Source of the DNA: Prochlorococcus marinus CUG1433
Lineage (GTDB): Bacteria > Cyanobacteriota > Cyanobacteriia > PCC-6307 > Cyanobiaceae
Direction of reading: 5' to 3'
Length of the DNA: 64,000 nt
Assembly: GCA_017644425.1 (NCBI GenBank)
Contig: JAEPLN010000001.1
Span: 1,426,001-1,490,000, forward strand
The translations under genes were made by a program, and so were the position numbers. Shown here piece by piece: positions 1 through 64,000 of this stretch (positions are counted from its first letter, which is position 1; the number at the start of each line of letters is the position of its first letter). The notes below the pieces were generated by a model. The model saw only the letters and a program-made list of their open reading frames with translations. It had not been told where the DNA came from and made no database searches.

Positions 1-2
1 CA

Positions 3-164
3 TGGAAGTTCAATAAAAGAAATAATATATTTAGTAATAAAGATAAAAAAATACATTTATCTATTAATCAATTTTATTTTTATAGTTGGACAATATCTAT
101 TGCATCAAAGAAAGAATACAAAAATCATATAGTTTGTACTAAAGAGAATGAAAAATTCTTATAA
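3..164 (+). CDS. C-terminal fragment of an unidentified protein (5' end outside the window)
   Basis: An open frame enters from the left edge and runs 53 codons to TAA at 162-164. The residue mix (aromatics, then a charged tail ending KENEKFL) looks like an ordinary protein C-terminus. A second frame is also open from base 1 to a TAG at 130-132, so the choice of frame is uncertain. It lies on the same strand as, and 136 bp before, the polysaccharide-modification genes. No family is recognisable from so short a tail. Confidence 0.35.
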   Translation, partial: WKFNKRNNIFSNKDKKIHLSINQFYFYSWTISIASKKEYKNHIVCTKENEKFL

Positions 165-300
165 TAAAAACAAATTAAAGAGAGAACTAAATTTATCTAT
201 TTATAGAATTAAAAGATTTTTTGGTATCTTTTTTGATAAATCACTAAATATTTTTTTTGATGAATTTACGATTAAATAACTAAAATTCTCTTAATAATAA

Positions 301-1215
301 ATGAAAAATATTGAAACTAGAAAAGATCATACTTATAAGGTAATTTTTTTTGGATCTGAATCGGCTGGTTTAAGATGTCTGAAATTTTTAATAAAACAAA
401 ATAATATAAAAATCAGTTTTTTAATAACTAACGAAAAAGGTATTAGTAATAAAGCATTTTTTAAAATTGCTAGAGAAAATAACATTTGCATAATAAGTAA
501 AGTTGAACTTTTAGAAAAAATTAATCAATCAATTATTATTCGTAATCAAATAGATTTTATCTTAAGTGTTTTTTCACCTTTTATAGTTGATGATTTAATT
601 CTAAATCATACAAAATATGGAGGCTATAATCTTCATCCAGGAAGACTCCCTGAATATGCAGGCTTAAATCCTACAAGCTGGTCAATTTATAATAATGAAA
701 AATATCATGAAGTCACTTTACACAAAATGAATAACATTATTGATGGTGGAGAAATAGTAGATAGTAAAAGAATTGAAATCAGTAAAGAAGAAACTGCTAT
801 CTCATTACTCATAAAGTCAACTAATGAAGGAATTACCTTGATTAAAGACTTTATTATGTTTCTCACTCAGGATAATATTGGAAACATTTCGACAAAGAAG
901 CAAGACTTAAAAAAGAGAAAATATTATACTAATACAAATCCTCTTTCTCAACCAATAGATTGGAATGAGTCAATAAATAAAATTGATAGGATTTTTAGAT
1001 CATCTTATTTTGGTATTAAGAGATCTCCATGGGGTTTCCCAAAAACATTAGTTGATGATCAAATAGTTGAGTTAAAAAATTATAAGTTTTTTAAGTGTCA
1101 ACAAAATGAAAGTATAGGTAAAGTTCTTTATATTTCGGGAAATTTAATTGAAATTGCATTTAAAAATGGAATAATTAAAGCAGAAATCGTAAATGGAGAT
1201 AATATAATCGAATGA
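301..1215 (+). CDS. Formyltransferase-family protein (sugar/amine N-formyltransferase-like)
   Basis: A 304-aa protein of the methionyl-tRNA/GAR/sugar formyltransferase fold. The family's catalytic Asn-His-Asp set is visible as N110 and H112 (in YNLHPGRLPEYAG) and D148 (in IDGGEIV). A C-terminal region from about residue 210 resembles the small C-terminal domain of the family. These enzymes transfer a formyl group from N10-formyl-tetrahydrofolate to an amine. Inside a polysaccharide island the usual substrate is a nucleotide-linked amino sugar. It overlaps the next gene by 4 bp (ATGA), which points to co-translation with the AAC(3)-like protein. It is not the housekeeping fmt gene, since the N-terminal and loop sequences diverge. 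The exact substrate is inference. Confidence 0.75.
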   Translation: MKNIETRKDHTYKVIFFGSESAGLRCLKFLIKQNNIKISFLITNEKGISNKAFFKIARENNICIISKVELLEKINQSIIIRNQIDFILSVFSPFIVDDLILNHTKYGGYNLHPGRLPEYAGLNPTSWSIYNNEKYHEVTLHKMNNIIDGGEIVDSKRIEISKEETAISLLIKSTNEGITLIKDFIMFLTQDNIGNISTKKQDLKKRKYYTNTNPLSQPIDWNESINKIDRIFRSSYFGIKRSPWGFPKTLVDDQIVELKNYKFFKCQQNESIGKVLYISGNLIEIAFKNGIIKAEIVNGDNIIE

Positions 1216-2003
1216 ATTTTAAAGATGAATTAATATCAAAATACAATGAATTTAAGCTGTCTAATTGTGAGGTAATTTATATTTACTCTGATCTAAGAGG
1301 ATTTTCTCAATATATGGACCAATTCTCAGGAAAGGATAATTTCTTAAAAACATTTATTGAACCTATTTTAGAAAGAAATATCACAGCTATTATCCCTACT
1401 TTTTCTTATACAACAAAAGGTATATTTGATACTAAAAAAACAAAAACTAGTCTTGGAGCCTTAAATAGTTGGTTTATAAATAATTCTGAAAGTGAAAGAT
1501 CAGAACATCCATTATTTTCTTATTGTTCGATAGGTCCCAAATCCAAAGAAATTGTCAATAATATTGGTAAAAGTGCATTTGGTTATGATTGTATTTTTGA
1601 AAGAATACTAAAATTAAACACAAAATTTTTACATATTGGAAGACCTTTAAATTATGGTAATACAATGATTCATTATATAGAACAATTATGCGGAGCTACA
1701 TATAGATATAATAAAAAATTTAATGTTGATGTCTACAAAAACGGTCAATATATAGGGAATAACTATTCAGCTTTTTTAAGAATTAGGAATCATAAAAAAA
1801 ACTATTATGGGTTTGATTTTAATAGAGCTTCAAAAATCTTAGAGAGCGAAAATATCGTAAAAAAATGTCAAATTTCTAGTAAATTAACTAACCTTGAATT
1901 TTATGATGCAGAAAAAACATTTAATATTCTTGTAAAAGAGTTTTATAAAAATAATATGATATTTTTAAAAGACGGAACTAAAGAACCGATCTTGGATTTA
2001 TAA
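1212..2003 (+). CDS. AAC(3)-like N-acyltransferase
   Basis: A 263-aa protein resembling the aminoglycoside 3-N-acetyltransferase (AAC(3)/YokD) family. Recognisable blocks are a conserved His in SEHPLFSYCSIG (H99) and TMIHYIEQ (H154), which match the HP...G and T-x-x-H-x-x-E signatures. The family moves an acyl group from a thioester (CoA, or in principle an acyl carrier protein) onto an amine. In surface-glycan loci, members acylate amino sugars and need have nothing to do with antibiotic resistance. It starts inside the last codons of the formyltransferase. The nearby carrier protein and adenylation enzyme suggest an acyl-ACP donor, which is inference. Confidence 0.7.
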   Translation: MNFKDELISKYNEFKLSNCEVIYIYSDLRGFSQYMDQFSGKDNFLKTFIEPILERNITAIIPTFSYTTKGIFDTKKTKTSLGALNSWFINNSESERSEHPLFSYCSIGPKSKEIVNNIGKSAFGYDCIFERILKLNTKFLHIGRPLNYGNTMIHYIEQLCGATYRYNKKFNVDVYKNGQYIGNNYSAFLRIRNHKKNYYGFDFNRASKILESENIVKKCQISSKLTNLEFYDAEKTFNILVKEFYKNNMIFLKDGTKEPILDL

Positions 2004-2043
2004 AATAAATATAAATATAATTAAAATAATAATATTTAAAAAA

Positions 2044-2451
2044 ATGGAAAAGATACATCATCTAGGAATTGTTTGTAACGATATAGAAGATGCTTATAAA
2101 GCATTTAATATACAGCCTGATGATATAAAGGAGTACTATCTAGATAAAGAACAGAAAAATGAACTTTATTTTTTTCATTTAAAAGAGAATGATCTTTGGA
2201 TGGAGTTTGTTGTGCCAATAGATGAGAATTCTACAGTCTGGAATTATGCCAAAAATAATAATTTCGGAATACATCATATTGGATTCAATTCAAATAATCT
2301 TGAAAAAGAAAAATTGCTTTCTAATAACCTAAAAGGCGTTTTTGAGTTAAAAAGTTATTTTTTAAAAATTGCATCTTTTGGTGGGAGAATAAATACTTTA
2401 TTTTTTTATTTCAGAGGTTTATTAATAGAGTATGTAAAAAAATTAGATTAA
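2044..2451 (+). CDS. VOC-family (glyoxalase/methylmalonyl-CoA epimerase-like) protein
   Basis: A 135-aa protein with two beta-alpha-beta-beta-beta repeats of the vicinal oxygen chelate fold. Candidate metal ligands lie where the family has them: H6 in IHHLGI, a Glu in WMEFV, a His in GIHHIGF and a Glu near the C-terminus in LIEYV. HHLGI together with HHIGF most resembles methylmalonyl-CoA epimerases. Such an enzyme could epimerise or isomerise an acyl thioester, which would fit the carrier-protein gene 45 bp downstream. The specific reaction cannot be read from sequence alone. Confidence 0.65.
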   Translation: MEKIHHLGIVCNDIEDAYKAFNIQPDDIKEYYLDKEQKNELYFFHLKENDLWMEFVVPIDENSTVWNYAKNNNFGIHHIGFNSNNLEKEKLLSNNLKGVFELKSYFLKIASFGGRINTLFFYFRGLLIEYVKKLD

Positions 2452-2496
2452 TCCCAAATGATATTATTAATTAAATAGATCTTACTGATTTTTAAA

Positions 2497-2754
2497 ATGG
2501 ATAAAATGATTATTAAGAATAAAATTTATAATTTTTTTATTGAAAGAGAAGGTGATGATATTTTAGATAGTATTGATAATATAGATTTTATTGATGAAGG
2601 AATTCTTGATTCTCTTGATTTTTTCTCATTAGCAGTTTTTATTGAAAAAGAATTTGGGATTAAATTAAAAATGACTGATGAAGATACATTTAAAAAAATG
2701 AGAAAAATTGAAACCTTGATAGACTTGATTTTACAATTGTCATTAAATAGTTAA
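2497..2754 (+). CDS. Acyl/peptidyl carrier protein
   Basis: An 85-aa acidic protein of carrier-protein size. The phosphopantetheine attachment motif is GILDSLDFF, with S39 the likely 4'-phosphopantetheine site. It is followed by the typical helix III region (FIEKEFGIKL). It ends 4 bp before the adenylation gene, so the two are almost certainly translated together and the adenylation enzyme probably loads it. It differs from a fatty-acid AcpP because it lacks the DSLD-T/V-E context, and it looks closer to DltC-type or stand-alone PCPs. Holo-conversion would need a PPTase encoded elsewhere. Confidence 0.85.
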   Translation: MDKMIIKNKIYNFFIEREGDDILDSIDNIDFIDEGILDSLDFFSLAVFIEKEFGIKLKMTDEDTFKKMRKIETLIDLILQLSLNS

Positions 2755-2758
2755 TTCG

Positions 2759-4270
2759 ATGTTTCGATCATCATTCTTAGAAATATTTGATAAAAATTTA
2801 AATAAAAATCCAAATAAAATTATAAGTTCAGATTTTGAACAATCACTTAATTGGAATCAATTTGCTTTTCAAGCTAATTATTATGCAAAAAAATTTGAAA
2901 GACTTAATCAGAAAATAATACCAATCATTGTAGATAGAACAGTTAAAACACCCTGCTCAATAGTTGGGTGCGTTTTAGCAAAAAAAATATTTGTACCAAT
3001 TTCTTCAGAACAGCCAATAAACAGAATAGAAAGAATATTAAATCAACTAGAAGTTGATTTTATTTTAAATTTAGAAAACCTTATGCTTGGTAATAAATAT
3101 ATATCTATCAAAGAAACAAATTTAGCAATAAATAACAATAATTTCTCGAAAAAAAGAAGTATTGAAGATTCCGAACCGCTTTATATATTATTTACTTCAG
3201 GATCTACTGGTGATCCTAAGGGGGTAAAAGTATCAGAAAGAAATTTATTAAATACAATGGTTTGGAGCCATACCTATCAAAAATGGGAAGATAATGATTT
3301 AATCGGAATTACTACAAATTTTGGGTTTGATATTTCACTTTTTGATCTTTTTTCATCTCTTTACAGTAATATTCCACATTACATAATAAGAGATCCAAAA
3401 GATCCCTTTAATTCGGGAAGAGAAATAATAAAAAATAAAATCACATCAATTTTTTCATCACCTTCCTTCTTTTCTTCACTTATCAAATCTGAAGTAATTA
3501 ATACATTGAATAAAAGTAATATGCGCCAAATTTTTAGTGGTGGAGACTTCTTCCCTCCAGATCATATAAATAAATTTAAGCAAAAATTACCTAACTTAGA
3601 TATTTATAATGTCTGGGGCCCTACAGAAACATCAATTGTTAATACTATGCATAAAATAAGCGAAAAAGATCTATTTTATGCATCCCAAGATAAAAAAGAT
3701 ATTCCAATAGGTAAATTAAATCATCCTTTAATGCCGTGTATGATTGTTGATGAAAATAGAGAAAAAAAAATTAAAAAGCCTTTTCAAAGAGGAGAAATTG
3801 TAGTTTCCGGTACTCCCGTTTCATTAGGTTATTTTAATAATAAAGGAAATCAGGATTTTTTAAGAATACAGGAGGTCAACTATTTTTATACAAATGACAT
3901 AGGATACTTTGACGAAAATCATAATTTATATATTGTTGGTAGAAAAGGATTTACAATTAAAATAAATGGATACAGGGTTAACCTTAAGGAAATAGAATCT
4001 CAAGTTATTTCTTTTCCTGAAATTCATCAAGCAATAGCATTCAATCCAAAAAAATATAAAGAGTTTATTTTTATTGCCGTGGAACTTGAAAACAAGCAAA
4101 TTAAAGATTTAAAATTTGGAGAATTACGATCATTTTTACGCAAAAAAATTCCAATATATATGCTTCCTAAAAAACTAATAATTCTAAATGAATTACCTAA
4201 AAATATAAATGGAAAAATTGATAGAAAAGCTACAGAAATTAGGGCTTTAGAAGAATTTGAAAATTCATGA
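2759..4270 (+). CDS. Stand-alone amino-acid adenylation enzyme (DltA/NRPS A-domain-like)
   Basis: A 503-aa AMP-forming ligase with all the core motifs: A3 TSGSTG (146-151) with lysine 154, A4 FDISLFDLF (D191), A5 NVWGPTETS (about 284-292), A7 TNDIG, A8 GRKGFTIKINGYRV (394-407), and A10 NGKIDRK with catalytic K486. Asp at the A4 position is what NRPS A domains and DltA use to hold an alpha-amino group, so an amino-acid substrate is more likely than a fatty acid. The total length fits a free-standing enzyme (DltA is about 500 aa). It sits between a carrier protein (4 bp upstream) and a hotdog protein (4-bp overlap downstream). The inferred role is to activate an amino or hydroxy acid and load it on the ACP. 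Confidence 0.8.
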   Translation: MFRSSFLEIFDKNLNKNPNKIISSDFEQSLNWNQFAFQANYYAKKFERLNQKIIPIIVDRTVKTPCSIVGCVLAKKIFVPISSEQPINRIERILNQLEVDFILNLENLMLGNKYISIKETNLAINNNNFSKKRSIEDSEPLYILFTSGSTGDPKGVKVSERNLLNTMVWSHTYQKWEDNDLIGITTNFGFDISLFDLFSSLYSNIPHYIIRDPKDPFNSGREIIKNKITSIFSSPSFFSSLIKSEVINTLNKSNMRQIFSGGDFFPPDHINKFKQKLPNLDIYNVWGPTETSIVNTMHKISEKDLFYASQDKKDIPIGKLNHPLMPCMIVDENREKKIKKPFQRGEIVVSGTPVSLGYFNNKGNQDFLRIQEVNYFYTNDIGYFDENHNLYIVGRKGFTIKINGYRVNLKEIESQVISFPEIHQAIAFNPKKYKEFIFIAVELENKQIKDLKFGELRSFLRKKIPIYMLPKKLIILNELPKNINGKIDRKATEIRALEEFENS

Positions 4271-4671
4271 AAAGAAGTATTGAGATTTTAAAAGGAAAAG
4301 TAAATAGTGATCAATTAGATGAATATGATCATTTAGCCATGCCAAACTATTTAAAGATAATCAATAATGGCATAATGATTTTATCAAATGATATATTTAA
4401 AAATACTTTATCTAATAATAACAAAAGGCTAGTAGCAGCAAGATGTAACTTAGAGTTTAAAAATGAATTACTTCTTAATAATGAATGGATATTAAATGTG
4501 AAATTTATTGATTTTGATATCAAATATTTAACTCTTGATTTTAAAATCAGATCAAAATCTCAGGTAAAAGCAAAAGCAATAATGGTACTTGTCGCTTTTG
4601 ATTTGACTTCAAGAAAATCAGTTACCCTCTCTTCAGAGGAGATATATATCCTAAAACAATTATTGAATTAA
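4267..4671 (+). CDS. Hotdog-fold thioesterase-like protein (4HBT/YbgC type)
   Basis: A 134-aa protein with the signature D-E-Y-D-H-L-A-M-P-N-Y near residues 18-28, equivalent to the Asp...His...Asn...Tyr active-site helix of 4-hydroxybenzoyl-CoA thioesterase-type enzymes. Alternating hydrophobic strands follow, as expected for a hotdog domain. The start overlaps the adenylation gene by 4 bp (ATGA), so the two are translationally coupled. It could hydrolyse mis-loaded or product acyl-carrier thioesters, or it could be a non-hydrolytic acyl-ACP binding protein. It ends the cassette, and a 284-bp AT-rich gap follows. Confidence 0.65.
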   Translation: MKRSIEILKGKVNSDQLDEYDHLAMPNYLKIINNGIMILSNDIFKNTLSNNNKRLVAARCNLEFKNELLLNNEWILNVKFIDFDIKYLTLDFKIRSKSQVKAKAIMVLVAFDLTSRKSVTLSSEEIYILKQLLN

Positions 4672-4955
4672 ACAAATTGAATAGTTTTAAACCTTAGCTT
4701 TTAATATGATTTCTTACTAAGAAATTATGTCAAATTTTAACAGATTACTTTAATTAAAAAGGAAAAGATTAATTTAGTAAGAACACATTATTATTGAAGA
4801 ATTAGTCATTCTTTAAATTAATAAATAAGACCTTTAAAACGAATAATTTTTTTACTTAAAGCTTTTTAATTTTTTTTAAATTAAATTACTATTTCGTATA
4901 GAAAAAGAAGGGAATATATTTTAAAATAGGATAGCTGGTAAATTAAAAAAATAAA

Positions 4956-5720
4956 TTGAAAAAAAATGACGAATTACATTTAGGGATTCTTGCAGCTATG
5001 CCAGAAGAAGTTGGCACTTTCTTATCTAACTTAGATTCAATAGTTGAAAAAAAATATGGAGATTTAGCAATATTTTCTGGAATTTGGAAAGGTTCTAATA
5101 TAAAAAATATTTACCTTTCAGTTTGTTTTAGTGGATGGGGAAAAGTTAGTTCCTCTAGAGCTACGACTAGATTAATATCAAGCTTGTATAAAGATAAAGC
5201 AATCGATTTTATTATTTTTACAGGAGTTGCTGGAGCTGCAAAAAAGAATCTTAAACAATGGGATATTATTATTTCAGATTCTGTTATACAGCATGATATG
5301 GATGCAAGACCAATTTTTGAAAAATATTTTATACCGGCTTTAAAAACAAAAAGAATTTTTCCTTCAAAAGATATTCTTGTTGATTTTGAAAAAGCACTAA
5401 TATATTCAAAAAAAAATGGAAATTTATCAATTTTTGGCGATGTATATAAGGGATTAATTGCAACTGGTGACCAGTTTATATCAGATAAAAATATCCTTGA
5501 TTCAATTTCTAATGATTTTAATGATATTCATGCAGTTGAAATGGAGGGGGCTTCTTTTGCACAAGTTGCTGAACAAGAAAATGTTAAATGGTTAATAGTA
5601 AGAGTGATATCTGATCAAGCTGATGATGATGCTTATTTAGATTTTGACAAATTTCTTCAAGAGTTTAAAATTTATTCTTGGCAAATTATTGAATCATTTT
5701 TAAATTATATATCTAAATAA
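4956..5720 (+). CDS. mtnN: MTA/SAH nucleosidase-like protein (PNP_UDP family)
   Basis: A 254-aa protein of the nucleoside phosphorylase superfamily. Landmarks of 5'-methylthioadenosine/S-adenosylhomocysteine nucleosidase are AAMPEEV near the N-terminus (catalytic Glu 17 or 18), SGWGKV, the glycine loop FTGVAGAA, ATGDQFIS, VEMEGASFAQVA (ribose-binding Glu) and ISDQAD (catalytic Asp). It would cleave adenine from MTA or SAH. The start is TTG; no ATG in frame gives a full domain. It lies alone between two polysaccharide-modification groups, an unusual location for this gene, so a specialised nucleoside substrate is possible. Confidence 0.75.
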   Translation: MKKNDELHLGILAAMPEEVGTFLSNLDSIVEKKYGDLAIFSGIWKGSNIKNIYLSVCFSGWGKVSSSRATTRLISSLYKDKAIDFIIFTGVAGAAKKNLKQWDIIISDSVIQHDMDARPIFEKYFIPALKTKRIFPSKDILVDFEKALIYSKKNGNLSIFGDVYKGLIATGDQFISDKNILDSISNDFNDIHAVEMEGASFAQVAEQENVKWLIVRVISDQADDDAYLDFDKFLQEFKIYSWQIIESFLNYISK

Positions 5721-5733
5721 AATTATCTTATTT

Positions 5734-6087
5734 ATGTCAAAAAAGAGATTCCTAATTGTTGGTTCGATTAATACCTTAATTACAAATTCATTTCTCCAAT
5801 TATTGTTATTAGTAACAAACATTTCATTAGCTACTTTTGTTTCCCAGCTAATTAGCATGTTTGTTGGGTTTTATCTTCATGGTAAGTTTGTATTCGGTAA
5901 TTCTCAATTTTCTTTTATTAAATTTTTTAAGTATTTCTTATTCGCTTTTTTACTATGGATACTAAATTGGAGCGGGATTTTTGTAATTTCAAGTTATGGA
6001 ATAAATAAGAATCTTTCTGCATTAATATTAATACCATTTCTCGCCTCTATTTCTTATTTGATTCAAAAGAATAAAATTTTTGTTTAA
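5734..6087 (+). CDS. GtrA-like membrane protein (putative lipid-linked sugar flippase)
   Basis: A 117-aa protein with four hydrophobic segments and the GtrA pattern: an N-terminal FLIVGSINTLIT, and HGKFVF after the second helix. GtrA-family proteins are thought to flip undecaprenyl-phosphate-linked sugars. It starts 13 bp after the nucleosidase gene and is followed by a large polytopic membrane protein and a GtrB-like GT2. That completes the A/B/type-specific set found in Gtr side-chain modification systems. The fold assignment is firm; the sugar is unknown. Confidence 0.8.
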   Translation: MSKKRFLIVGSINTLITNSFLQLLLLVTNISLATFVSQLISMFVGFYLHGKFVFGNSQFSFIKFFKYFLFAFLLWILNWSGIFVISSYGINKNLSALILIPFLASISYLIQKNKIFV

Positions 6088-6147
6088 ATTTTACTTTAAG
6101 TTATACTTAATTCTAGTATATTATTTGTTAAATAATAATTGATATTT

Positions 6148-7935
6148 ATGATTAATATAATATTATTATCAATAGTTTTTTTATTTATTTTTTCTAATAA
6201 TTTTAAAATAGTTGAAAATAATAATGAAATTTTAATATCTAATTATATTACATCTTTCACATTATCAATATCAATAATAGGTTCAATTTCTTTAGGATTA
6301 ATATTTATTAATTCTGTACAATTTCCAATTATTATAATATCATTATTGATATTTTTTTCTTATTTCTTAATCTTTAATATAAACTTAAAAAATATAATTA
6401 ATTTTTTTATAAGTTGGAAGATTTTACTTAATACTTTCTTATTAAAAAATAGTTTTAATAAATTTTTAGTATTTTTAGTATTCTATCTTTATTTATTGTC
6501 ATTTGGTCCAATTAATCACCCTGATGCGACCACAACATATGTAGGTTATCCATACCAATTTTTTATAAAAGGTAAACATTTTATTGATGGAGGTTTATTC
6601 CAAGGCATTTTAGGTATTTCTGATTTTGCGAATTTAGCCTTCTTTCAAGAAAAATCAATTTGGTTAATAAGAATGATTCAGGCAATTCCGATTTTTATGA
6701 TCGTATCCATTTTTATTAAAAGAGGGAAAAGTAAATTATTTATATTATCCTTTTTAACTACCCCCGTATTTATACAATGGTTAACTATTGGAAAATTTTT
6801 ATTATTTCCAGACTTGGCAGTAACCATTACCTATCTTGTATGGGATAAATATAGAACTAAGAATAATCTAATTAACCTTTTAATTTTAATAGTTTTATCA
6901 ATATCATTTAAAATATCAAGCCTTATTATTTGTATCCCTATTTTTTTTCATATATTATATGATTTGGTTTCTACAAAAAAATTAAAGTCTCTTTTTCTAA
7001 TAGAAAATAGCTTGAGATATCTCTTTTTATTTTTAGCAATAGGAGTATTAGCTGAAATACTTTTATATAGATTTTATGTAACTGGTAATTTTTTATATCC
7101 TATATTTAATAGTTTTCTTATTCCAGATAATCAACAAATGATTGACTTTGAGAATGATTTAAAACAATATATATATTCTGATGGATTACCTTTTATAACT
7201 ACAAATGTTAATTTATTAGGAATGATTTTAGGTCCTGCTAATACATTATTAATAATATTTTTACCGTTTTTAAGTCTGCTAGCAAAAAATGGAAATAAAT
7301 TTATTAAAAGTAATTTTGTAGCAATAACTCAGATTATCTTACTTTTAATTTTATCAAATGGTAGGGCAGATTATTTTGCCTCACCATTGGTCATTTTACT
7401 TATGAAGAATAGATTATTTAATTTAAATAATTACACTATAAAAAAAATACCAAAAGTAAAATTTATTTATTTTAAAAAAATATTTTTATTAATATTATGG
7501 CTTCAAATTTTAATATTTTCATGTATTACATTACTCTCAATTTATCAATCAATATTTGGGATATTTAATTATCAATCTTCAATGAATAGATTTGCATATA
7601 ATTATGATTTAACTGCAACTTTAAATAAGGTTTCTAAAGAGCCAATTATAAATTTTTATGATAGAACTCCTCTGTTTTTTCTAGAAAAAGATTACGTACA
7701 TGAAGATGTATTTAAAAAATGCCTTTACTACAATGATAAAGAATTTGGAAAAGATTCCATTGAAAATTGCTTTAAAAATTTCAAGGCAAAGTCAATTATT
7801 ATAAATAGTGAAGCTTTAAAAAATAATAAAAGTTTCATTTGCAAAAAATATTCTACAAATTATACGTCTAGGAATCCTTTTAAATTCAGGAAAAGAGATT
7901 TCGATTTATGCGATATCAATAATTTAGAATATTAA
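6148..7935 (+). CDS. Large polytopic membrane protein (putative GT-C-like glycosyltransferase)
   Basis: About 595 aa from the ATG at 6148 (a TTG at 6139 in the same frame is less likely). There are at least ten hydrophobic segments and a soluble C-terminal region of about 100 aa. The first sizeable outside loop holds HPDATTTYVGYPYQF, an acidic loop of the type found after TM1 of GT-C glycosyltransferases and LIC_10190-type membrane proteins. It sits between a GtrA-like flippase and a GtrB-like GT2, the position of the serotype-specific Gtr enzyme. It probably transfers a lipid-linked sugar to the surface glycan on the periplasmic side. No closer assignment is possible from sequence alone. Confidence 0.55.
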   Translation: MINIILLSIVFLFIFSNNFKIVENNNEILISNYITSFTLSISIIGSISLGLIFINSVQFPIIIISLLIFFSYFLIFNINLKNIINFFISWKILLNTFLLKNSFNKFLVFLVFYLYLLSFGPINHPDATTTYVGYPYQFFIKGKHFIDGGLFQGILGISDFANLAFFQEKSIWLIRMIQAIPIFMIVSIFIKRGKSKLFILSFLTTPVFIQWLTIGKFLLFPDLAVTITYLVWDKYRTKNNLINLLILIVLSISFKISSLIICIPIFFHILYDLVSTKKLKSLFLIENSLRYLFLFLAIGVLAEILLYRFYVTGNFLYPIFNSFLIPDNQQMIDFENDLKQYIYSDGLPFITTNVNLLGMILGPANTLLIIFLPFLSLLAKNGNKFIKSNFVAITQIILLLILSNGRADYFASPLVILLMKNRLFNLNNYTIKKIPKVKFIYFKKIFLLILWLQILIFSCITLLSIYQSIFGIFNYQSSMNRFAYNYDLTATLNKVSKEPIINFYDRTPLFFLEKDYVHEDVFKKCLYYNDKEFGKDSIENCFKNFKAKSIIINSEALKNNKSFICKKYSTNYTSRNPFKFRKRDFDLCDINNLEY

Positions 7936-7987
7936 TTATTCATGAAAAATGATTTAATTAAATAAGTAATATTTGTTGTTAATTAAT

Positions 7988-8950
7988 ATGAATAAAATTA
8001 TTGCCGTAATGCCTTGTTATAGGAGTTCTAAAATAGCGCCTAAGATTGCTAAAGATGTACTAGGTTATGTTGATAGATTAGTTTGTGTTGATGATGATTG
8101 CCCAGAAAATACAGGAAAATCTATCGAAAGTTCCTTAAAAAGTGATCATTTGGATTTGATTTATCATGATAGGAATAAAGGTATTGGCGGAGCAATGAAA
8201 ACTGGAATTAAATATGCTTTAACTTTAAATCCTGAAATAATAATTAAAATAGACTCTGATGGACAAATGAATCCTGCTTTAATTCCACAATTATTAGAGC
8301 CACTTCTTAATGGATCATCTGAATTTACCAAAGGCAATAGATTTACGAACCCTAAATTTATTACTAACATGCCTATCGTGAGAATTACTGGAAATATTGG
8401 TTTGGGATTTCTGACTAAATTATCTACAGGGTATTGGGAATTATTTGATCCAACCAATGGATTTTTGGCAATAAGAAGTAATGTTTTAAGAGGAATATCT
8501 CTTGAAAAGATTGATAATGGTTATTTCTTTGAAACCGATCTACTTTTTAGATGTGCTCTTAGTAATGTCTTAGTTAGTGAGATACCGATGGATGCGTTTT
8601 ATGAGGATGAAAAATCAAGTTTAAGCCCGTTTAAAGAGTTTTTCAGGTTCACTTGGAAGCACATAAATATTTTCTTGAAAAGATTAACTTATCAATATTT
8701 TTTATTAGATTTTAATCCTGGAAGTCTTAGTTTATGTTTAGCAATTATTTTTGGATTAATTGCACTGTTTGTTGGTTTAATAAGTCGTTTTTTTTATAGT
8801 AGTTTAGATGTTGAAACTCCTCTGGGAGGTCAAATTTTGTTTTTAGCTACTTCTTTAATTTCTAATCAGTTATTTATAAGTTTTATATATTATGATGCAT
8901 CACAAAAACCTTTGTTGAGGAGACTTAAATACTTAAAAAATAGTTTATAA
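7988..8950 (+). CDS. GT2 glycosyltransferase with membrane tail (GtrB/DPM1-like)
   Basis: About 320 aa starting at the ATG at 7988; the earlier in-frame TTG codons at 7973 and 7976 would only add LLIN. The GT-A fold shows an N-terminal strand, VDDDCPENTG, and the metal-binding DSDGQ at 89-93. Two hydrophobic helices at the C-terminus (about residues 240-295) match the polyprenyl-phosphate sugar synthases GtrB and DPM1. It should attach a sugar from UDP- or GDP-sugar to undecaprenyl phosphate at the cytoplasmic face, for flipping by the GtrA-like protein. The asparagine synthase-like gene starts 3 bp after it. Confidence 0.8.
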   Translation: MNKIIAVMPCYRSSKIAPKIAKDVLGYVDRLVCVDDDCPENTGKSIESSLKSDHLDLIYHDRNKGIGGAMKTGIKYALTLNPEIIIKIDSDGQMNPALIPQLLEPLLNGSSEFTKGNRFTNPKFITNMPIVRITGNIGLGFLTKLSTGYWELFDPTNGFLAIRSNVLRGISLEKIDNGYFFETDLLFRCALSNVLVSEIPMDAFYEDEKSSLSPFKEFFRFTWKHINIFLKRLTYQYFLLDFNPGSLSLCLAIIFGLIALFVGLISRFFYSSLDVETPLGGQILFLATSLISNQLFISFIYYDASQKPLLRRLKYLKNSL

Positions 8951-8952
8951 AA

Positions 8953-10941
8953 ATGTGTGGGATTACTGGCTTTTCATTAGGAAATATCTTTTTGGATTCT
9001 GAAATAATTTTTCAGGAACAACTTGTAACTTTTTTGAAAAATTCCTCTCAGTTAATAAAACATAGAGGACCAGATGACGAAGGCTCATATATAGATAATA
9101 AAAATGGAATTGGATTAGCACATAGACGATTATCCATCTTAGATACTTCACGAAATGGTCGACAACCTATGACTCACAAAAATGGAAAAATTACAATTGT
9201 TTTTAACGGTGAAATTTATAATTTTTTAGAGTTAAAAACAAAACTTGAAAGCCATAAAAAATTAAACTGGTCCAGCAATACTGATACTGAAGTATTGTTA
9301 AATATGTATGAATACTATATGAATTCTAATTTAGGTTTAGATAAATTCTTTCGGTCTTTAAACGGTATTTTTTCCATAGCTATATGGGATGGTTTAAGAA
9401 AGGAGCTTGTTATAGCTAGGGATTTCTTCGGAGTTAAGCCTCTTTATTTCTATAAAACAAAAAATGCATTTTTTTTTGCAAGTGAAATTAAAGCTCTTCT
9501 TCCATTCCTAAATAAGTTTAAAGATAAGTCAATTATTGAAAAACAATTTGGAGATTTGGATCCAAAAGCTATTGAAAGATATCTTACTTATTTATGGTGC
9601 CCAGGGAGTAGAACTCCATCAAAAATAATTAAAAAAATAGAACCTGGAAGTTTCTTAAAAATAAGTAATGGGGATATTGAAGAAAAAAAATGTTGGTATA
9701 AATTGCCATCATTGAGTTTTACCTATAAAAAAAATAAATATCTGACAAAGACAAATGCTATAGATGGCTTAAAAAAGAATTTAAAAGAGGCCGTAAGGCG
9801 TCAGATGATATCAGATGTACCTTTAGGTGCATTTCTTTCAGGAGGATTAGATTCTAGTAGTATTGTCGCTTTTGCTAAAGAATTAAATCCTAAAATAAAT
9901 TGTTTTACCATCGATCATGGGAAAGGAAATAAAAAAAGCGATCTTTTTTATGCAGAAAAGGTCGCAAAACATTTAGATTTAAATTTAACAACTATAAAAA
10001 TAGATCCACATAAATTTACAAGTTCCCTAGAGGAAATGGTCTGGCAACTTGATGAACCCATTGCAGATCCAGCTTCTTTAAATATTAAGTTTATTTGTGA
10101 ATACGCAAGGTCTCAAGGTATAAAAGTACTCTTATCTGGAACTGGTGGGGATGATATTTTTTCGGGATATAGAAGACACATAGCTTTAAATAATAATCAT
10201 TTTCTCGATTGGATCCCTATTAATACTTTGAATTTTATGAATAAATTAATTTGCAAATTACCAGCTAATCTAGAGTCTTTTAGAAGATTAAGAAAACTAA
10301 TTTCAAATTCTACTTTTAAGGGAAATGAAAGGATTTTTAATTACTTTAGATGGATAGAAAGAAAAGATTTAAATCAAATATTATCTGATGAGTTCAAACA
10401 CGAGATAAGAAATTCATGTCCAGAGAAACCTTTCTTAAATTACTTAAAAAATATATCTAAATTTTCTTCTGATTTGGAACGTTTATTAGCTTTAGAGCAA
10501 AGGTTTTTCCTAGGAGATCATAACCTAAATTATACTGATAAAATGTCAATGGTTTCTGGTGTGGAAGTTAGAGTCCCATTCTTGGATAAGGATTTATGTG
10601 AATTTGCAGTACACATTCCGCCTAAATTAAAAATTAAAGGTTTCCAGAGTAAATGGATTTTTAAAAAAGCTATGGAAGAATATTTGCCAAAAGATGTAAT
10701 ATATAGATCAAAAATTGGATTTGGGATGCCAATACGGGATTGGTTTAATAACGAATTAAGAGATTGGCTTAACGATATTCTTTCAAAAGATAAACTTAAA
10801 AGAAGAGGAATATTTAATCCATCTTCAGTAGAAAAATTAATCAACCTAAATGCTAAAGGAAAGGTTGATGCCTCCTACACACTCTTATCAATAGTTTGTG
10901 TTGAAATTTGGTGTCAGAGATTTCTAGATAATAATATCTAA
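8953..10941 (+). CDS. Glutamine-dependent amidotransferase, asparagine synthase (AsnB) family
   Basis: A 662-aa protein with a class II glutaminase domain (Cys2 nucleophile in MCGITGF, HRGPDDEG at about 38-44, FNGEIYN) followed by the ATP-pyrophosphatase domain with SGGLDSS at 296-302. Family enzymes use glutamine ammonia and ATP to amidate a carboxylate. Inside polysaccharide islands, homologues such as WbpS amidate uronic acids or other sugars; free asparagine synthesis is the alternative. The WecB/WecC-type uronic acid genes in the same island make a uronamide plausible, which is inference. Confidence 0.85.
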   Translation: MCGITGFSLGNIFLDSEIIFQEQLVTFLKNSSQLIKHRGPDDEGSYIDNKNGIGLAHRRLSILDTSRNGRQPMTHKNGKITIVFNGEIYNFLELKTKLESHKKLNWSSNTDTEVLLNMYEYYMNSNLGLDKFFRSLNGIFSIAIWDGLRKELVIARDFFGVKPLYFYKTKNAFFFASEIKALLPFLNKFKDKSIIEKQFGDLDPKAIERYLTYLWCPGSRTPSKIIKKIEPGSFLKISNGDIEEKKCWYKLPSLSFTYKKNKYLTKTNAIDGLKKNLKEAVRRQMISDVPLGAFLSGGLDSSSIVAFAKELNPKINCFTIDHGKGNKKSDLFYAEKVAKHLDLNLTTIKIDPHKFTSSLEEMVWQLDEPIADPASLNIKFICEYARSQGIKVLLSGTGGDDIFSGYRRHIALNNNHFLDWIPINTLNFMNKLICKLPANLESFRRLRKLISNSTFKGNERIFNYFRWIERKDLNQILSDEFKHEIRNSCPEKPFLNYLKNISKFSSDLERLLALEQRFFLGDHNLNYTDKMSMVSGVEVRVPFLDKDLCEFAVHIPPKLKIKGFQSKWIFKKAMEEYLPKDVIYRSKIGFGMPIRDWFNNELRDWLNDILSKDKLKRRGIFNPSSVEKLINLNAKGKVDASYTLLSIVCVEIWCQRFLDNNI

Positions 10942-10982
10942 TAAAATGTTAGAGTTTAATAATAAAGCTTTTCAATTTGTTG

Positions 10983-13118
10983 ATGAAGCAAATTTTTCAA
11001 TATCTAAATACTGGCGAAACTAAAATAATTGAATTACCCCCTCCTCGATTAAAAAAAGGAGAAGTTCTCATACGTTCGAAATTTTCTCTTGTTTCTTCTG
11101 GAACTGAGCGAATGCTTGTGAATTTTGGGAAATCTAATTTGATTTCAAAAGCAAAGACTCAACCAGAAAAAGTTGCTGAAGTTATTGCAAAAATGAAATC
11201 TGAAGGGGTTTTTAATACTATAGAAGCAGTTAGTAATAAATTAGATAAGCCTCTCCCATTGGGATATTGTAATGCAGGAGTTGTTGTTGAAGTTGGAGAA
11301 GATGTTTCTTCTTTAAAAGTTGGAGATAGAGTTGTTTCAAATGGCTATCATGCAGAATTGGTAAGTGTTTCTGAAAACTTATGCGCTTTAATTCCCGATG
11401 ATGTAAGTTTTGAGGACGCTGCATTTACGGTTATTGCGGCTGTTGGTTTACAGGGTATAAGACTGTTAAAGCCAACTTTGGGCGAAACTATAGCCGTAAG
11501 TGGTTTAGGAATTATTGGCTTAATTACTTGTCAATTACTCATGGCTAATGGCTGTAAGGTATTGGGTATAGATCCTGATCAATCAAAATGCGATTTAGCT
11601 AATTTGTTTGGAGTTGAAACTTTTTGCATATCAAATAAAAGAAACCCTACTAATTGGTTTCTCAGCAAAACTAATGGAGTGGGTGTTGACGGTTTCTTAG
11701 TAACTGCGAGTACGTCTTCTAGTGATCCTATATATATTGCCGCAAATTCATCTAGAAAAAAAGGTAGGATAATTTTAGTAGGAGTTACTGGCCTAGACTT
11801 AAGTAGAGAATTATTTTATAAAAAGGAATTAACTTTCCAAGTAAGTTGTTCTTATGGACCAGGAAGATATGATAAAAATTATGAGGAAGACAATAATGAT
11901 TATCCAATTGGATATGTAAGATGGACTGAAAAAAGAAATTTCGAAGCAATTTTAAATTTACTAGATTCTGGGGTTTTAGATTTTAAAAAACTAATAGAGA
12001 AAATATTTGATTTTGAAGACGCCTTGTCTGCTTATAAATTACTTATGGAAAAGTCAGGCAGCCTAGGAATATTGATTTCTTACAAAAGAGAACCTGAATT
12101 AAATAATTACAAGTTAAAAATTAACTCTGATCCAAAATTCAATCTTCCCCCTGCAGAACCTGTAATTGGTGTAATTGGTTCAGGTAATTATTCTTCGAGA
12201 ACTTTATTACCAACTTTTAAAAAATTTGGTGCTTATTTCCAAATAATTTGTTCTTTAAAAGGTGCAAGTGCTATGCACTATGGGAGTAAATTTTCATTTA
12301 AAGAAGTAACTACAAATGAAGAAGATGTTTTCTTAAATGAAAAATGTAACACAGTAATAATATCAACTAGACATGATACTCATGCTGATCTCATAAAAAA
12401 GGCTCTAATGGCTGGTAAAAATGTATTTGTTGAGAAACCTCTATGCCTAAATAAATATGAGTTAAAAGGTATAAGAGATACTTTCAAAAATTCAAACAAA
12501 TCAAATAAAAGTAGTAATAAAAATTCTCCTCTATTAATGATTGGCTATAACAGGCGATTTTCGCCATTAATTATAAAACTAAAAAAAATGTTAAATAATT
12601 TAAATGCTCCTAAGGCCTTTATCTATACATGTAATGCGGGTTATTTAGATGCAGACCATTGGTTAAATGATCCTAAGGTAGGTGGGGGGAGATTTATAGG
12701 AGAATGTTGTCATTTCATTGATTTGCTTTACTTCTTGAGTGAAGAAAATATAAATGATATAAAAATATCTGCTCCTTTAAGAAATAAAAATACTCCTGAA
12801 ACATTTACAGTTAATCTAAAATTTGATAAGGGTTCTATTGGTTCAATTCATTATTTTTCAAATGGATCTAAATTACTCCCAAAAGAGAGAATTGAAGTTT
12901 TTTCCGATAAAACGGTTTTTAGATTGGAAAATTTCAAAAAACTAAAAGCTTGGGGATATAAAGGATTTTCTTCACAAAGCCTCATCTCTCAGGATAAGGG
13001 CCAAAAAAATTGCGCTAGTGCATTTTTAAATGCAATAAGAAAAGGAAAATCCTCGCCTATATCACTTGAGGAAATATTTGAAGTGCAAGAATTAATACTT
13101 AATGCTAAGTTTTCTTAG
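10983..13118 (+). CDS. Bi-domain oxidoreductase: MDR alcohol dehydrogenase fused to Gfo/Idh/MocA dehydrogenase
   Basis: About 711 aa from the ATG at 10983; two TTG codons just before it (10977, 10980) are less likely starts. Residues 1 to about 370 form a medium-chain dehydrogenase (LPLGYCNAGVVVEVG, KVGDRVVSNG, SGLGIIGL NAD-binding loop). Residues from about 390 form a Gfo/Idh/MocA oxidoreductase with GVIGSGNYSS and EKPLCLNK, whose lysine is the usual catalytic residue of that family. The fused architecture recurs in capsule and exopolysaccharide loci, often beside a heparinase II/III protein, as here. It probably oxidises and reduces a sugar nucleotide or uronic acid. Confidence 0.8.
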   Translation: MKQIFQYLNTGETKIIELPPPRLKKGEVLIRSKFSLVSSGTERMLVNFGKSNLISKAKTQPEKVAEVIAKMKSEGVFNTIEAVSNKLDKPLPLGYCNAGVVVEVGEDVSSLKVGDRVVSNGYHAELVSVSENLCALIPDDVSFEDAAFTVIAAVGLQGIRLLKPTLGETIAVSGLGIIGLITCQLLMANGCKVLGIDPDQSKCDLANLFGVETFCISNKRNPTNWFLSKTNGVGVDGFLVTASTSSSDPIYIAANSSRKKGRIILVGVTGLDLSRELFYKKELTFQVSCSYGPGRYDKNYEEDNNDYPIGYVRWTEKRNFEAILNLLDSGVLDFKKLIEKIFDFEDALSAYKLLMEKSGSLGILISYKREPELNNYKLKINSDPKFNLPPAEPVIGVIGSGNYSSRTLLPTFKKFGAYFQIICSLKGASAMHYGSKFSFKEVTTNEEDVFLNEKCNTVIISTRHDTHADLIKKALMAGKNVFVEKPLCLNKYELKGIRDTFKNSNKSNKSSNKNSPLLMIGYNRRFSPLIIKLKKMLNNLNAPKAFIYTCNAGYLDADHWLNDPKVGGGRFIGECCHFIDLLYFLSEENINDIKISAPLRNKNTPETFTVNLKFDKGSIGSIHYFSNGSKLLPKERIEVFSDKTVFRLENFKKLKAWGYKGFSSQSLISQDKGQKNCASAFLNAIRKGKSSPISLEEIFEVQELILNAKFS

Positions 13119-13149
13119 CTATATAATTTTTATACTAGATCATTATCTT

Positions 13150-14082
13150 TTAGTTCAAACTAACAGCATATTTTTTGTTTAGATAAAGGCCTAATAAAAT
13201 TATTATGAATAAAGAGAGACTTAATAGAATAATATTAGAAGTAAGGTAAACAAGCCCCAAGAAAAAAGTACTAAAAATATAAATTGAAGATACTTTTGAA
13301 TGAGAAAAACCAGCAGAAACTAATCTTTGGTAGAGGTGAAGTCTGTGAGGTTGTAAGATATTTTGCTTTTTTCTAATCCTTATTAATATGCAGCTTAAAG
13401 CATCTAAAAATAATGGGGAACATAATATTAAAGAATTCAATATCGATATAAAATTATTTTGAGCGAGAATCAAAGTTGAAAGATAGGATCCCAAAAAAAG
13501 GCTTCCAGAATCACCCATAAAAACTTTTGATGGTTCCCAATTAAAAAATAAAAATCCAATTAATGTCCCAATTATTGGTAAAAGATAATGTATTTCAATA
13601 TTCATAAATGAAAAAATTACAATCATACATCCACAAACTAAACCATCAATTCCGTCCATGAAGTTCATGAAATTAATCATGGAAGTTCCAATTACTAGTA
13701 ACAAAATAAATATTAAAATAAAATATTGAAATGAAACTATTTTTGCTAAGACCCCAAATCCATTTATATACGAAAAAACAAGAAAACTTGATATTGTTAG
13801 TATCTGTGCTGCGAGACGGATACGTTTAGAGATAGAGAATTTATCATCTATCAATCCAATAATTGAAATTGGTATAGAAAAGAAAGGGAGAAAGAAACTT
13901 TGGTAGCTTGCATAAATTATATAGATAAAAATAAATAAAATTCCTCCACTAGATGCTTTTTTTTCTTTGTGCATTCCTCTTAAAGTGGGATTTGCAGGGA
14001 TGATTTTTTTTAGAGTTGGAATTGATATCTTTAAAAAGATAAAAGTAATTGAGATTGTAAAAAATAGATGTAATAAATTCAT
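13150..14082 (-). CDS. Undecaprenyl-phosphate sugar-1-phosphate transferase (WecA/MraY family)
   Basis: A 310-aa polytopic protein of the polyprenyl-phosphate N-acetylhexosamine-1-phosphate transferase family. Signature blocks are the DDK segment after TM3, NFMNFMDGIDGL, KVFMGDSGS and the QPHRLHLYQR loop. This enzyme starts glycan assembly by loading a HexNAc-1-P on undecaprenyl phosphate at the inner membrane. It lies opposite in strand to the rest of the glycan genes and is divergent from the UDP-ManNAc dehydrogenase gene across 212 bp. It is too short and too different to be the MraY of peptidoglycan synthesis. Confidence 0.85.
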   Translation of the reverse strand: MNLLHLFFTISITFIFLKISIPTLKKIIPANPTLRGMHKEKKASSGGILFIFIYIIYASYQSFFLPFFSIPISIIGLIDDKFSISKRIRLAAQILTISSFLVFSYINGFGVLAKIVSFQYFILIFILLLVIGTSMINFMNFMDGIDGLVCGCMIVIFSFMNIEIHYLLPIIGTLIGFLFFNWEPSKVFMGDSGSLFLGSYLSTLILAQNNFISILNSLILCSPLFLDALSCILIRIRKKQNILQPHRLHLYQRLVSAGFSHSKVSSIYIFSTFFLGLVYLTSNIILLSLSLFIIILLGLYLNKKYAVSLN

Positions 14083-14294
14083 GTATTAGTATTTGTGATT
14101 TATTTTTTCTATATTCTTATTACATTCAAATAAGTTTTTTTATATTGAGAATTTTATTGAAAAAGTGATACTTAATTCTAATACAAATTGACTATACCAA
14201 ATTGTAAAGACTTAAAGTTTAAAAATTAACTTAATGTCTAATTTTTTCTTAAGATGGTGTATTCTGTATCAAATAATCCTGTCAATATTTAGAT

Positions 14295-15503
14295 ATGAAT
14301 AGATGTTGCGTAGTAGGTCTTGGATATATTGGTTTACCCACTGCGGCTTTATTTTCCAAAAAAGGTTTTAATGTTCTAGGTGTAGATATAAACTTAGATA
14401 TTGTTAATAAAGTAAATAAAGGTATTTCACCTATACAGGAACCATCTCTGGAAGATGAGATTCAAAATTCTGTAAAATCAGGCAATCTGAAAGCATCTTC
14501 AAAACCTAACTATGCCGACATATTTGTTATAGCTGTACCAACTCCTATAAAGTCGGGATCTAAGATTCCACAGCCAGATTTAGAGTATGTAGAAACTGCC
14601 ATTGAAAGTATTATTCCTTTTTTGAAAAATGGTAATTCAATAATCATAGAATCAACCTCTCCAGTTGGAACAACAAAAGATTTATTTTCTTTAATTATTG
14701 AGAAGACAGATTTGAATGAGAATCAGATTTTTATGGCATATTGTCCCGAAAGAGTCCTCCCTGGGAGAATAATGATTGAAATTAGTACAAATAAAAGACT
14801 AATTGGGGGAATAAATCATGAGTCATCTCTTCAAATAAAAGAAATTTATAAAAAAATTTGCGACTCAGAAATATATATCACTGATTCTGAAACAGCAGAA
14901 CTTGTTAAATTGGCAGAGAATTCTTATCGTGATTTAAATATCGCTTTTGCAAATGAACTATCAATAATTTCTAGTAAATTAGACATTGATGTGAATAAAG
15001 TTATTAATTTTACTAATCATCATCCAAGGGTTAATATTTTAAGGCCCAGCTGTGGTGTAGGAGGACATTGTATAGCATTGGATCCTTGGTTTCTGGTTTC
15101 ACAATTTCCAGAAGATACAAACATAATACATATGTCTAGAAAGGTAAATATTTTTAAAACACAATGGACTATATCAGAGATAAGTAGGTTCATAGAAAAA
15201 ATAAAAAATGAATCTAAAAATGATCCTAAAATTGGTATTTTTGGCTTAACATTTAAAGCGAATGTAAACGACTTAAGAGAATCTCCAGCTTTAAAAATTG
15301 CAAATGAATTGTCCAAAGAAAATCACACAATTTTCTGTGATCCTTATGTTTCTAATTGCAGTGATTTTGTAAATCATTCAATTGAGGAAACATTATCTAA
15401 TTCAGATATCTTGATTTTCCTTGTTGCTCACAGCAAATTTAAAAAAATTAATATTAATGAAAAAAAATATTTGGATTTTTGTGGCCTTTTTGATGAAATT
15501 TAA
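14295..15503 (+). CDS. wecC: UDP-N-acetyl-D-mannosamine dehydrogenase-like
   Basis: A 402-aa nucleotide-sugar dehydrogenase. NAD is bound by GLGYIGLP (8-15). The middle domain has AYCPERVLPG and the conserved Lys in LVKLAENSYRD, and the catalytic cysteine is C259 in CGVGGHCIALDPWFL. The GGHC-x-x-x-DPWFL form marks UDP-ManNAc/UDP-GalNAc dehydrogenases rather than UDP-glucose dehydrogenases. It oxidises C6 twice to give the uronic acid. With the WecB-type epimerase at 18651 it would supply UDP-ManNAcA. Its C-terminus overlaps the heparinase-like gene. Confidence 0.85.
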   Translation: MNRCCVVGLGYIGLPTAALFSKKGFNVLGVDINLDIVNKVNKGISPIQEPSLEDEIQNSVKSGNLKASSKPNYADIFVIAVPTPIKSGSKIPQPDLEYVETAIESIIPFLKNGNSIIIESTSPVGTTKDLFSLIIEKTDLNENQIFMAYCPERVLPGRIMIEISTNKRLIGGINHESSLQIKEIYKKICDSEIYITDSETAELVKLAENSYRDLNIAFANELSIISSKLDIDVNKVINFTNHHPRVNILRPSCGVGGHCIALDPWFLVSQFPEDTNIIHMSRKVNIFKTQWTISEISRFIEKIKNESKNDPKIGIFGLTFKANVNDLRESPALKIANELSKENHTIFCDPYVSNCSDFVNHSIEETLSNSDILIFLVAHSKFKKININEKKYLDFCGLFDEI

Positions 15504-17343
15504 AAATATTCTAATATTATATTTTTTAACACTTAAAGACTTTACCTTTATTAATGTTTTTAAAAGAATTAAATATGAATTAAAAATCTATTTATTCAAA
15601 ATAAATTTTTTATCTTTTATTAGAAAATATCGTAGTAATTACAATAAAATAAAATGGAATGAAAAAACTTTATTAATTAACACAAAAAAATATAATCAAT
15701 TTGAGAAAAATTTTTCCGAAGTTGAATTTATTGAGATTGAGTTTTTGAATAAAATAGAAAAATTAAGTTTACCTATTAATTGGAATATTACTACAGTTTC
15801 AAGATTATGGAGATTTAATTTACACTATTTTTCTGGGTTAAAAAAATGCATAAATTATTCATTAGAGAAAGGTTTATCAAATGTTATTTTGCAACAAAAT
15901 TTGTATTTAATAGATTCATGGATTAATTTTCATTTATTACAACACGGAGACGGCTGGCATAGTTATACATTGTCATTAAGAATTCGAAATTGGATATGGC
16001 TTTTTAGGTTTTTCCCTAATTTAATTACAGATAAAATTAAAGAAGTTTTGTGGATACAAATTAATTGGCTTTATGAAAATAGAGAGTATCATCTCGGTGG
16101 AAATCATTTATTGGAAAATTTAATAACTTTGATTTTAGGTTCTTTACAATTTAAGGGATCTTTACCTGATTTGATATTTTCTGAATGCATGTCTGAACTG
16201 GAGGATCAGTTGCAAAAACAAATTCTTTCTGATGGTGGACATGAAGAGAGAAGTTGTAGTTATCATTTGATAATTTTACAAAATTTAGTAGAGTTGGGTT
16301 TCGTAATACAAAATATTAAAAAAATTAGACCAGTTTGGTTGCTTAAATCTATAAGTTTAATGAGTAAATGGGCTTATAAAGTCAAATTAAATAATAATAA
16401 TTATCCAAGATTTAATGACTCCATTTATTCAAAAGAAATTGATATTGAGAAAATTATTAAACTCAGTTTGTCTTATATAGACCAAAATATTTTTGTATCT
16501 AAATCAGATCTTTTCTATTTTTACTTATCTGAAGATACTTTCAATAATAATAAAAATAAATACCTTAAATTGGAAGTGCCTTCTCTAGAAAATTTCAGTT
16601 TTAGATTACCTAAAGTTTTAGATCTAGAAGAAACTGGTTGGAGTATATTGAGGCCAAATAAATCATGGGAAATCGTTTTTAAATCAGGAGAGTCTGGACC
16701 AAAGAACTTGTTAGGACATAGTCACTCTGATTTATATACTTTTGATATTTTTTATGATGGAAAATTATTAATTGGCGAAACAGGGACAAGTCAATATCAA
16801 TTTTCTAGTATTAGACAATATGAACGTTCCGCCGATTCCCATAATGTAATGCAATTTGCTCTTTCAAAATATTTGGAAATTGAAAAAATTAAGGAATGGC
16901 ATCAACCTCTTGAAGTTTGGAATTCATTCAGAGTAGCAAGAAAACCAAAAATTATTGATAGATCAATAGGGGTTGAGTTGGATAATACTTTATCGGTTAG
17001 AGGTTTATATTCTCCCTTCCAAAAGTACATAAAAGATATTGAAAGAAAAATGCAATTTAAAGTTTTAAAAGATAATAGTCTAGAGGTAATTATTCAAGAC
17101 AATGTTTTTGCTATTTATAATATCTTTTGGAAGTTTAATTTACATTTTGCTCCTGATTTTAATAGTTCTAATCTTCAGATTGAAAAATTAGAAAATTCCA
17201 ATTTCATAACAAAAAAGCTTGTGCATTCTTGGACCGCCTTTGAATTTGGTAAAAGGATTCCAAGCAAATCACTTTTAATTTTTGGAAATTTTGAAAAAGG
17301 TCATAATACTAATGTTTTGAAATTAATTTTATCCCCTTCATGA
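15493..17343 (+). CDS. Heparinase II/III-family protein (alginate lyase-like)
   Basis: About 616 aa from the ATG at 15493, which overlaps the dehydrogenase stop by 11 bp; the open frame extends upstream to a TTG at 15421 inside that gene. The N-terminal alpha/alpha toroid carries WRFNLHYFSGL and GGNHLLENL. The C-terminal beta-sandwich carries GHSHSDLYTFDI and the tyrosine-rich QYERSADSHNVMQ region, where the family has its catalytic His and Tyr. No cleavable signal peptide is evident. Such proteins in biosynthetic loci may edit or depolymerise the uronic-acid glycan. The ATGA overlap with the next glycosyltransferase couples them. Confidence 0.8.
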   Translation: MKFKNILILYFLTLKDFTFINVFKRIKYELKIYLFKINFLSFIRKYRSNYNKIKWNEKTLLINTKKYNQFEKNFSEVEFIEIEFLNKIEKLSLPINWNITTVSRLWRFNLHYFSGLKKCINYSLEKGLSNVILQQNLYLIDSWINFHLLQHGDGWHSYTLSLRIRNWIWLFRFFPNLITDKIKEVLWIQINWLYENREYHLGGNHLLENLITLILGSLQFKGSLPDLIFSECMSELEDQLQKQILSDGGHEERSCSYHLIILQNLVELGFVIQNIKKIRPVWLLKSISLMSKWAYKVKLNNNNYPRFNDSIYSKEIDIEKIIKLSLSYIDQNIFVSKSDLFYFYLSEDTFNNNKNKYLKLEVPSLENFSFRLPKVLDLEETGWSILRPNKSWEIVFKSGESGPKNLLGHSHSDLYTFDIFYDGKLLIGETGTSQYQFSSIRQYERSADSHNVMQFALSKYLEIEKIKEWHQPLEVWNSFRVARKPKIIDRSIGVELDNTLSVRGLYSPFQKYIKDIERKMQFKVLKDNSLEVIIQDNVFAIYNIFWKFNLHFAPDFNSSNLQIEKLENSNFITKKLVHSWTAFEFGKRIPSKSLLIFGNFEKGHNTNVLKLILSPS

Positions 17344-18593
17344 AAAATCATAAGAAACAAATTTGGATTATTAATCAATTCGCAAATACAATCGAAATGC
17401 CTGGTCATACAAGGCAATATGATTTGGCTAAATACTTAACTAAAAATAGATATAAAACAACTGTTTTCTCTTCTGACTTTAATTTATCTTTAAGAAAATT
17501 CTTTAAAGAAAAGAAAAAATTTTTTTATAAAAGTGAACTTATAAATCATTCTAGATGGGTCTGGCTTGCAGTCCTACCTTATAAAAGAAATGATTGGAGG
17601 CGTTACCTAAATCTTATTAGCTTTTGTTCAAATCTATTAATACAACTTGTAATAAGAATAATTTTTTCATCATTAACTTTCAATAAACCTAAGTTAGTAA
17701 TTGCATCTTCCCCTCAATTGCCAGCAGCGTTTATAACCTTAATAATCTGCAAATTATTCAAGATCCAAATGATATTTGAAGTACGGGATATATGGCCTCA
17801 AATACTAATTGATATGAACAATATGAAGGAGAATAGTTTTACTTATAAAGTTTTAAAAAAAATGGAGAAAATTCTTTATAGACACTCAGATTTAATTATA
17901 GTTTTATCAAAAGGCTGTGTAGAATATATCCGAAGAGAAGGTGGAAGAAGTATAGATTATTTTCCAAACTATGCAAATACCGATCTTTTTAATTATTCAA
18001 CTTTGCCTTTGGAAGATTCAAAGTTTACATTAAAGAGACCTTTTAGAATTATTTATTCTGGCGCTCATGGGGCAGCTAACGATTTGAAAAATGTTATAAG
18101 AGCAGCTTATTATCTAAAGGATTTACCAATAGAAATAATTTTAGTAGGAGATGGACCAGAAAAAAATAATTTAAAAAGTCTTGCCTCAGGATTGGAAAAT
18201 ATAGTTTTTAAAGATCCTGTACCCAAAAAAGATATGCCTAGTTTACTGGCTACTGCGGACGCACTTCTGATTTCTTTAGCAGATGTAAACTTATTTAAGT
18301 ATGGAGTTTCACCTAATAAATTATTTGATGCTTATGCAGTAGGTAGGCCAGTAATTACAACAGTAAGTGGAATAATTAATGAAGAGGTTGAAAATTTTAA
18401 TTTAGGTATGGCAGTACCTCCTGGCCAGCCCAAAAAATTATCAAAAGCAATAATAAAGCTTTTCAAAAAGGATAGGTCTGAGAGGGTTACTTTAGGTCTT
18501 AATTCGAGAAAGATGGTTGAAAGATTTTACTCTAAAGATTCTATTTTAAATAATTATGTTGATAGAATTACAAAATTAATTAAAGAAATATAA
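17340..18593 (+). CDS. GT4 glycosyltransferase (WbuB-like)
   Basis: A 417-aa GT-B enzyme. The N-terminal half holds the acceptor domain with hydrophobic stretches and RDIWPQILIDM, a motif of WbuB-type GT4 proteins. The C-terminal half has YSGAHGAANDL, ILVGDGPEKNNL and the donor-binding KYGVSPNKLFDAYAVGRPV with an E/D-rich tail. It transfers an N-acetylaminosugar in O-antigen-like synthesis in relatives. The start overlaps the heparinase-like gene by 4 bp. Confidence 0.85.
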   Translation: MKNHKKQIWIINQFANTIEMPGHTRQYDLAKYLTKNRYKTTVFSSDFNLSLRKFFKEKKKFFYKSELINHSRWVWLAVLPYKRNDWRRYLNLISFCSNLLIQLVIRIIFSSLTFNKPKLVIASSPQLPAAFITLIICKLFKIQMIFEVRDIWPQILIDMNNMKENSFTYKVLKKMEKILYRHSDLIIVLSKGCVEYIRREGGRSIDYFPNYANTDLFNYSTLPLEDSKFTLKRPFRIIYSGAHGAANDLKNVIRAAYYLKDLPIEIILVGDGPEKNNLKSLASGLENIVFKDPVPKKDMPSLLATADALLISLADVNLFKYGVSPNKLFDAYAVGRPVITTVSGIINEEVENFNLGMAVPPGQPKKLSKAIIKLFKKDRSERVTLGLNSRKMVERFYSKDSILNNYVDRITKLIKEI

Positions 18594-18650
18594 AGTGCCT
18601 TTTCAAGTTCACGTTATGATAAATAATCTAAATATAAAAATACCTAAATA

Positions 18651-19769
18651 ATGGATGAAGATAAAATTTTAATTACTTTTATAATGGGTACTAGGCCAGA
18701 GATTATAAAGCTAGCTCCTTTAATAAAAGGTTTTCAAAATAATAGGATCTTTAAAGTCAGGGTTGTTTTGACTGGACAACATTTAGAAATGGCAGATAAT
18801 CTTCTCAAATTATTTGAAATAAAGGAAGATCTTAATCTGAGATTGATGAAATCTAATCAAACTCTCACGCATATAACAACAGAGGTAATAAAAGGTTTAA
18901 AAAATGAATTTTCAAATTATTTACCTAGATTAGTTTTTATTCAGGGTGATACTAGTACTGCATTCGCAGCTGCTCTGGCTTCGTTTTTTGAAAAGATACC
19001 AATAGCGCATGTTGAAGCAGGTTTAAGGACATTTGATTTAATGAACCCTTTCCCAGAAGAAGCTAATAGAAGATTGATATCTCAAATAGCTAATATCCAC
19101 TTCGCACCAACTCAAAAAGCTCTCTTAAATTTAAAAGAATATGGAATAAAAGAAAATCTATTTATTACAGGTAATACTGTAATTGACTCAATTTTTCTAC
19201 TAAAAAAAATCAAATCAAAAAAGAATGCAAATTTTTTAAAAAATCTAAAAAATAAATTTATATTAATCACTATTCATAGAAGAGAAAACTGGGGTGAAAA
19301 CCTTGATATTATTTTGAATACTTTACTTTTAATCACAAAAAAACACAATAATATAACTTTGTTATTTCCTATGCACAAGAATGAAATAATTAGAACTAAA
19401 ATTAAAAAATTTTTAGGTAATAATGAAAGAATTATTCTAACTGAGCCACTTGACTATGATGTATTTATCAACGCTTTAACTGATTGTTATTTTATTCTTA
19501 CTGATTCAGGTGGTATTCAAGAAGAAGCTCCTTCCTTTGGTAAACCAGTTCTAATTTTAAGAGAATCTACAGAAAGGAAAGAGGCAATTGATTCAGGGAC
19601 TGCTATCTTAGTTGGTAACAATAGTGAAAAGATTTTATATTTAGTTAATGAATTATTAACTAATTCTAGTTTTTATAAATCTATGCAAATAGATAAAAAT
19701 CCTTTTGGAGATGGTAATGCTACTGAAAATATTATTAAGCATATAGTTAAATACTTCAAAGAAAATTAA
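18651..19769 (+). CDS. wecB: UDP-N-acetylglucosamine 2-epimerase (non-hydrolysing)
   Basis: A 372-aa WecB-family enzyme with GTRPEIIKLAPLI, QGDTSTAFAAAL, HVEAGLRTFD, NPFPEEANRR, TIHRRENWG and LTDSGGIQEEAPSFGKPVL, all hallmarks of the bacterial UDP-GlcNAc 2-epimerase. It interconverts UDP-GlcNAc and UDP-ManNAc in the cytoplasm, feeding the WecC-type dehydrogenase at 14295. It is preceded by a 57-bp gap and followed by a 108-bp gap, so it may have its own promoter. Confidence 0.92.
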   Translation: MDEDKILITFIMGTRPEIIKLAPLIKGFQNNRIFKVRVVLTGQHLEMADNLLKLFEIKEDLNLRLMKSNQTLTHITTEVIKGLKNEFSNYLPRLVFIQGDTSTAFAAALASFFEKIPIAHVEAGLRTFDLMNPFPEEANRRLISQIANIHFAPTQKALLNLKEYGIKENLFITGNTVIDSIFLLKKIKSKKNANFLKNLKNKFILITIHRRENWGENLDIILNTLLLITKKHNNITLLFPMHKNEIIRTKIKKFLGNNERIILTEPLDYDVFINALTDCYFILTDSGGIQEEAPSFGKPVLILRESTERKEAIDSGTAILVGNNSEKILYLVNELLTNSSFYKSMQIDKNPFGDGNATENIIKHIVKYFKEN

Positions 19770-19877
19770 TCGTAGAAATATATATTTTCTAAAATTCCAA
19801 CTTAATTTTTAAGTATCCTACTAGATCTGATATGATCACAAAATGAACAGGAAGTTTATTTAAATTGTTGTCATATT

Positions 19878-21845
19878 ATGAATGATTTTAAAAGTATAAT
19901 TTTAAATAAAATTAAAACAAGTAAGCCTTTTATATTAATATTTAGTTTATTAAATAGATTAGATACTTTATCGAAGTCAAGTAAAGCATTTTTAATCTTG
20001 TGTTTGGATTTATTTTTAATAATAATATCTTTTTTAATTACAAATTTTTTTTTAACAGAAACAAAAGCAGCCGCGGCTTCCCACCTACTTCCCCTATGGA
20101 TTTTACCAATAATGATATTTTTAAGCTGTATTTTTTATATATTAAATGGAAATTACTTATCAATTAGTAGATATATTAAATCTTCTGAGATTTATATAAT
20201 TGCCTATAGAAACTTTATTTTAATTTCAATAGTTTTGCTAATTAGTTACTTTACTAATTTAGAAAGGCTAGGTATAAAAGTAAGTTTTTTATTTTGGTTT
20301 ATAAGTTCTTTCATTAATATCATATCAAGATTTAGCCTAAAAGAAATATTTATCTACGCTGGATACTTAAAATCAAAGAAAATTACTAAAGTTGCAATAT
20401 ATGGAGCAGGGGCTGCAGGGGCTCAGCTGGCCTCTTCCTTGTTTTTAGCAGGGACTCATAAAATAATTGTTTTTTTTGATGATTCACCAAATCTCTACGG
20501 TAGAAAATTACTAGGTATTAAAATTTATAATTCAAGGGACATTTATAAATTCAAAAGTAAAATAGATCAAATATTATTTGCTATACCTTCGTTAAGTAAA
20601 AAAGATTCAAAAAAGGTTTTGGAAAGAATTAAAAAAAACGAAATTCCAGTTTTAAAAGTGCCCTCTATAAAAGATTTAACTACAGGAAATCTTAGTATTA
20701 ACTCTCTTCGACCTATCGATATAGAAGACTTGCTTGGACGTGTTGCTGTTGAACCGAACAAAAAATTACTTAAAGCATCAACTGATAATTTAAATATTTG
20801 TATAACTGGTGCTGGGGGATCAATAGGAAAACAAATTTTTAAAGAAATAATTAAACTCAAACCTAATTCTCTTTTGTTAATTGACTGTAGTGAATATAGT
20901 TTGTACTCATTGCAACAAGAAATTGTAGATAGATTAGGAGAAGAAAATTATCTAAAAATTAATTTAATTCTTGGTGATGTAAAAGATTATAAATTAGTAA
21001 AGTCTTTGTTTAAAGAGTATAAAATTGATATTGTGTATCATGCAGCAGCATATAAACATGTTCCACTTATAGAACAAAATCCACTACAGGGTATTGAAAA
21101 TAATATTTTCTCAACTTACGCAATCTGTAAGGCGGCTGAAGAATTAAACTTATCAAAAGTAACTTTAATATCAACAGATAAAGCTGTTCGACCAACAAAT
21201 GTTATGGGGGCCACAAAGAGATTTGCTGAGCTTATTCTACAATCTTTTGCAGAGAAAATTGAAATATATAATTCTACAAAAGAAGAATCTATTAACTTTA
21301 AAAGGTCAAAGTTTTTAATTGTAAGATTTGGGAATGTTTTGGGATCTTCTGGATCTGTTGTACCTTTGTTTAAAAAACAAATAGCTTCTGGAGGGCCAAT
21401 TACCTTAACAGACGATAGGGTAATTAGATATTTTATGACATTATCTGAAGCTGCTCAATTAGTTATTCAGGCAACTTCTTTATCTAAAGGTGGTGACGTT
21501 TTTATTCTTGATATGGGTGCACCAGTTAAGATAAGAGACTTAGCAGAGCAAATGATTAGGTTAAGTGGTCTAAAAGTAAAAACGAAAAATGAAAAGAGTG
21601 GTGATATTGAAATAGTAAATATAGGGCTAAGACCTGGAGAAAAATTATATGAGGAATTATTAATAGAGGGCGATCCGATGAAAACTCCTCATCCCCTGAT
21701 TTTTAGGGCAAATGAAGTAAAGGTGAATTATGAAGAGCTTTCTCAAGGTATAAATCAATTGAAAAAGGCAATTAATGATTTAGATAAATCGTCAGCCATG
21801 GAGATCCTCTCTAGATTTGTTCCTGATTGGACAAAAGGATCATAA
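19878..21845 (+). CDS. FlaA1/CapD/WbpM-type membrane nucleotide-sugar 4,6-dehydratase
   Basis: A 655-aa protein. Four N-terminal membrane helices (to about residue 155) are followed by a CoA-binding/Rossmann-like domain (GAGAAGAQLA at about 177-186) and the SDR catalytic domain with GAGGSIG at 311-317. The active site reads STDKAVRPTNVMGATKR, with Met in place of the usual SDR Tyr, as in WbpM, FlaA1 and CapD. These enzymes convert UDP-GlcNAc to 4-keto-6-deoxy sugars, precursors of QuiNAc, FucNAc or bacillosamine-type amino sugars. Such a product could be the amine that the formyl- and acyltransferases modify. Confidence 0.88.
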   Translation: MNDFKSIILNKIKTSKPFILIFSLLNRLDTLSKSSKAFLILCLDLFLIIISFLITNFFLTETKAAAASHLLPLWILPIMIFLSCIFYILNGNYLSISRYIKSSEIYIIAYRNFILISIVLLISYFTNLERLGIKVSFLFWFISSFINIISRFSLKEIFIYAGYLKSKKITKVAIYGAGAAGAQLASSLFLAGTHKIIVFFDDSPNLYGRKLLGIKIYNSRDIYKFKSKIDQILFAIPSLSKKDSKKVLERIKKNEIPVLKVPSIKDLTTGNLSINSLRPIDIEDLLGRVAVEPNKKLLKASTDNLNICITGAGGSIGKQIFKEIIKLKPNSLLLIDCSEYSLYSLQQEIVDRLGEENYLKINLILGDVKDYKLVKSLFKEYKIDIVYHAAAYKHVPLIEQNPLQGIENNIFSTYAICKAAEELNLSKVTLISTDKAVRPTNVMGATKRFAELILQSFAEKIEIYNSTKEESINFKRSKFLIVRFGNVLGSSGSVVPLFKKQIASGGPITLTDDRVIRYFMTLSEAAQLVIQATSLSKGGDVFILDMGAPVKIRDLAEQMIRLSGLKVKTKNEKSGDIEIVNIGLRPGEKLYEELLIEGDPMKTPHPLIFRANEVKVNYEELSQGINQLKKAINDLDKSSAMEILSRFVPDWTKGS

Positions 21846-22167
21846 ATACCTTATTAAAATTTTTATTTTTATAAATGAAGTACTTCTTTAGGGTTAGTTA
21901 TACTTGTAAAACGAAATTTTAACTACAAAATAAATAGTCTCTTGATTAAGGTTCAAGGTGAAAACTTTTCTTAGATTTTCATTATAGTCTGTGGGCATAT
22001 TTATAGTTATAGGATTATCTTTGAGAATTGAACTTGAGGGAGTTATTACCTTTTTAGAAATATTAAAAAGATAATATTTTTTGAAATTTTAAAATAAAGA
22101 TAATTACCTTCTTAGATATTTGATAAAATATGGTTTTATCTTTAAGTATCAATTTCTTTAATATTAT
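21846..22167. other. Intergenic stretch between convergent glycan genes
   Basis: A 322-bp AT-rich gap between the stop of the FlaA1-like gene (plus) and the stop of the ligase gene (minus). I see only very short frames (for example 15 codons from about 21874), no clear hairpin with a T-run, and no tRNA. It may hold the two transcription ends but nothing can be called. Confidence 0.4.
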
Positions 22168-23490
22168 TTAATTAATTAAAGGTTTCTTACTATTTTCGTT
22201 AAGAAGAGATTTTAGGCCTGCTAATAAAATACTTATAAGAATACTAATTTTGCCATCATAAAGGGTTATGTCACTTAAGTGACTAATGACAAAAATTGTA
22301 GTTGAACAAAACCAAGCTTTTTTTAAAAGTAATGGTTCGTTGTTTGAGATTTTTTTTATAAAAATTTTTATCCACGATTTATACAGCAGGGCAACAACCG
22401 TTATTGATAATATTAATGATAAAGGTAGCCCAAAATTATGAGCTAGTTCTAAAACTATATTATGTGAGTGATGAGCATCGATTATTTTATACGGAATATC
22501 TAACTTACTATTATTATGAAGATTCAAAAAAGAAAAAGTTGATGGCCCCCACCCCCAAAACGGTCTTTCTTGAATCCTTGTAATTGTGGATTGCCAAATT
22601 TCAAATCTTGGAGAACTGAATGAATTAAGATCTTTGATTTTCAAAAAAATTGACTCTGGCAGGAAAGTACTAAAAATTGGGAGTTTAATACTTAGTAAAA
22701 GTTCAAAGAATTTGATTGTTGTGAGGATGCTAATTAAGGATCCCACAATAATTAAAATTCTTTTATACCCATAAATGCAAATATAAGTAATGAAAATTCC
22801 TATTATTCCATTCCTTGAGCCAGTTAATAGGATCATATAAGTTATGAGAAAAGAAGAAATTCCCATAAGATATTTTTTAAGATAATCGCTTTTCGAAAGT
22901 TTAAATAATGCAATAGTGAATGGGAGCAAAAGAACTAACCAGATTGCTGCATAATTTGGATTACTAAATAGACCTGAAGCTGCACCATTATTAATTATTG
23001 GTTTTTGGAACCAAACAATTAGTCCAAATAGTGTTTTGTAAGGGCCATAAAAACTAAAATATTTTTGCAATATAAAACTAATAATTACTGGGAAAGATCC
23101 ACTCACTAAAACTTTCAAGAAGATTAACCTTTGAGCTTCAGTTCTTAGAAAACTTTGGAACCCCCAGTAATATAAAAATATTGGTACCCAATTAAATAAG
23201 TTAAGCCAAATTGTAGAAATATTGTATTCTGATAAAACAGATGGCTTATTAAGAAAAGAAATATTTAAAGTACCAAATAATATTATTCCAATAGAGAAAA
23301 ATAGGGGATAATTCCATTTATCTTTGATTGAAATAGATTCTTTATTAAATGATATTATCAATGAAAACAGGAGAAATAAGCCACTTATTGGTAATGCAGA
23401 AGGTAAGAAAAATATACCTATTAAAAATAATTTATTACCTAAATTGATATCTTCAATTTTATGGAAATTAATTTTTTTTAATTTTTCCAT
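22168..23490 (-). CDS. O-antigen ligase/polymerase-like membrane protein (Wzy_C)
   Basis: A 440-aa protein with about ten to twelve membrane helices. The Wzy_C signature region is present: RPFWGWGPSTFS, then a short periplasmic loop with DAHHSHNIVLELAHNFG before another helix. WaaL and Wzy proteins share this fold, and sequence alone cannot say whether it ligates finished chains or polymerises repeat units. It is the last gene of the polysaccharide island and runs toward it, away from tRNA-Arg. Confidence 0.8.
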   Translation of the reverse strand: MEKLKKINFHKIEDINLGNKLFLIGIFFLPSALPISGLFLLFSLIISFNKESISIKDKWNYPLFFSIGIILFGTLNISFLNKPSVLSEYNISTIWLNLFNWVPIFLYYWGFQSFLRTEAQRLIFLKVLVSGSFPVIISFILQKYFSFYGPYKTLFGLIVWFQKPIINNGAASGLFSNPNYAAIWLVLLLPFTIALFKLSKSDYLKKYLMGISSFLITYMILLTGSRNGIIGIFITYICIYGYKRILIIVGSLISILTTIKFFELLLSIKLPIFSTFLPESIFLKIKDLNSFSSPRFEIWQSTITRIQERPFWGWGPSTFSFLNLHNNSKLDIPYKIIDAHHSHNIVLELAHNFGLPLSLILSITVVALLYKSWIKIFIKKISNNEPLLLKKAWFCSTTIFVISHLSDITLYDGKISILISILLAGLKSLLNENSKKPLIN

Positions 23491-23575
23491 TTTTTTCTTT
23501 TATTACTAATAAATTAATAAATTCCTAGCTTAAAAATAAATTGGTTCATTAAAATTGATTTTCTATAAATTAAAA

Positions 23576-23649
<74 letters not shown>

Positions 23650-23781
23650 ACTGTATCATTATATCTGACTGGTAGGCCTAAACAAAAAAGTAACCTTTGA
23701 ACAATTAATTATTTATGATTAAGTTTAATAAGTATTCTTTTTTTGCAATAATTTAAGTAGAATCAAAAAAAATTATACAAA

Positions 23782-24423
23782 TTGGCTAAGAGATTAACAG
23801 AAAATCAAAAAGGGGAAATAATACAAAGTTTTACTGAAGGCAAATCAGTTGCATTTTTATCTAAACAATTTAATTGTAGTAATTTAACCATAACAAGAAA
23901 TTTGAAGAAGCATTTTGGTGAACTGGTTTATAAAAGTTTAGTTGCGAATAATAAAACTTCAAAAGAAGACTTTAGTCTTGATAAAGAAAAACTTAATGCA
24001 AAATCTAATAAAAAAAATTTAAATGAAAAAATTAATAAAGTCGAATTTTCTCATGATCCATCTTTCATTGAAATAGCCCCTTTAGATTACGAAATTGAAA
24101 AATCTAATAGAAAAGAATTGGCTTCAGTAAGCTTATCCGAGATAGATTTACCTAAACAGGTTTATATGATTGTAGATAAGAAAATAGAGTTAGAAATAAA
24201 AAGTTTGAATGATTATCCAGAGTGGCGATTCCTTCCAATAGATGATTTGAATAGGAAAACTATAGAAATTTTTTCAGATTTAAAAGTTGCAAGAAGATTT
24301 TGTAATAAGGAACAAAAAGTAATAAAAGTACCTAATTCAGATGTTTTCAGAATTGCGTCACCTTTCCTAATCAAACGTGGAATATCAAGAATTATTAATG
24401 CCGATAATTTGATAGCTTTATAG
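23782..24423 (+). CDS. Helix-turn-helix (homeodomain-like) protein of unknown function
   Basis: A 213-aa protein starting at TTG (23782). Residues 1-45 read as a transposase/resolvase-like HTH (LTENQKGEIIQSFTEGKSV, LSKQFNCSNLTITRNLKK), probably DNA-binding. A variable charged linker follows (about 60-100). The C-terminal part (about 120-210) has a compact domain with YPEWRFLPIDDLNRKT and ends with RISSPFL-like hydrophobic patches. No catalytic transposase motif is present and the gene is not flanked by repeats, so I read it as a resident regulator or nucleoid protein. Confidence 0.6.
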   Translation: MAKRLTENQKGEIIQSFTEGKSVAFLSKQFNCSNLTITRNLKKHFGELVYKSLVANNKTSKEDFSLDKEKLNAKSNKKNLNEKINKVEFSHDPSFIEIAPLDYEIEKSNRKELASVSLSEIDLPKQVYMIVDKKIELEIKSLNDYPEWRFLPIDDLNRKTIEIFSDLKVARRFCNKEQKVIKVPNSDVFRIASPFLIKRGISRIINADNLIAL

Positions 24424-24433
24424 TTATATCTAT

Positions 24434-24646
24434 TTAATCAAACTCTATCTTAAAAAAACTTCCAAGAATCGACCCACTTATGAAGCTAGTTCCCAAAATA
24501 AAACTGATTGGCAAATTTACGGTTTCATTTTTGAAAAAATTAATCCTACTTTTCTCGGAACTATTTTGTATCCCAATAATTAACATTAAAAACAAACAAC
24601 TATTAAATGAAACGGTATAAAATAACTTTCTTAAAAATGGAAACAT
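24434..24646 (-). CDS. Small LapA-like (DUF1049-type) membrane protein
   Basis: A 70-aa protein with two hydrophobic helices (about 10-26 and 46-66) separated by IQNSSEKSRINFFKNETVNLP. The QNS...NF...LP spacing is that of the LapA/DUF1049 family of small inner-membrane proteins. Its function is unknown here. It lies 21 bp downstream of rsmI on the same strand, so the two are probably co-transcribed. Confidence 0.6.
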   Translation of the reverse strand: MFPFLRKLFYTVSFNSCLFLMLIIGIQNSSEKSRINFFKNETVNLPISFILGTSFISGSILGSFFKIEFD

Positions 24647-24667
24647 ATATTTAAATTTTCTCCAATC

Positions 24668-25531
24668 TTACTTCAATTTATAAATAATACCTTTTTTTAT
24701 CCCTTTTTTACTCGCAAGATATTTTGAAGCGGCCGATAAACTTAATCCAGCATTCATCAGATCATAAAGTTCTCTTTTTAAATCTGCCTTTGAAAACTCA
24801 ATATCTTTCTTTTTCTCTATCCCTTTAATTACGATTGTAATTTCTCCTAGTATGTCTCTATTTTCAAAAAACTTTATTACTTGTTCAAGATTATTTCCAA
24901 TATGTTCTTCATATTTTTTTGTTAATTCTCGTGAAACTTCAATTTCTCTTGTGCCCCCACAAACTTCATATAGTTCTCCTAATAATTTCTTTAGTCGATG
25001 TGGCGCCTCAAAAATTATAGTTGTTTTTTCTCTATTACTTATTTCTAAAATAATTTTTTCTCTATCGATTCTTTTTTTTGGCAAAAAACCTTCAAAAACA
25101 AAACTCGAAGAAGGCAGTCCGCTAGATACTAATGCAGTAATTGCCGCGCATGGACCTGGGACGCAAATAACATCAATTCCACTAGATTTTACAACTCTGA
25201 CAAGATCCTCTCCTGGATCACATATCCCTGGTATGCCTGCATCACTAACTAGTGCTACCGATTTGTCTGCTTTGAGATCTTCAATAATTTTTGAAATCTT
25301 AGTGTAGGAATTGTTTTTATTAAAACTTATAAGATTATTTGATATTTTAAATTTATTCATTATTTTTTTTGTTTGACGAGTATCTTCGCAGGCTACTAGA
25401 GAAACATTTTTAAGAATATTTAATGCTCTCTGGGAAATATCATTTAAATTTCCAATTGGCGTACCAACTAAATATAAAATACCTTTTTCTGGTTCTTCTT
25501 TTCTATGGGATAATAAGGAATTAGTATTCAT
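24668..25531 (-). CDS. rsmI: 16S rRNA (cytidine1402-2'-O)-methyltransferase RsmI
   Basis: A 287-aa tetrapyrrole-methylase-fold SAM enzyme. It contains GILYLVGTPIGNLNDIS (17-33), ACEDTRQTKK, SDAGIPGICDPG and VPGPCAAITALVSSG, the RsmI signatures. It 2'-O-methylates C1402 in the decoding centre of 16S rRNA. The start used leaves only 3 bp to the divergent cysQ start, so the promoters of both must lie inside the opposite coding regions or one start lies further in. The N-terminal 15 residues are not conserved family sequence. Confidence 0.93.
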   Translation of the reverse strand: MNTNSLLSHRKEEPEKGILYLVGTPIGNLNDISQRALNILKNVSLVACEDTRQTKKIMNKFKISNNLISFNKNNSYTKISKIIEDLKADKSVALVSDAGIPGICDPGEDLVRVVKSSGIDVICVPGPCAAITALVSSGLPSSSFVFEGFLPKKRIDREKIILEISNREKTTIIFEAPHRLKKLLGELYEVCGGTREIEVSRELTKKYEEHIGNNLEQVIKFFENRDILGEITIVIKGIEKKKDIEFSKADLKRELYDLMNAGLSLSAASKYLASKKGIKKGIIYKLK

Positions 25532-25534
25532 TTA

Positions 25535-26443
25535 ATGATTAAATTACCTTCTGGTGTAGATATTAATAATCTTATCGATGATATAAGAATTTTCAGCTGG
25601 CAAGCAGCAGATATTTTGCTTTATTACTCTAAATTATTGGAAGATTCTGATTATAAAAAAAATATACTTAAAAATAATAATCTAGAGGATCCTGTGACTT
25701 TGGCTGATTTAGAAGTTAATGAGGTGATTATTCAAAGAATAAATGAAAAATATAAAAGTATTAACTGGGATATTTTGAGTGAAGAAAATGTAAAAATTTC
25801 TTCAAAAATTTTTGAAGGTAAAAATGATTGGATCTGGGTTCTAGATCCTCTTGATGGAACTAGGGATTTTATACAAGGAACAGGCAACTATGCAATGCAT
25901 TTGGCATTAAACTTTAAACATAAACCCTTTATTGGATTTGTTTTAATTCCAGATAAAAATCAATTATGGATTACAGATGGTAATAAAACATGGTGTGAAA
26001 AAAGAGATGGATCAAAATACAAACCAAATCTAGTTCATAATAAAAATCTAGAAGAAATGACTTTAGTAACGAGTAAAAACCATGGAAATGAAATTTTGAG
26101 AAATTTAATTAGGAAAATTAATTTTCGCAAAGTAGAAACTATGGGAAGTATTGGCTGTAAAATAGCCTCTATAGTTGCTGGAGAAAGTGATATTTATATC
26201 TGTCTAAGTTTACCTGGGAAAAGCTCACCAAAAGATTGGGATTTCGCTGCACCAGAATCTATTCTAAAAGCAGCTGGTGGGGCAATTACAAATCTGGATA
26301 ATGAAGAACTTACTTATGGGCAAAGTGGTTTTAAACAAGGTGGCATAGTAGTCGCTACTAGTAATAGGGATAACCATGAACGAATTTGTCTTGAAATAAA
26401 AAAAATAATTAAGGATAATAGAATTTATCCTCTTAGCTTTTAA
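25535..26443 (+). CDS. cysQ: 3'(2'),5'-bisphosphate nucleotidase CysQ family
   Basis: A 302-aa FIG-superfamily phosphatase. Metal-binding motifs are [11 protein letters not shown] (Asp), LSEEN (Glu), the signature [11 protein letters not shown], and [17 protein letters not shown] near the C-terminus. It dephosphorylates PAP/PAPS, and some relatives act on inositol phosphates. It is divergent from rsmI, and its stop overlaps the pnp stop by 4 bp in convergent orientation. Confidence 0.85.
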
Positions 26444-28608
26444 TTAAGCGGAGCAACTGGAGTAGGAGTTGGTTCAGGATAAGACATTCCACTATTTTGC
26501 CCTACCCCCCTCAAAGTAAGATTAATCCTTCCTCTGCTATCAATTTCTCTTACTCTTACTGTAACTTCATCTCCTTGTCTTACTACATCTTCAACTCTCT
26601 CAACCCTTGCTTCGGACAATTGAGAAATATGAACCATGCCTTCTTTCCCTGGCAATATTTCTACAAAAGCACCTATAGGTATAATTCTTGTTACTACACC
26701 AGAGAAGATCTCACCTTCATGAACCTTTCGTGTTAATCCCTCCTCGATAATCTTTTGCGCTTCTTCTGCCGCAGCGCCATCATGAGAAGCAATAGTTACA
26801 ATGCCGCCATCTTCTATATCTATTTTTGTATTCGTCCTTTCAGTGATTCCTTTGATAGTTCTGCCACCAGGTCCGATAACAGTTCCTATAAGCTCAGGAT
26901 CAATTCTGAAGCTTAAAAGTCGAGGAGCATGGGGAGAAAGGGATTCTTGAGGTTCATTTATCGCCTCTTGCATCTTTTCTAAGATATGTAATCTTGCAGG
27001 ACGAGCTTTTTTAATTGCATCAGAAATTATGGAAACTGGTAAACCTGTAATTTTCATATCCATTTGTAAGGCAGTTATTCCTTTGTCAGTACCAGCAACT
27101 TTAAAGTCCATGTCTCCAAGAAAGTCCTCAATTCCTTGAATATCAGTAAGAATTCTTACTTCTTTCCCCTCTTTAATTAGGCCCATGGCAGTTCCACTTA
27201 CAGGGGCTTTTAAAGGAACACCGGCGTCCAGTAATGAAAGTGTGCTTCCACATACAGACCCCATTGAAGTTGATCCGTTGGAACTTAAAACTTCACTAAC
27301 TACTCTAAGTACGTAAGGAAATGTTTCTTTCCCAGGTAATACAGGTATTATTGCTCTCTCAGCTAACGCTCCATGGCCAATTTCTCGTCTTCCTGGAGTT
27401 CTCATTGGTCTTGTTTCTCCAACTGAATAAGGTGGGAAATTATAGTGATGAAGATAAGTTTTTTCAGTGCTCGGATTAAGGTCATCCATCTCCTGTGCAT
27501 CACTTGGAGTGCCTAATGTTGTTGTGGATAAAACTTGGGTTAAACCTCTTTGAAATAATGCAGAACCATGTACTCTTTTTGGAAGGATTCCTGCAGAGGC
27601 AGATATTTTTCTAACTTCGTCCAGATCTCTACCATCAACTCTTTTATTATCATTAATAATCTGCGATCTCATTAATTTCTTTGTAAGTTTTTTAAAATCG
27701 GAACTTAACAATTTATCATTCTCTGAAAGTAGAATTTTTAATTGATTCTCATCTTTTAAAGATTCAATTTTATCTTGAGTCTCAACTTTAATTTTTTCGA
27801 GTTCAAAATCTCTATCCTCTTTTGATAAATCAAATTTCTTTAAAACTAACTCAATCGGTTTTGTACAATTTTTTTCTAAGTAAGAGGGCAATGTTTTATC
27901 TTCCTCAGGCTCAGATGGCATAACCTGTTTTATCCCTAAATCTTTTAGTAAATCTTTTTGAGATTTAATAAGTTCAGTAACTGCCTCATATCCAAAATCT
28001 ATAGCTTCTATAGTATCTTGCTCTGATAATTGATTAGCACCTGCCTCAATCATTACTATACCGTCAGGTGATCCTGCAACGACAATGTCTAAATCTCCTT
28101 TTTCTATCTCCCTATAGCTTGGATTTAAGATAAAATCATCTCCTATAAGCCCAACTCTTACTGCAGCCATTGGTCCATAAAATGGAATCTCTCCAAGTAA
28201 AGTTGCTATTGAAGCCCCAGTTACTGCCAATACATCTGCTGGCACCCTTTCATCTAGAGAAAGACAGGAGGCAACAATTTGTATCTCGTCTCTCATCCAT
28301 GAGGGGAAAAGTGGCCTCATTGGCCTATCAATTAATCTTGAAATTAAAGTTGCTCTCTCGGGAGGTCGACCCTCTCTCCTCATAAAACCACCTGGAATTC
28401 TTCCGGCAGCATATAGTTTCTCCTCGTAGTCACATATTAGAGGTAGAAAGTCTGACACATCTTTTTTTGTAGTTTTTGTAGCTGTTACTAATAAAGAGGT
28501 GTCACCACACTCAATCATTACTGATCCATTAGCTTGAGGAGCATATAGTCCTGTAGTTAGTCGTATCTCTCGTCCGTCAAACGTGATCGACTTATTTTGT
28601 CCTTCCAC
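26440..28608 (-). CDS. pnp: Polyribonucleotide nucleotidyltransferase (PNPase)
   Basis: A 722-aa protein in normal PNPase order: a first RNase PH domain ([25 protein letters not shown]), an alpha-helical linker, a second RNase PH domain ([45 protein letters not shown]), a KH domain ([15 protein letters not shown]) and an S1 domain ([20 protein letters not shown]). It degrades RNA 3' to 5' phosphorolytically in the degradosome. It lies 176 bp downstream of rpsN. Confidence 0.97.
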
Positions 28609-28784
28609 TTTTTAAATTATAAATCTATACATAAGTTATTCTTACATTTTATAGGGACATATTGAGCAAATTATTTAGATAAGCTATAAAAACTTTTAAA
28701 AATCACATAAAAGTTGATAATGTTTTTAATAATTACCTTACCAAGTAAGTGATTAAAATACTTTAATTAAGAAATTAAAATCTA

Positions 28785-29087
28785 TTACCAACTTGATTTA
28801 ACTACACCAGGAAGTTCACCGTTATGAGCTCTTTGTCTTAACTGATTCCTGCAAAGACCAAAATCTCTATATACCCCTCTAGGTTTACCAGTTGCCCAAC
28901 ACCTATTTCTTACTCTATTTGGTGCAGAGTTCCTTGGCAGTCCTTGAATCTTTCTATGGATTTCTAACCTTTCCATTGGATCTTTTGCGGCATTAAATTC
29001 ATCTAATAATGCTTTCCTTTTTGCAGCATATTTCTTAACAAGTTTTTTGCGTTTAACTTCTCTCGCAATCATTGACTTTTTCGCCAT
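28785..29087 (-). CDS. rpsN: 30S ribosomal protein S14
   Basis: A 100-aa protein, the long zinc-free form. It starts [13 protein letters not shown] and contains [24 protein letters not shown], the S14 signature, ending GVVKSSW. It binds 16S rRNA in the 30S head. As in other cyanobacteria it is located outside the main ribosomal operons. Confidence 0.97.
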
Positions 29088-29151
29088 TTAGTCAGAATAT
29101 TTAAAACTAATTATTATTTTAACAGCTTGAAGAACAGTTTTTAAAATTTAT

Positions 29152-30231
29152 TTATTGGTTTAATAATCTTTGTACGATTAATAGTTGACTAGTATCTCTA
29201 ATAATAAGCAGAACGCTTAGTCCAACTAAAAGAAAAAAACTGGACTGAGTAACAACCATTTGTACCTTGACTGGAACAGGTTTTCCCCTAAAGCCTTCAA
29301 TTATAGTGAAAACAAGTTGTCCACCATCTAACAATGGTAAAGGCAATGAATTAAGTACTGCTAAATTAATAGAAATTAAAGCCGCAAATAATAATATGCC
29401 TGTTCCACCTTGTTGAGATAATTGTGCACCGATTTCAACGATTTTTACCGGCCCACTTAATTGTTGAGCTGTTGAGGAGAAATTTGTTATTAAACCTTTA
29501 TAACCTTGAATTGTTTTTACCAAAAGTGATGAAAATTCCTTATTAGTATATTTAAAAAGTTCGAAAACGTTTTTCGTCTTTTTAGTTTCTTTCCTTATAT
29601 TCGGTTGTAATTGAGCACCTATTGTTCCTTTCCCATCAATATTTTTTGGTACCAAAGTTAAATCTTTAAAACTCCCATCCCTTTCAATTTTTATTGAAAT
29701 TGGTTCGTCTGATGAATTTTGAATTTCTTTTACTAAAGCTGAAACGGCTTGATCCCCAACTCCTAAAGTACTAGTTTCGATTTCTAATATTTTATCCCCT
29801 GGTTCTAAACCTGCAAGGGAGGCAGCCTTTTCAGGTTGAGTAGCCAAAACTAAAATGCCTGGTTCTGGATCAAATGGAATACCAACAGTAGTTACATTTA
29901 TAATCAAGATTGAGTAAGCAAGAATCAAGTTGGCAAATACTCCAGCGGAAATTACAATAACTCTTTGAATTATTGGCCTATTTTTTAAAAGATTTGGATC
30001 TTCAGGGTCAATATTGTTAAGTTCTTCATCAGGGAAGGATACAAAGCCTCCAAGAGGAAAGGCTCTGAATGAATAAGTAATATCTCTAAATTTTTTTTGA
30101 ATAATTGAGGGCCCAAAGCCAATTGAAAATCCATCAACATAAATACCTTGTAAAATAGCCGCAAGAAAATGCCCCATCTCATGAAAAAATATGAGGAACC
30201 CAAGTACTGTTATTGAGGTTAAAACGTTCAT
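29152..30231 (-). CDS. rseP: Site-2 metalloprotease RseP
   Basis: A 359-aa membrane protease. Zinc is bound by HEMGH (17-21) in the first helix. A PDZ domain (about 125-205, with AASLAGLEPGDKILEIE) lies in the periplasmic loop, and the third ligand motif is PLLDGGQL near the C-terminus. In other bacteria it cuts anti-sigma factors within the membrane. It starts 9 bp downstream of serS on the same strand. Confidence 0.93.
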   Translation of the reverse strand: MNVLTSITVLGFLIFFHEMGHFLAAILQGIYVDGFSIGFGPSIIQKKFRDITYSFRAFPLGGFVSFPDEELNNIDPEDPNLLKNRPIIQRVIVISAGVFANLILAYSILIINVTTVGIPFDPEPGILVLATQPEKAASLAGLEPGDKILEIETSTLGVGDQAVSALVKEIQNSSDEPISIKIERDGSFKDLTLVPKNIDGKGTIGAQLQPNIRKETKKTKNVFELFKYTNKEFSSLLVKTIQGYKGLITNFSSTAQQLSGPVKIVEIGAQLSQQGGTGILLFAALISINLAVLNSLPLPLLDGGQLVFTIIEGFRGKPVPVKVQMVVTQSSFFLLVGLSVLLIIRDTSQLLIVQRLLNQ

Positions 30232-30240
30232 TTTTTTATA

Positions 30241-31518
30241 TTAAGCAGTTTTTAAAAAATTTGATCCAAAATATGGAACCAAAGCATCTGGAATCTTAAC
30301 GCTACCATCTGTTTGTTGGCCATTCTCAAGAATAGCTGCCATTGTTCTTCCAATAGCAAGACCACTGCCATTTAAGGTATGTATATATGTATTCTTTTTA
30401 TCAATTTTTGATCTTATTGATGATCTACGTGCTTGAAAGTCAAGGCAATTACTGCAACTTGAAATTTCTCTATAACATTTGCTGCTGGGAAGCCAAACTT
30501 CAAGATCAAAAGTTCTACTAGAAGAAAAGCCTAAGTCTCCAGTACAAATATCTACTAATCTGTAGGGTAAGTTGAGCTTTTTTAAAATGCTCTCTGCATC
30601 AGAAGTAATCTTTTTATGAGCTTCTAAAGATTTACTTGGATCACAAAACCAATAGAGTTCAACCTTATTAAATTGATGAAGTCTTATTAAACCTTTAGTA
30701 TCTCTGCCATAACTTCCAGCTTCTCTCCTAAAACATGGACTATATGCAACATATTTTATAGGTAACTGTTTGGGATCAATAAGCTCGTTTCTATGAAAAG
30801 CAGTTAGTGGAACTTCAGCTGTTGGAGAAAGCCATAAATCATCATTGGAACACTTAAAACTTTCATTTGAAAATTTAGGTAATTGACCAGATCCGGTAAG
30901 ACTTTCTGAATTTACTAAAGCTGGCGGCATTAACTCCAAGTAACCATTTTTAGTATGCATATCGAGCATAAAATTAATTAATGCCCTCTCTAATCTGGCG
31001 CCATTGCCTATAAGAGTGACAAAACGACTTTTTGATATTTTTGTTGATTTTACAGAGTCAAAAATATTAAGACCTTCTCCTATTTCCCAGTGTGATTTTA
31101 TATTCTCTTTTATTAGAGGATCCCCCCAAGTTTTTATTTGCAAATTATCACTTTCATCTTTCCCAATAGGCGCGTCTTTGCTAGGAAAATTTGGCAAATT
31201 ATAAATCTCATCATCTACTTCTTTGTCTAATATTTTTTGTTTCTCTTCGAGTTCAGAAATTTTAATTCTGTATTCGTTTCCCTTTTTCTTTAAATCATTT
31301 AATTCTTGTAAATTATTATTTTGGGATTTTCCAATAACTTGGCCGATTAATTTGCTTAATTTTTTACTCTCAGATTGGAGACTGGAAATTTCTATGTCAA
31401 TTTCTTTTTTCTTAACAGTTAATTCGTGTATATGGGATATCTTGTAAACTTTTCCTCTTAAGGACAAATTCTCTTCAACAGATGTTGGGTTTTCTCTTAT
31501 TAATTTTTGATCTAACAC
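30241..31518 (-). CDS. serS: Seryl-tRNA synthetase
   Basis: A 425-aa class II synthetase starting at GTG. Residues 1-105 form the antiparallel coiled-coil arm that grips the long variable arm of tRNA-Ser. The catalytic domain has motif 2 [23 protein letters not shown] and motif 3 [15 protein letters not shown]. It charges serine on tRNA-Ser; one of its substrates, tRNA-Ser(CGA), lies in this window. Confidence 0.97.
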
Positions 31519-31642
31519 TCTTTTGTTTTTTTTTATATTAATTAAGATAGTTAATATCGATTCATTATTTGGGTTTTTCGATTAAAAATTAACTAAATTA
31601 ATGATTCCTGACTTATGAAATATTTTAAAAATTAAATTTTAT

Positions 31643-33109
31643 TCACGATGCAGAGCGGGCCCGTCCTGAGGAAGACCATTCTTTTAGGAAATCAATTTGC
31701 TCTTTAGCAGTTCTTGATAAAGGAACTAATTCAGAAACTGCCTTTATTAAATCTTTCTCCATAAGTTCTCTATTTTCAGAGAATGAAATATGCATTCCCT
31801 CTATTACTGCTTGTTCAAGTTCTGCCCCTGAGAATCCATCTGTTCTATCGATTATAGAAGATAGAGGAAAACTGTAACTTGGTCTTCTTTTTTTTAGGTG
31901 CAAATCAAGAATACTTGATCTTTCTTCGGAATTTGGCAAATCAAGAAAAAATATCTCATCAAACCTACCTTTCCTTAACAATTCAGCAGGAAGCTTATCT
32001 ATAGCATTAGCGGTAGCAATGACAAATACGGCAGATTCTTTTTCAGCCATCCAAGTTAGCAAACTTGCCAAAACCCTCTGACTTGTTCCTCCATCGCTTC
32101 TGGCATCGCCACCAAATCCTTTATCAATTTCATCTATCCAGAGGATACAAGGAGACATGGCCTCAGCTCTTGAAATTGTTTCTCTAGTTCTTGCTTCGCT
32201 TGAACCAACGAGACTAGAAAACAGTCTCCCAACATCTAACCTGAGTAGCGGCATTGACCAACTCTTAGAAATTGATTTTGCGGTAAGCGATTTTCCCGTT
32301 CCTTGCGCCCCGACGAGTAAGACTCCTTTGGGAATAGGTAATCCATAATCTCTAGCTTCTTTAGAAAAGGCCCTGTATCTTTGATTAAGCCAAACTTTTA
32401 AAACATTTAAACCACCAATATCATCTTGACTTGATTTAGCCTCGAAAAATTCTAAAATTTCACTCCTTGCGATCACTTGTTTTTTCTCTTCAAGAATATC
32501 TTTAATATCTTCTTTACTAATTTTTCCTCTTTGAGCAAGGGCCTTTGCAGTGACTTGCTTTACTTTTATTTCGGTAAGTCCACTTGAGGCTATAGAAAGT
32601 TCGTTTAAGTCTTGTTCCTCAAGATTTGAATTGGTACTAATAGCAATTTTTTTTATTAGATTTTTCAATTCTTCTTGATCAGGCAAAGGTAGATTTACAA
32701 TTGTCATTAATTCATCCAGCTCTTCTGATGATGGAAATAAATGAGAACTAATGATTAAATTATGACTAGTTTTCTTAAGTTCTGAAGATAGTTCTTTAAT
32801 AGTTCTATTGATAGATGGATCATCATAAAATTTGTGGAAATCTTTTAATAATAAAACCGTAGAGACTTCGTAACTTTGCTCTTTAAGCCAATTGAGCACT
32901 CCTAACGGATTATTAGAAAATTTACCTTCTTCATTTATTAATCCTTTTATACCGCTAACACAATCCCAGCAAATGAATCTTTTTATATTTAGTCTTTCAC
33001 AAGAGAAATTAAGTAGTTTTTCTAATCTTTCCTCTTCTTTAGTCCTGATCCAAATTAATGAAGTTCTTGATTTTATGAGTAATTCTAAATTTCTACACCA
33101 AGAATTCAT
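31643..33109 (-). CDS. ycf46: AAA ATPase Ycf46
   Basis: A 488-aa protein. An N-terminal degenerate ATPase-like region (about 1-220) precedes a full AAA module with Walker A GAQGTGKSLTAK, Walker B CILWIDEIDK, and sensor/second-region-of-homology residues LLRKGRFDEIFFLDLP. This layout and length match the Ycf46 family found in cyanobacteria and red-algal plastids, which has been linked to CO2-responsive photosynthesis control. It starts 15 bp before the yidC stop. Confidence 0.88.
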   Translation of the reverse strand: MNSWCRNLELLIKSRTSLIWIRTKEEERLEKLLNFSCERLNIKRFICWDCVSGIKGLINEEGKFSNNPLGVLNWLKEQSYEVSTVLLLKDFHKFYDDPSINRTIKELSSELKKTSHNLIISSHLFPSSEELDELMTIVNLPLPDQEELKNLIKKIAISTNSNLEEQDLNELSIASSGLTEIKVKQVTAKALAQRGKISKEDIKDILEEKKQVIARSEILEFFEAKSSQDDIGGLNVLKVWLNQRYRAFSKEARDYGLPIPKGVLLVGAQGTGKSLTAKSISKSWSMPLLRLDVGRLFSSLVGSSEARTRETISRAEAMSPCILWIDEIDKGFGGDARSDGGTSQRVLASLLTWMAEKESAVFVIATANAIDKLPAELLRKGRFDEIFFLDLPNSEERSSILDLHLKKRRPSYSFPLSSIIDRTDGFSGAELEQAVIEGMHISFSENRELMEKDLIKAVSELVPLSRTAKEQIDFLKEWSSSGRARSAS

Positions 33110-33124
33110 TATGTAAGATTAAAG

Positions 33125-34267
33125 CTATTTTTTACTATTAGGTTCAAAAGGTAATCTTTTGTCTGAGATCGTTGAAGCAGAAGTTGCTATTACTTCATTT
33201 TTGGCTGATAATTGTTGATCCAAAATTTTCTGTAAATTTTCAGGAAGAGCTTCTTTATTAAGCAGAAAAGTCTGAAATGCTTGGAAAATATTGGCAACAA
33301 CCATATAAAGTAAAACCCCCGCAGGTAGTGGGAAAAACAGAAACATTCCAGTAATCATTACTGGTGTAATTTTGTTTGCCGTTGATTGCTGTGGATTCGC
33401 AGGCATTCCCTGACTAGATAAAATTTGAGAAAGTAACAAAGTCAATCCAAAGGCACCAACAAGTGCAGCAATATCCCAATTAATTGCCCCATCCACATAA
33501 AAGCCAACTTGACCAAGAGCTTTAATGAATAAAAAGCCACTTTTGGCAGCTAGACCAGGGATTTTTGCCTCGATTGTTGCATCCCCCGGTTTAATTGCTG
33601 TAACAATACCGTCTTGGGAAACTTTAAGATTTTCTGATCCTTTAGAAACCTTCCAAGTGGGTAGAAATTTTGATCCATTGTCGTATTTAGATAAAACTTC
33701 CGAATAGCTATTACCATTTGTTGTTTGTAAATTTATTTTTATGGATTCTTCTGTTCCTAATTTTGTTCCATTAGGGATTGTTGCGACTACAGGAAAATGC
33801 GATTTTTCTGTAATAAATATAGAGTGTCTTGGTGATTTATAAGGTTTTGGATCAATTGCGGCTACTTGATCCTGTGGAACTACCTTGAGATTAATGTTGT
33901 AAGGAACATCAGCAAATGGAGATCCCCTGAGGGTTGCAAACAATGCAAATAGAACAGGCATTTGTACAATCAATGGAAGGCAACCTGCGAGGGGACTGCC
34001 AAACTCATTCATTAATTTTCCAAGTTCTTCTTGCTGTTTCTTTGGATCACCTGAAAACTTAGATTTTATTTCCGCCTGCCTTTTTTGCATTACGGGTTGA
34101 GCAATTTTCATTCTTCTTGCGCTTCTAATGGAACCAGCGCTAAGAGGGAAAAGTGCAATTCTAATTACGACTGTCAATGCAACAATCGCTAATCCATAGC
34201 TGGGAACTAAACCGTAGAAAAAATCTAGAATCGGGATAAGTAATTTTTCAGAAATGAACCCTATCAC
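33125..34267 (-). CDS. yidC: Membrane protein insertase YidC/Oxa1 with an Ig-like periplasmic insert
   Basis: A 380-aa insertase starting at GTG. The helices and core motifs are present ([19 protein letters not shown], the charged [15 protein letters not shown] loop, [22 protein letters not shown]). Between the second and third core helices there is an unusually long segment (about 125-255). Its second half, with [24 protein letters not shown], resembles a group-2 bacterial Ig-like (Big_2) fold. It inserts thylakoid or plasma membrane proteins. Confidence 0.92.
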
Positions 34268-34339
34268 GATATTAAAAAGAGTGTAATTTTATTAGACATT
34301 TTATTTTACAGGAAAATTAGGTTTTTGTAATTAATTTAT

Positions 34340-34753
34340 TTAGGATTTAGTAGCAAATCCCTCTACCTCGTTGAGATTTGGAATTTGTGATCTTTTATTC
34401 ATATTTTCTTCAATAAATTTTTGCTTTTCTCTGAATAAAGCTATTGATTTCATTTCAACCTTTGATCCGTCGTCAAGAATAAGAACCATATCACCATATG
34501 AACCAAATCCCCTAGGAATTGATCTGATTTCTTCGATCTTACTTAAAGAAATTTGGGTTTTGTTTTTACCAAACCATCCACCATCTATCGAAATTTTCTT
34601 ATTAGTTATTTTATATCTCAACCACAAAGCCCTAACTATTGCGGCAAAGGTAAACGGTAAACCAAGAATGGTTAGTCCTGCTAAAAGATTTATTATTAAA
34701 TCGCTTTTTGCAGGCCCACCTTCGTAAAAGATTTCTTCATTCATGTTAATCAT
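34340..34753 (-). CDS. PH-domain (bPH2-like) membrane-associated protein
   Basis: A 137-aa protein with one or two hydrophobic segments (about 20-50) followed by a bacterial PH-like domain (ITNKKISIDGGWFGKNKTQISLSKIEEIRS, VLILDDGSKVEM). It overlaps the rnpA stop by 4 bp (ATGA) and precedes yidC. In many bacteria yidD occupies this place between rnpA and yidC. The function is unknown; it is likely membrane-attached. Confidence 0.75.
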   Translation of the reverse strand: MINMNEEIFYEGGPAKSDLIINLLAGLTILGLPFTFAAIVRALWLRYKITNKKISIDGGWFGKNKTQISLSKIEEIRSIPRGFGSYGDMVLILDDGSKVEMKSIALFREKQKFIEENMNKRSQIPNLNEVEGFATKS

Positions 34754-35136
34754 TTGATTAGACGAGATTTGAACATTAAGTTTTGAAATTCCTCCAAAAG
34801 TCTATTTCTATCATTGCAGAAATCCCCAAATTTAAGGTTAACAAGTAACCAATGAGGTTTGTGGTTATTAATTCTTGGAATATTTTTTAATAACCACTCT
34901 TGTAGAATTCTTCTTATTTTATTTCTAACTACAGCTTTTTTTGAAACTTTTTTACTAATAGCTATAGCTACTTTTAGATTATTTGAAGTGCTTCTAATTC
35001 TGTGGGATAGGAGTATTTCTGGATTTGATTTCGCAACTTTAAAAGTCATTAATTTCCCATGATATTTTATGCAATTTTTGTGAATATAATTAAAAGTCCT
35101 ATGACCTTTTAATCGCATATCTTTAGGTAGGGCCAT
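34750..35136 (-). CDS. rnpA: Ribonuclease P protein component
   Basis: A 128-aa basic protein with the RnpA signature KVAIAISKKVSKKAVVRNKIRRILQEW, a leading LPKDMRLKGHRTFNYI, and a C-terminal LLVNLKFG. It assists the RNase P RNA in cutting pre-tRNA 5' leaders. It lies 11 bp downstream of rpmH, the usual rpmH-rnpA order. Confidence 0.95.
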   Translation of the reverse strand: MALPKDMRLKGHRTFNYIHKNCIKYHGKLMTFKVAKSNPEILLSHRIRSTSNNLKVAIAISKKVSKKAVVRNKIRRILQEWLLKNIPRINNHKPHWLLVNLKFGDFCNDRNRLLEEFQNLMFKSRLIK

Positions 35137-35147
35137 TTAATTTAGAG

Positions 35148-35285
35148 TTAAACAGCTATTCTTTCTCTACCTTTTTGTCTTCTGCTTTTAATAACTCTTC
35201 TTCCGGTGTGAGAACGCATTCTAACTCTGAAACCTGATACACGTTTTCTTTTTCTTGAAGTTCCGCCAAATGTTCTTTTAGTCAT
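35148..35285 (-). CDS. rpmH: 50S ribosomal protein L34
   Basis: A 45-aa very basic protein read on the minus strand from ATG at 35285 to TAA at 35148-35150. It begins [19 protein letters not shown] and continues [20 protein letters not shown], unmistakably L34. It precedes rnpA on the same strand. It is short enough to be missed by length cut-offs. Confidence 0.97.
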
Positions 35286-35315
35286 TTTTTTTACTATATG
35301 TATTTAATCTATCAT

Positions 35316-35894
35316 TTAATCGATCACTATAGTCCAGCTTCCTAAATATCTTGAATCTGATTTTCCTTTGGGTTGCCCGTATGAGTGGAATTGAAATAGT
35401 CCCGATTTATTTGGGTTGGAGACTTTAAAGACAATTGCATAACTTTCTTTATTAGAGGGAATTGGGCTATAGGGGTAAATATTCAATGAAGTTAGGGATG
35501 ATTTATCAGTATTGAGCTCAATATCAGCTGGAATATCCTCAAGACATGTAGTTCTACTTTCAAAACCGCCTATTCTTACCTTACAAAAACTTATTTTTTC
35601 TTTGCTTAACTTTGTTTTAAAGGTTTTGGGAATTACTAGATTTATTTTTAAGAGATCAGCAGTTCTATCACTTGGCCTTAAGAAAAAATAAATTGTATTT
35701 CTAAATCTTCTTTTATTTTCTTTTTGAAACCACTTTAATCGTCTATATCCAGAGTCTTGGTCCCACTGAAATTCGAGCCCTGCTTTAGCGTCTTGTATGT
35801 CATTAAAAAAGGGAGTCGAAACTAAAATTGTAGGGATAAGAAAAAATCTTAAAATCTTAAAATTTAAAATAACTTTCTTTGTTTTTTTTAACAT
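35316..35894 (-). CDS. DUF2808 exported protein
   Basis: A 192-aa protein with an N-terminal hydrophobic export segment (about 13-35, basic residues before it) and a mature domain with LEFQWDQDSGYRRLKW, FFLRPSDRTADLLK and VIPKTFKTKL, the pattern of DUF2808 in cyanobacteria. It is predicted to be periplasmic or surface-exposed. Function is unknown. It lies on the minus strand between aroH and rpmH. Confidence 0.75.
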   Translation of the reverse strand: MLKKTKKVILNFKILRFFLIPTILVSTPFFNDIQDAKAGLEFQWDQDSGYRRLKWFQKENKRRFRNTIYFFLRPSDRTADLLKINLVIPKTFKTKLSKEKISFCKVRIGGFESRTTCLEDIPADIELNTDKSSLTSLNIYPYSPIPSNKESYAIVFKVSNPNKSGLFQFHSYGQPKGKSDSRYLGSWTIVID

Positions 35895-35964
35895 TGATGA
35901 AATAACTTTAATATAAAAAATTTGGGTTATCCAAATTTTAGTTAGGTAATTAGTTTTCCTAAGG

Positions 35965-36336
35965 TTAACATCTATCTGACCTTAATTTTGAAGCGCCTCT
36001 TAAGTAAGGATGTTTTATTGGAATATCTGGCGGCAATAGAACTTGAGCCATTATTCTTATACAAAAATCAATATCATTTGATACCTGCATTTGTTGGCAG
36101 TCTAAAAATGCTACTGAATCAAGACCATTACATCTCCTCGCAATTGAAGCGGGGAAACATGCATCCAAGTCTTTTGTTGCCGTGAATGTAATGGATAATA
36201 AGTTCGTCTTGATCAGATTATTACGTAAAATTAATTCATTTACTAATTCCACTACGGCATCTTCTATCTCCGCGACAGAATTCCCAGAGGCTGTAGTAGC
36301 TCCTCTAATAAATGAAATTTTATAATCATCTTTCAT
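35965..36336 (-). CDS. aroH: Chorismate mutase, AroH class
   Basis: A 123-aa protein of the monofunctional trimeric AroH family. It begins with an IRGATTASGNSVAEIEDAV block and has LLSITFTATKDLDACFPA and the C-terminal catalytic-site region with LLPPDIPIKHPYLRGASKLR. It converts chorismate to prephenate for Phe and Tyr synthesis. The gap to sppA upstream is 13 bp, so the two are likely co-transcribed. Confidence 0.93.
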   Translation of the reverse strand: MKDDYKISFIRGATTASGNSVAEIEDAVVELVNELILRNNLIKTNLLSITFTATKDLDACFPASIARRCNGLDSVAFLDCQQMQVSNDIDFCIRIMAQVLLPPDIPIKHPYLRGASKLRSDRC

Positions 36337-36349
36337 TTTTCACACCTAT

Positions 36350-37159
36350 TTATGGTTTATATAACCACAGTATTTTATTAGATGAATCAACCTCAAATAA
36401 GATATAGTTGATAGCTTTTTCAATTATTCTGCTTCCTGGTATTAACCCAAGTATTTTCTTTTTTTTCTTCCCAAAAGTTAAGGGTTGAATTTTTGGATCA
36501 ATATTAACCATTTTTGAAGCAAGTTCCCTCGCAACAAATTCATCTCCAATTTCATCGACAAGTCCTAGTTCTTTTGCTTGAGTTCCAGTGAAAATTCTTC
36601 CATCAGAAAATTTTCTTACTTCTTCAACAGGCAAATTTCTCCCTTCAGCCACAGCTTCAGTAAATTGTTTATAACTTTCATCTATTAGTCCTTGAAGTAG
36701 TCCTCGACCCTCCTTACTTAAAGGTTTATCAGGAGAAAGAATATCTTTAAATACACCACTTTTAACAGTTTCGAATTTAATTCCTACTTTATCTAATAAT
36801 TCAGAAAGATTATTTCCTCTTATAATCACACCAATAGACCCAGTAATTGTTCCTGGATTTGCAATTATTTTGTCAGATGCAACTCCAATGTAAACTCCCC
36901 CTGATGCTGATATGTTCCCGAAACTTGCAATGACTTTACACCCCTTTTCTTTTAGTCTCTTTATAGCAGAGTATATTTCCTGGCTATCGCCCACAGTACC
37001 TCCTGGGGAATCAATTCTCACGATTAAGGCAGGAAATTCTCTATCCTCAATTTGTTTAAGAGCTTTGAGGACAGAAACTCTTGTTGAACTTGTAATAGGC
37101 TCATCAATTACGATACGAGCAATTCTTTTTTTTGACTTTCGTCTAAAAGGCCAAATCAT
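36350..37159 (-). CDS. sppA: Signal peptide peptidase SppA, short form
   Basis: A 269-aa S49 peptidase. It has IVRIDSPGGTVGDSQEIYSAI, FGNISASGGVYIGVASDKIIANPGTITGSIGVI (Ser nucleophile in SASGG) and the lysine of the dyad in VKSGVFKDILSP. Length matches the single-domain form rather than the double-length E. coli SppA. It digests cleaved signal peptides at the membrane. Adjacent aroH is on the same strand. Confidence 0.92.
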   Translation of the reverse strand: MIWPFRRKSKKRIARIVIDEPITSSTRVSVLKALKQIEDREFPALIVRIDSPGGTVGDSQEIYSAIKRLKEKGCKVIASFGNISASGGVYIGVASDKIIANPGTITGSIGVIIRGNNLSELLDKVGIKFETVKSGVFKDILSPDKPLSKEGRGLLQGLIDESYKQFTEAVAEGRNLPVEEVRKFSDGRIFTGTQAKELGLVDEIGDEFVARELASKMVNIDPKIQPLTFGKKKKKILGLIPGSRIIEKAINYILFEVDSSNKILWLYKP

Positions 37160-37211
37160 TCTTTTAAGGTAAATACATAAAACTACTTTAAAAAGATTAT
37201 CAGCAGACTTA

Positions 37212-38153
37212 ATGAATTCAATCCTAAATTGGTTTTTAATGATACTCCCATTTATTTTTTGGGGTACTTCAATGGCAGCTATGACTCCATTAGTTTCTAG
37301 TGCTGGTCCAGAGTTTGTGGCTTCTTTAAGATTACTTCCTGCAGGAATTCTTGTTCTAATAACAACATATTTGTTTAAAAGAGACTTAAAAATTTATAAG
37401 TGTGATTTGAAGTGGTTTTTTGTTTTTACAATTGTCGACGCTACTTTTTTTCAATTGTTTTTAACTTATGGTATTGAAAAAACTGGTGCAGGTCTCGGAT
37501 CAGTATTAATAGATTCTCAGCCCCTTTTGGTTGCTGTACTAGCAAGAGCAATTTTTGGTAATTTAATTAACCCAATAGGTTGGTTAGGTTTGCTTTTTGG
37601 CTTAGGAGGGATAGTATTTTTAGGTGTTCCGCAGGAATTTTTAGAAAATTGGTGGTTAATGTCTGATAAGGCAATGACTAACGTTTCTTTTAATTTTGGA
37701 GAACTTTGGATGCTTGCAGCTTCTTTAGCTATGGCATTAGGAACAATTTTAATCAGATTCACGTGTACTAAAAGTGATCCAATTGCAGTTACTGGATGGC
37801 ATATGGTTTTTGGAAGTTTGCCATTAATTCTTAAGCATTGCATACAATCAAATTTTCAAATTATCCCAGATTGGTCATTATTTGATTGGGGACTTATGTC
37901 ATTTGCAAGTGTTTTCGGAGGAGCTGTAGCTTATGGATTGTTTTTCTACTTTGCTAACAACAAAGAAATAACTGGATTTAGTACTCTTGCATTTTTAACT
38001 CCTGTATTTGCTCTTTTAAGTGGAGGGGTATGGTTAGGTGAAAGGCTTACTATTGTTCAATGGATAGGAGTAGTTTTTGTGCTTATCTCGGTATTTTTTG
38101 TAAGCCAAAGAAGGACATTATGGGAAAATAGAACGACTGATACTACTATTTAG
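37212..38153 (+). CDS. EamA/DMT-family transporter
   Basis: A 313-aa protein with about ten membrane helices in two EamA repeats (first repeat GTSMAAMTPLVSSAGPEFVASLR, second repeat FGELWMLAASLAMALGTILIRF). Such proteins export metabolites such as amino acids or nucleosides, but the substrate cannot be told. It is divergent from sppA over 52 bp and is followed 29 bp later by a GT4 gene. Confidence 0.85.
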   Translation: MNSILNWFLMILPFIFWGTSMAAMTPLVSSAGPEFVASLRLLPAGILVLITTYLFKRDLKIYKCDLKWFFVFTIVDATFFQLFLTYGIEKTGAGLGSVLIDSQPLLVAVLARAIFGNLINPIGWLGLLFGLGGIVFLGVPQEFLENWWLMSDKAMTNVSFNFGELWMLAASLAMALGTILIRFTCTKSDPIAVTGWHMVFGSLPLILKHCIQSNFQIIPDWSLFDWGLMSFASVFGGAVAYGLFFYFANNKEITGFSTLAFLTPVFALLSGGVWLGERLTIVQWIGVVFVLISVFFVSQRRTLWENRTTDTTI

Positions 38154-38182
38154 TTAGTTTCTTGGTGTAAAAAGTATTAATA

Positions 38183-39259
38183 ATGCGAATAGTTTTAATT
38201 AGCACTCCAATAGGTTTCTTAGGTAGCGGCAGAGGCGGAGGAGTTGAGTTAACTTTAAATTCTTTAGTTTCTGGATTGCTTAATTTAGGTCACTATGTAG
38301 AAGTGATTGCTCCTAAAAATTCTAAATTACACAAAAGTAATGAAAAAGCAAAATTACATCTTGTAGAAGGTGAGGATCAAATCAGTTGGCAGCATCAAAA
38401 TTACAATTCTCCTGTAATTATCCCAGAAAATTCGCTTCTTGCAGGAATGCTTGAAAAGGGATTAGAAATAGCTAGAAAATCAGATATATTGTTGAACATG
38501 TCTTATGATTGGTTACCTATCTGGATGACTTTAAATATAGATGTCCCCATTGCACATATTATTAGTATGGGTTCCGAAAGTTTAGTAATTAATGATTTAA
38601 TTTCCAAGGTATATGCTAAGTATCCATATAATTTTGCTTTTCATTCAAAAATACAGGCCAATGATTATCCATTTATAAAAAAACCAACAATTATTGGTAA
38701 TGGCTTTAAATTAAATAATTATATTTTTCAAGATTCAGTAAACGGACCTTTGGCTTGGGTTGGAAGAGTGGCGCCCGAGAAAGGCTTAGAGGATGCGGCT
38801 TATGTGGCACATGTACTTGGCGAAAAACTCAATGTTTGGGGAGTCATAGAAGATGAGACTTATGCCTTAAAGATTGAGCAATCATTTCCTCAAGGTACGG
38901 TATGTTGGAAGGGTTTTTTGGCTACCGATGAATTACAAAAAGAACTTGGCAAATGTAGGGTTTTACTAAATACCCCAAAATGGAATGAAGCATATGGGAA
39001 TGTCGTTGTTGAAGCTTTAGCCTGTGGGGTGCCAGTTGTAGCTTATAGGAGGGGAGGACCTAGTGAAATTATTCGGCATGGGCAAACGGGATTCCTTGCT
39101 GAACCAGATGATAGAGAAACACTTCTTTTACATGTAAAGAACATCAAAAATATAAAGCGTATAAATTGTAGAGAATGGGTAGAAAAAAATGCCTCCTCTG
39201 ATATATTTGCTAACAAGGTTTTGAACTGGCTTAATAAGGTAATTAATGAATATAAGTAA
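38183..39259 (+). CDS. GT4 family glycosyltransferase
   Basis: A 358-aa GT-B protein with an N-terminal glycine loop GFLGSGRGGGVE and the C-terminal donor site NEAYGNVVVEALACGVPVVAYRRGGPSEII carrying the E-x7-E pair of GT4 enzymes. The acceptor is unknown. It is followed after 13 bp by a GT39-type membrane transferase, so the pair may act in lipid or cell-envelope glycosylation. Confidence 0.85.
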   Translation: MRIVLISTPIGFLGSGRGGGVELTLNSLVSGLLNLGHYVEVIAPKNSKLHKSNEKAKLHLVEGEDQISWQHQNYNSPVIIPENSLLAGMLEKGLEIARKSDILLNMSYDWLPIWMTLNIDVPIAHIISMGSESLVINDLISKVYAKYPYNFAFHSKIQANDYPFIKKPTIIGNGFKLNNYIFQDSVNGPLAWVGRVAPEKGLEDAAYVAHVLGEKLNVWGVIEDETYALKIEQSFPQGTVCWKGFLATDELQKELGKCRVLLNTPKWNEAYGNVVVEALACGVPVVAYRRGGPSEIIRHGQTGFLAEPDDRETLLLHVKNIKNIKRINCREWVEKNASSDIFANKVLNWLNKVINEYK

Positions 39260-39272
39260 ATTAAAATATTAA

Positions 39273-41078
39273 ATGATATTCCCCTTTACGAAAAAAAGGC
39301 TTTTAACTTTATTGATAGTTTTTTTTGCAGGGATTGTTATATTTATTTTCGGTTTAGGAACAACTGGACTGGTAGATGAAACTCCTCCTTTATTCGCATC
39401 TGCTGGGAGGGCAATGAGTGAATCTGGTGATTGGTTAACTCCTAAAGTTAATGGAATGTTCCGTTTTGATAAGCCGCCTCTAATATATTGGCTAATGGGT
39501 TTTTTTTACTCATTACCGAAAAACGAGATTTGGGATAGTTATGGGACAATCTCGGCAAGACTCCCTTCAGCTTTGGGATCTTTGTTTTTAATGTTGATGA
39601 TTGGAGACACGTTGTTTTGTTGGCCACAGAAAGGTGATAAGCAATTTCTTACTCCAATAGTTGCTTCATTAGCTTTTGCGCTTTCTCCATTAATAATAAT
39701 TTGGAGCAGAACTGCTGTTAGTGATGCTCTATTAACTGGAACCTTGGGAATTAGCCTACTTTTGTTTTGGAGAAGAATGGCGAGTGATAATAATGATCAA
39801 TGTCTCTCAGCATGGCTATTTTTGGCTCTCGCAATTCTATCTAAAGGTCCTGTTGCATTTGTTTTGGCAACTTGTACCATTACATCTTTTTTATTTTTTC
39901 AGAAGAATTGGAAAAGTTTGCTTTTGAAGATAAACCCCAAGAAAGGTTTTTTGATAACAATTTTAATAAGCTTGCCTTGGTATATATTGGAACTCATAAA
40001 AGAAGGAAAGCCTTTTTGGGACAACTTTTTTGGTTATCATAATTTTCAAAGATACACGTCAGTCGTCAATAATCATGCAGAACCATTCTGGTTTTTTCTC
40101 TACATAATGATATTAGCTTCATTGCCATTTTCACCTTTCCTGTATCACGGTATATTTATAACTTTCAAAGATTTCTTGAAAGGTTTTAGAGGAAGTTACA
40201 CGATTTCTGAAACACTTTACACATATTCTATTTGCTGGTTCACCTCAGTTTTAATTTTTTTTAGTATTTCTGCCACGAAATTACCAAGTTATTGGTTGCC
40301 AGCAATTCCAGCAGCAGCACTTTTAATCAGTAATAGCTTTATAAGCTTAAGAAATTCAAAAAAAACTTATTTATATTTTTGGATTTTTAATATTTTAATT
40401 TTGTTTGGTATCTCAGTAGCATTCTTTTTTTCAAATTTTTGGCTTAATTCTATAAATGATCCAGAGATGCCCAACCTAGCAACTGAACTGATAAGCTCAG
40501 GGATAATTTTTAAAGCTAAATTATATTTCTCTGTCCTTACAGTTTTTGCAATTATTTTATTTTCTATAAAATCAAAAAATATCCTTTTTTATATTCAAAT
40601 TCTACTTTTAATTGGACAGTCTTTTTTGATGTCACCTATTAGAAAATTAGCAGATACTTCAAGACAATTACCTTTGAGGAATATATCGAAATTAATTTTA
40701 ACTATTCGCGAGGGTAATGAAACCTTAGCGATGATTGGAATAAGAAAACCTTCTTTGCATTATTATTCGAGACAAATTGTTTTTTATGAACCAAATACTA
40801 AAGAGGGATTAATTAACCTTTCCGACAGACTAAACACAGATAGGAGAAAAAATTATGAAGACCATCCTGACTATGACTCCAATTCTTTATTAGTAGTGAT
40901 AGATGAATATTCTTCAAATCAACAACATTGGTCAAATATTAATCATCAAAAATTGGGCGTATATGGAATTTATAATTTATGGCGAATTAAAAAAAGTGAT
41001 TTAATTAAGTATTCGGATTTTTATGTCAAAAAAGGTTATAAATCCAATTGGAGAAATAGAAAAGTTGAGAATTTTTAA
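39273..41078 (+). CDS. ArnT/PMT-like GT39 membrane glycosyltransferase
   Basis: A 601-aa protein with eleven or so membrane helices. The first periplasmic loop holds D35-E36 in VDETPPLF, then SGDWLTPKVNGMFRFDKPPLIYWLMG, the family signature of ArnT and related polyprenyl-phosphate-sugar transferases. The soluble C-terminal part begins near residue 470. It moves a lipid-linked sugar to an envelope acceptor such as lipid A or protein. Its stop overlaps the convergent small gene by 4 bp. Confidence 0.88.
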   Translation: MIFPFTKKRLLTLLIVFFAGIVIFIFGLGTTGLVDETPPLFASAGRAMSESGDWLTPKVNGMFRFDKPPLIYWLMGFFYSLPKNEIWDSYGTISARLPSALGSLFLMLMIGDTLFCWPQKGDKQFLTPIVASLAFALSPLIIIWSRTAVSDALLTGTLGISLLLFWRRMASDNNDQCLSAWLFLALAILSKGPVAFVLATCTITSFLFFQKNWKSLLLKINPKKGFLITILISLPWYILELIKEGKPFWDNFFGYHNFQRYTSVVNNHAEPFWFFLYIMILASLPFSPFLYHGIFITFKDFLKGFRGSYTISETLYTYSICWFTSVLIFFSISATKLPSYWLPAIPAAALLISNSFISLRNSKKTYLYFWIFNILILFGISVAFFFSNFWLNSINDPEMPNLATELISSGIIFKAKLYFSVLTVFAIILFSIKSKNILFYIQILLLIGQSFLMSPIRKLADTSRQLPLRNISKLILTIREGNETLAMIGIRKPSLHYYSRQIVFYEPNTKEGLINLSDRLNTDRRKNYEDHPDYDSNSLLVVIDEYSSNQQHWSNINHQKLGVYGIYNLWRIKKSDLIKYSDFYVKKGYKSNWRNRKVENF

Positions 41079-41326
41079 CACATACCTTGTTTCTTAATTG
41101 CGTTTTTCAGATCATCAAGGCTGCACTTATTGGGAATTTCAATTTTATTCAAATCTTCGAGTAATTCAAGATCGATCACAGAGTCTTCTGCTAAAAAACT
41201 AAAGACTTCATTAATGCTTATTCCCATATCTTGAGCCATCTCTGAAATGAGTCTTAAAGTACCTCTTCTAACAGAGATCCTCAGATCTAAGGGGATATAT
41301 TCATTTTCAGGGTTTGCTGACTTCAT
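41075..41326 (-). CDS. Conserved small protein, possibly ribbon-helix-helix-like
   Basis: An 83-aa soluble acidic protein. The segment YIPLDLRISVRRGTLRLISEMAQDMGISINEVFSFLAEDS looks like a strand followed by two helices, the order of CopG/ribbon-helix-helix DNA-binding proteins. The C-terminal third is helical and charged. No identity can be given. It is convergent with the GT39 gene, overlapping its stop by 4 bp. Confidence 0.6.
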   Translation of the reverse strand: MKSANPENEYIPLDLRISVRRGTLRLISEMAQDMGISINEVFSFLAEDSVIDLELLEDLNKIEIPNKCSLDDLKNAIKKQGMC

Positions 41327-41407
41327 ACTCTAAATCTTAAGACATTATTTAGTTATCCGGATATTATCTTTACAATATGGATTAATTATGCGTTTATTTT
41401 GAATTTT

Positions 41408-42349
41408 TCAATAAAATGCCTTTATCAAAATTGTCAAGAGTGGAATTGTCGCTATTGAAATTATTGTTGTAGTAAATAAAATTTTTGAAGCTATCCTTTG
41501 TTTCACTCCATAAGCCTCTGCCATTAAAATTGTTGATATAGCAGTTGGAGTTCCTGCCTGAAGAATAACTGCAGTTGATTGATAGAAATCAAAATTTAAA
41601 AATTTGCTTATTACAAAAATGATTAATGGTAGGATCAATAACTTTAATAAAATTGAGTACTTTATTTCCTCTCCAAAATCAAAAAATTCATCTTTTTGAT
41701 TTGTTATTAATCCTAGCCTTGCTCCCACAATAGTAATTGCTAAAGCAATAACTATTCTTGCAGGTATCCAAAGATAATTGCCTAAAAACTCGTCTATTTG
41801 AAAGAGGTATGCCAAAAATACACCAATTATCCCTCTAGATGCAGGACCATTTATTAAGGCATTTAACAAACCTTTAATATCAAAGATATTCTTATTTTGT
41901 GATTTTTCTGGAAGATAAAAAGGTCCAAATATCCAGGCAAACAATGTTGTACCTAAGTCATAACCGATAGTAAAGTTTATAGTCGATGATGGAAGAAGAG
42001 CCATTGCAATTGGTATTCCAAGAAATGATGTATTACCTATAAGTCCTGCAAGTTGTAAGGTGTAATTAGGAAGTCTGTTTTTAAATATTGGGATTATATT
42101 AATTAGAATTATTAAAAATCCAATTACAAAAAAAGCTAGAGATGCACTTTTAATAAGGTTTATATCTATACCCTCTTTCAATAAAAGACCCATTACAGAC
42201 AATGGGATGCCAAATCTTATAAGTGGTCTTGCAATTATTTCAGATATTTTTGGATTCTTTTTCCCAAGATAAAAACCAAAAATCAAGAAAGGGATAATAT
42301 TTATAAAAAGAGAATAGATGGTATTTATTAAATATTTAATAATGCAATA
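41408..42349 (-). CDS. AEC-family (auxin efflux carrier-like) transporter, start uncertain
   Basis: From TTG at 42286 the protein is 292 aa with about nine to ten membrane helices, in the PIN/AEC family (IARPLIRFGIPLSVMGLLL, NTSFLGIPIAMALLP, LQAGTPTAISTILMAEAYG). That start cuts the first helix in half. The frame stays open upstream for 21 codons to a stop at 42350-42352, and the residues there (TIYSLFINIIPF) complete the expected first helix, but no ATG, GTG or TTG exists in that stretch. The real start may be ATT at 42141 or 42138 region relative to the codon series (bases 42338-42343). Coordinates given include this extension. Confidence 0.7.
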   Translation of the reverse strand, partial: YCIIKYLINTIYSLFINIIPFLIFGFYLGKKNPKISEIIARPLIRFGIPLSVMGLLLKEGIDINLIKSASLAFFVIGFLIILINIIPIFKNRLPNYTLQLAGLIGNTSFLGIPIAMALLPSSTINFTIGYDLGTTLFAWIFGPFYLPEKSQNKNIFDIKGLLNALINGPASRGIIGVFLAYLFQIDEFLGNYLWIPARIVIALAITIVGARLGLITNQKDEFFDFGEEIKYSILLKLLILPLIIFVISKFLNFDFYQSTAVILQAGTPTAISTILMAEAYGVKQRIASKILFTTTIISIATIPLLTILIKAFY

Positions 42350-42396
42350 TTAACTTGCCGTAGCGCAGTCAAAAAAATTTTATCATGTTCGGCTAA

Positions 42397-42621
42397 TTAA
42401 ATTATCTTCCAGATCGCTTTTTCAGGAATTAAAGGAGATTTATATGTATCATCTGGTTCCTTAGTCGAAACTCTCCAGTTTGGAACTCTACAGGTTACGT
42501 AGGCAGGGCTTTCAATTATAACTCCTGGTTTCTCATCAAAAGTACAAGTAAAGCCTTCTTTCCAAAAACCACCACTGTTAAGGCTACCTTTAAACCAAAC
42601 CCAGCATTTTGATGTTTTCAA
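42397..42621 (-). CDS. Small conserved protein of unknown function
   Basis: A 74-aa soluble protein rich in Trp (five) with three cysteines (SKCWVWF, FTCTFDEKPG, YVTCRVPNW). It has no signal peptide and no membrane helix. The composition looks like a compact beta domain and the reading frame is clean, with clear codon-use periodicity. I do not recognise the family. Alternative frames in the same stretch do not give anything longer. Confidence 0.6.
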   Translation of the reverse strand: MKTSKCWVWFKGSLNSGGFWKEGFTCTFDEKPGVIIESPAYVTCRVPNWRVSTKEPDDTYKSPLIPEKAIWKII

Positions 42622-42703
42622 GATCTTTAAAATTTAAATATATAATAATCAAAATAAATTAAAAACTTATTTATTAATACTTTTAAGACAATTTTAGATC
42701 ACT

Positions 42704-42961
42704 TTAAATTTTTGAAAAATAAATTTTTGATATTAATATCAAGAGATTTAAGATTAAGGTAATTAAATTTGCTAACAAAATTGGTGTAGAAGAAATTTTA
42801 TATCCGTAAATAATCCAAGATAAAACCCCAATAATGAACATTATCAAAGTCGTTAATGAAACATCATCTGCCTTCTTTGTTTTTAAAGTCTTTATCAATT
42901 GAGGAAGAAATGCAGCTGTTGTTAAAATCGCGGCGAAATATCCGAATAAGTCTACATTCAT
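42704..42961 (-). CDS. SemiSWEET-type sugar transporter
   Basis: An 85-aa protein with three membrane helices forming one triple-helix bundle. The PQ-loop motif is FLPQLIKTLKTKKADDVSL (P20-Q21), followed by GVLSWIIYGY. This is the bacterial half-size form of SWEET (MtN3) transporters, which dimerise and pass sugars or other small solutes down their gradient. It ends 8 bp before the redoxin-like gene stop on the same strand order, so the two are probably co-transcribed. Confidence 0.85.
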   Translation of the reverse strand: MNVDLFGYFAAILTTAAFLPQLIKTLKTKKADDVSLTTLIMFIIGVLSWIIYGYKISSTPILLANLITLILNLLILISKIYFSKI

Positions 42962-42969
42962 AAAGGTTT

Positions 42970-43716
42970 TTAAAAAATATTTTCTTTAATTAAGTCTAAA
43001 TCAGATAAAAATCTTAAAGGGTCCCTCATATTTGATGAATATCCAAGTACATCATTTGAAAAAAATTTATACACAACTTTATCCTCATCTAATAAAAAAG
43101 AAGCACCTCTCTGAGGAAGATATTTTTCATGAAGAATGTAATCACCCCAGTTTTGGATTATTTCATTCATATTATTTAATCTAAAAGTTGCTAATTCAAA
43201 GGGTCTCAAATAACCATTCCCGAAAAACGCTTTAAAAGAATTACCTGAAAATTTTAAGAATTTTAAAATTTCAATATTGTCAAATTCTGAATAGATTTGT
43301 TTTGCTTTACGGTCTCCTGTATAACCTCTAAGAACTTCTTTGATTGTTCCAAAAGAATTTATCCCAGAAAGCATCAAAAGCATATTAATCCAACCACCTA
43401 AACCTATATCTATCCCTTTAGAAATATTTAGCTTATTGTGGATTTGGTTATGAGTGACAACTGCTAAATTCTCTTTATGAAAGCCAGTAAAGTTGCAGAA
43501 TTTTTCCTTCCCATTTTCGTTACCAATTGCTAAAGCAAAAATATCTAAATGTTTGTCTTGATTATTATCGATAAATTTTTTCAAATTAATTGCATATTCA
43601 AAACTATCAAAATCACCTAATAATCCAAATAAAATAATTAATTTAAATTTTTTTCTCCCTTTAAAATTAAATTCATTAACAATTTTATTGATATCGTTTT
43701 GTAGTTTGTCAGCCAC
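42970..43716 (-). CDS. Redoxin-like (AhpC/TSA family-like) protein
   Basis: A 248-aa protein resembling the cyanobacterial thioredoxin-fold AhpC/TSA family group. The fold can be traced through FKLIILFGLLGDFDSFEY, LDIFALAIGN, and the C-terminal LPQRGASFLLDEDKVVYKF and LGYSSNMRDPLRFL. There is no obvious peroxidatic Cys in the first-helix position; C73-C-x-type cysteines are limited to KFCNFTGF. It may therefore be a non-classical redoxin. It is divergent from isiB over 143 bp. Confidence 0.55.
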   Translation of the reverse strand: MADKLQNDINKIVNEFNFKGRKKFKLIILFGLLGDFDSFEYAINLKKFIDNNQDKHLDIFALAIGNENGKEKFCNFTGFHKENLAVVTHNQIHNKLNISKGIDIGLGGWINMLLMLSGINSFGTIKEVLRGYTGDRKAKQIYSEFDNIEILKFLKFSGNSFKAFFGNGYLRPFELATFRLNNMNEIIQNWGDYILHEKYLPQRGASFLLDEDKVVYKFFSNDVLGYSSNMRDPLRFLSDLDLIKENIF

Positions 43717-43859
43717 GATTTTTTTAATGTTTTTTATGAATTATCCTCAAAAAATTTTTCTTACCTTAATTTAGTATAAAATTTTACATGAAAAGGTTTT
43801 TAAAGAAATTGATTTAAGGTTTTTAGATTTTATTATTTTAAGGTAAACATTTTGAAGTT

Positions 43860-44384
43860 ATGACTGTAGGAATTTATTACGCAACTACAACTGGAAAAAC
43901 GGAAGATGTAGCTGATCGTCTTCACAACTTTATTTCTTCAGCAGAAGCACCTAAGGATGTATCCGATGTCGATGATCTTTCTGAGTTTGAGAGCCTTGAT
44001 GGAATTATCTGTGGAATTCCAACTTGGAATACTGGAGCAGATGAAGAAAGATCAGGAACTGCATGGGATTCAATCTTGGAGGATATTGGAGAACTAAGTT
44101 TGTCGGGGAAAAAGGTTGCAATTTTTGGTTTGGGAGATTCTTCTACCTATACAGAAAATTATTGTGATGCCATGGAAGAACTTCATAGCTACTTCACTAA
44201 AGCAGGCGCCGAAATGGTTGGCTATGTAGATAAATCTTCTTATACATTTGATGAGTCTAAAAGTGTTATGGGAGAAAACTTTTGTGGATTACCACTCGAT
44301 GAGGATAGCGAATCTGATTTGACCGATTCACGTCTTGAAACATGGGCTTCTCAGCTTAAGAATGAAATACCCTCACTTACGTAA
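43860..44384 (+). CDS. isiB: Flavodoxin
   Basis: A 174-aa long-chain flavodoxin. FMN phosphate is bound by TTTGKT (9-14), the isoalloxazine by TWNTGADEERSGTAWD and GLGDSSTYTENYCDAM. It replaces ferredoxin in photosystem I electron transfer when iron is scarce. It is followed after 142 bp by a Pcb/IsiA-type gene, so the pair recalls the isiAB arrangement with order reversed. I see no convincing Fur box upstream by eye. Confidence 0.95.
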   Translation: MTVGIYYATTTGKTEDVADRLHNFISSAEAPKDVSDVDDLSEFESLDGIICGIPTWNTGADEERSGTAWDSILEDIGELSLSGKKVAIFGLGDSSTYTENYCDAMEELHSYFTKAGAEMVGYVDKSSYTFDESKSVMGENFCGLPLDEDSESDLTDSRLETWASQLKNEIPSLT

Positions 44385-44526
44385 GCCTTCTCGGATATTC
44401 GTTCCTGATTTGTAACATTTGTTCTTTCACAATATGTTTTTTTTACATAAGTAATTAAATCTGTAAAGAACATGTAAAAACAATACTGATAAGCAATATG
44501 CTCAATTTGCTGTTTACTTAAATCAA

Positions 44527-45585
44527 GTGTTACAAACTTACGGAAAATCTGATGTCACCTATGACTGGTACGCTGGGAATTCTGGTGTTGTTGGCCGTTC
44601 AGGTAAATTCATAGCTGCTCATGCTGCCCATGCAGGTTTAATGATGTTCTGGGCAGGAGCTTTTGGATTATTTGAATTGGCTCGTTACGACGCCAATATT
44701 CCAATAGGCTCACAAAAAGCAATTGTTTTGCCCCACCTTGCGGGTATTGGAATTGGTGGCGTTGAAAATGGTGTTATTACAGAGCCATATGGAATAGTTG
44801 TAATTTGCACATTACATCTTATTTTTTCAGCAGTATTGGGTGCTGGGGGATTATTACACTCAAATAAATTTGCAGGTGATCTTGGAGACTATCCAGAAAA
44901 CAGTAAGCCACAAAAATTTGATTTTGAATGGGATGATCCAGATAAATTGACTTTTATTCTTGGCCATCATCTAATCTTTCTTGGACTTGGAGCAATTATG
45001 TTCGTTGAATGGGCTCGTATTCATGGCATTTACGACCCAGTAATAGGTTCTACAAGGCAAGTTATTTACAATTTAGATATCTCCGCTATCTGGAATCATC
45101 AATTTGATTTTTTAAAAATCGATAGTCTGGAAGATGTTATGGGAGGACATGCTTTTCTAGCTTTCCTTGAAATAATAGGAGGAGTTTTCCATATTTGTAC
45201 TAAACAATTTGGAGAATATACAGAATTTAAAGGTAAAGGATTACTTGGCGCCGAGGCAATCTTGTCATATTCAGTGGTTGGTGTTTCTTATATGGCTTTT
45301 GTTGCTGCTTTTTGGTGTGCTTCAAATACAACCATATATCCAATTGATCTATATGGAGAGCCTTTAAAGCTTCAATTTGAATTTGCCCCTTATTTTACCG
45401 ATACAGTTGATTTGGGTTCAGGATTATATAGCTCAAGAGCTTGGCTTGCTAATACTCATTTTTATTTGGGTTTCTTCTTTTTACAAGGTCATCTTTGGCA
45501 CGCACTAAGAGCAATGGGATTTGACTTTAAGAAAATTGGTCAAGCTTTTGACAATATTGAAAATACAAAAATTACCCAAAACTAA
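44527..45585 (+). CDS. pcb: Pcb/IsiA-type chlorophyll-binding antenna protein
   Basis: A 352-aa six-helix protein of the CP43-like family, starting at GTG (GTG TTA CAA ACT TAC). It lacks the large lumenal loop of PsbC. Chlorophyll-ligating histidines are visible in AAHAAHAGLMMFWAG, FILGHHLIFLGLG, NHQFDFLKI, GGHAFLAFLEIIGG and LQGHLWHALRAMGFDF. It binds divinyl chlorophyll a/b as a light-harvesting antenna around PSI or PSII. Its position directly after flavodoxin suggests iron-responsive expression like isiA; which Pcb subtype it is needs a tree. Confidence 0.92.
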   Translation: MLQTYGKSDVTYDWYAGNSGVVGRSGKFIAAHAAHAGLMMFWAGAFGLFELARYDANIPIGSQKAIVLPHLAGIGIGGVENGVITEPYGIVVICTLHLIFSAVLGAGGLLHSNKFAGDLGDYPENSKPQKFDFEWDDPDKLTFILGHHLIFLGLGAIMFVEWARIHGIYDPVIGSTRQVIYNLDISAIWNHQFDFLKIDSLEDVMGGHAFLAFLEIIGGVFHICTKQFGEYTEFKGKGLLGAEAILSYSVVGVSYMAFVAAFWCASNTTIYPIDLYGEPLKLQFEFAPYFTDTVDLGSGLYSSRAWLANTHFYLGFFFLQGHLWHALRAMGFDFKKIGQAFDNIENTKITQN

Positions 45586-45603
45586 TTTAATCTGATAAAA
45601 AAA

Positions 45604-45627
45604 ACTCTCCTCTAATGGAGAGTTTTT
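45604..45627 (+). terminator. Rho-independent terminator of the pcb gene
   Basis: ACTCTCC and GGAGAGT form a 7-bp stem around loop TCTAAT, followed directly by a run of T's ending near 45631. It lies 18 bp after the pcb stop. Confidence 0.9.
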
Positions 45628-45660
45628 TTTTGTAGAATTTCTAAAGATATTCATAAATTT

Positions 45661-46314
45661 ATGGATAATATAAAAGATATTAATTGTAAAGAGATTTTCA
45701 GAAAGGCTTATGAAAATAGGTATACCTGGAAGAATGAATTTAATGGTTACCAAGGTAAATGTATTTTTTTGATTAATGATAATATTCACAAAGGTAGCTT
45801 CTTATTAGGTAATGACTTTAAACCTAATATTCAAGAAATAGATGATGAGAAAATTGTTAAAAGTATTTCTTCTCAATTATTTGAAGTGTGTATTCATAGG
45901 GTAAAGAGAGAATTCGAATCTATTCATTCAGAAAATAATTTTAATTTACTTAAAAATTCTGAAAGTGGAATTGAAATGAGTATTTCAGGTAAGAATCATG
46001 GAGATAAATATAGAGTTAAAAATGAATGTATTAATATGGTCTATAGAAAAATTCATGGAACCATAATTGAAATCTTTGTTGAAGAATTCTTTGATACAGG
46101 AATAGGTACCCTTAGTAAAAAATACAGTAGTCAACAAATTGACCCTGATACACTTAAGGCCAAATCTCAAAAATTGGAATACCAGGATGAGTTTGTAAAT
46201 ATAGGTAAAAAGGATTATTGGATATTAAATTCGAGAACAATAAAATACTTAAATAAAAATCAAGAAGAAGAAATACAAAAATTTGTTTTTGAGGATCTTT
46301 CTTTGTTGAAATGA
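45661..46314 (+). CDS. DUF3386 protein
   Basis: A 217-aa soluble protein. AYENRYTWKNEFNGYQGK at the start, QLFEVCIHRVKREFESIH in the middle and HGDKYRVKNECINMVYRKIHGT then match the DUF3386 pattern known from cyanobacteria and plants. The function is unknown. It has its own start after the pcb terminator. Its stop is 3 bp from the stop of a convergent small gene. Confidence 0.7.
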   Translation: MDNIKDINCKEIFRKAYENRYTWKNEFNGYQGKCIFLINDNIHKGSFLLGNDFKPNIQEIDDEKIVKSISSQLFEVCIHRVKREFESIHSENNFNLLKNSESGIEMSISGKNHGDKYRVKNECINMVYRKIHGTIIEIFVEEFFDTGIGTLSKKYSSQQIDPDTLKAKSQKLEYQDEFVNIGKKDYWILNSRTIKYLNKNQEEEIQKFVFEDLSLLK

Positions 46315-46317
46315 GCT

Positions 46318-46563
46318 TTATTCAACCAATCTAAATCCTTTATCAAGTAGTTTTTGATAAAGAAGTCTTGCTCTGAACGCTAGGATTTGTTCTTCTTTTT
46401 CATTACTAATCACATGAAAATAGTTATTATCTAATTTATTTTTGCTAAAACATACGTTTGCTTCTCCTAACCTTAAAGTCCAGTTTTCTTCTTTGGCTAA
46501 ATGCTGATTAGGGCCAAGATCCCATGGGCATTTTTCAGGATATTTTTCTCTTTTGGAACCCAT
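46318..46563 (-). CDS. Small conserved protein of unknown function
   Basis: An 81-aa soluble protein with CPWDLGPNQHLAKEENWTLRLGEANVCFSKNK then a charged helical half (ILAFRARLLYQKLLDKGFRL). There is no signal peptide or membrane segment. I do not recognise the family. The frame is intact and convergent with the DUF3386 gene. Confidence 0.65.
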   Translation of the reverse strand: MGSKREKYPEKCPWDLGPNQHLAKEENWTLRLGEANVCFSKNKLDNNYFHVISNEKEEQILAFRARLLYQKLLDKGFRLVE

Positions 46564-46655
46564 ATGATTATTTTAACTATCCAATACTAGTAAAAATTAA
46601 AAAGCATGGCTATGAGTTCTAACTTTTAATGTCGTTCGTAAATGTAATTACTTTA

Positions 46656-47297
46656 TTATTTATCCTTAGACGCAATTAAGCAATAAAAGGGATCTTTATT
46701 AAAAAAATTAAAAATATTAAGGTCTTGTTGATTGAACTTTTTAATAATTTTGGGTTCGTTAAAACCGTTTGTGATTAATACTTTCCTTACATATTTAACT
46801 CTCTCTTCCTCAGAAGATGAAGTCCAAATGTGGGGAGCCTTATGCCAAAAAGCTCTATTTGAAAAAGAAATTATAATCTTGCCGTTTTCACTTAAAATTC
46901 TACCAATTTCTTTTGTTAGATTCTCGGGATATTGTAAATATTGCCATGCAGCTACCATTAAACAATAATCAACACTTGAGCTATCTAAGGGAATTTCTTG
47001 ATTTAAGTTGAAATTTTGTATCCAATAAGAGTCAAATACCTTGTTTCTTTCAAGTTCCTGTTTATTTAGTCCATGCCCAATAATCTTTTTGTATTTTTTC
47101 CCTTTAGGTAAATAACTATCCCAACTGGACATTAAATCAAGAACAGTGGAACAAGCAGCTATTTCAGTTTCGTAAACACCTGTTAGGTATTTTCTGAAGT
47201 TCGCATCTAGATGATAAACAAATTTTGGATCAGAATAAAATTCTTGATCATTTCTTTCATCAATTTTCTTCCTTTGATAATTATTTAAAACTTGCAA
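46656..47297 (-). CDS. Class I SAM-dependent methyltransferase-like protein
   Basis: A 213-aa protein. The Rossmann-type SAM site can be read as TVLDLMSSWDSYLP (motif I), then IIGHGLNKQELERN, PLDSSSVDYCLMVAAWQYL (motif IV) and IGRILSENGKIIISFSNRAFW. This order fits methyltransferase_11-like enzymes that act on small molecules. The glycine-rich motif I is degenerate (DLMSSWDS), so SAM binding should be tested. The substrate is unknown. Confidence 0.65.
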   Translation of the reverse strand: MQVLNNYQRKKIDERNDQEFYSDPKFVYHLDANFRKYLTGVYETEIAACSTVLDLMSSWDSYLPKGKKYKKIIGHGLNKQELERNKVFDSYWIQNFNLNQEIPLDSSSVDYCLMVAAWQYLQYPENLTKEIGRILSENGKIIISFSNRAFWHKAPHIWTSSSEEERVKYVRKVLITNGFNEPKIIKKFNQQDLNIFNFFNKDPFYCLIASKDK

Positions 47298-47449
47298 AAC
47301 TAATGACTTTTAACTCTATATAAAATTTAGAAAATATAAAACCCTTTTGTGTTTAAGTGATATATCTTGGTTAAATTAATTAAAAATTTTAAAAAAAACT
47401 AGACATCCACTTAAAAAAAGTTAGATTTTAATTAATAATTTAATTAAAA

Positions 47450-47620
47450 ATGATTAATTTTAGAAGTAGTAAAAAAAATAAGTCAAAAAATTCTCTCTTC
47501 AATCCTTATAAAAATGGAATAACTTCATATGACATGGCATATCTTTCATCAAAAAGAAGTTCAAAAAATAAAACTCTTTCTCCAAAGAATGATTCTCAAA
47601 AAGATTATTTGGCTGCATAG
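47450..47620 (+). CDS. Small basic protein of unknown function
   Basis: A 56-aa frame from ATG at 47450 to TAG at 47618-47620. It is rich in Ser, Lys and Asn (SSKKNKSKNS, LSSKRSSKNK) with a short middle part NPYKNGITSYDMAYL, and looks disordered. It ends 2 bp before the tautomerase gene, which suggests it is the first gene of a pair. A real gene is supported by position and by the clean frame, not by homology. Confidence 0.5.
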   Translation: MINFRSSKKNKSKNSLFNPYKNGITSYDMAYLSSKRSSKNKTLSPKNDSQKDYLAA

Positions 47621-47622
47621 AA

Positions 47623-47955
47623 ATGCCTTATATTGATATTTCGACTTCAATAAAAGTTGATGATAAGAAAAAACTACTTGAAGATATTTCAGTATTTTTT
47701 TCATCCTTAACAAATAAATCAAAGAAATTTGTAATGACAAAATTAGCTGATAATTGCGAAATGTATTTTGACAATCAAAGCCATTGCTGCTTTTTAGAAA
47801 TCAGGTCAATAGGTTCTTTAAATCCTTCAGAAATGGCAAAGCCAATATCAAATTTTGTACATGAAAAAATGGGAATATCAATAGATAAGATATATATATC
47901 TTTCTACGATGTCCCTTCTTCAATGTGGGCTTGGAATGGAAAAACCTTTGGTTAA
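47623..47955 (+). CDS. MIF-family tautomerase (phenylpyruvate tautomerase-like)
   Basis: A 110-aa protein with Pro directly after the initiator Met (MPYIDISTSIKV), the catalytic base of the tautomerase superfamily. Helix and strand order, length, and the DKIYISFYDVPSSMWAWNGKTFG tail fit the MIF-type members known from marine cyanobacteria. The natural substrate is not known. The next gene starts 26 bp after its stop. Confidence 0.8.
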   Translation: MPYIDISTSIKVDDKKKLLEDISVFFSSLTNKSKKFVMTKLADNCEMYFDNQSHCCFLEIRSIGSLNPSEMAKPISNFVHEKMGISIDKIYISFYDVPSSMWAWNGKTFG

Positions 47956-47981
47956 GAATTATTGTTTTAAATTTTGATTTA

Positions 47982-48371
47982 ATGGAAATAAATAATTTAG
48001 TTGATTTAAACAGTTTTAGATCTGCTCCTGAATTAAGCAATATTCAAATAAAAAAATTATTAGAACAACTAAAAGCAAATATTTTGGATGCTGATTGGAT
48101 TACAATCGGGATAATGGCACCTTCTAATATGGAAGCTGTTGAAGCATTAAAATCAATTTCTAAAAAATTTTCCTTTGTTACTATTAGTGGTTTAGAAAAC
48201 CTTTTCGCTAATGGAAATGTCTTTTTAAAATATAATCAAAAAACTGGTCATGTTTTCGTTAGATCTGAAAATGGTCTTGGAGAAGGCATTTTATTAACTT
48301 GTCAGTATGACCATGAATCTAAGAATTCAAGTACTTTTGGGCCATTCCCCTTAGATTTTTTTACTAACTAA
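47982..48371 (+). CDS. DUF1824 protein
   Basis: A 129-aa protein when started at the ATG at 47982; an in-frame start at 47925 lies inside the tautomerase gene and is unlikely. It has ILDADWITIGIMAPSNMEAVEALKSI, FLKYNQKTGHVFVRSENGLGEGILLTCQ and GPFPLDFF, the DUF1824 pattern confined to cyanobacteria. Function is unknown. Confidence 0.75.
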   Translation: MEINNLVDLNSFRSAPELSNIQIKKLLEQLKANILDADWITIGIMAPSNMEAVEALKSISKKFSFVTISGLENLFANGNVFLKYNQKTGHVFVRSENGLGEGILLTCQYDHESKNSSTFGPFPLDFFTN

Positions 48372-48487
48372 TTTAAAATTTGTGTCTTAATAAATATTTT
48401 TGTGTGACTAGGATTTTTTCTTTCTTGAAACAAGCTTTGATATTATGATTATTGGAATTAATCCAAATCTTCCAACTTTTTAATTAG

Positions 48488-49354
48488 ATGTTTTTTCAGG
48501 ACATAATTCAAAACTTAAATAAATTTTGGTCTAATGAAGGATGTCTAATAATGCAGCCATATGACACTGAAAAAGGTGCTGGCACTATGAATCCTCACAC
48601 ATTCTTAAGGGCAATTGGACCAGAACCTTGGAGTGTTGCTTATTCGGAACCATGTCGAAGGCCAACAGATGGAAGGTTTGGCGATAATCCTAATAGAGCT
48701 CAACATTACTTTCAATATCAAGTAATAATCAAGCCTTCTCCAGATAAAATACAGGAAAAATTTTTAACATCTTTAGAATCTCTAGGAATAAATCCTAGAA
48801 ACCATGACATAAGATTTGTTGAAGATAATTGGGAGTCTCCTACACTTGGAGCCTGGGGAGTAGGTTGGGAAGTATGGTTGGATGGCATGGAAGTAACTCA
48901 ATTTACTTATTTTCAACAATGCGGGGGCTTGGATTGTAATCCAATCCCTATTGAAATTACTTATGGCTTGGAGAGGATTGCAATGTTTTTGCAAGATAAG
49001 GAGAGTATTTGGGATCTCAACTGGAACAAAAATTTGAAATATAGTGATATTTGGCTTCAATTTGAAAAAAGTCAATGTTCATATAACTTTAATGCATCTA
49101 ATCCTGATAACCTCAGAAAACTTTTTGAAATTTATCAGTCTGAGGCAAGTTCTTTAATAGAGAATAAATTAACTTATCCTGCACTAGATTTCGTTCTGAA
49201 ATGTAGTCATACTTTCAATTTGCTAGACGCGAGGGGTGTGATTTCAGTTACTGATCGTGCTCAATATATTGAAAAGATTCGAAAATTAGCAAGAAAAGTT
49301 GCATCAACTTGGATTGAAGAAAGAGAATGCCTCGACTACCCATTAATCAAATAA
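48488..49354 (+). CDS. glyQ: Glycyl-tRNA synthetase alpha subunit
   Basis: A 288-aa class IIc subunit. It contains [54 protein letters not shown] (motif 2) and [28 protein letters not shown] (motif 3), the GlyQ hallmarks. It forms a heterotetramer with GlyS to charge tRNA-Gly; glyS is not in this window. Confidence 0.97.
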
Positions 49355-49497
49355 TAATTTGGGTAATTATTATAAAAAAAAAGATTAGATTGTATAAAAG
49401 GATACGCTGCTATGAAACTTATAATTCTTTCTTTTTTTGTAACGCCAGATACAGTATAGGTACCCTTTTCGTAGGGTTACTTTTAGTGTGAGGTAAA

Positions 49498-50772
49498 ATG
49501 AAACTCTTCCAACAAATGTTGGTGGCAGGAGCATCTCTGGGCTTTATAGCTCCGATAGCTGTTCAGGCTTCCGATATTGTCAACTTAGAAGAAATGGATA
49601 GCTATGCGCTTAGCCAAAAAAGATCTTCAAGACTTGACAGTAAATCATTCATTAACGAAGTTAGCGAGGATATCGCCAAACTTAAGGGCCGTGTTGATGG
49701 CCTTGAGGCCAGACAAAATCAATTTGAAGCTGGTGGCTTCTCAGATACAACAACCATGGACGGTAAAGCTGTTTTCACTTTAATGGGTACAGACCACAAC
49801 CTCAGTGCAGCAACAAAAGACGACTCAGTAACAGCTGCATATATGCTTCAAATGAACCTAAACACCAGTTTTACGGGTGATGATAATCTTTACATTAGAT
49901 TAAAGTCTGGAAACCATGCTGGTAATAGTGTTACTAAAACATACGGAACATACCTGAGTTCAGGTAATGGTAATGCAGATGTACTAAAGGTTGACAAAAT
50001 CTGGTATGAATTCCCAGTAGGGGACAAAAATACATTCTGGATTGGACCAAAAATTGAGAACTATTATATGCATGGAACTACCCCTTCAATTTATAAGCCC
50101 GTAACAAAACAATTTACTCTTGGTGGTAATGGTGAAGCATATGGAGCAAGTACTAACTCTGGTGTTGGTTGGGCATATAAAGCTGATAATGGCTTTGCGG
50201 TAAGCTCTAATGTAGTATCTCAACAAAATGGAACTACTAATGGATTCATTACAAATGAATCAGCAACATCTTGGGCTAATCAAGTAGGTTATACAACTGA
50301 TCAATGGTCAGTATCAGCTATTGTTAATTCGAAAACTAATGGTTGGAGTGATACTTACTATCACACAGCGAATCATGCTCCTACCGGTAATGACAGTTTT
50401 ACTTCGATTGGCCTGAGATCATGGTGGAGACCTGCTGATACAGGTACTAAAACTCCTTCAATCTCACTAGGATTTGATTCAACAAGCTATGATGGAGCTC
50501 CAGCGGCATCGGACAGCTCAAGTGCCTGGTTTGCAGGGCTAACTTGGGAGGACATGTTCCAAGCTGACGATAGAATCGGAATAGCTTTTGGACAACCAAC
50601 AACAAATGAGAATGAAAGCACTGTAGATCCATTCGCTTACGAATTATATTATTCATTTAAAACCAATGAATCTGTTACTATCACACCAGCAATCTTTGGT
50701 GGATCTGATAGAAATGGAACATCTCGTGATGATGTATTCGGTGCAGTACTTGAAACTACACTCAAATTCTAA
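49498..50772 (+). CDS. Outer-membrane porin
   Basis: A 424-aa protein. The signal peptide runs to about residue 24 (AGASLGFIAPIAVQAS), then a helical or coiled-coil segment at about 48-77 (FINEVSEDIAKLKGRVDGLEARQNQF) precedes a beta-barrel with alternating residues, ending in the C-terminal Phe typical of barrel proteins (LETTLKF). It resembles the cyanobacterial Som-type porins but lacks an obvious full SLH domain. A GAGGT ribosome-binding site lies just before the ATG. It lets solutes cross the outer membrane. Confidence 0.85.
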   Translation: MKLFQQMLVAGASLGFIAPIAVQASDIVNLEEMDSYALSQKRSSRLDSKSFINEVSEDIAKLKGRVDGLEARQNQFEAGGFSDTTTMDGKAVFTLMGTDHNLSAATKDDSVTAAYMLQMNLNTSFTGDDNLYIRLKSGNHAGNSVTKTYGTYLSSGNGNADVLKVDKIWYEFPVGDKNTFWIGPKIENYYMHGTTPSIYKPVTKQFTLGGNGEAYGASTNSGVGWAYKADNGFAVSSNVVSQQNGTTNGFITNESATSWANQVGYTTDQWSVSAIVNSKTNGWSDTYYHTANHAPTGNDSFTSIGLRSWWRPADTGTKTPSISLGFDSTSYDGAPAASDSSSAWFAGLTWEDMFQADDRIGIAFGQPTTNENESTVDPFAYELYYSFKTNESVTITPAIFGGSDRNGTSRDDVFGAVLETTLKF

Positions 50773-50795
50773 TTTGATTTAATCAAAATAATTAA

Positions 50796-50819
50796 ACGCC
50801 CATAAGGGCGTTTTTTTTT
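50796..50819 (+). terminator. Rho-independent terminator of the porin gene
   Basis: ACGCCC and GGGCGT form a stem of at least 6 bp with loop ATAA, followed by nine T's. It sits about 25 bp past the porin stop. Confidence 0.9.
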
Positions 50820-50916
50820 CTTACTATTTTCTCTTACGAAATTATGAGATTTTGAATTATGAATAGTATAAAAAGAGTTTTTGAATTAATTCTAGTTATG
50901 AATAAAAATTAGAATA

Positions 50917-51156
50917 TTACCAACAATTTTCTCCCTCTCCAATTGGTATACACATACTTGATGAAGCAGCTTCATCAGCGAGTTTTTGCGCTTGCTCGTC
51001 GAGAATAAAATCAGCTTCTAATGGCATATCTGTGTTCCATTCCTTTAATCCGCCTAAATCATTTTCTTCAGCCTTCAGAGAAAAGTCTTCAGTTGTTGAT
51101 ATCGCAATTGCACTTGTAGCTGCGAGAAATATTGCAATAGAATTTTTCTTTTTCAT
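50917..51156 (-). CDS. Small exported protein with a C-terminal cysteine pair
   Basis: A 79-aa protein. Residues 1-22 are a signal peptide (KKKNS then IAIFLAATSAIAIS). The mature part is acidic and ends MCIPIGEGENCW, two cysteines nine residues apart. No domain is recognised. It lies between the porin and the PKHD hydroxylase, so an iron- or envelope-related role is possible by context only. Confidence 0.65.
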   Translation of the reverse strand: MKKKNSIAIFLAATSAIAISTTEDFSLKAEENDLGGLKEWNTDMPLEADFILDEQAQKLADEAASSSMCIPIGEGENCW

Positions 51157-51228
51157 ATATATTTTAGATTAATAATATCTTAGTGAAAAAAGAAAAAGTT
51201 TTCTATTCGATGTATAAAATGATTCAGA

Positions 51229-51894
51229 TTAACTCCCTAATCTCCTTAAAAGATTCGCATATGATTTAAAAATAAGATCTACTTCTTCCGATCTTCCATG
51301 TTTAGCAAGTAATGATCTGGCTGCGGCGTCCAGATCAAATAAATATTCTCTTTCTTCAATGCTTTTGATATAGCTTTCAATCCAACCAATCAAAACCAAT
51401 CTTTCACCCCAAAGAACTTCTTCTACAGAATGTAAATAAGTACTAGGATAAATTATTATTTCTCCTGCATTTAATTTGAATTTTTCCTCTGAGTTAAAAT
51501 TCTCAATTGATAACTCACCACCCTGATAATCGTCTTTACAATTTAAAAAAATTGTAAAAGATAAGTCTGCTCTCCCAGAAGACATATAAGGATTATCAAT
51601 ATGACGTCCATATTTCATTCCAGTTGTTGATTTTGAGAAAATTGTTCCATGAACCTTTTTTGGTAAAGCAAAGCTTTTAATTAGCTCATTAATAAGAATC
51701 TTTTTTTTGATCAATTCTGAAAATTTTTTTGAAAAATCTGAATCCCTTTTGAGTTGTAAATTATTTTTTACTTTGGCCGCATACCTCCCAGCAGTTTGTC
51801 TGCCATCTTCCCAAAATAAGTTTTCTTTACCTAGATTTTTTCTAAGCATTTCTAATTCTTCAGAATTTAATAGTTGATGAGTTAAATAATTCAT
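51229..51894 (-). CDS. PKHD-type Fe(II)/2-oxoglutarate hydroxylase (PiuC/YbiX-like)
   Basis: A 221-aa dioxygenase. Iron ligands are H98, D100 (GRHIDNPY) and H155 (STYLHSVEEV), and R165 (GERLVLIGW) would bind 2-oxoglutarate. The length and C-terminal DLDAAARSLLAKHG helix match PiuC/YbiX, often linked to iron uptake loci. It is divergent from the FutA/IdiA gene over 102 bp, which supports that link. Confidence 0.88.
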   Translation of the reverse strand: MNYLTHQLLNSEELEMLRKNLGKENLFWEDGRQTAGRYAAKVKNNLQLKRDSDFSKKFSELIKKKILINELIKSFALPKKVHGTIFSKSTTGMKYGRHIDNPYMSSGRADLSFTIFLNCKDDYQGGELSIENFNSEEKFKLNAGEIIIYPSTYLHSVEEVLWGERLVLIGWIESYIKSIEEREYLFDLDAAARSLLAKHGRSEEVDLIFKSYANLLRRLGS

Positions 51895-51996
51895 TTTTGA
51901 TATAAAAAATGATACAAGTTGATGTATAGAAACTCTCTTTTAGAGGCCTTGTTGTGAAGATAGATATAAAGTAACCATAGATACTATTTTGAAAAA

Positions 51997-53019
51997 GTGC
52001 AAAATCTAAAGAAACTAATTTATTCCGCACTAACTTGTTCATATCTTTTCAATTTTTCTGTACCTGCCAATTCAGCAGAAAAAGAAGTCAGAGTTTTTTC
52101 AGGTAGACATTACAACACCGATAGAGCTATATACAAAAAATTTGCAGAAGAAACGGGAATCAAAGTTAGACTTATTGAGGCAGCAGGAATATCTTTAATT
52201 GAACGCTTGAAAAGAGAGGGAAAGAATTCTCAGGCTGATTTAATATTGTTGGTAGATGCAGCGAGAATTACAAATGCTGCTAAAGCTGGCTTGCTTCAAA
52301 GTGTTGAATCAAAGTCTTTGGAAAATGATATCCCATCTGGATTAAAGGACAGAAACAAAGAATGGTATGCATTAACTAGAAGAGTTAGAGTTATGGTTGT
52401 AAATCCAAAAGTTGTCGATATTAGCAAGATTAGAGACTATACAGACTTAGCTGATCCATCATTAAAAGGAAAAGTTTGCTTAAGAAATAGAAAAAGTCCA
52501 TATAATCAATCTTTAGTCGCTAATCAAATAGTTAATAAAGGCGAATCAAAAACTAAATCTTGGTTAAAAGGAATGATTGATAATGTTTCTCAACCTTTCT
52601 TCCCTGGTGATATTTCAATAATTAGAGCCGTTTCTAAGAAAAAATGTGGAGTAGGAATTGTTAATCATTATTATGTCGCAAGAATGTTAGCTGGTGTTAA
52701 TGGAAGAAGAGATTCTTTATATGCAAAGCGAACATCCGTAGTCACTCCAAATCCTGCCCATGTAAATATTAGTGGTGGTGGTGTAGCTAAATACGCAAAA
52801 AATAAAGATGAAGCTATCAAGCTTCTTGAGTTTTTAGCGTCCCCGAGAGGAAGTAAAGGGCTCGCTGCTCCAACTTTTGAACATCCATTAAAAGAAGTTA
52901 ATCAAAACAATATTGTCAAAAATTTTGGAGAATTTTTTCCTGATACGGTTACTGTAGAAGAACTTGGAGAATATAACTCTATGGCAATAAGATTAATGAA
53001 AGATGCAGGATGGAATTAA
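51997..53019 (+). CDS. futA: Ferric iron ABC transporter substrate-binding protein (FutA/IdiA)
   Basis: A 340-aa periplasmic binding protein, start GTG. Signal peptide to about residue 27 (LTCSYLFNFSVPANSAEK). The body has VFSGRHYNTDRAIYKKFAEETGI, the iron-binding Tyr pair in NHYYVARML and NISGGGVAKYAKNKDEAIKLLEFL. It delivers Fe(III) to the FutBC permease. It is expected to be induced by iron starvation; a loose AT-rich Fur-like stretch near 51898-51915 is the only candidate operator I can see. Confidence 0.92.
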   Translation: MQNLKKLIYSALTCSYLFNFSVPANSAEKEVRVFSGRHYNTDRAIYKKFAEETGIKVRLIEAAGISLIERLKREGKNSQADLILLVDAARITNAAKAGLLQSVESKSLENDIPSGLKDRNKEWYALTRRVRVMVVNPKVVDISKIRDYTDLADPSLKGKVCLRNRKSPYNQSLVANQIVNKGESKTKSWLKGMIDNVSQPFFPGDISIIRAVSKKKCGVGIVNHYYVARMLAGVNGRRDSLYAKRTSVVTPNPAHVNISGGGVAKYAKNKDEAIKLLEFLASPRGSKGLAAPTFEHPLKEVNQNNIVKNFGEFFPDTVTVEELGEYNSMAIRLMKDAGWN

Positions 53020-53081
53020 AAATTAAGATAATAAGTTAGATAATAACTTATCTTCTTATTAGATTCATAATTATAAGAGGA

Positions 53082-53166
53082 GGAGAGGTGGCTGAGTGGT
53101 CGAAAGCGAACGACTCGAAATCGTTTAATAGGAAACTATTCGTGGGTTCGAATCCCACCCTCTCCG
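53082..53166 (+). tRNA. tRNA-Ser(CGA)
   Basis: An 85-nt class II tRNA. Acceptor stem GGAGAGG/CCTCTCC with discriminator G. The anticodon stem AACGA/TCGTT has loop CTCGAAA (anticodon CGA), followed by a long variable arm (TTAATAGGAAACTATTC), and the T arm is GTGGG/CCCAC with TTCGAAT. No CCA is encoded. Its 3' end adjoins a small accessory segment. Confidence 0.97.
53156..53166 (+). repeat. Putative attachment site, left copy (inside tRNA-Ser 3' end)
   Basis: CACCCTCTCCG, the last 11 nt of tRNA-Ser including the 3' acceptor strand and discriminator. The same 11 bases occur at 55285-55295 in the same orientation. Duplicated tRNA 3' ends are the usual trace left by tyrosine recombinase-mediated integration. 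Confidence 0.5.
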
Positions 53167-53183
53167 GATTTGTTTTAGTGTCT

Positions 53184-53221
53184 GACTCTGTCAGAGGCAT
53201 TCTGTTAGAGTCAAAATTTTT
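53184..53221 (+). terminator. Hairpin downstream of tRNA-Ser, possible terminator
   Basis: GACTCT (53184-53189) pairs with AGAGTC (53207-53212), and inside it CAGA pairs with TCTG around loop GGCAT. A T-run follows at 53217-53221. It could end tRNA transcription or be an arm site of the former integrative element. Confidence 0.5.
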
Positions 53222-53324
53222 GTAAATTACTGCTGTAGCAATAATTATTTTATTTTCTTCTTAAAAACAGTTTCTGATAATGTCAGGTTGATTCAGAGAA
53301 GATCAAACCTTTAATATTTAAAAA

Positions 53325-53362
53325 GTGTTGGTGGAAATGTTGGGGGAAATGTTGGGGGAATG
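53325..53362 (+). repeat. 12-bp tandem repeat, left array
   Basis: A short array of the GC-rich unit AAATGTTGGGGG: one diverged partial unit (GTGTTGGTGG) and two perfect ones. It stands out from the surrounding AT-rich DNA. A shorter copy of the array lies at 55191-55215, near the other end of the putative element. Confidence 0.7.
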
Positions 53363-53390
53363 GGTTTGATTCTGCAGAAATAATTTTAAA

Positions 53391-53821
53391 TTACTTCGAA
53401 TCATAAATCCGCATAAAAACCCCGACTGGTATAAGAGTTGTACCAATTAATAATACTTCGACATTACTAAAAAAATTTAAAAAAAATAGCATAAAAATAA
53501 TGCTGCCAAAAACGATATTAAATTTAGATATATAGCCTCAATCTTCTCCACCTAAGAGACTAAAATTAGATATAAAAAATAAAAAAGGATTGAATTTGCG
53601 ATAAATTTTGAGGAGTCAAAAGAATTAAACCACATTAAGAAACTAGTACTTCCAAACCCGTCTCCGGGTTGCCAAGGTTGCAAATTAACTGCGTAAAGAA
53701 ATATCAAAACAAATAAATAAATTAGTAAAATGGCAAAATACCACTTTGAAACTTTATAAAAATATGTTTTGAAAGATTCTATTTTTTTTATCTGAAGTTT
53801 TAGTTTCCTTTGAATTAAGAT
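53391..53821 (-). pseudogene. Decayed membrane-protein gene
   Basis: On the minus strand, an open frame without a start codon covers 53552-53821 and encodes a membrane helix (KWYFAILLIYLFVLIFLYAV) and a loop with LQPWQPGDGFGSTS. It ends at a TAG at 53552-53554. A neighbouring frame then continues sensibly (GGED, then KFNIVFGSIIFMLFFLNF, ending at TAA 53391-53393), but is broken by a TGA at 53538-53540 where a Trp codon would fit. So at least one frameshift and one nonsense change separate it from a whole protein of about 140 aa with three membrane helices. Its family is not known. It overlaps the tail of the TPR pseudogene. Confidence 0.5.
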
Positions 53822-54244
53822 TTATTATCTGATCTATTTTAATTAAATCACTATTTGCCCCTTTGTCGTCATTTATTTGTTTTCTACTTTTATATCTGAA
53901 TTTATAGGCATCCACAAAATTTTCATCAATTTTAATAGATATTGAAAAATGCTCTATTGCTTTATAAATTTGTTCATCTCAAAAAATATAATTCCCATAT
54001 CAAAATTTGCCATAGGACAGTTTGGGTCCAATTCATATTCTTTTTTGTAGTCTTCTATCGCATTTGCAAAATTACCTAATTTTTTATTTGCATAATCTCT
54101 TTTTGAAAAAGCATCAGGATTTTTTGGATTTAATTTAATTGATTTATTAAGGTCTTTAATTGCTAAATCAAATTTTCCATTATTAAGTTTTGAAATTCCT
54201 AAAGTTAAAAATTCTTCACTTGAGAGTAATTTATTTTCTTTCAT
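53754..54244 (-). pseudogene. TPR-repeat protein gene broken by a frameshift
   Basis: From ATG at 54244 the frame encodes 96 aa with two TPR units (FLTLGISKLNNGKFDLAIKDL, DAFSKRDYANKKLGNFANAIEDY) and stops at 53954-53956. Near 53975-53987, a missing base puts the rest in another frame, which reads on as EQIYKAIEHFSISIKID, a further TPR helix pair, to TAA at 53754-53756. The restored product would be about 162 aa. The break is next to a run of A's, so either a true mutation or a sequencing slip is possible. Confidence 0.65.
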
Positions 54245-54282
54245 AACTCCTTATTTAGAAAAACTAATAAAAAATTTATGAT

Positions 54283-54774
54283 TTAATCAAAAATATTATT
54301 GAATTCTTTTTGAAGGGATTTGTAACCTTTATTTAAATCGTTAATTAGGTTGTTTACATTATCTTCAATATCTTCTTTTAAATCTGAATAAGTTTCTTTG
54401 ACCACTTGTTGAATTGCTCCATAAAATATTGATTCAAATGTACCAGGTTGAAACTTTTCAATCCAATATCCACCAAGACAATATATTTTTGTAGGAATTA
54501 ACTTAACAAAAGAATCCTCAGATTCTGATTTGAATGTTTCAATTATTTTTGTAGTTAAATCGCCTCTTGAATTTTCAACACCAAAAGATGCAACTCCTTT
54601 GGCAATCATTTTAGTTGTACCATCTATTTTGTTTGTACTATCAAATGTATTTTTTGCCACTATTTTCTCTAGTGAGAAACAATAATCAGTAAGGTTAGTA
54701 TTTTCTTTTTCAGTTGGATAAATTAATCCAAATAAACTAATTACAAATACTGAAGGTATAAGTAATTTTTTCAT
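54283..54774 (-). CDS. Exported protein of unknown function
   Basis: A 163-aa protein with a signal peptide (KKLLIPSVFVISLFGLIYP). The mature part has two cysteines (DYCFSLE, IYCLGGYW) and a long helical C-terminus (DLKEDIEDNVNNLINDLNKGYKSLQKEF) that could form a coiled coil. No family recognised. It lies between the two putative attachment sites, on the same strand as the TPR remnant, and looks like element cargo. Confidence 0.6.
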   Translation of the reverse strand: MKKLLIPSVFVISLFGLIYPTEKENTNLTDYCFSLEKIVAKNTFDSTNKIDGTTKMIAKGVASFGVENSRGDLTTKIIETFKSESEDSFVKLIPTKIYCLGGYWIEKFQPGTFESIFYGAIQQVVKETYSDLKEDIEDNVNNLINDLNKGYKSLQKEFNNIFD

Positions 54775-54852
54775 CTGTAATTTTTATAAAGATTATCATA
54801 ATAAATATTTTATTTCTTTGGTGTTTAAGATTAATATTATTCTCAATTTTTA

Positions 54853-55062
54853 ATGAAGGAGCATAAAAACAAGGACGGGAGTCTAATTCTTTGGATTTTG
54901 AAAAGTTTGACTTTACCTGTTGCAATTTTAATTATCCCTTCAATATTATTTATGGTCTTTATTGCAAGTAATTTTATTTGGTGTGATTGGAATTATGAAA
55001 AAGGATTTATATCAAAGAGTGAATCATTAGATTGTATGTGGGTAGATCTCGAAGAAGATTAG
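54853..55062 (+). CDS. Small membrane protein of unknown function
   Basis: A 69-aa protein with a charged N-terminus (MKEHKNKDGS), one long hydrophobic stretch (about 12-46, enough for one or two helices), and an acidic tail with two cysteines (FIWCDWNYEKG, LDCMWVDLEED). No relation to a known family can be stated. It lies within the putative integrative element. Confidence 0.5.
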   Translation: MKEHKNKDGSLILWILKSLTLPVAILIIPSILFMVFIASNFIWCDWNYEKGFISKSESLDCMWVDLEED

Positions 55063-55190
55063 GGAGGTCTGCGTCCATTTCATACAGAAACCGCAATCCA
55101 ACCTCCAATTAATGCTTAATTTAATCTAAATATTAAAAATGAAATATAAATTTCGTTTTTCTCTAATTTTTATTTACTCAACATTCTGAA

Positions 55191-55215
55191 GTGTTGGGGG
55201 AAATGTTGGGGGAAT
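55191..55215 (+). repeat. 12-bp tandem repeat, right array
   Basis: GTGTTGGGGG followed by one full AAATGTTGGGGG unit and AAT. It is the two-unit counterpart of the three-unit array at 53325-53362, in the same orientation. Confidence 0.7.
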
Positions 55216-55236
55216 TAGACCTAATTTGTAAAATAT

Positions 55237-55289
55237 GGGTGTCAGTTGGTGTCTGATAATATCTGATGAAACCACATCAACTAACACCC
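55237..55289. repeat. Inverted repeat abutting the right attachment site
   Basis: The 15-bp arm at 55237-55251 (GGGTGTCAGTTGGTG) pairs with the arm at 55275-55289 (CATCAACTAACACCC) with one mismatch and one G-T pair, separated by 23 bp. The right arm runs into the duplicated tRNA 3' end. It may be a recombinase-binding or arm-type site. Confidence 0.55.
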
Positions 55290-55295
55290 TCTCCG
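55285..55295 (+). repeat. Putative attachment site, right copy
   Basis: CACCCTCTCCG, an exact copy of the last 11 nt of tRNA-Ser (53156-53166) in direct orientation and 2.1 kb downstream. No further tRNA structure is present here. Confidence 0.5.
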
Positions 55296-55513
55296 TAGTA
55301 ACTTACAAGAATCCTTTATTATAAAATTTTATTTATCTTATCTCCATAAAAAGGATTATATTTTGTACATCTTCGATATTTCAATTTAAAGACCGTTGGC
55401 ATGAATCTTAGATTTACATATATACAATTAAAAAAAAATTTGGTTGGGAGAAATTTATAATTATTTTTAATCTAAGAGTTAATATAAAATTAATTTAAAT
55501 TGAAAATATTTTT

Positions 55514-56350
55514 ATGGTAAAAAAAAATCTTTTTGTTACTTTAGGTAAATATGGAAAAGTCAGCAAAAATCTAGGAAAAGAATTTGTTAAAAATGATCTT
55601 GAATACGAATCAATTTCATGGAAAGATATAAATAATAAGGGACTTTTATCAAAATTAATAAATTTAAGATCAACAATAAAAAATAAATACAATGATATTT
55701 TATTTATAGATTGTTTAATTGGAAGTAACAATTATATTGAAGAATCAAATCTTCATCTAAATAATTTAAAAGAGACAAAGAAAATATTTCCCAACTCTAT
55801 ATATATTTTTCTCTCAACCTTTGAACCAGATTCAAATTATTTTACATCATACAGAGATACTAAAAGGAAATTAGAAAATCTTATTTTTAAAAATAACGGT
55901 TCTGTGATTAGAATTGGATGGGCTATGAATAGAGATGATGAATTATTATTGTCTAAAAGGAAAAGAAATTTTCCAAAGTTTGCAATTAAGGATTTTTCAA
56001 ATAACCATATCTTAATTCCAGGAACAAGGATTAATGATCTATTAATGTTTTTAAATAAGAAATTAGAAAATGGAAAACTTTACAGATGTTACTCTTATTT
56101 TTTATTCATGATTTTTGAATTATCGTTAGTGCCAAGATTATATTTTGAAAAAAAGTGCAAAACAAATTTTTCACTTCCTCTACCTGTTGGTATAATAATT
56201 TTTTCTTTAAGAACAATAATAAATATCCTAAAAAAAATTCACATTAATACGAGATTAATTGACATAATAGAAAAGCCTTATTCATTATTGATACAACAGA
56301 CCATAATTAAAAATTATAAGAAATCACAAGTAACGTTAAATTATGAATGA
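55514..56350 (+). CDS. SDR-like (NAD-dependent epimerase/dehydratase-like) protein
   Basis: A 278-aa protein. The N-terminus LFVTLGKYGKVSKNLGKEFV follows the SDR nucleotide-loop spacing but with a weak glycine pattern. LSTFEPDSNYFTSYRDTKRKLENL holds a Ser...Tyr-x-x-x-Lys catalytic-type motif, then VIRIGWAMN as in extended SDRs. The C-terminal third is hydrophobic in patches (FLFMIFELSLVPRLYF, VGIIIFSL) and could touch the membrane. It overlaps the next gene by 8 bp. A sugar-nucleotide function is likely but not proven. Confidence 0.6.
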   Translation: MVKKNLFVTLGKYGKVSKNLGKEFVKNDLEYESISWKDINNKGLLSKLINLRSTIKNKYNDILFIDCLIGSNNYIEESNLHLNNLKETKKIFPNSIYIFLSTFEPDSNYFTSYRDTKRKLENLIFKNNGSVIRIGWAMNRDDELLLSKRKRNFPKFAIKDFSNNHILIPGTRINDLLMFLNKKLENGKLYRCYSYFLFMIFELSLVPRLYFEKKCKTNFSLPLPVGIIIFSLRTIINILKKIHINTRLIDIIEKPYSLLIQQTIIKNYKKSQVTLNYE

Positions 56351-57689
56351 AGAACTATTTGACATCTCTATTTTAGGAGGAGGAATATCATGTCTTGCAT
56401 CATTGAAATATTTAATAAGTCTTAAATCTAATCTGAAAATATGTATTATTTGTAGTAATAAAGATTTTAATAATAAAAAAGTATCTAAGAAATATTATCA
56501 AAGCTTTTCACTTAGTCATTTAAAAGTATCTAATAATATCAGAAAAAATCAAATAGATAAGTCAATACTAACTTCTTCAATAGATTACAAACTTTCAATA
56601 TTATCAACACATAATTTAGGGGGATTAGCTAGTTTTTGGGGTGGAGGGTTTTTCCCAAGTTTTGATAAAAAATCTTCTACTGAAAGAAAGAAATATGAAT
56701 TTATAAAAAAAATATTTTCAATATATGAGATGAATAACTCTTTGGAGAGTTTTAATTTTTCTTCTTTTGTTACTAAATTTGAAAAACTTAGATGCCAATT
56801 TTTAATTAACTCCAATTCTAAAAAATATTCTTCACCCTCTATCTTAGACCCAAGAATTGAAATAGAAAAAATTTGCATTCAAAACAATATCCCAATTTTT
56901 AAGGATTATTTCATTGAAAAATTGGAATATGATAAAGATAAAAATAATATCAGGATTATTTCAAAAAATAAACCAATTTTTACTAGAAATATTTTGTTAG
57001 GTTTCGGAGTTTTTAATACTCCAAAGATTTTAATAAAATCAAAAATTTTAAAACAAAAACAATTTTATTTTTATGATCATTACCTATATCGCATACCTTT
57101 AATTGATTTGAAAAATATTTTTTTTAGTCAAAAAAACAAGCTTATTAAAAAAAATATTTCTTCCTTGGAATCAGCATTTTTAAAAAAAAATGATTACAAA
57201 GAAATATTTTTAGGGATTTATAAAATTAATAATAAAATTGTTAAAAACTTTCCAAAATTCAATCCCGTTATACAGTATTTAATTAAGAAAAATATTCTAA
57301 TATTTAGCCAAATATTTTTTTCTGATGAAAAAGAAAAATTCAGAGTTAAAGGTGTATACGAAAATGATAATTACTTCTTTGAAAAAATAAACTATAAAGG
57401 CTTAGATATTTGGAGTAAGGTAAATATATTTTTTTTCTATTTATTAAAAGGCTATATTCCTATGCCATTTAAAAGTTTACAAAAATTCGGTTCCTCTTAT
57501 CATGTCCATGGTTCTTTAAAAGACTTAAGATTAATAAATCTTTCAGGTAGCAATAAAATTAAGTGTCAAATTCAGATAATAGATAGTTCAAGCTTAAAAG
57601 TTATTGAGTCTCCACCAAGCTCATATTTTTTAATTCATAACGCTATAGAAAGGACAAAAATTCTCGTAAAAAATATACAAATATCGTAA
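56343..57689 (+). CDS. FAD-dependent oxidoreductase, GMC-like
   Basis: A 448-aa flavoprotein. FAD is bound at ISILGGGISCLASLKYL (8-24), and GGLASFWGGGFFPSF fits the second GMC signature region. HVHGSLKD and the C-terminal IDSSSLKVIESPPSSYFLIHNAIERT block match the end of GMC oxidoreductases, where the active-site His/Asn lie. Alcohol or sugar oxidation is the likely chemistry. It overlaps the SDR-like gene by 8 bp, forming a two-gene unit. Confidence 0.7.
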   Translation: MNEELFDISILGGGISCLASLKYLISLKSNLKICIICSNKDFNNKKVSKKYYQSFSLSHLKVSNNIRKNQIDKSILTSSIDYKLSILSTHNLGGLASFWGGGFFPSFDKKSSTERKKYEFIKKIFSIYEMNNSLESFNFSSFVTKFEKLRCQFLINSNSKKYSSPSILDPRIEIEKICIQNNIPIFKDYFIEKLEYDKDKNNIRIISKNKPIFTRNILLGFGVFNTPKILIKSKILKQKQFYFYDHYLYRIPLIDLKNIFFSQKNKLIKKNISSLESAFLKKNDYKEIFLGIYKINNKIVKNFPKFNPVIQYLIKKNILIFSQIFFSDEKEKFRVKGVYENDNYFFEKINYKGLDIWSKVNIFFFYLLKGYIPMPFKSLQKFGSSYHVHGSLKDLRLINLSGSNKIKCQIQIIDSSSLKVIESPPSSYFLIHNAIERTKILVKNIQIS

Positions 57690-57946
57690 ATCTAAAGACT
57701 GATTTGGTTTGAGTTAAGAATTTAGTTTTTTTAAATAAGCATTAAACTTCATGAACAAAGAAGTTTTTGATTTATTAGGGCCTTAAACTTATTTTTCTAA
57801 TATTTCTCTGAATAAATAGGGTATCAATCCCCTAAGAAGAGATTCATTTAAAGATCTTCGCCGTTTATTAATACAAACAGAATAACTACTATAGGAAGAG
57901 TCAATAAGAGGAAACGCTCAATTATTATTAAGTGATCTCAGAATAT

Positions 57947-58198
57947 TTATTTTTCCCAAAAAGGGTCCGTAGTTAGGGAAACTTTTAATGGACATTTTCT
58001 ATCACTTTTAATATTACTTATACAAGCCCTTATTGTTTCACCATTTACATCTATTTCACACGCACCACAACTTCCTGTGAAACACCCAGCTGGTATTTCT
58101 AAACCTGCTTTTTCAGCAGAAGAGAACCAATCATCTCCTTCTGAAACTAATGTCTCTATATTGTTTGGCCATATTACTTTTATATTTGTTTCTTTCAA
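57947..58198 (-). CDS. 2Fe-2S ferredoxin
   Basis: An 83-aa plant-type ferredoxin. The cluster ligands are C39, C44, C47 (GCFTGSCGACEID) and C59 (TIRACIS). The chain is shorter than photosynthetic PetF and differs from it, so it is a secondary ferredoxin with a specific partner. It overlaps the cobQ stop by 4 bp, which makes the two translationally coupled. Confidence 0.9.
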   Translation of the reverse strand: MKETNIKVIWPNNIETLVSEGDDWFSSAEKAGLEIPAGCFTGSCGACEIDVNGETIRACISNIKSDRKCPLKVSLTTDPFWEK

Positions 58199-59724
58199 CT
58201 TAAAAATGATTTGAGATTTAGATGTTTGTGGAATTCATTAGCAAGATTATCAATAATGAATTGTCTCTTCTCTTTATAAGATATTGATTTTTTACTTAAT
58301 ATTGGTAAATTTTTACTCTTCCTTATTAAATTAATATATTGCTCTCTCCAACTGTCATTTTCAAAGATCCCATGAATATATGTTCCTGCAATAGTTCCGC
58401 CTTTATTATTTTCTTTGTACCAACCAAGATTTAAATCTTTAAATATAGGATTAATCTTTAATGAACTTTGGATTTCATCTAATACAGTTTGACCATTATG
58501 AATTTCAAATCCATTAATATCTGAGTGGCATGGCCATAAAGATTCAGAGTTGATTTGACGTGTTAATTTTTTTTTAAAGAAAGTCGTTTTTAATGGTAGT
58601 AATCCAATACCTTTAATTTTTTGTTCAGAGTAATTTTTGGAACCCTCTTTAAGATAAGGGTCTTCAAGTGTAGTCCCTAACATTTGTAAACCTCCACATA
58701 TTCCAATAATATTTCCTTTGTTATTTGAATAGTCCCTTATATCCTGAGATAAGCCAGAATTTTCAAGAAATATTTGATCTTTAATCGTTTGTTTACTGCC
58801 GGGCAGAATAATGAAGTCATACTTATTTAGGTTCTGTGATTTTCTAATCCATTCAATTAATATTGTTTCTTCATTATCGAGTGGATCAAAATCTGAAAAG
58901 TTACTAATAGATGGTAATTTTATAATCCCAACTTTGATGTCAGGATTTTTAAAAAGTGATTTTTTTTCTATTAAATCTAAAGAATCCTCTGGTGGAAATG
59001 AATCATTTAACCATGGAATAATTCCAATAACAGGGATTTGAGTTTTATTCTCTATCCATTTTTTCCCGTCTTCAAATAATGAAAGATCTCCTCTGAATCT
59101 ATTTATAATAATTCCCTTAATAAGTTTTTTTTCTTCTGGTTTCATTAATTCAAGGGTCCCTATTATTTGTGCAAATACTCCTCCCCTTTCAATATCAGTA
59201 ACCAAAATGCAATTTGCATTTAAGTACTTAGCAACTCTTAAATTAGTCAGATCTCTATGAATCAAATTCATCTCTACAGGACTTCCAGCCCCTTCAATAA
59301 TTAATCGACAATTTGGATTCCGCTTATAAATAGACTTTAAACTTTTTTTTATTACTTCCCAGCCAGGAATAAACCAATCTTGGTAGTAATCTTTTGCAGT
59401 TGTTGTTCCTACACTTTTACCTAGGTGAATAACCTCACTTATTGAATTTCCTTGTGGTTTTAATAAAATTGGATTCATCTCTGTAGAGGGATTAATACCA
59501 CAAGCAAAGGCTTGAAGAGCTTGTGAATATGCCATCTCTCCACCTTCCCAATCAACCCAAGCGTTGTTACTCATATTTTGCCCTTTAAAAGGGATTGGTT
59601 CTTCTCCTAGATTTTTAAGAATCCTGCAAATAGCAGTAACTGTTAAAGATTTGCCTGCTCCACTGGAAGTGCCTAGGACCATTATTGGTTTCTTTATTTC
59701 ATATAATTTTGCTTCTAATTCCAT
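58195..59724 (-). CDS. cobQ: Cobyric acid synthase
   Basis: A 509-aa amidotransferase. The N-terminal ATPase domain begins VLGTSSGAGKSLTVTAICRIL and has KGQNMSNNAWV and IIEGAGSPVEMNL. The C-terminal class I glutaminase has the nucleophile Cys in IIGICGGLQMLG and the His in GTYIHGIFEND. It amidates four side chains of adenosyl-cobyrinate a,c-diamide in (pseudo)cobalamin synthesis. A ferredoxin gene follows with a 4-bp overlap. Confidence 0.95.
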   Translation of the reverse strand: MELEAKLYEIKKPIMVLGTSSGAGKSLTVTAICRILKNLGEEPIPFKGQNMSNNAWVDWEGGEMAYSQALQAFACGINPSTEMNPILLKPQGNSISEVIHLGKSVGTTTAKDYYQDWFIPGWEVIKKSLKSIYKRNPNCRLIIEGAGSPVEMNLIHRDLTNLRVAKYLNANCILVTDIERGGVFAQIIGTLELMKPEEKKLIKGIIINRFRGDLSLFEDGKKWIENKTQIPVIGIIPWLNDSFPPEDSLDLIEKKSLFKNPDIKVGIIKLPSISNFSDFDPLDNEETILIEWIRKSQNLNKYDFIILPGSKQTIKDQIFLENSGLSQDIRDYSNNKGNIIGICGGLQMLGTTLEDPYLKEGSKNYSEQKIKGIGLLPLKTTFFKKKLTRQINSESLWPCHSDINGFEIHNGQTVLDEIQSSLKINPIFKDLNLGWYKENNKGGTIAGTYIHGIFENDSWREQYINLIRKSKNLPILSKKSISYKEKRQFIIDNLANEFHKHLNLKSFLS

Positions 59725-59790
59725 TGGTAATTTATATTAATTTTGAAATTTATTAATTAGTAAATTGAATTATAATTTGGAAAAAAATTT

Positions 59791-60402
59791 GTGTTAATTC
59801 TAGCCTCTGCTTCTCAATCTAGAAAGAAATTACTAGAAAATTGTCAAATTGAATTTATCCAAAAATCAAGTGACTTTGATGAAACTACTATTCAAGAAAA
59901 GAATATATTAAATTTAGCTTTGGAATTATCTTTTCAAAAGGCTAATAATTTATCTGAAAATATTCAAAACATATCATTGCCCGAAGAATTTAATTATGGT
60001 CCAGTGGAAATACTTGGGTGCGATTCAATTTTTGAATTTAAAGGAGAAGCTTATGGAAAACCATCTAATAAAGAGGAGGCATTTATTAGATGGAAAAAAA
60101 TGTCTGGAGAATTTGGATTTTTACATACTGGTCATACTCTAATGATTGGGAATTTTGATTCAACTTCCAAAATTTTTAAAATCGCTGAAATAATAAAAAA
60201 AACAGTAAGTTCAAAAGTTTATTTTTCTAAGTTGGAAGATTGGGAAATTAAGAGTTATGTAGATACAAATGAACCTTTATATTGCGCCGGAGGATTTGCC
60301 TTGGAAGGTGTAGGCGGTAAATATATAGAAAAAATAGAGGGTTGTTTCAGTAATGTAATGGGTTTAAGCCTGCCATGGCTTAGAGAAAATTTATATAGAT
60401 AA
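59791..60402 (+). CDS. maf: Maf-like nucleotide pyrophosphatase
   Basis: A 203-aa protein starting at GTG. It opens [17 protein letters not shown] and has the [14 protein letters not shown] and [17 protein letters not shown] motifs of the Maf/HAM1-like family, with [21 protein letters not shown] at the end. It hydrolyses modified or canonical nucleoside triphosphates to monophosphates. Divergent from cobQ over 66 bp; convergent with psbC. Confidence 0.92.
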
Positions 60403-60422
60403 TAAAATCGAACAAAAAAAAA

Positions 60423-60446
60423 CCCTATCAAAAGATAGGGCTTTTT
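60423..60446. terminator. Bidirectional terminator between maf and psbC
   Basis: CCCTATC and GATAGGG form a 7-bp perfect stem with loop AAAA. A T-run follows on the plus side (CTTTTT), and a long A-run precedes it, which is a T-run on the minus strand. It can end both maf and psbC transcripts. Confidence 0.92.
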
Positions 60447-60460
60447 AGTTGAGATAGAAA

Positions 60461-61843
60461 TTAATCTAGATCAGGCATTTCTAGAGCTGGTTCACTCTTT
60501 CTGTCGATTCCTTTTTCGAAACCAGCAGCGGCTGCTCTAGCACGTCCAGCATGCCAAAGGTGACCGATGAATGTAAACCATCCTAGGAAGAATTGAGCTG
60601 CAGCTAACCACTGTCTTAAGTTAACGAAGTTAACAGCATTAGGCTCTGTTATTATTCCACCAACGGAGTTGATAGAAGCGTTAGGAGCATGAGTCATATA
60701 TTCAGCAGCTCTTCTTACTTGCCAAGGCTGAATATCATTTTGGATTTTCTCAAGGCTCAATCCGTTAGGTCCTCTTAAAGGCTCTAACCATGGACCTCTG
60801 AAATCCCAAAATCTCATTGTTTCACCACCAAATATAATTTCACCTGTAGGAGATCTCATGAGATACTTACCTAGTCCTGTTGGTCCCATTGTTGAACCTA
60901 CATTAGCTCCAATTCTTTGGTCTCTCACAAGGAAAGTAAAGCTTTGGGCCTGTGAAGCTTCAGCGTTTGTTGGACCATAAAACTCAGAAGGGTAAGCAGT
61001 GTTGTTAAACCAGATGAATGTTGAAGCAATAAAACTTGCAACACATATACCACCAAGAGCATAACTTAATAGTCCTTCACCATTCCAGATGAATGCTCTT
61101 CTTGCCCATCCAAAGGGTTTAGTAAAGATATGGAATATTCCTCCAATAATTGCAGTAATACCCACATAAACATGTCCACCAACAATATCTTCAATGGAGT
61201 TAACGCCGATTATAGAACCAGCTCCTCCCCATGGAGATCTGAATAGATAGCCAAGAATAACTCTTGGATCTAACGTTGGATTTACAAGTCTAACTTCACC
61301 ACCACCAGGTGCCCATGTGTCATACGCACCGCCAATAAAACACCAGTTTACTGACCATGCTAGAGCACCTACACCTAAAACAATCAAATGATATCCAAGA
61401 ATGTTTGTCATTTGATTTTTATCTCTCCAATCTGTGGAGAAAAATGGAAAATCTTCTTCAAGTTTTTCTGGACCTGCTAATGAATGGTAAATACCACCAA
61501 AACCAAGAACAGCCGAAGCTATCAAATGAACCACACCTGCTTGGAAGAAAGGCATGATATCAGTAACTTCACCACCTGGGCCTATTCCATAGCCAAACAT
61601 TGCAACGTGTGGCATACAGATTAAACCTTGCTCCCACATTGGTTTATCAAAAGTAAAATGATTTACCTCAAAGAGCATCATTGCTCCCGCCCAAAAGACT
61701 ATTAGTCCAGAGTGAGCAATGTGAGCTCCTAATAAACGTCCAGATAAATTGATTAATCTAGCGTTGCCTACATACCAGGCATAACCAGTTTCCTCAATAC
61801 TTTGGTTTGGAGCTCTTAATAGATTATTAAAGGGCGTTTCCAC
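60461..61843 (-). CDS. psbC: Photosystem II CP43 protein
   Basis: 460 aa when started at GTG 61843 ([12 protein letters not shown]), the start used in cyanobacteria; a longer reading from 61870 is less likely. A GAGGAGG ribosome-binding site lies 10 bases before this GTG, inside psbD. Six helices with chlorophyll-binding His ([30 protein letters not shown]) and the large lumenal loop with [10 protein letters not shown], followed by the [14 protein letters not shown] block, are present. It is a core antenna of PSII and ligates the Mn cluster. Confidence 0.98.
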
Positions 61844-62903
61844 GTGGAAGAACCTCCTCAGGGAATACAAAGTTTTCGTGTGGTTGATCCACAGAAGACA
61901 TCCATGCTCGCATACCTTCGTTCAAAAGTATATTTTTTGTATAGAAAGTTTCAAATTCTGGATCTTCTGCTGCACGGATTTCTTGGCTTACGAAATCATA
62001 AGCTCTTAAGTTTAGTGCTAAGCCTACAATACCAATTGAAGATGTCCACATACCCATAACAGGTACAAACAACATCAAGAAATGTAAGAAACGCTTGTTT
62101 GAGAAAGCAATACCGAAGATTTGACTCCAGAATCTATTCGCTGTAATCATTGAATAAGTTTCTTCTTCCTGAGTTGGGTCAAAAGCTCTAAATGTGGAAC
62201 TTTGGACTTTACCATCTGTATAAATACTTGTATCTTCATACAAAGTATTTTGTACTGTAGCTCCATGGATAGCGCAAAGTAGAGCACCTCCAAGAATTCC
62301 AGCAACACCCATCATGTGGAATGGATTTAAAGTGATATTGTGAAAACCTTGAATGAACAGGATGTAACGGAAGATTGCTGCAACACCGAATGAAGGTGCA
62401 AAGAACCAACTATGCTGTCCTAAAGGATAAATAAGGAAAATACTTGTGAATACTGCGATTACTGCTGAGAAAGCTAATGCGTTGTAAGGTCTAATTCCAA
62501 CAAGGCCAGCAATTTCAAACTGACGAAGCATAAAACCTATAAGGCCGAATACTCCATGTAATGCAACGAAGTTCCAAAGACCACCAAGTTGTAGCCATCT
62601 TACGAAACTACCTTGGGCTTCAGGACCCCATAAAAATAGAAGACTGTGTCCCATGGCATCACCAGGGGTACTTACAGCTGCTGTTAGGAAGTTACAACCT
62701 TCAAGGTATGAGCTTGCAACTCCGTGTGTGTACCAAGAGGTAACAAATGTTGTTCCGACAAACCAACCGCCTATTGCAAGATATGCACAAGGAAGTAGAA
62801 GTAGTCCGGACCAACCAATAAATACAAAGCGGTCACGCTTCAACCAATCATCAAGGACATCGAACCATCCTCTCTGTGGGGCGCTACCAACTGCGATCGT
62901 CAT
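61827..62903 (-). CDS. psbD: Photosystem II D2 protein
   Basis: A 358-aa reaction-centre subunit: [21 protein letters not shown], helix D region [23 protein letters not shown] with the chlorophyll-ligating His, and the non-heme iron ligands in [18 protein letters not shown] and the C-terminal helix. It overlaps psbC by 17 bp. It begins just after TCTCATGACGATCGC. D1/D2 form the charge-separating core of PSII. Confidence 0.98.
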
Positions 62904-63083
62904 GAGAAATCGTTTTTAGCTTCGGGATACGCAGTGACTGTAACAAAGATTGAGAGTAATGTGGGGAAATATTTGTATATCTGAAATGCCTTGTAAAGCT
63001 TTCCTGACTTTTTTATTAAAAAATAGGTAAGAATACTCCCTTAATTTGTTAAATTATCAGAACTAGCCTAAAAAAAATAGAAA

Positions 63084-63641
63084 ATGCAATCTGACATCAC
63101 GTCTTTCGATACAATCGAACAAAAAATAGATGGTTCAAGAAAAATATCTAATTACATTATTGGTGGAATGCTTACGATTGGAGGGGTTGGGTTTCTTTTG
63201 GCATCTATTTCTAGCTACACGGGTAGGGATCTATTACCGCTAGGTAATCCATCAACATTATTATTTATACCTCAAGGGATAATTATGGGTGCATATGGAG
63301 TAATAGCTAATTTATTAAATTTTTATTTATGGTATCTGGTTTATATTAACTTTGGTTCAGGAACTAATTCTTTTGATAAATCATCAAAATCCGTGGCAAT
63401 CAAAAGAAAAGGGTTATTTAAGGACATTGAAGTCAAGTTGAATTTCGATGAAATTAAATCAGTTAAATTGGATATAAGTGAAGGCTTTAATCCTAGAAGA
63501 AGAATCGCCTTAGTACTCAAAGGTAGAAAAAAACCATTACCTCTAAGTGGTGCAGGCCAACTTAAACCACTTCTTCAAGTAGAAGAAGAAGGTGCCAAGC
63601 TAGCTAAATTTTTGAATGTTAGTTTGGAGGGTTTAAAATAA
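63084..63641 (+). CDS. ycf4: Photosystem I assembly protein Ycf4
   Basis: A 185-aa protein with two membrane helices (about 22-46 and 62-88: NYIIGGMLTIGGVGFLLASIS, LLFIPQGIIMGAYGV) and a soluble C-terminal domain with GFNPRRRIALVLKGRKKPLPL. It assists assembly of PSI in the thylakoid. It is divergent from psbD over 180 bp. The stop TAA overlaps the apparent ATA start of the next gene. Confidence 0.95.
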   Translation: MQSDITSFDTIEQKIDGSRKISNYIIGGMLTIGGVGFLLASISSYTGRDLLPLGNPSTLLFIPQGIIMGAYGVIANLLNFYLWYLVYINFGSGTNSFDKSSKSVAIKRKGLFKDIEVKLNFDEIKSVKLDISEGFNPRRRIALVLKGRKKPLPLSGAGQLKPLLQVEEEGAKLAKFLNVSLEGLK

Positions 63642-64000
63642 AAAAACGGTATATATTAAAATCATCTTCTCTCATTCAGTGTTTGTTTTTGTTAACAAGC
63701 TGTAGTTTTAAAAATGAGGTTGATTCAACTTATTATTGCCGAAAACTTAAATTAAACTGTATTGAGGTTAATAAGATAGTATACTTTCAAACTTCAAAAG
63801 GTGATTTTAAGGTTGAATTATTTGGTAAAGATAACCCAGTAACAGTTTCAAATTTTCTTGAAAATATTGAAAATAATATCTACGTAAATAAAAAATTTTA
63901 TAAAATCATTAATTATCCCCAATTAAAATTTATACATGGAGGTGTTAATCCAGAAAATAAATTTTATTTTGAACGAAATCTAAAACTTAATAAGACAAGT
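63638..64000 (+). CDS. Cyclophilin-type peptidyl-prolyl isomerase lipoprotein, 5' part (runs off the window)
   Basis: A frame covering the last 363 bp. If read from ATA at 63638 it begins MKKRYILKSSSLIQCLFLLTSC, a full lipoprotein signal with lipobox LTSC (C22), and then has VYFQTSKGDFKVELFGKDNPVTVSNFL, the start of a cyclophilin domain. A GGAGGG ribosome-binding site ends 6 bases before the ATA, and no ATG, GTG or TTG precedes the signal peptide in frame. The overlap ATAA with the ycf4 stop recalls the common ATGA coupling. The product would fold proteins at the periplasmic side. Confidence 0.75.
   Translation, partial: MKKRYILKSSSLIQCLFLLTSCSFKNEVDSTYYCRKLKLNCIEVNKIVYFQTSKGDFKVELFGKDNPVTVSNFLENIENNIYVNKKFYKIINYPQLKFIHGGVNPENKFYFERNLKLNKTS

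Follow-up and report, generated by a model that had tools for sequence, protein, structure and literature searches.

Prochlorococcus marinus CUG1433 carries in its O-antigen region a gene cassette that probably builds an acyl group on a dedicated acyl carrier protein (ACP) and transfers it to the amine of an O-antigen sugar, most likely pseudaminic acid. The cassette lies at the start of the 64,000-nucleotide stretch of DNA analysed here (the window; Table 1). We infer every reaction of this pathway, as well as the amino acid, the order of the steps and the acceptor, from sequence-level evidence: gene content, protein families, catalytic residues, genomic context, the recurrence of AAC(3)-like genes with ACP genes, and the fusion of AAC(3) to DUF4910.

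The six-gene cassette described in the initial annotation is real. Open reading frame calls and Pfam matches above the gathering scores bear out the genes and their order, neighbouring genes overlap by 4 bp at two junctions and are separated by 4-45 bp at the others, and the catalytic residues are present. The set was incomplete, however, as the true start of the cassette is approximately 2.5 kb before the window, where the genes for a methyltransferase, an oxygenase of the PhyH type and a phosphopantetheinyl transferase (PPTase) are found. An MTA/SAH nucleosidase gene lies 284 bp 3' of the cassette on the same strand, and its membership in the cassette is uncertain. Glycan genes flank the locus on both sides. 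A pseudaminic-acid set, including PseC (514.5 bits; cut-off 423.5), PseI (480.3 bits; cut-off 340.25) and a DUF4910 gene (272 bits), lies approximately 7-13 kb upstream of the cassette. DUF4910 and a NulO synthase thus share one region with an ACP and an AAC(3)-like transferase, as in DUF4910-linked nonulosonic-acid acyl-exchange loci. Pseudaminic acid is linked to the cassette as acceptor by context, because the DUF4910 and Pse genes are on the opposite strand, approximately 11 kb from the AAC(3) gene. The initial annotation had not taken in the genes for the PPTase, the methyltransferase and the oxygenase, the upstream set of DUF4910 and pseudaminic-acid genes, or the published precedents (PMC4000134, PMC3068675).

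Table 1. Features of the cassette and its downstream context, in window coordinates.
Feature	Position	Strand	Length	Evidence or remarks
Predicted Sfp-type PPTase, 3' end (last 164 bases)	1..164	+	223 aa	Start 507 bp before window; L015:18493-19164
ArnA/Fmt-like formyltransferase	301..1215	+	304 aa	Pfam Formyl_trans_N 45.3 bits, 1.1e-11, above gathering score
AAC(3)-fold N-acyltransferase (predicted)	1212..2003	+	263 aa	Pfam Antibiotic_NAT 64.6 bits, 1.3e-17
VOC-superfamily protein, methylmalonyl-CoA epimerase-like	2044..2451	+	135 aa	Pfam Glyoxalase_4 29.1 bits, above gathering score
Acyl/peptidyl carrier protein (ACP)	2497..2754	+	85 aa	Pfam PP-binding 23.2 bits; cut-off 20.8
Stand-alone amino-acid adenylation enzyme	2759..4270	+	503 aa	Pfam AMP-binding 151.6 bits, AMP-binding_C 33.1 bits
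4HBT-type hotdog thioesterase	4267..4671	+	134 aa	Pfam 4HBT_2 33.6 bits, 6.1e-8
MTA/SAH nucleosidase	4956..5720	+	254 aa	NCBIfam NF004079 195 bits; cut-off 169
O-antigen context genes	5734..21845	+		GtrA, membrane protein, GT2, AsnB-type amidotransferase, sugar dehydrogenases, glycosyltransferases, UDP-GlcNAc 2-epimerase, Polysacc_synt_2 dehydratase

The phosphopantetheine site of the ACP (Ser39, in the motif DSL) and two residues of the adenylation enzyme, Asp191 and the A10 lysine Lys486, are in place as initially annotated. Asp191 corresponds to Asp235 of GrsA, a position whose aspartate is a feature of alpha-amino-acid activators, and with both residues kept the protein classes as an amino-acid-adenylating enzyme. 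As placed by a GrsA ruler at 27% identity, its substrate pocket would read D-I-F-F-F-G-V-I-V plus Lys486. The VOC protein keeps four metal ligands (H6, E54, H78 and E129), and we propose that it acts as an alpha-carbon epimerase of an ACP thioester.

The AAC(3)-like protein retains His154 and Glu157, the former invariant across 33 relatives, and belongs to Pfam PF02522 with 64.6 bits against a gathering score of 25. A phmmer search of the PDB with this protein returned no match. Its AlphaFold model (pLDDT 90) superimposes on AAC(3)-IVa, BA2930 and FrbF with TM scores of about 0.7 (for AAC(3)-IVa, Foldseek E value 2e-14, TM 0.71), which confirms the AAC(3) fold at the level of the model. Identity as an aminoglycoside-resistance AAC(3) is not supported, as the score of 40.1 bits is below the NCBIfam resistance cut-offs (270 bits). 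Acetyl-CoA is the normal donor of AAC(3) enzymes; we infer that ACP thioesters serve as donors for the AAC(3)-like family, and propose that the cassette enzyme performs such an ACP-dependent transfer.

Few genomes of this cyanobacterial family (12 of 400) have an AAC(3)-like gene. An ACP gene is at most two genes away in eight of these 12 cases (L017, L018, L021, L046, L048, L049, L050 and the window), and the region of a ninth (L019) holds an activating-enzyme gene together with FabZ-like genes. The recurrent AAC(3)-ACP pairs also sit in glycan loci, and the locus from another genus (L048) repeats the order AAC(3)-ACP-activating enzyme-x-VOC with DUF4910 nearby. The initial annotation had asked whether the same six genes occur together in other genomes: the exact set has no second occurrence in the genomes searched, but AAC(3) with ACP, in some cases joined by an activating enzyme and a VOC gene, does recur. 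Scanning 84,980 genomes with a pattern for the adenylation enzyme revealed only two distant relatives (25% and 23%), and its tblastn matches on plasmids were mostly to unrelated NRPS genes.

In other members of the phylum, AAC(3) and DUF4910 are fused in single proteins (one in G511, two in G701). Fusions of AAC(3) to HAD-IIIC are found on Rahnella and Maritalea plasmids, where the Maritalea fusion adjoins pseB, DUF4910 and a NeuB-family synthase. The His of the HSS motif is absent from five of eight ACP-linked cyanobacterial AAC(3)s and from none of 13 scored as having no ACP partner, most of the latter on a 1.5 kb flank only, and the HAD-IIIC-fused AAC(3)s retain the motif; a tie between loss of this His and ACP linkage is suggested by these sequences and goes no further than that.

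The proximity of AAC(3) and ACP genes in eight of 12 cases, together with the AAC(3)-DUF4910 fusions, points to an acyl swap from an aminoacyl-ACP onto the amine of pseudaminic acid. In the predicted pathway, the cassette PPTase would add phosphopantetheine to Ser39 of the ACP, and the adenylation enzyme would charge the carrier with an alpha-amino acid, probably a bulky aliphatic one (Ile/Leu/Val-like). The loaded amino acid could then be hydroxylated by PhyH, methylated, epimerized at the alpha-carbon by the VOC protein and/or N-formylated, in one order or another. Once DUF4910 had taken an acetyl group off pseudaminic acid, the AAC(3)-like enzyme would re-acylate the freed amine from the ACP. 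The hotdog protein, which matches YbaW weakly, probably edits misloaded ACP and would release carrier that had been loaded wrongly.

The same chemistry could serve another acceptor, with the aminoacyl group placed on a different O-antigen NDP-amino sugar and the formyltransferase capping the sugar or the amino acid, a possible but doubtful alternative. The formyltransferase, whose N110/H112/D148 triad is present, is nearest among solved structures to ArnA and sugar formyltransferases, although the LgrA F-domain is also matched (1.6e-7), and it may act on either a sugar amine or the aminoacyl-ACP amine. The window holds sugar genes of its own. One other genome (G011) encodes an adenylation enzyme, SDR, ACP and formyltransferase beside a hexapeptide acyltransferase, WbqC-like and RmlA/RmlB-type genes, and neither AAC(3) nor DUF4910 was found in the 20 kb read. 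The AAC(3)-DUF4910 fusions and the repeated presence of DUF4910 near AAC(3), on the other hand, indicate nonulosonic acids.

It is improbable that the cassette makes a small secreted metabolite or an amino-acid-derived lipid by a dissociated NRPS-like pathway that lies among O-antigen genes by accident. Formyltransferase, adenylation enzyme and ACP do resemble a split LgrA-type initiation module, and PhyH and methyltransferase are frequent tailoring enzymes; but glycan genes are on either flank, AAC(3)-ACP pairs elsewhere are likewise in glycan loci, and no condensation domain was found among the cassette genes scanned, in agreement with the initial annotation, so that an NRPS reading was dropped. 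A dlt-like D-alanylation built from different parts is very improbable and was also dropped: DltA and DltC are the best NCBIfam matches of the adenylation enzyme and the ACP, but their scores (254 bits against a cut-off of 476, and 27.6 against 68) are far too low, no MBOAT/DltB-type or DltD gene is present among the neighbours scanned, and bulky residues line the adenylation pocket, unlike the small pocket for D-Ala. Of the overall interpretation first given, carrier chemistry leading through the AAC(3)-like enzyme to a surface amino sugar is thus supported by the ACP adjacency and the O-antigen setting, whereas the analogy to D-Ala and teichoic acid is not.

The cassette PPTase contains the motifs GVDME and WCxxESxxK, by which it is predicted to be Sfp-type. 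It is 42-44% identical to the core PPTase of the genus and clades with the native copies (100/99 support). Matches to NCBIfam AusB and HetI are weak and miss the curated cut-off (HetI, 23 against 370 bits), and PF01648 has no match in the whole genome; the native PPTase of the genus is of the same divergent type. This native gene is a pseudogene here and in 10 other genomes of the genus (unambiguously in nine of the 10). Every genome with a decayed native PPTase carries another, usually inside a glycan acyl cassette, and no loss was found among genomes without a detectable extra copy. The missing PPTase of G313, G111 and G148 is probably an assembly gap, because the neighbouring rarA is also missing in the first two and runs into a contig end in the third.

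The cassette copy therefore appears to be the sole carrier-protein-activating enzyme left in the cell. We consider it likely that glycan acyl cassettes bring their own PPTase and so become hard to lose, that the essential core gene decayed independently several times once such a PPTase had arrived, and that an enzyme required to make fatty acids is now housed in O-antigen islands, which are highly variable and under phage selection. Such a swap is unexpected in a streamlined genus, as an indispensable housekeeping enzyme is repeatedly replaced by copies on dispensable surface-glycan genes, and this dependence could help explain the persistence of the islands. A literature search confined to open-access rather than subscription papers turned up no description of PPTase replacement in Prochlorococcus. 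The cassette also joins AAC(3)-fold enzymes, DUF4910 and carrier-protein chemistry, making the role of ill-understood glycan genes directly testable, and suggests that many environmental "aminoglycoside acetyltransferases" may be ACP-dependent sugar acyltransferases.

Among known systems, the dlt operon shares an adenylation enzyme and a carrier protein with the cassette, which differs in that no DltB or DltD was found nearby, in its sub-cut-off model scores and in a transfer predicted to be of the AAC(3) type. The LgrA initiation module of linear gramicidin (F-A-PCP) has the same formyltransferase, adenylation and carrier functions, but the cassette encodes separate proteins, has no condensation domain, and its formyltransferase is nearer ArnA. 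Enterobacterial flagellin glycosylation islands share a theme of ACP, acyl ligases, LuxC/LuxE, FabG and formyl- and methyltransferases, whereas the AAC(3)/adenylation enzyme/VOC set and a PPTase are absent from the part of their description consulted (PMC4875605). In the Cj1293-Cj1297 flagellin glycan locus of Campylobacter jejuni, genes for pseudaminic acid likewise occur together with a DUF4910 gene (Cj1295) and one for an N-acetyltransferase (Cj1296/7), and Cj1295 is required for the C5 N-acyl exchange that gives pseudaminic acid its glyceroyl group (PMC3068675). That locus is phase-variable and acts on flagellin with glyceroyl, in contrast to the aminoacyl group predicted on O-antigen here. 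Among the genes of Clostridium DUF4910 loci are those for ACP, glyoxalase, an aminoacyl ligase and AAC(3)+HAD, and transacylation onto an amino sugar was suggested earlier for C. acetobutylicum CA_C2186-2199 (PMC4000134). The latter has in common with our locus a NeuB-family synthase, DUF4910, a cytidylyltransferase, glyoxalase/VOC, ACP, an AAC(3)-like "aminosugar N-acetyltransferase" and an amino-acid ligase, but its ligase is of the ATP-grasp type and its AAC(3)-like protein is a fusion with HAD-IIIC (PMC4000134), whereas the cassette has its own PPTase, a stand-alone adenylation enzyme, a formyltransferase, PhyH and a hotdog protein. The cassette is a variation on this Campylobacter Cj1295 and Clostridium DUF4910 locus type, and is itself new.

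The six open reading frames near the window's start (formyltransferase, AAC(3)-like acyltransferase, VOC protein, ACP, adenylation enzyme and hotdog thioesterase) lie on one strand as initially annotated, with 4-bp overlaps at two junctions. All six match Pfam families over the gathering score, and sequence inspection found the catalytic residues of the encoded enzymes all in place. GC content of the cassette is 24.8%, versus 30.8% in the last third of the window, 31.8% in one core region and approximately 31% outside the islands of this 1.70-Mb genome, a composition in line with recent import.

The first base of the window falls within a gene, and inspection of the 20 kb upstream (L015) placed an Sfp-type phosphopantetheinyl transferase (PPTase) and further cassette genes ahead of the six ORFs (Table). 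Farther upstream, the opposite strand carries PseC (514.5 bits), an aldo/keto reductase, a cytidylyltransferase-like gene, an SDR, DUF4910 and PseI (480.3 bits), the PseC and PseI matches both exceeding NCBIfam curated cut-offs. Downstream, O-antigen genes extend to an O-antigen ligase/polymerase family gene. Directly 3' of the cassette lies an MTA/SAH nucleosidase, which perhaps clears SAH or MTA produced by the upstream methyltransferase. Overlapping the PPTase end is a small ORF, about 44 codons long on visual inspection; we attach no significance to it.

Positions of features at the cassette and at related loci (G, genome; L, locus read; G000, the window's genome)
Feature	Location	Remarks
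Window	G000:C1:1426001-1490000	
475-aa protein, family unassigned	L015:14834-16261	cassette strand, at its 5' end; no Pfam or NCBIfam match
Class I methyltransferase	upstream of window, after 475-aa gene	cassette strand
PhyH-type dioxygenase	upstream of window, after methyltransferase	cassette strand
Sfp-type PPTase	after PhyH gene; ends at window base 164	cassette strand
Small ORF	window 148-282	
Six-ORF cassette	window 301-4671	+ strand
MTA/SAH nucleosidase	window 4956-5720	
Wzy_C (O-antigen ligase/polymerase family)	window 22168-23490	
tRNA-Arg	window 23575	
Native core PPTase pseudogene	G000:C1:826489-827083 (L051:6489-7080)	many stops, frameshifts, one deletion
AAC(3)+DUF4910 fusion proteins	L138:894-3008; L139:1372-3432; L147:1351-3423	two genomes
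Extended AAC(3)-like protein, G841	L046:7644-9290	
Second cassette type, G011	L016:9233-13143	
Two PPTase copies, G918	L102:1519-2124; L102:7493-8098	opposite orientation

The core PPTase is presumably essential, as is general for fatty-acid synthesis; in this genus its gene is flanked by a gene for a peroxiredoxin and one resembling rarA. In the window's genome both flanks are intact and the PPTase is a pseudogene; the sole intact PPTase found is the cassette copy, a PF01648 search of the genome yielding no other. Among 266 genomes of the genus, native status was readable in 20 bearing an extra, divergent PPTase: 11 of these have a broken native gene (G000, G025, G063, G106, G138, G829, G860, G881, G918, G931 and G824, the last by a single frameshift only) and 9 an intact one. 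In approximately 192 genomes the native match is full-length and an extra copy was not detected, as judged by match scores rather than individual reading. Native-gene loss is associated with the extra copy (Fisher's exact test, 2e-13, across related genomes of which those ~192 were scored by match only), and a tree built from both flanking genes, itself poorly resolved, requires at least eight state changes. The extra copies retain the catalytic motifs; an apparent frameshift divides the one in G860. An ACP gene lies within 10 kb at 13 of 21 extra-PPTase loci, many of them on short contigs, and is often adjoined by KAS III, SDR, FkbH or adenylating enzymes. The simplest reading is takeover by cassette-borne PPTases: the enzyme would enter with a glycan acyl cassette and begin to activate the fatty-acid ACP as well, and the native gene would then decay. 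This recurrent displacement is the most surprising result of the cassette analysis. The two G918 copies, equal in length and match score, share a 9.6-kb contig with NeuB pieces between them; an artefactual inversion in the assembly could account for the pair.

The exact set of six genes did not turn up in any other genome searched, while the AAC(3)/ACP pairing within it recurs. At E<=1e-20, the adenylation enzyme has matches (28-29%) in just two others of the 151 genomes of the genus searched. Few genomes of the family carry an AAC(3)-fold gene (12 of 400), and in 8 of these 12 an ACP gene lies within two genes of it; a home-made ACP profile detected no ACP in nine core-region control stretches. 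The pair is partnered by an adenylation enzyme in G153, an acyl ligase in G841, G233 and G169, and an FkbH-type HAD-IIIC protein in G103; within the sequence read, ACP is the sole AAC(3) partner in G371 and G209. The G233 locus adds a VOC gene to AAC(3), ACP and activating enzyme, as in the window. In distant Cyanobacteriota, AAC(3) and DUF4910 are fused in single proteins (one in G511, two in G701), and in G645 AAC(3), VOC and FkbH-like genes are consecutive. Plasmid-borne AAC(3) occurs as a HAD-IIIC fusion or within pse clusters with DUF4910. Its varying partners, recurring AAC(3)/ACP pair and fusions make the unit a modular one, built from an acyl loader, a carrier and AAC(3), plus optional tailoring enzymes and, in some cases, DUF4910. 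The G841 AAC(3)-like protein has about 270 additional C-terminal residues of unassigned family, with a second PPTase situated some 2 kb from its gene. A second cassette type in the genus, in G011, lacks AAC(3): adenylation enzyme (pocket D-N-F-Y-F-G-F-C-M), SDR, ACP and formyltransferase genes precede hexapeptide and WbqC-like ones.

The AAC(3)-like protein adopts the AAC(3) fold (model pLDDT 90; TM ~0.7 to AAC(3)-IVa, BA2930 and FrbF), and its catalytic His is invariant. Aligned to a GrsA segment, the adenylation pocket reads D-I-F-F-F-G-V-I-V; because Asp235 is conserved, an alpha-amino acid substrate is expected, and the other residues resemble, with low confidence, aliphatic (Ile-like) codes. 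Since four metal ligands are retained in the VOC protein, which among solved structures lies closest to methylmalonyl-CoA epimerases, it can reasonably be guessed to epimerise the thioester at the alpha carbon. For the formyltransferase the nearest relative is ArnA, with a further relationship to the LgrA formylation domain, so either a sugar amine or the aminoacyl-ACP amine may be its target.

We infer every reaction proposed for the cassette. The initial annotation had the ACP loaded with an amino or hydroxy acid for AAC(3)-like transfer to an amino sugar, as a D-Ala/teichoic-acid-like decoration; the dlt comparison is weak, and the cassette fits best as a novel form of the ACP-dependent sugar-acyl cassettes associated with nonulosonic acids. 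The ACP-borne amino acid would replace an acyl group on the amine of pseudaminic acid, the same exchange as in Campylobacter. This final step is backed by the requirement there for the DUF4910 protein Cj1295 in swapping the C5 acetyl of pseudaminic acid for dimethylglyceroyl (PMC3068675), and by a 2014 survey of DUF4910 neighbourhoods that proposed transacylation onto an amino sugar (PMC4000134).

Follow-up and report, generated by a model that had tools for sequence, protein, structure and literature searches.

A probable non-autonomous integrative cassette behind tRNA-Ser in Prochlorococcus

Prochlorococcus has a small genome in which hardly any prophages can be recognised, and it has long been asked how its accessory genes are reshuffled. 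The DNA analysed here (hereafter the window: a whole stretch of 64,000 nucleotides from a nearly closed genome of 1.70 Mb in 4 contigs) raises this question at one tRNA-Ser gene, whose last 11 nt reappear downstream. Is the 2.1 kb enclosed between the two copies the debris of a former element or a unit that still travels? The first-pass annotation had proposed a tRNA-Ser-targeted integrative element of tycheposon type, either a deletion remnant or a non-autonomous satellite, and had allowed for a chance match. The explanation which we favor, with a probability of about 0.8, is that the window holds an integrative cassette which is non-autonomous and depends for its movement on an arm-binding tyrosine recombinase acting in trans; on the best reading of the evidence, it is not simply a dead remnant.

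The ends of the cassette and the tRNA-Ser hotspot

Both copies of the core, CACCCTCTCCG, were verified in the window, where the second exactly repeats the 3' end of the tRNA gene (Table 1). The search of both strands with up to one mismatch revealed no third site in the window, and a shuffle control for this core (n = 100) gave a mean of 0.11 such matches, two being reached in 1/100. Taken by itself, the 11-bp match is modest evidence; the repeat is judged not to be due to chance because the ends that flank both core copies are conserved. Internal to each copy lie 12-bp repeats of the GTTGGGGG type. The left end is made up of about 160 conserved bp and, after these, direct repeats of 12 bp (arm-like sites, GTGTTGGNGGAA); the right end has two arms, the first GTTGG standing 92 bp from the core. 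Of the 18 right ends paired by script in the fetched loci, 16 show the same distance, and the two others (104 and 112 bp) each have an extra arm. None of 400 random pseudo-att pairs in the window had arm-like repeats at both ends. The shuffles, the fixed spacing and the pseudo-att pairs rule out a chance match, and the direct-repeat ends with their conserved flanks bear out the proposal of an integrative element targeted to tRNA-Ser.

Table 1 Features of the cassette and of its surroundings in the window
Feature	Position	Strand	Evidence or remark
tRNA-Ser(CGA), attachment gene	53082..53166	+	ARAGORN; Rfam tRNA, 63 bits
attL core CACCCTCTCCG, within tRNA 3' end	53156..53166	+	
Conserved left end, GTGTCTGA-like repeats	53167..53324	+	Alignment of 17 left ends; model R2
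Three left arm-like sites, 12-bp period (GTGTTGGTGGAA, ATGTTGGGGGAA x2)	53325..53360	+	Putative recombinase-binding sites
TPR-repeat protein, 96 aa	53954..54244	-	Pfam TPR; frameshifted relative to G149 copy
163-aa ORF, probably exported	54283..54774	-	Predicted signal peptide, judged by eye
69-aa ORF	54853..55062	+	
Two right arm-like sites (GTGTTGGGGGAA ATGTTGGGGGAA)	55191..55214	+	
Conserved right end	55215..55284	+	Alignment of 15 right ends; model R1
attR core CACCCTCTCCG	55285..55295	+	
Conserved block, right edge of hotspot, outside element	57947..59724	-	ORFs; 40-genome comparison

The surroundings of the cassette were compared among 40 genomes with positions 51900-60400 of the window as query. 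A left block (futA and the tRNA) and a right block, whose genes we take from their sequence to be ferredoxin-like and cobyric acid synthase (cobQ), lie on one contig in 37 of them, and the gap in between, as read from the table of the comparison, is smallest in G004 (about 35 bp) and largest in G180 (21.5 kb), with 4.8 kb in the window. The same 2.1 kb in all strains or a lack of any length change at this tRNA, the signs that the first-pass annotation expected if it was wrong, are not what these genomes display. The empty site which it proposed to look for is found in G004, with a single core and the right block about 35 bp further. The window also has, at 55514-57689, a pair which is variable DNA outside what the cassette model explains.

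Across 40 tRNA-Ser(CGA) loci, many of them chosen for carrying such ends, 95 core copies were counted (up to one mismatch, the copy of the tRNA included), with a maximum of seven per locus; L046, in whose tRNA core one base differs, and loci without tRNA-Ser(CGA) were excluded. More than one core is present in 33 of these loci and a single one in seven, the empty site among them. Several end families use one core and differ in their arms, which measure 11 or 12 bp and mostly lie 80-120 bp ahead of attR and 108-180 bp past attL. The two ends of a segment usually agree: the arms match in 25 of the 27 att-to-att segments longer than 330 bp in which an arm pair was recognised at both ends, a set that includes the integrase element L189, the segment L116 spanning two elements and the near-identical segments of G175, G203 and G204. 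The other two have unlike arms. Shuffling gave a mean of 14.2 matching segments and reached 25 in 0/2000 trials.

Relatives with recognised ends measure 0.26-6 kb. At the lower limit are versions of 259-281 bp with one arm set common to both ends (L032, L035, L036, L121, L190, L191 and L198) and an eighth short version of 263 bp (L037) in which arms were not recognised. Cassettes with the same ends also occur at tRNA-Ser(TGA) and in second or third place in arrays. A second core is absent from five loci with 0.25-5 kb at tRNA-Ser(CGA) (L274-L278; this check returned lines for eight of nine loci, none for L279). Since these five and seven of the 40 scanned loci show one core, the variable DNA at tRNA-Ser is not all explained by such cassettes.

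The ends are widespread in the genus. At a cut-off of E up to 0.001, 58 of 266 genus genomes are matched by the right-end model R1 and 65 by the left-end model R2; the weakest of these matches score around 20 bits, and partial ones are among them. A looser two-arm pattern was found in 30/266, its reversed control in 0/266, and a 23-base double repeat with at most one mismatch in 20/266. All 20 surroundings of the latter were fetched, and the tRNA-Ser in reach was always tRNA-Ser(CGA) or tRNA-Ser(TGA); none was in reach at L110, L112, L120 and L122. The exact double repeat is present in 18 stretches, labelled Prochlorococcus (16), 'Synechococcaceae' (1) and 'Synechococcus' (1). Outside the genus of the window, R1 matches 16 of the 201 family genomes sampled, though weakly (21-35 bits); among 12 stretches from 11 of these genomes, 11 have more than one exact core copy and six have tRNA-Ser(CGA) in reach. 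Four patterns gave 0 matches in viral contigs, and one search of phage records gave no match to the cassette.

Cargo and transfer between strains

The first-pass annotation considered the enclosed genes to be decayed or unknown. This holds for the TPR gene, in which reading resumes in another frame, to about 53754; the frameshift suggests that the window copy may be ageing. Decay does not extend to the 163-aa and 69-aa ORFs, both of which are open. The TPR gene matches PHROGs families of unknown function, the 163-aa ORF has one weak PHROGs match to a tail protein (E 0.07) and the 69-aa ORF has none. Three relatives of the 163-aa ORF belong to loci without a tRNA in the fetched stretch and therefore do not help the case for mobility. 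The ORF list, Pfam, PHROGs and NCBIfam revealed no recombinase or transfer genes between the cores of the window, in agreement with the earlier statement that the recombinase is missing, and PHROGs identified no phage structural, packaging or replication genes in the cassette.

The counterpart used for comparison, in G149, shares the cargo at 94.4% over 859 bp, the left end at 93.5% over 108 bp and the right end at 80% over 294 bp, against core flanks of only 71.5% (futA-tRNA) and 68% (cobQ). The G149 cassette lacks the piece 54254-55023, to which the 163-aa ORF and the larger part of the 69-aa ORF belong, and a gene related to the 163-aa one (70% in DNA) is found outside its attR. We infer the continuity of this cassette, as it is split between two contigs.

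A sister cassette makes a stronger case for mobility. It measures 1930 bp and is 99.6-99.8% identical in G175, G203 and G204, strains whose futA genes are 81.5% (G203-G204), 83.2% (G175-G203) and 92.6% (G175-G204) identical; G021 was left out of this comparison and G227 has no futA. Each 320-bp bin of the cassette is 99.1-100% identical; the values are 88-96% for the tRNA and 80-92% for futA and the spacer. Just past attR, similarity drops to 34-42% and the three right neighbours are different. The sister ORFs of at least 70 aa, none of which is a recombinase, encode a 76-aa protein and a 359-aa protein closely like a G227 protein with the Pfam domain HSDR_N. In G223, the same 1368-bp cargo (93.6% identical) lies between ends that are only 72-75% alike, so that cargo changes ends. 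Since G175, G203 and G204 are, by their names, single-cell genomes of one plate series, cross-contamination calls for caution; nevertheless, it would not yield contiguous contigs, different flanks and borders at the cores. Judged from these sequence comparisons, the stretch in the window is a real cassette behind tRNA-Ser, apparently mobile in the recent past.

The source of the recombinase and the rival explanations

The favored explanation would work as follows. Each end joins an 11-bp core, that of the tRNA-Ser 3' end, to arm-like sites at a fixed distance, a design suited to a tyrosine recombinase that binds both core and arms. This enzyme, coming in trans from an element either visiting or resident, would excise the cassette as a circle, and the circle would insert behind tRNA-Ser, at its core or at one left by another cassette, which would produce stacking; every insertion would restore the tRNA end. 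The cargo lies between the arm arrays, where it can be swapped or lost. The circular intermediate, the binding of the arms and the supply in trans are suggested by the layout together with the knowledge of lambda- and P4-type integrases.

Integrase elements with ends like those of the cassette do exist. The comparison of 18 recombinases with 65 loci by tblastn (an earlier round used 16 queries and 54 loci) gave matches only in L115, L188, L189, L210 and L317. Three of these (L188, L189 and L210) are integrase elements; L189 and L210 are located at tRNA-Ser(CGA) and have the same layout with arms ACACATGTAAAA, and a like arm appears in the recombinase-less short segments of L190 and L198. The 398-aa recombinase of L115 (G186) lies outside the cassettes, upstream of tRNA-Ser(TGA). 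In another genus of the family (L293, from G394), an integrase lies about 170 bp behind tRNA-Ser(CGA). Repeats of the TGTAGGGG type immediately precede its start, the arms ahead of attR are TGTAGGGGGATT, and R1 recognises the right end (29 bits). This protein combines an Arm-DNA-bind_3 with a Phage_integrase domain, and after it comes a serine resolvase gene; elements with such integrases are presumably P4-like. Its 438-aa relative in Prochlorococcus G177 is located about 0.9 kb inward from a right end whose arms are GGTGGGGGAAAT and whose core is CTCCCTCTCCG, in a fetched stretch without a tRNA; CTCCCTCTCCG is the end of tRNA-Ser(GCT) in G025 and G199. Relatives of the L293 integrase are found in eight of 50 end-bearing genomes, the assembled sequence of the other 42 having none.

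The intact elements with a recombinase which the first-pass annotation proposed to look for were found as to layout (L293, L189, L210, G177) and not as to the window's own arm type. The loci compared cover the surroundings of every one of the 30 genomes with the two-arm pattern, and between ends of that type they revealed no recombinase gene. Candidates were also taken from the matches listed for Phage_integrase and for a profile of the two divergent recombinases of the window genome, each over the 266 genomes; among all recombinases whose surroundings were read, none has the exact arm beside it. The window genome itself has only one core tyrosine recombinase, with no tRNA within the 18 kb fetched, and two divergent ones. 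In G149, an integrase element immediately precedes a left end of the window's end family, an arrangement that in its sequence seems to fit accretion.

Could the cassette nevertheless be a tRNA-Ser integrase element which lost its recombinase by deletion and is now immobile debris? The missing recombinase and the frameshifted TPR gene would agree with this, and the versions of about 260 bp could be deletions between left and right arm repeats. Yet the window cargo is 94% identical in strains whose flanks reach 68-72%, the recombinase-less sister is nearly identical between three strains otherwise diverged and has its borders at the cores, and dozens of genomes share the conserved ends. A dead remnant is therefore improbable and, as recombinase-less cassettes bearing these ends have moved from att to att in the recent past, the weaker of the two options of the first-pass annotation, the non-autonomous satellite being the better. 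The idea that the cassettes merely ride on larger tracts of homologous replacement which happen to end near the tRNA has even less in its favor: the copies at tRNA-Ser(CGA) do share the tRNA and futA context, which makes an exchange through the flanks possible, but the similarity among G175, G203 and G204 is high in each bin of the cassette and gone right after attR, and the same ends are found at tRNA-Ser(TGA) and in second or third array places. We consider this explanation very improbable.

The hallmark of tycheposons is a deep-branching tyrosine recombinase, and the cassette could have been moved by it. Tycheposons share with the cassette the genus, the tRNA target and the habit of carrying cargo, and the two divergent recombinases of the window genome, which are presumably of the tycheposon kind, include one beside a McrBC-like, similarly built cassette at tRNA-Pro. 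Against this, relatives of the two divergent recombinases occur in at least 99 of 266 genomes, and only one pair of an end and a divergent recombinase within 20 kb was seen among the matches listed (G252, locus L317); that end is a weak partial left-end match, in a stretch without core, arms or tRNA, and the integrases with matching end grammar are of the Arm-DNA-bind kind. A tycheposon derivative seems unlikely, and the type assigned in the first-pass annotation is not retained: the cassette has no tycheposon hallmark, and the integrases with a matching layout are arm-binding and phage-type.

The trans-mobilized cassette offers a compact and testable answer to the question of accessory gene turnover. 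The mobile unit is defined by ends of about 200 and 105 bp, its transfers are recent enough to show in single cells of one plate series, its cargo includes restriction-like proteins and other genera of the family show the same end grammar. If the recombinase acts in trans, cassettes of nearly zero size could spread without the cost of their own enzyme, and in this genus, so difficult to engineer, the ends could become a tool for insertion. A broader scenario is rather doubtful and proposed only tentatively: the tRNA-Ser 3' ends of marine picocyanobacteria might be an integron-like entry point where arm-coded, recombinase-free cassettes dock, stack and trade cargo across end types. The recombinase would come from elsewhere (possibly the widespread core tyrosine recombinase of 389 aa by a cobO-like gene, one sitting upstream of the tRNA like that of L115, or passing integrase elements), and the versions of about 260 bp would be the minimal mobile unit.

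Comparison with known systems

Membership of the cassette among the tycheposons is not supported. In the portion of the account available, tycheposons integrate at one of seven tRNA genes and measure 4-200 kb (PMC10872708), against 2.1 kb for the cassette. The arm-binding phage-type integrase elements (L189, L293) have the integrase by the tRNA as well as core and arm repeats; the cassette has no integrase. As for integrons, the 64 kb of the window contain no tyrosine recombinase (tblastn, 18 queries), and the repeats seen in the cassettes are the tRNA core and the arms.

According to the excerpt consulted, CIMEs keep attL and attR without integration or transfer genes, are stacked at one gene and are decayed ICEs or IMEs moved by accretion (PMC5704250). 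The cassette of the window likewise retains both att sites without recombinase or transfer genes and stacks at one gene. As far as that excerpt goes, it differs in the short conserved ends present in many genomes, in sizes down to about 260 bp and in the recombinase-less cassettes common to diverged strains as exact units. Additive flexible genomic islands lie at tRNA genes of streamlined aquatic bacteria: those of Methylophilaceae (330 bp-42 kb, PMC10872708) and of Actinomarinales (PMC7771536) are described, in the passages at hand, with tRNA-tail repeats and cassettes that vary greatly in size. Here too tRNA-tail repeats bound variable cassettes at one site, with several cores in most of the scanned loci (33/40); arm-like sites at a fixed distance, matching end arms and arm subtypes do not figure in those passages. 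The ssrA islands of Dehalococcoides, as partially described, are tandem with a short tail repeat, and 15 without an integration module were suggested to be cis-mobilizable (PMC3146451). They differ by their tmRNA target and larger size, and the end grammar of the cassettes is absent from that partial description.

No description of such cassettes in Prochlorococcus turned up in a literature search, though the tycheposon paper may mention some. In the parts of the descriptions that were available, the strict end grammar, the forms of about 260 bp and the exact att-to-att sharing of recombinase-less cassettes are not attributed to any of the known kinds, of which, on the same partial accounts, the nearest are cis-mobilizable elements and additive genomic islands.

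Tyrosine recombinases, among them candidate enzymes

In G186, another genome of the genus, a 398-aa tyrosine recombinase (locus L115; Table) is a candidate parked enzyme, and past the tRNA-Ser(TGA) lie several segments devoid of a recombinase. The 389-aa recombinase of the window genome has an equally long open frame in many of the 266 genomes compared, is immediately followed by a gene that we take, by eye, to be cobO-like, and has no tRNA across the surrounding 18 kb. It is possibly a host-encoded enzyme acting on the cassettes. The window genome also encodes two divergent tyrosine recombinases, one of 462 aa and one of 417 aa. The latter lies near a cluster which presumably serves phosphonate/phosphite uptake and oxidation; in G062, G065 and G121, 2-3 kb separates it from the 468-aa recombinase.

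Features and their coordinates
Feature	Size	Location	Setting
Cassette	about 3.2 kb	L238 (G000, contig C4), region noted 2586-7436	at tRNA-Pro(TGG)
Two ORFs	278 and 448 aa	window 55514-57689	past the element, before the core block begins
Tyrosine recombinase	398 aa	L115 (G186) 6803-7999	upstream of tRNA-Ser(TGA), oriented away
Tyrosine recombinase	389 aa	L235, L270 (G000, C1), about 431-433 kb	
Second divergent tyrosine recombinase	417 aa	L239 (G000, C3), region noted 1836-9950	

DNA beside the element

Neither of the two ORFs that separate the element from the core block scored above the Pfam cut-off, and the matches listed for the 40 genomes compared include none to this stretch.

Cassettes and their cargo

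The tRNA-Pro(TGG) cassette of the window genome shares the architecture of the tRNA-Ser element, including a partial tRNA copy. ATATGACATAAATATGACATAAATG repeats lie close to both of its ends, its genes are presumably McrBC-like (named by eye), and no recombinase is found within it; the divergent enzyme of 462 aa is located upstream of the tRNA, oriented away. At four other loci (L184-L187), the cargo of cassettes with GTGTTGGGAGAA-type arms is defence-like: they encode HNH, GIY-YIG or HSDR_N proteins, together with further proteins lacking a Pfam match.
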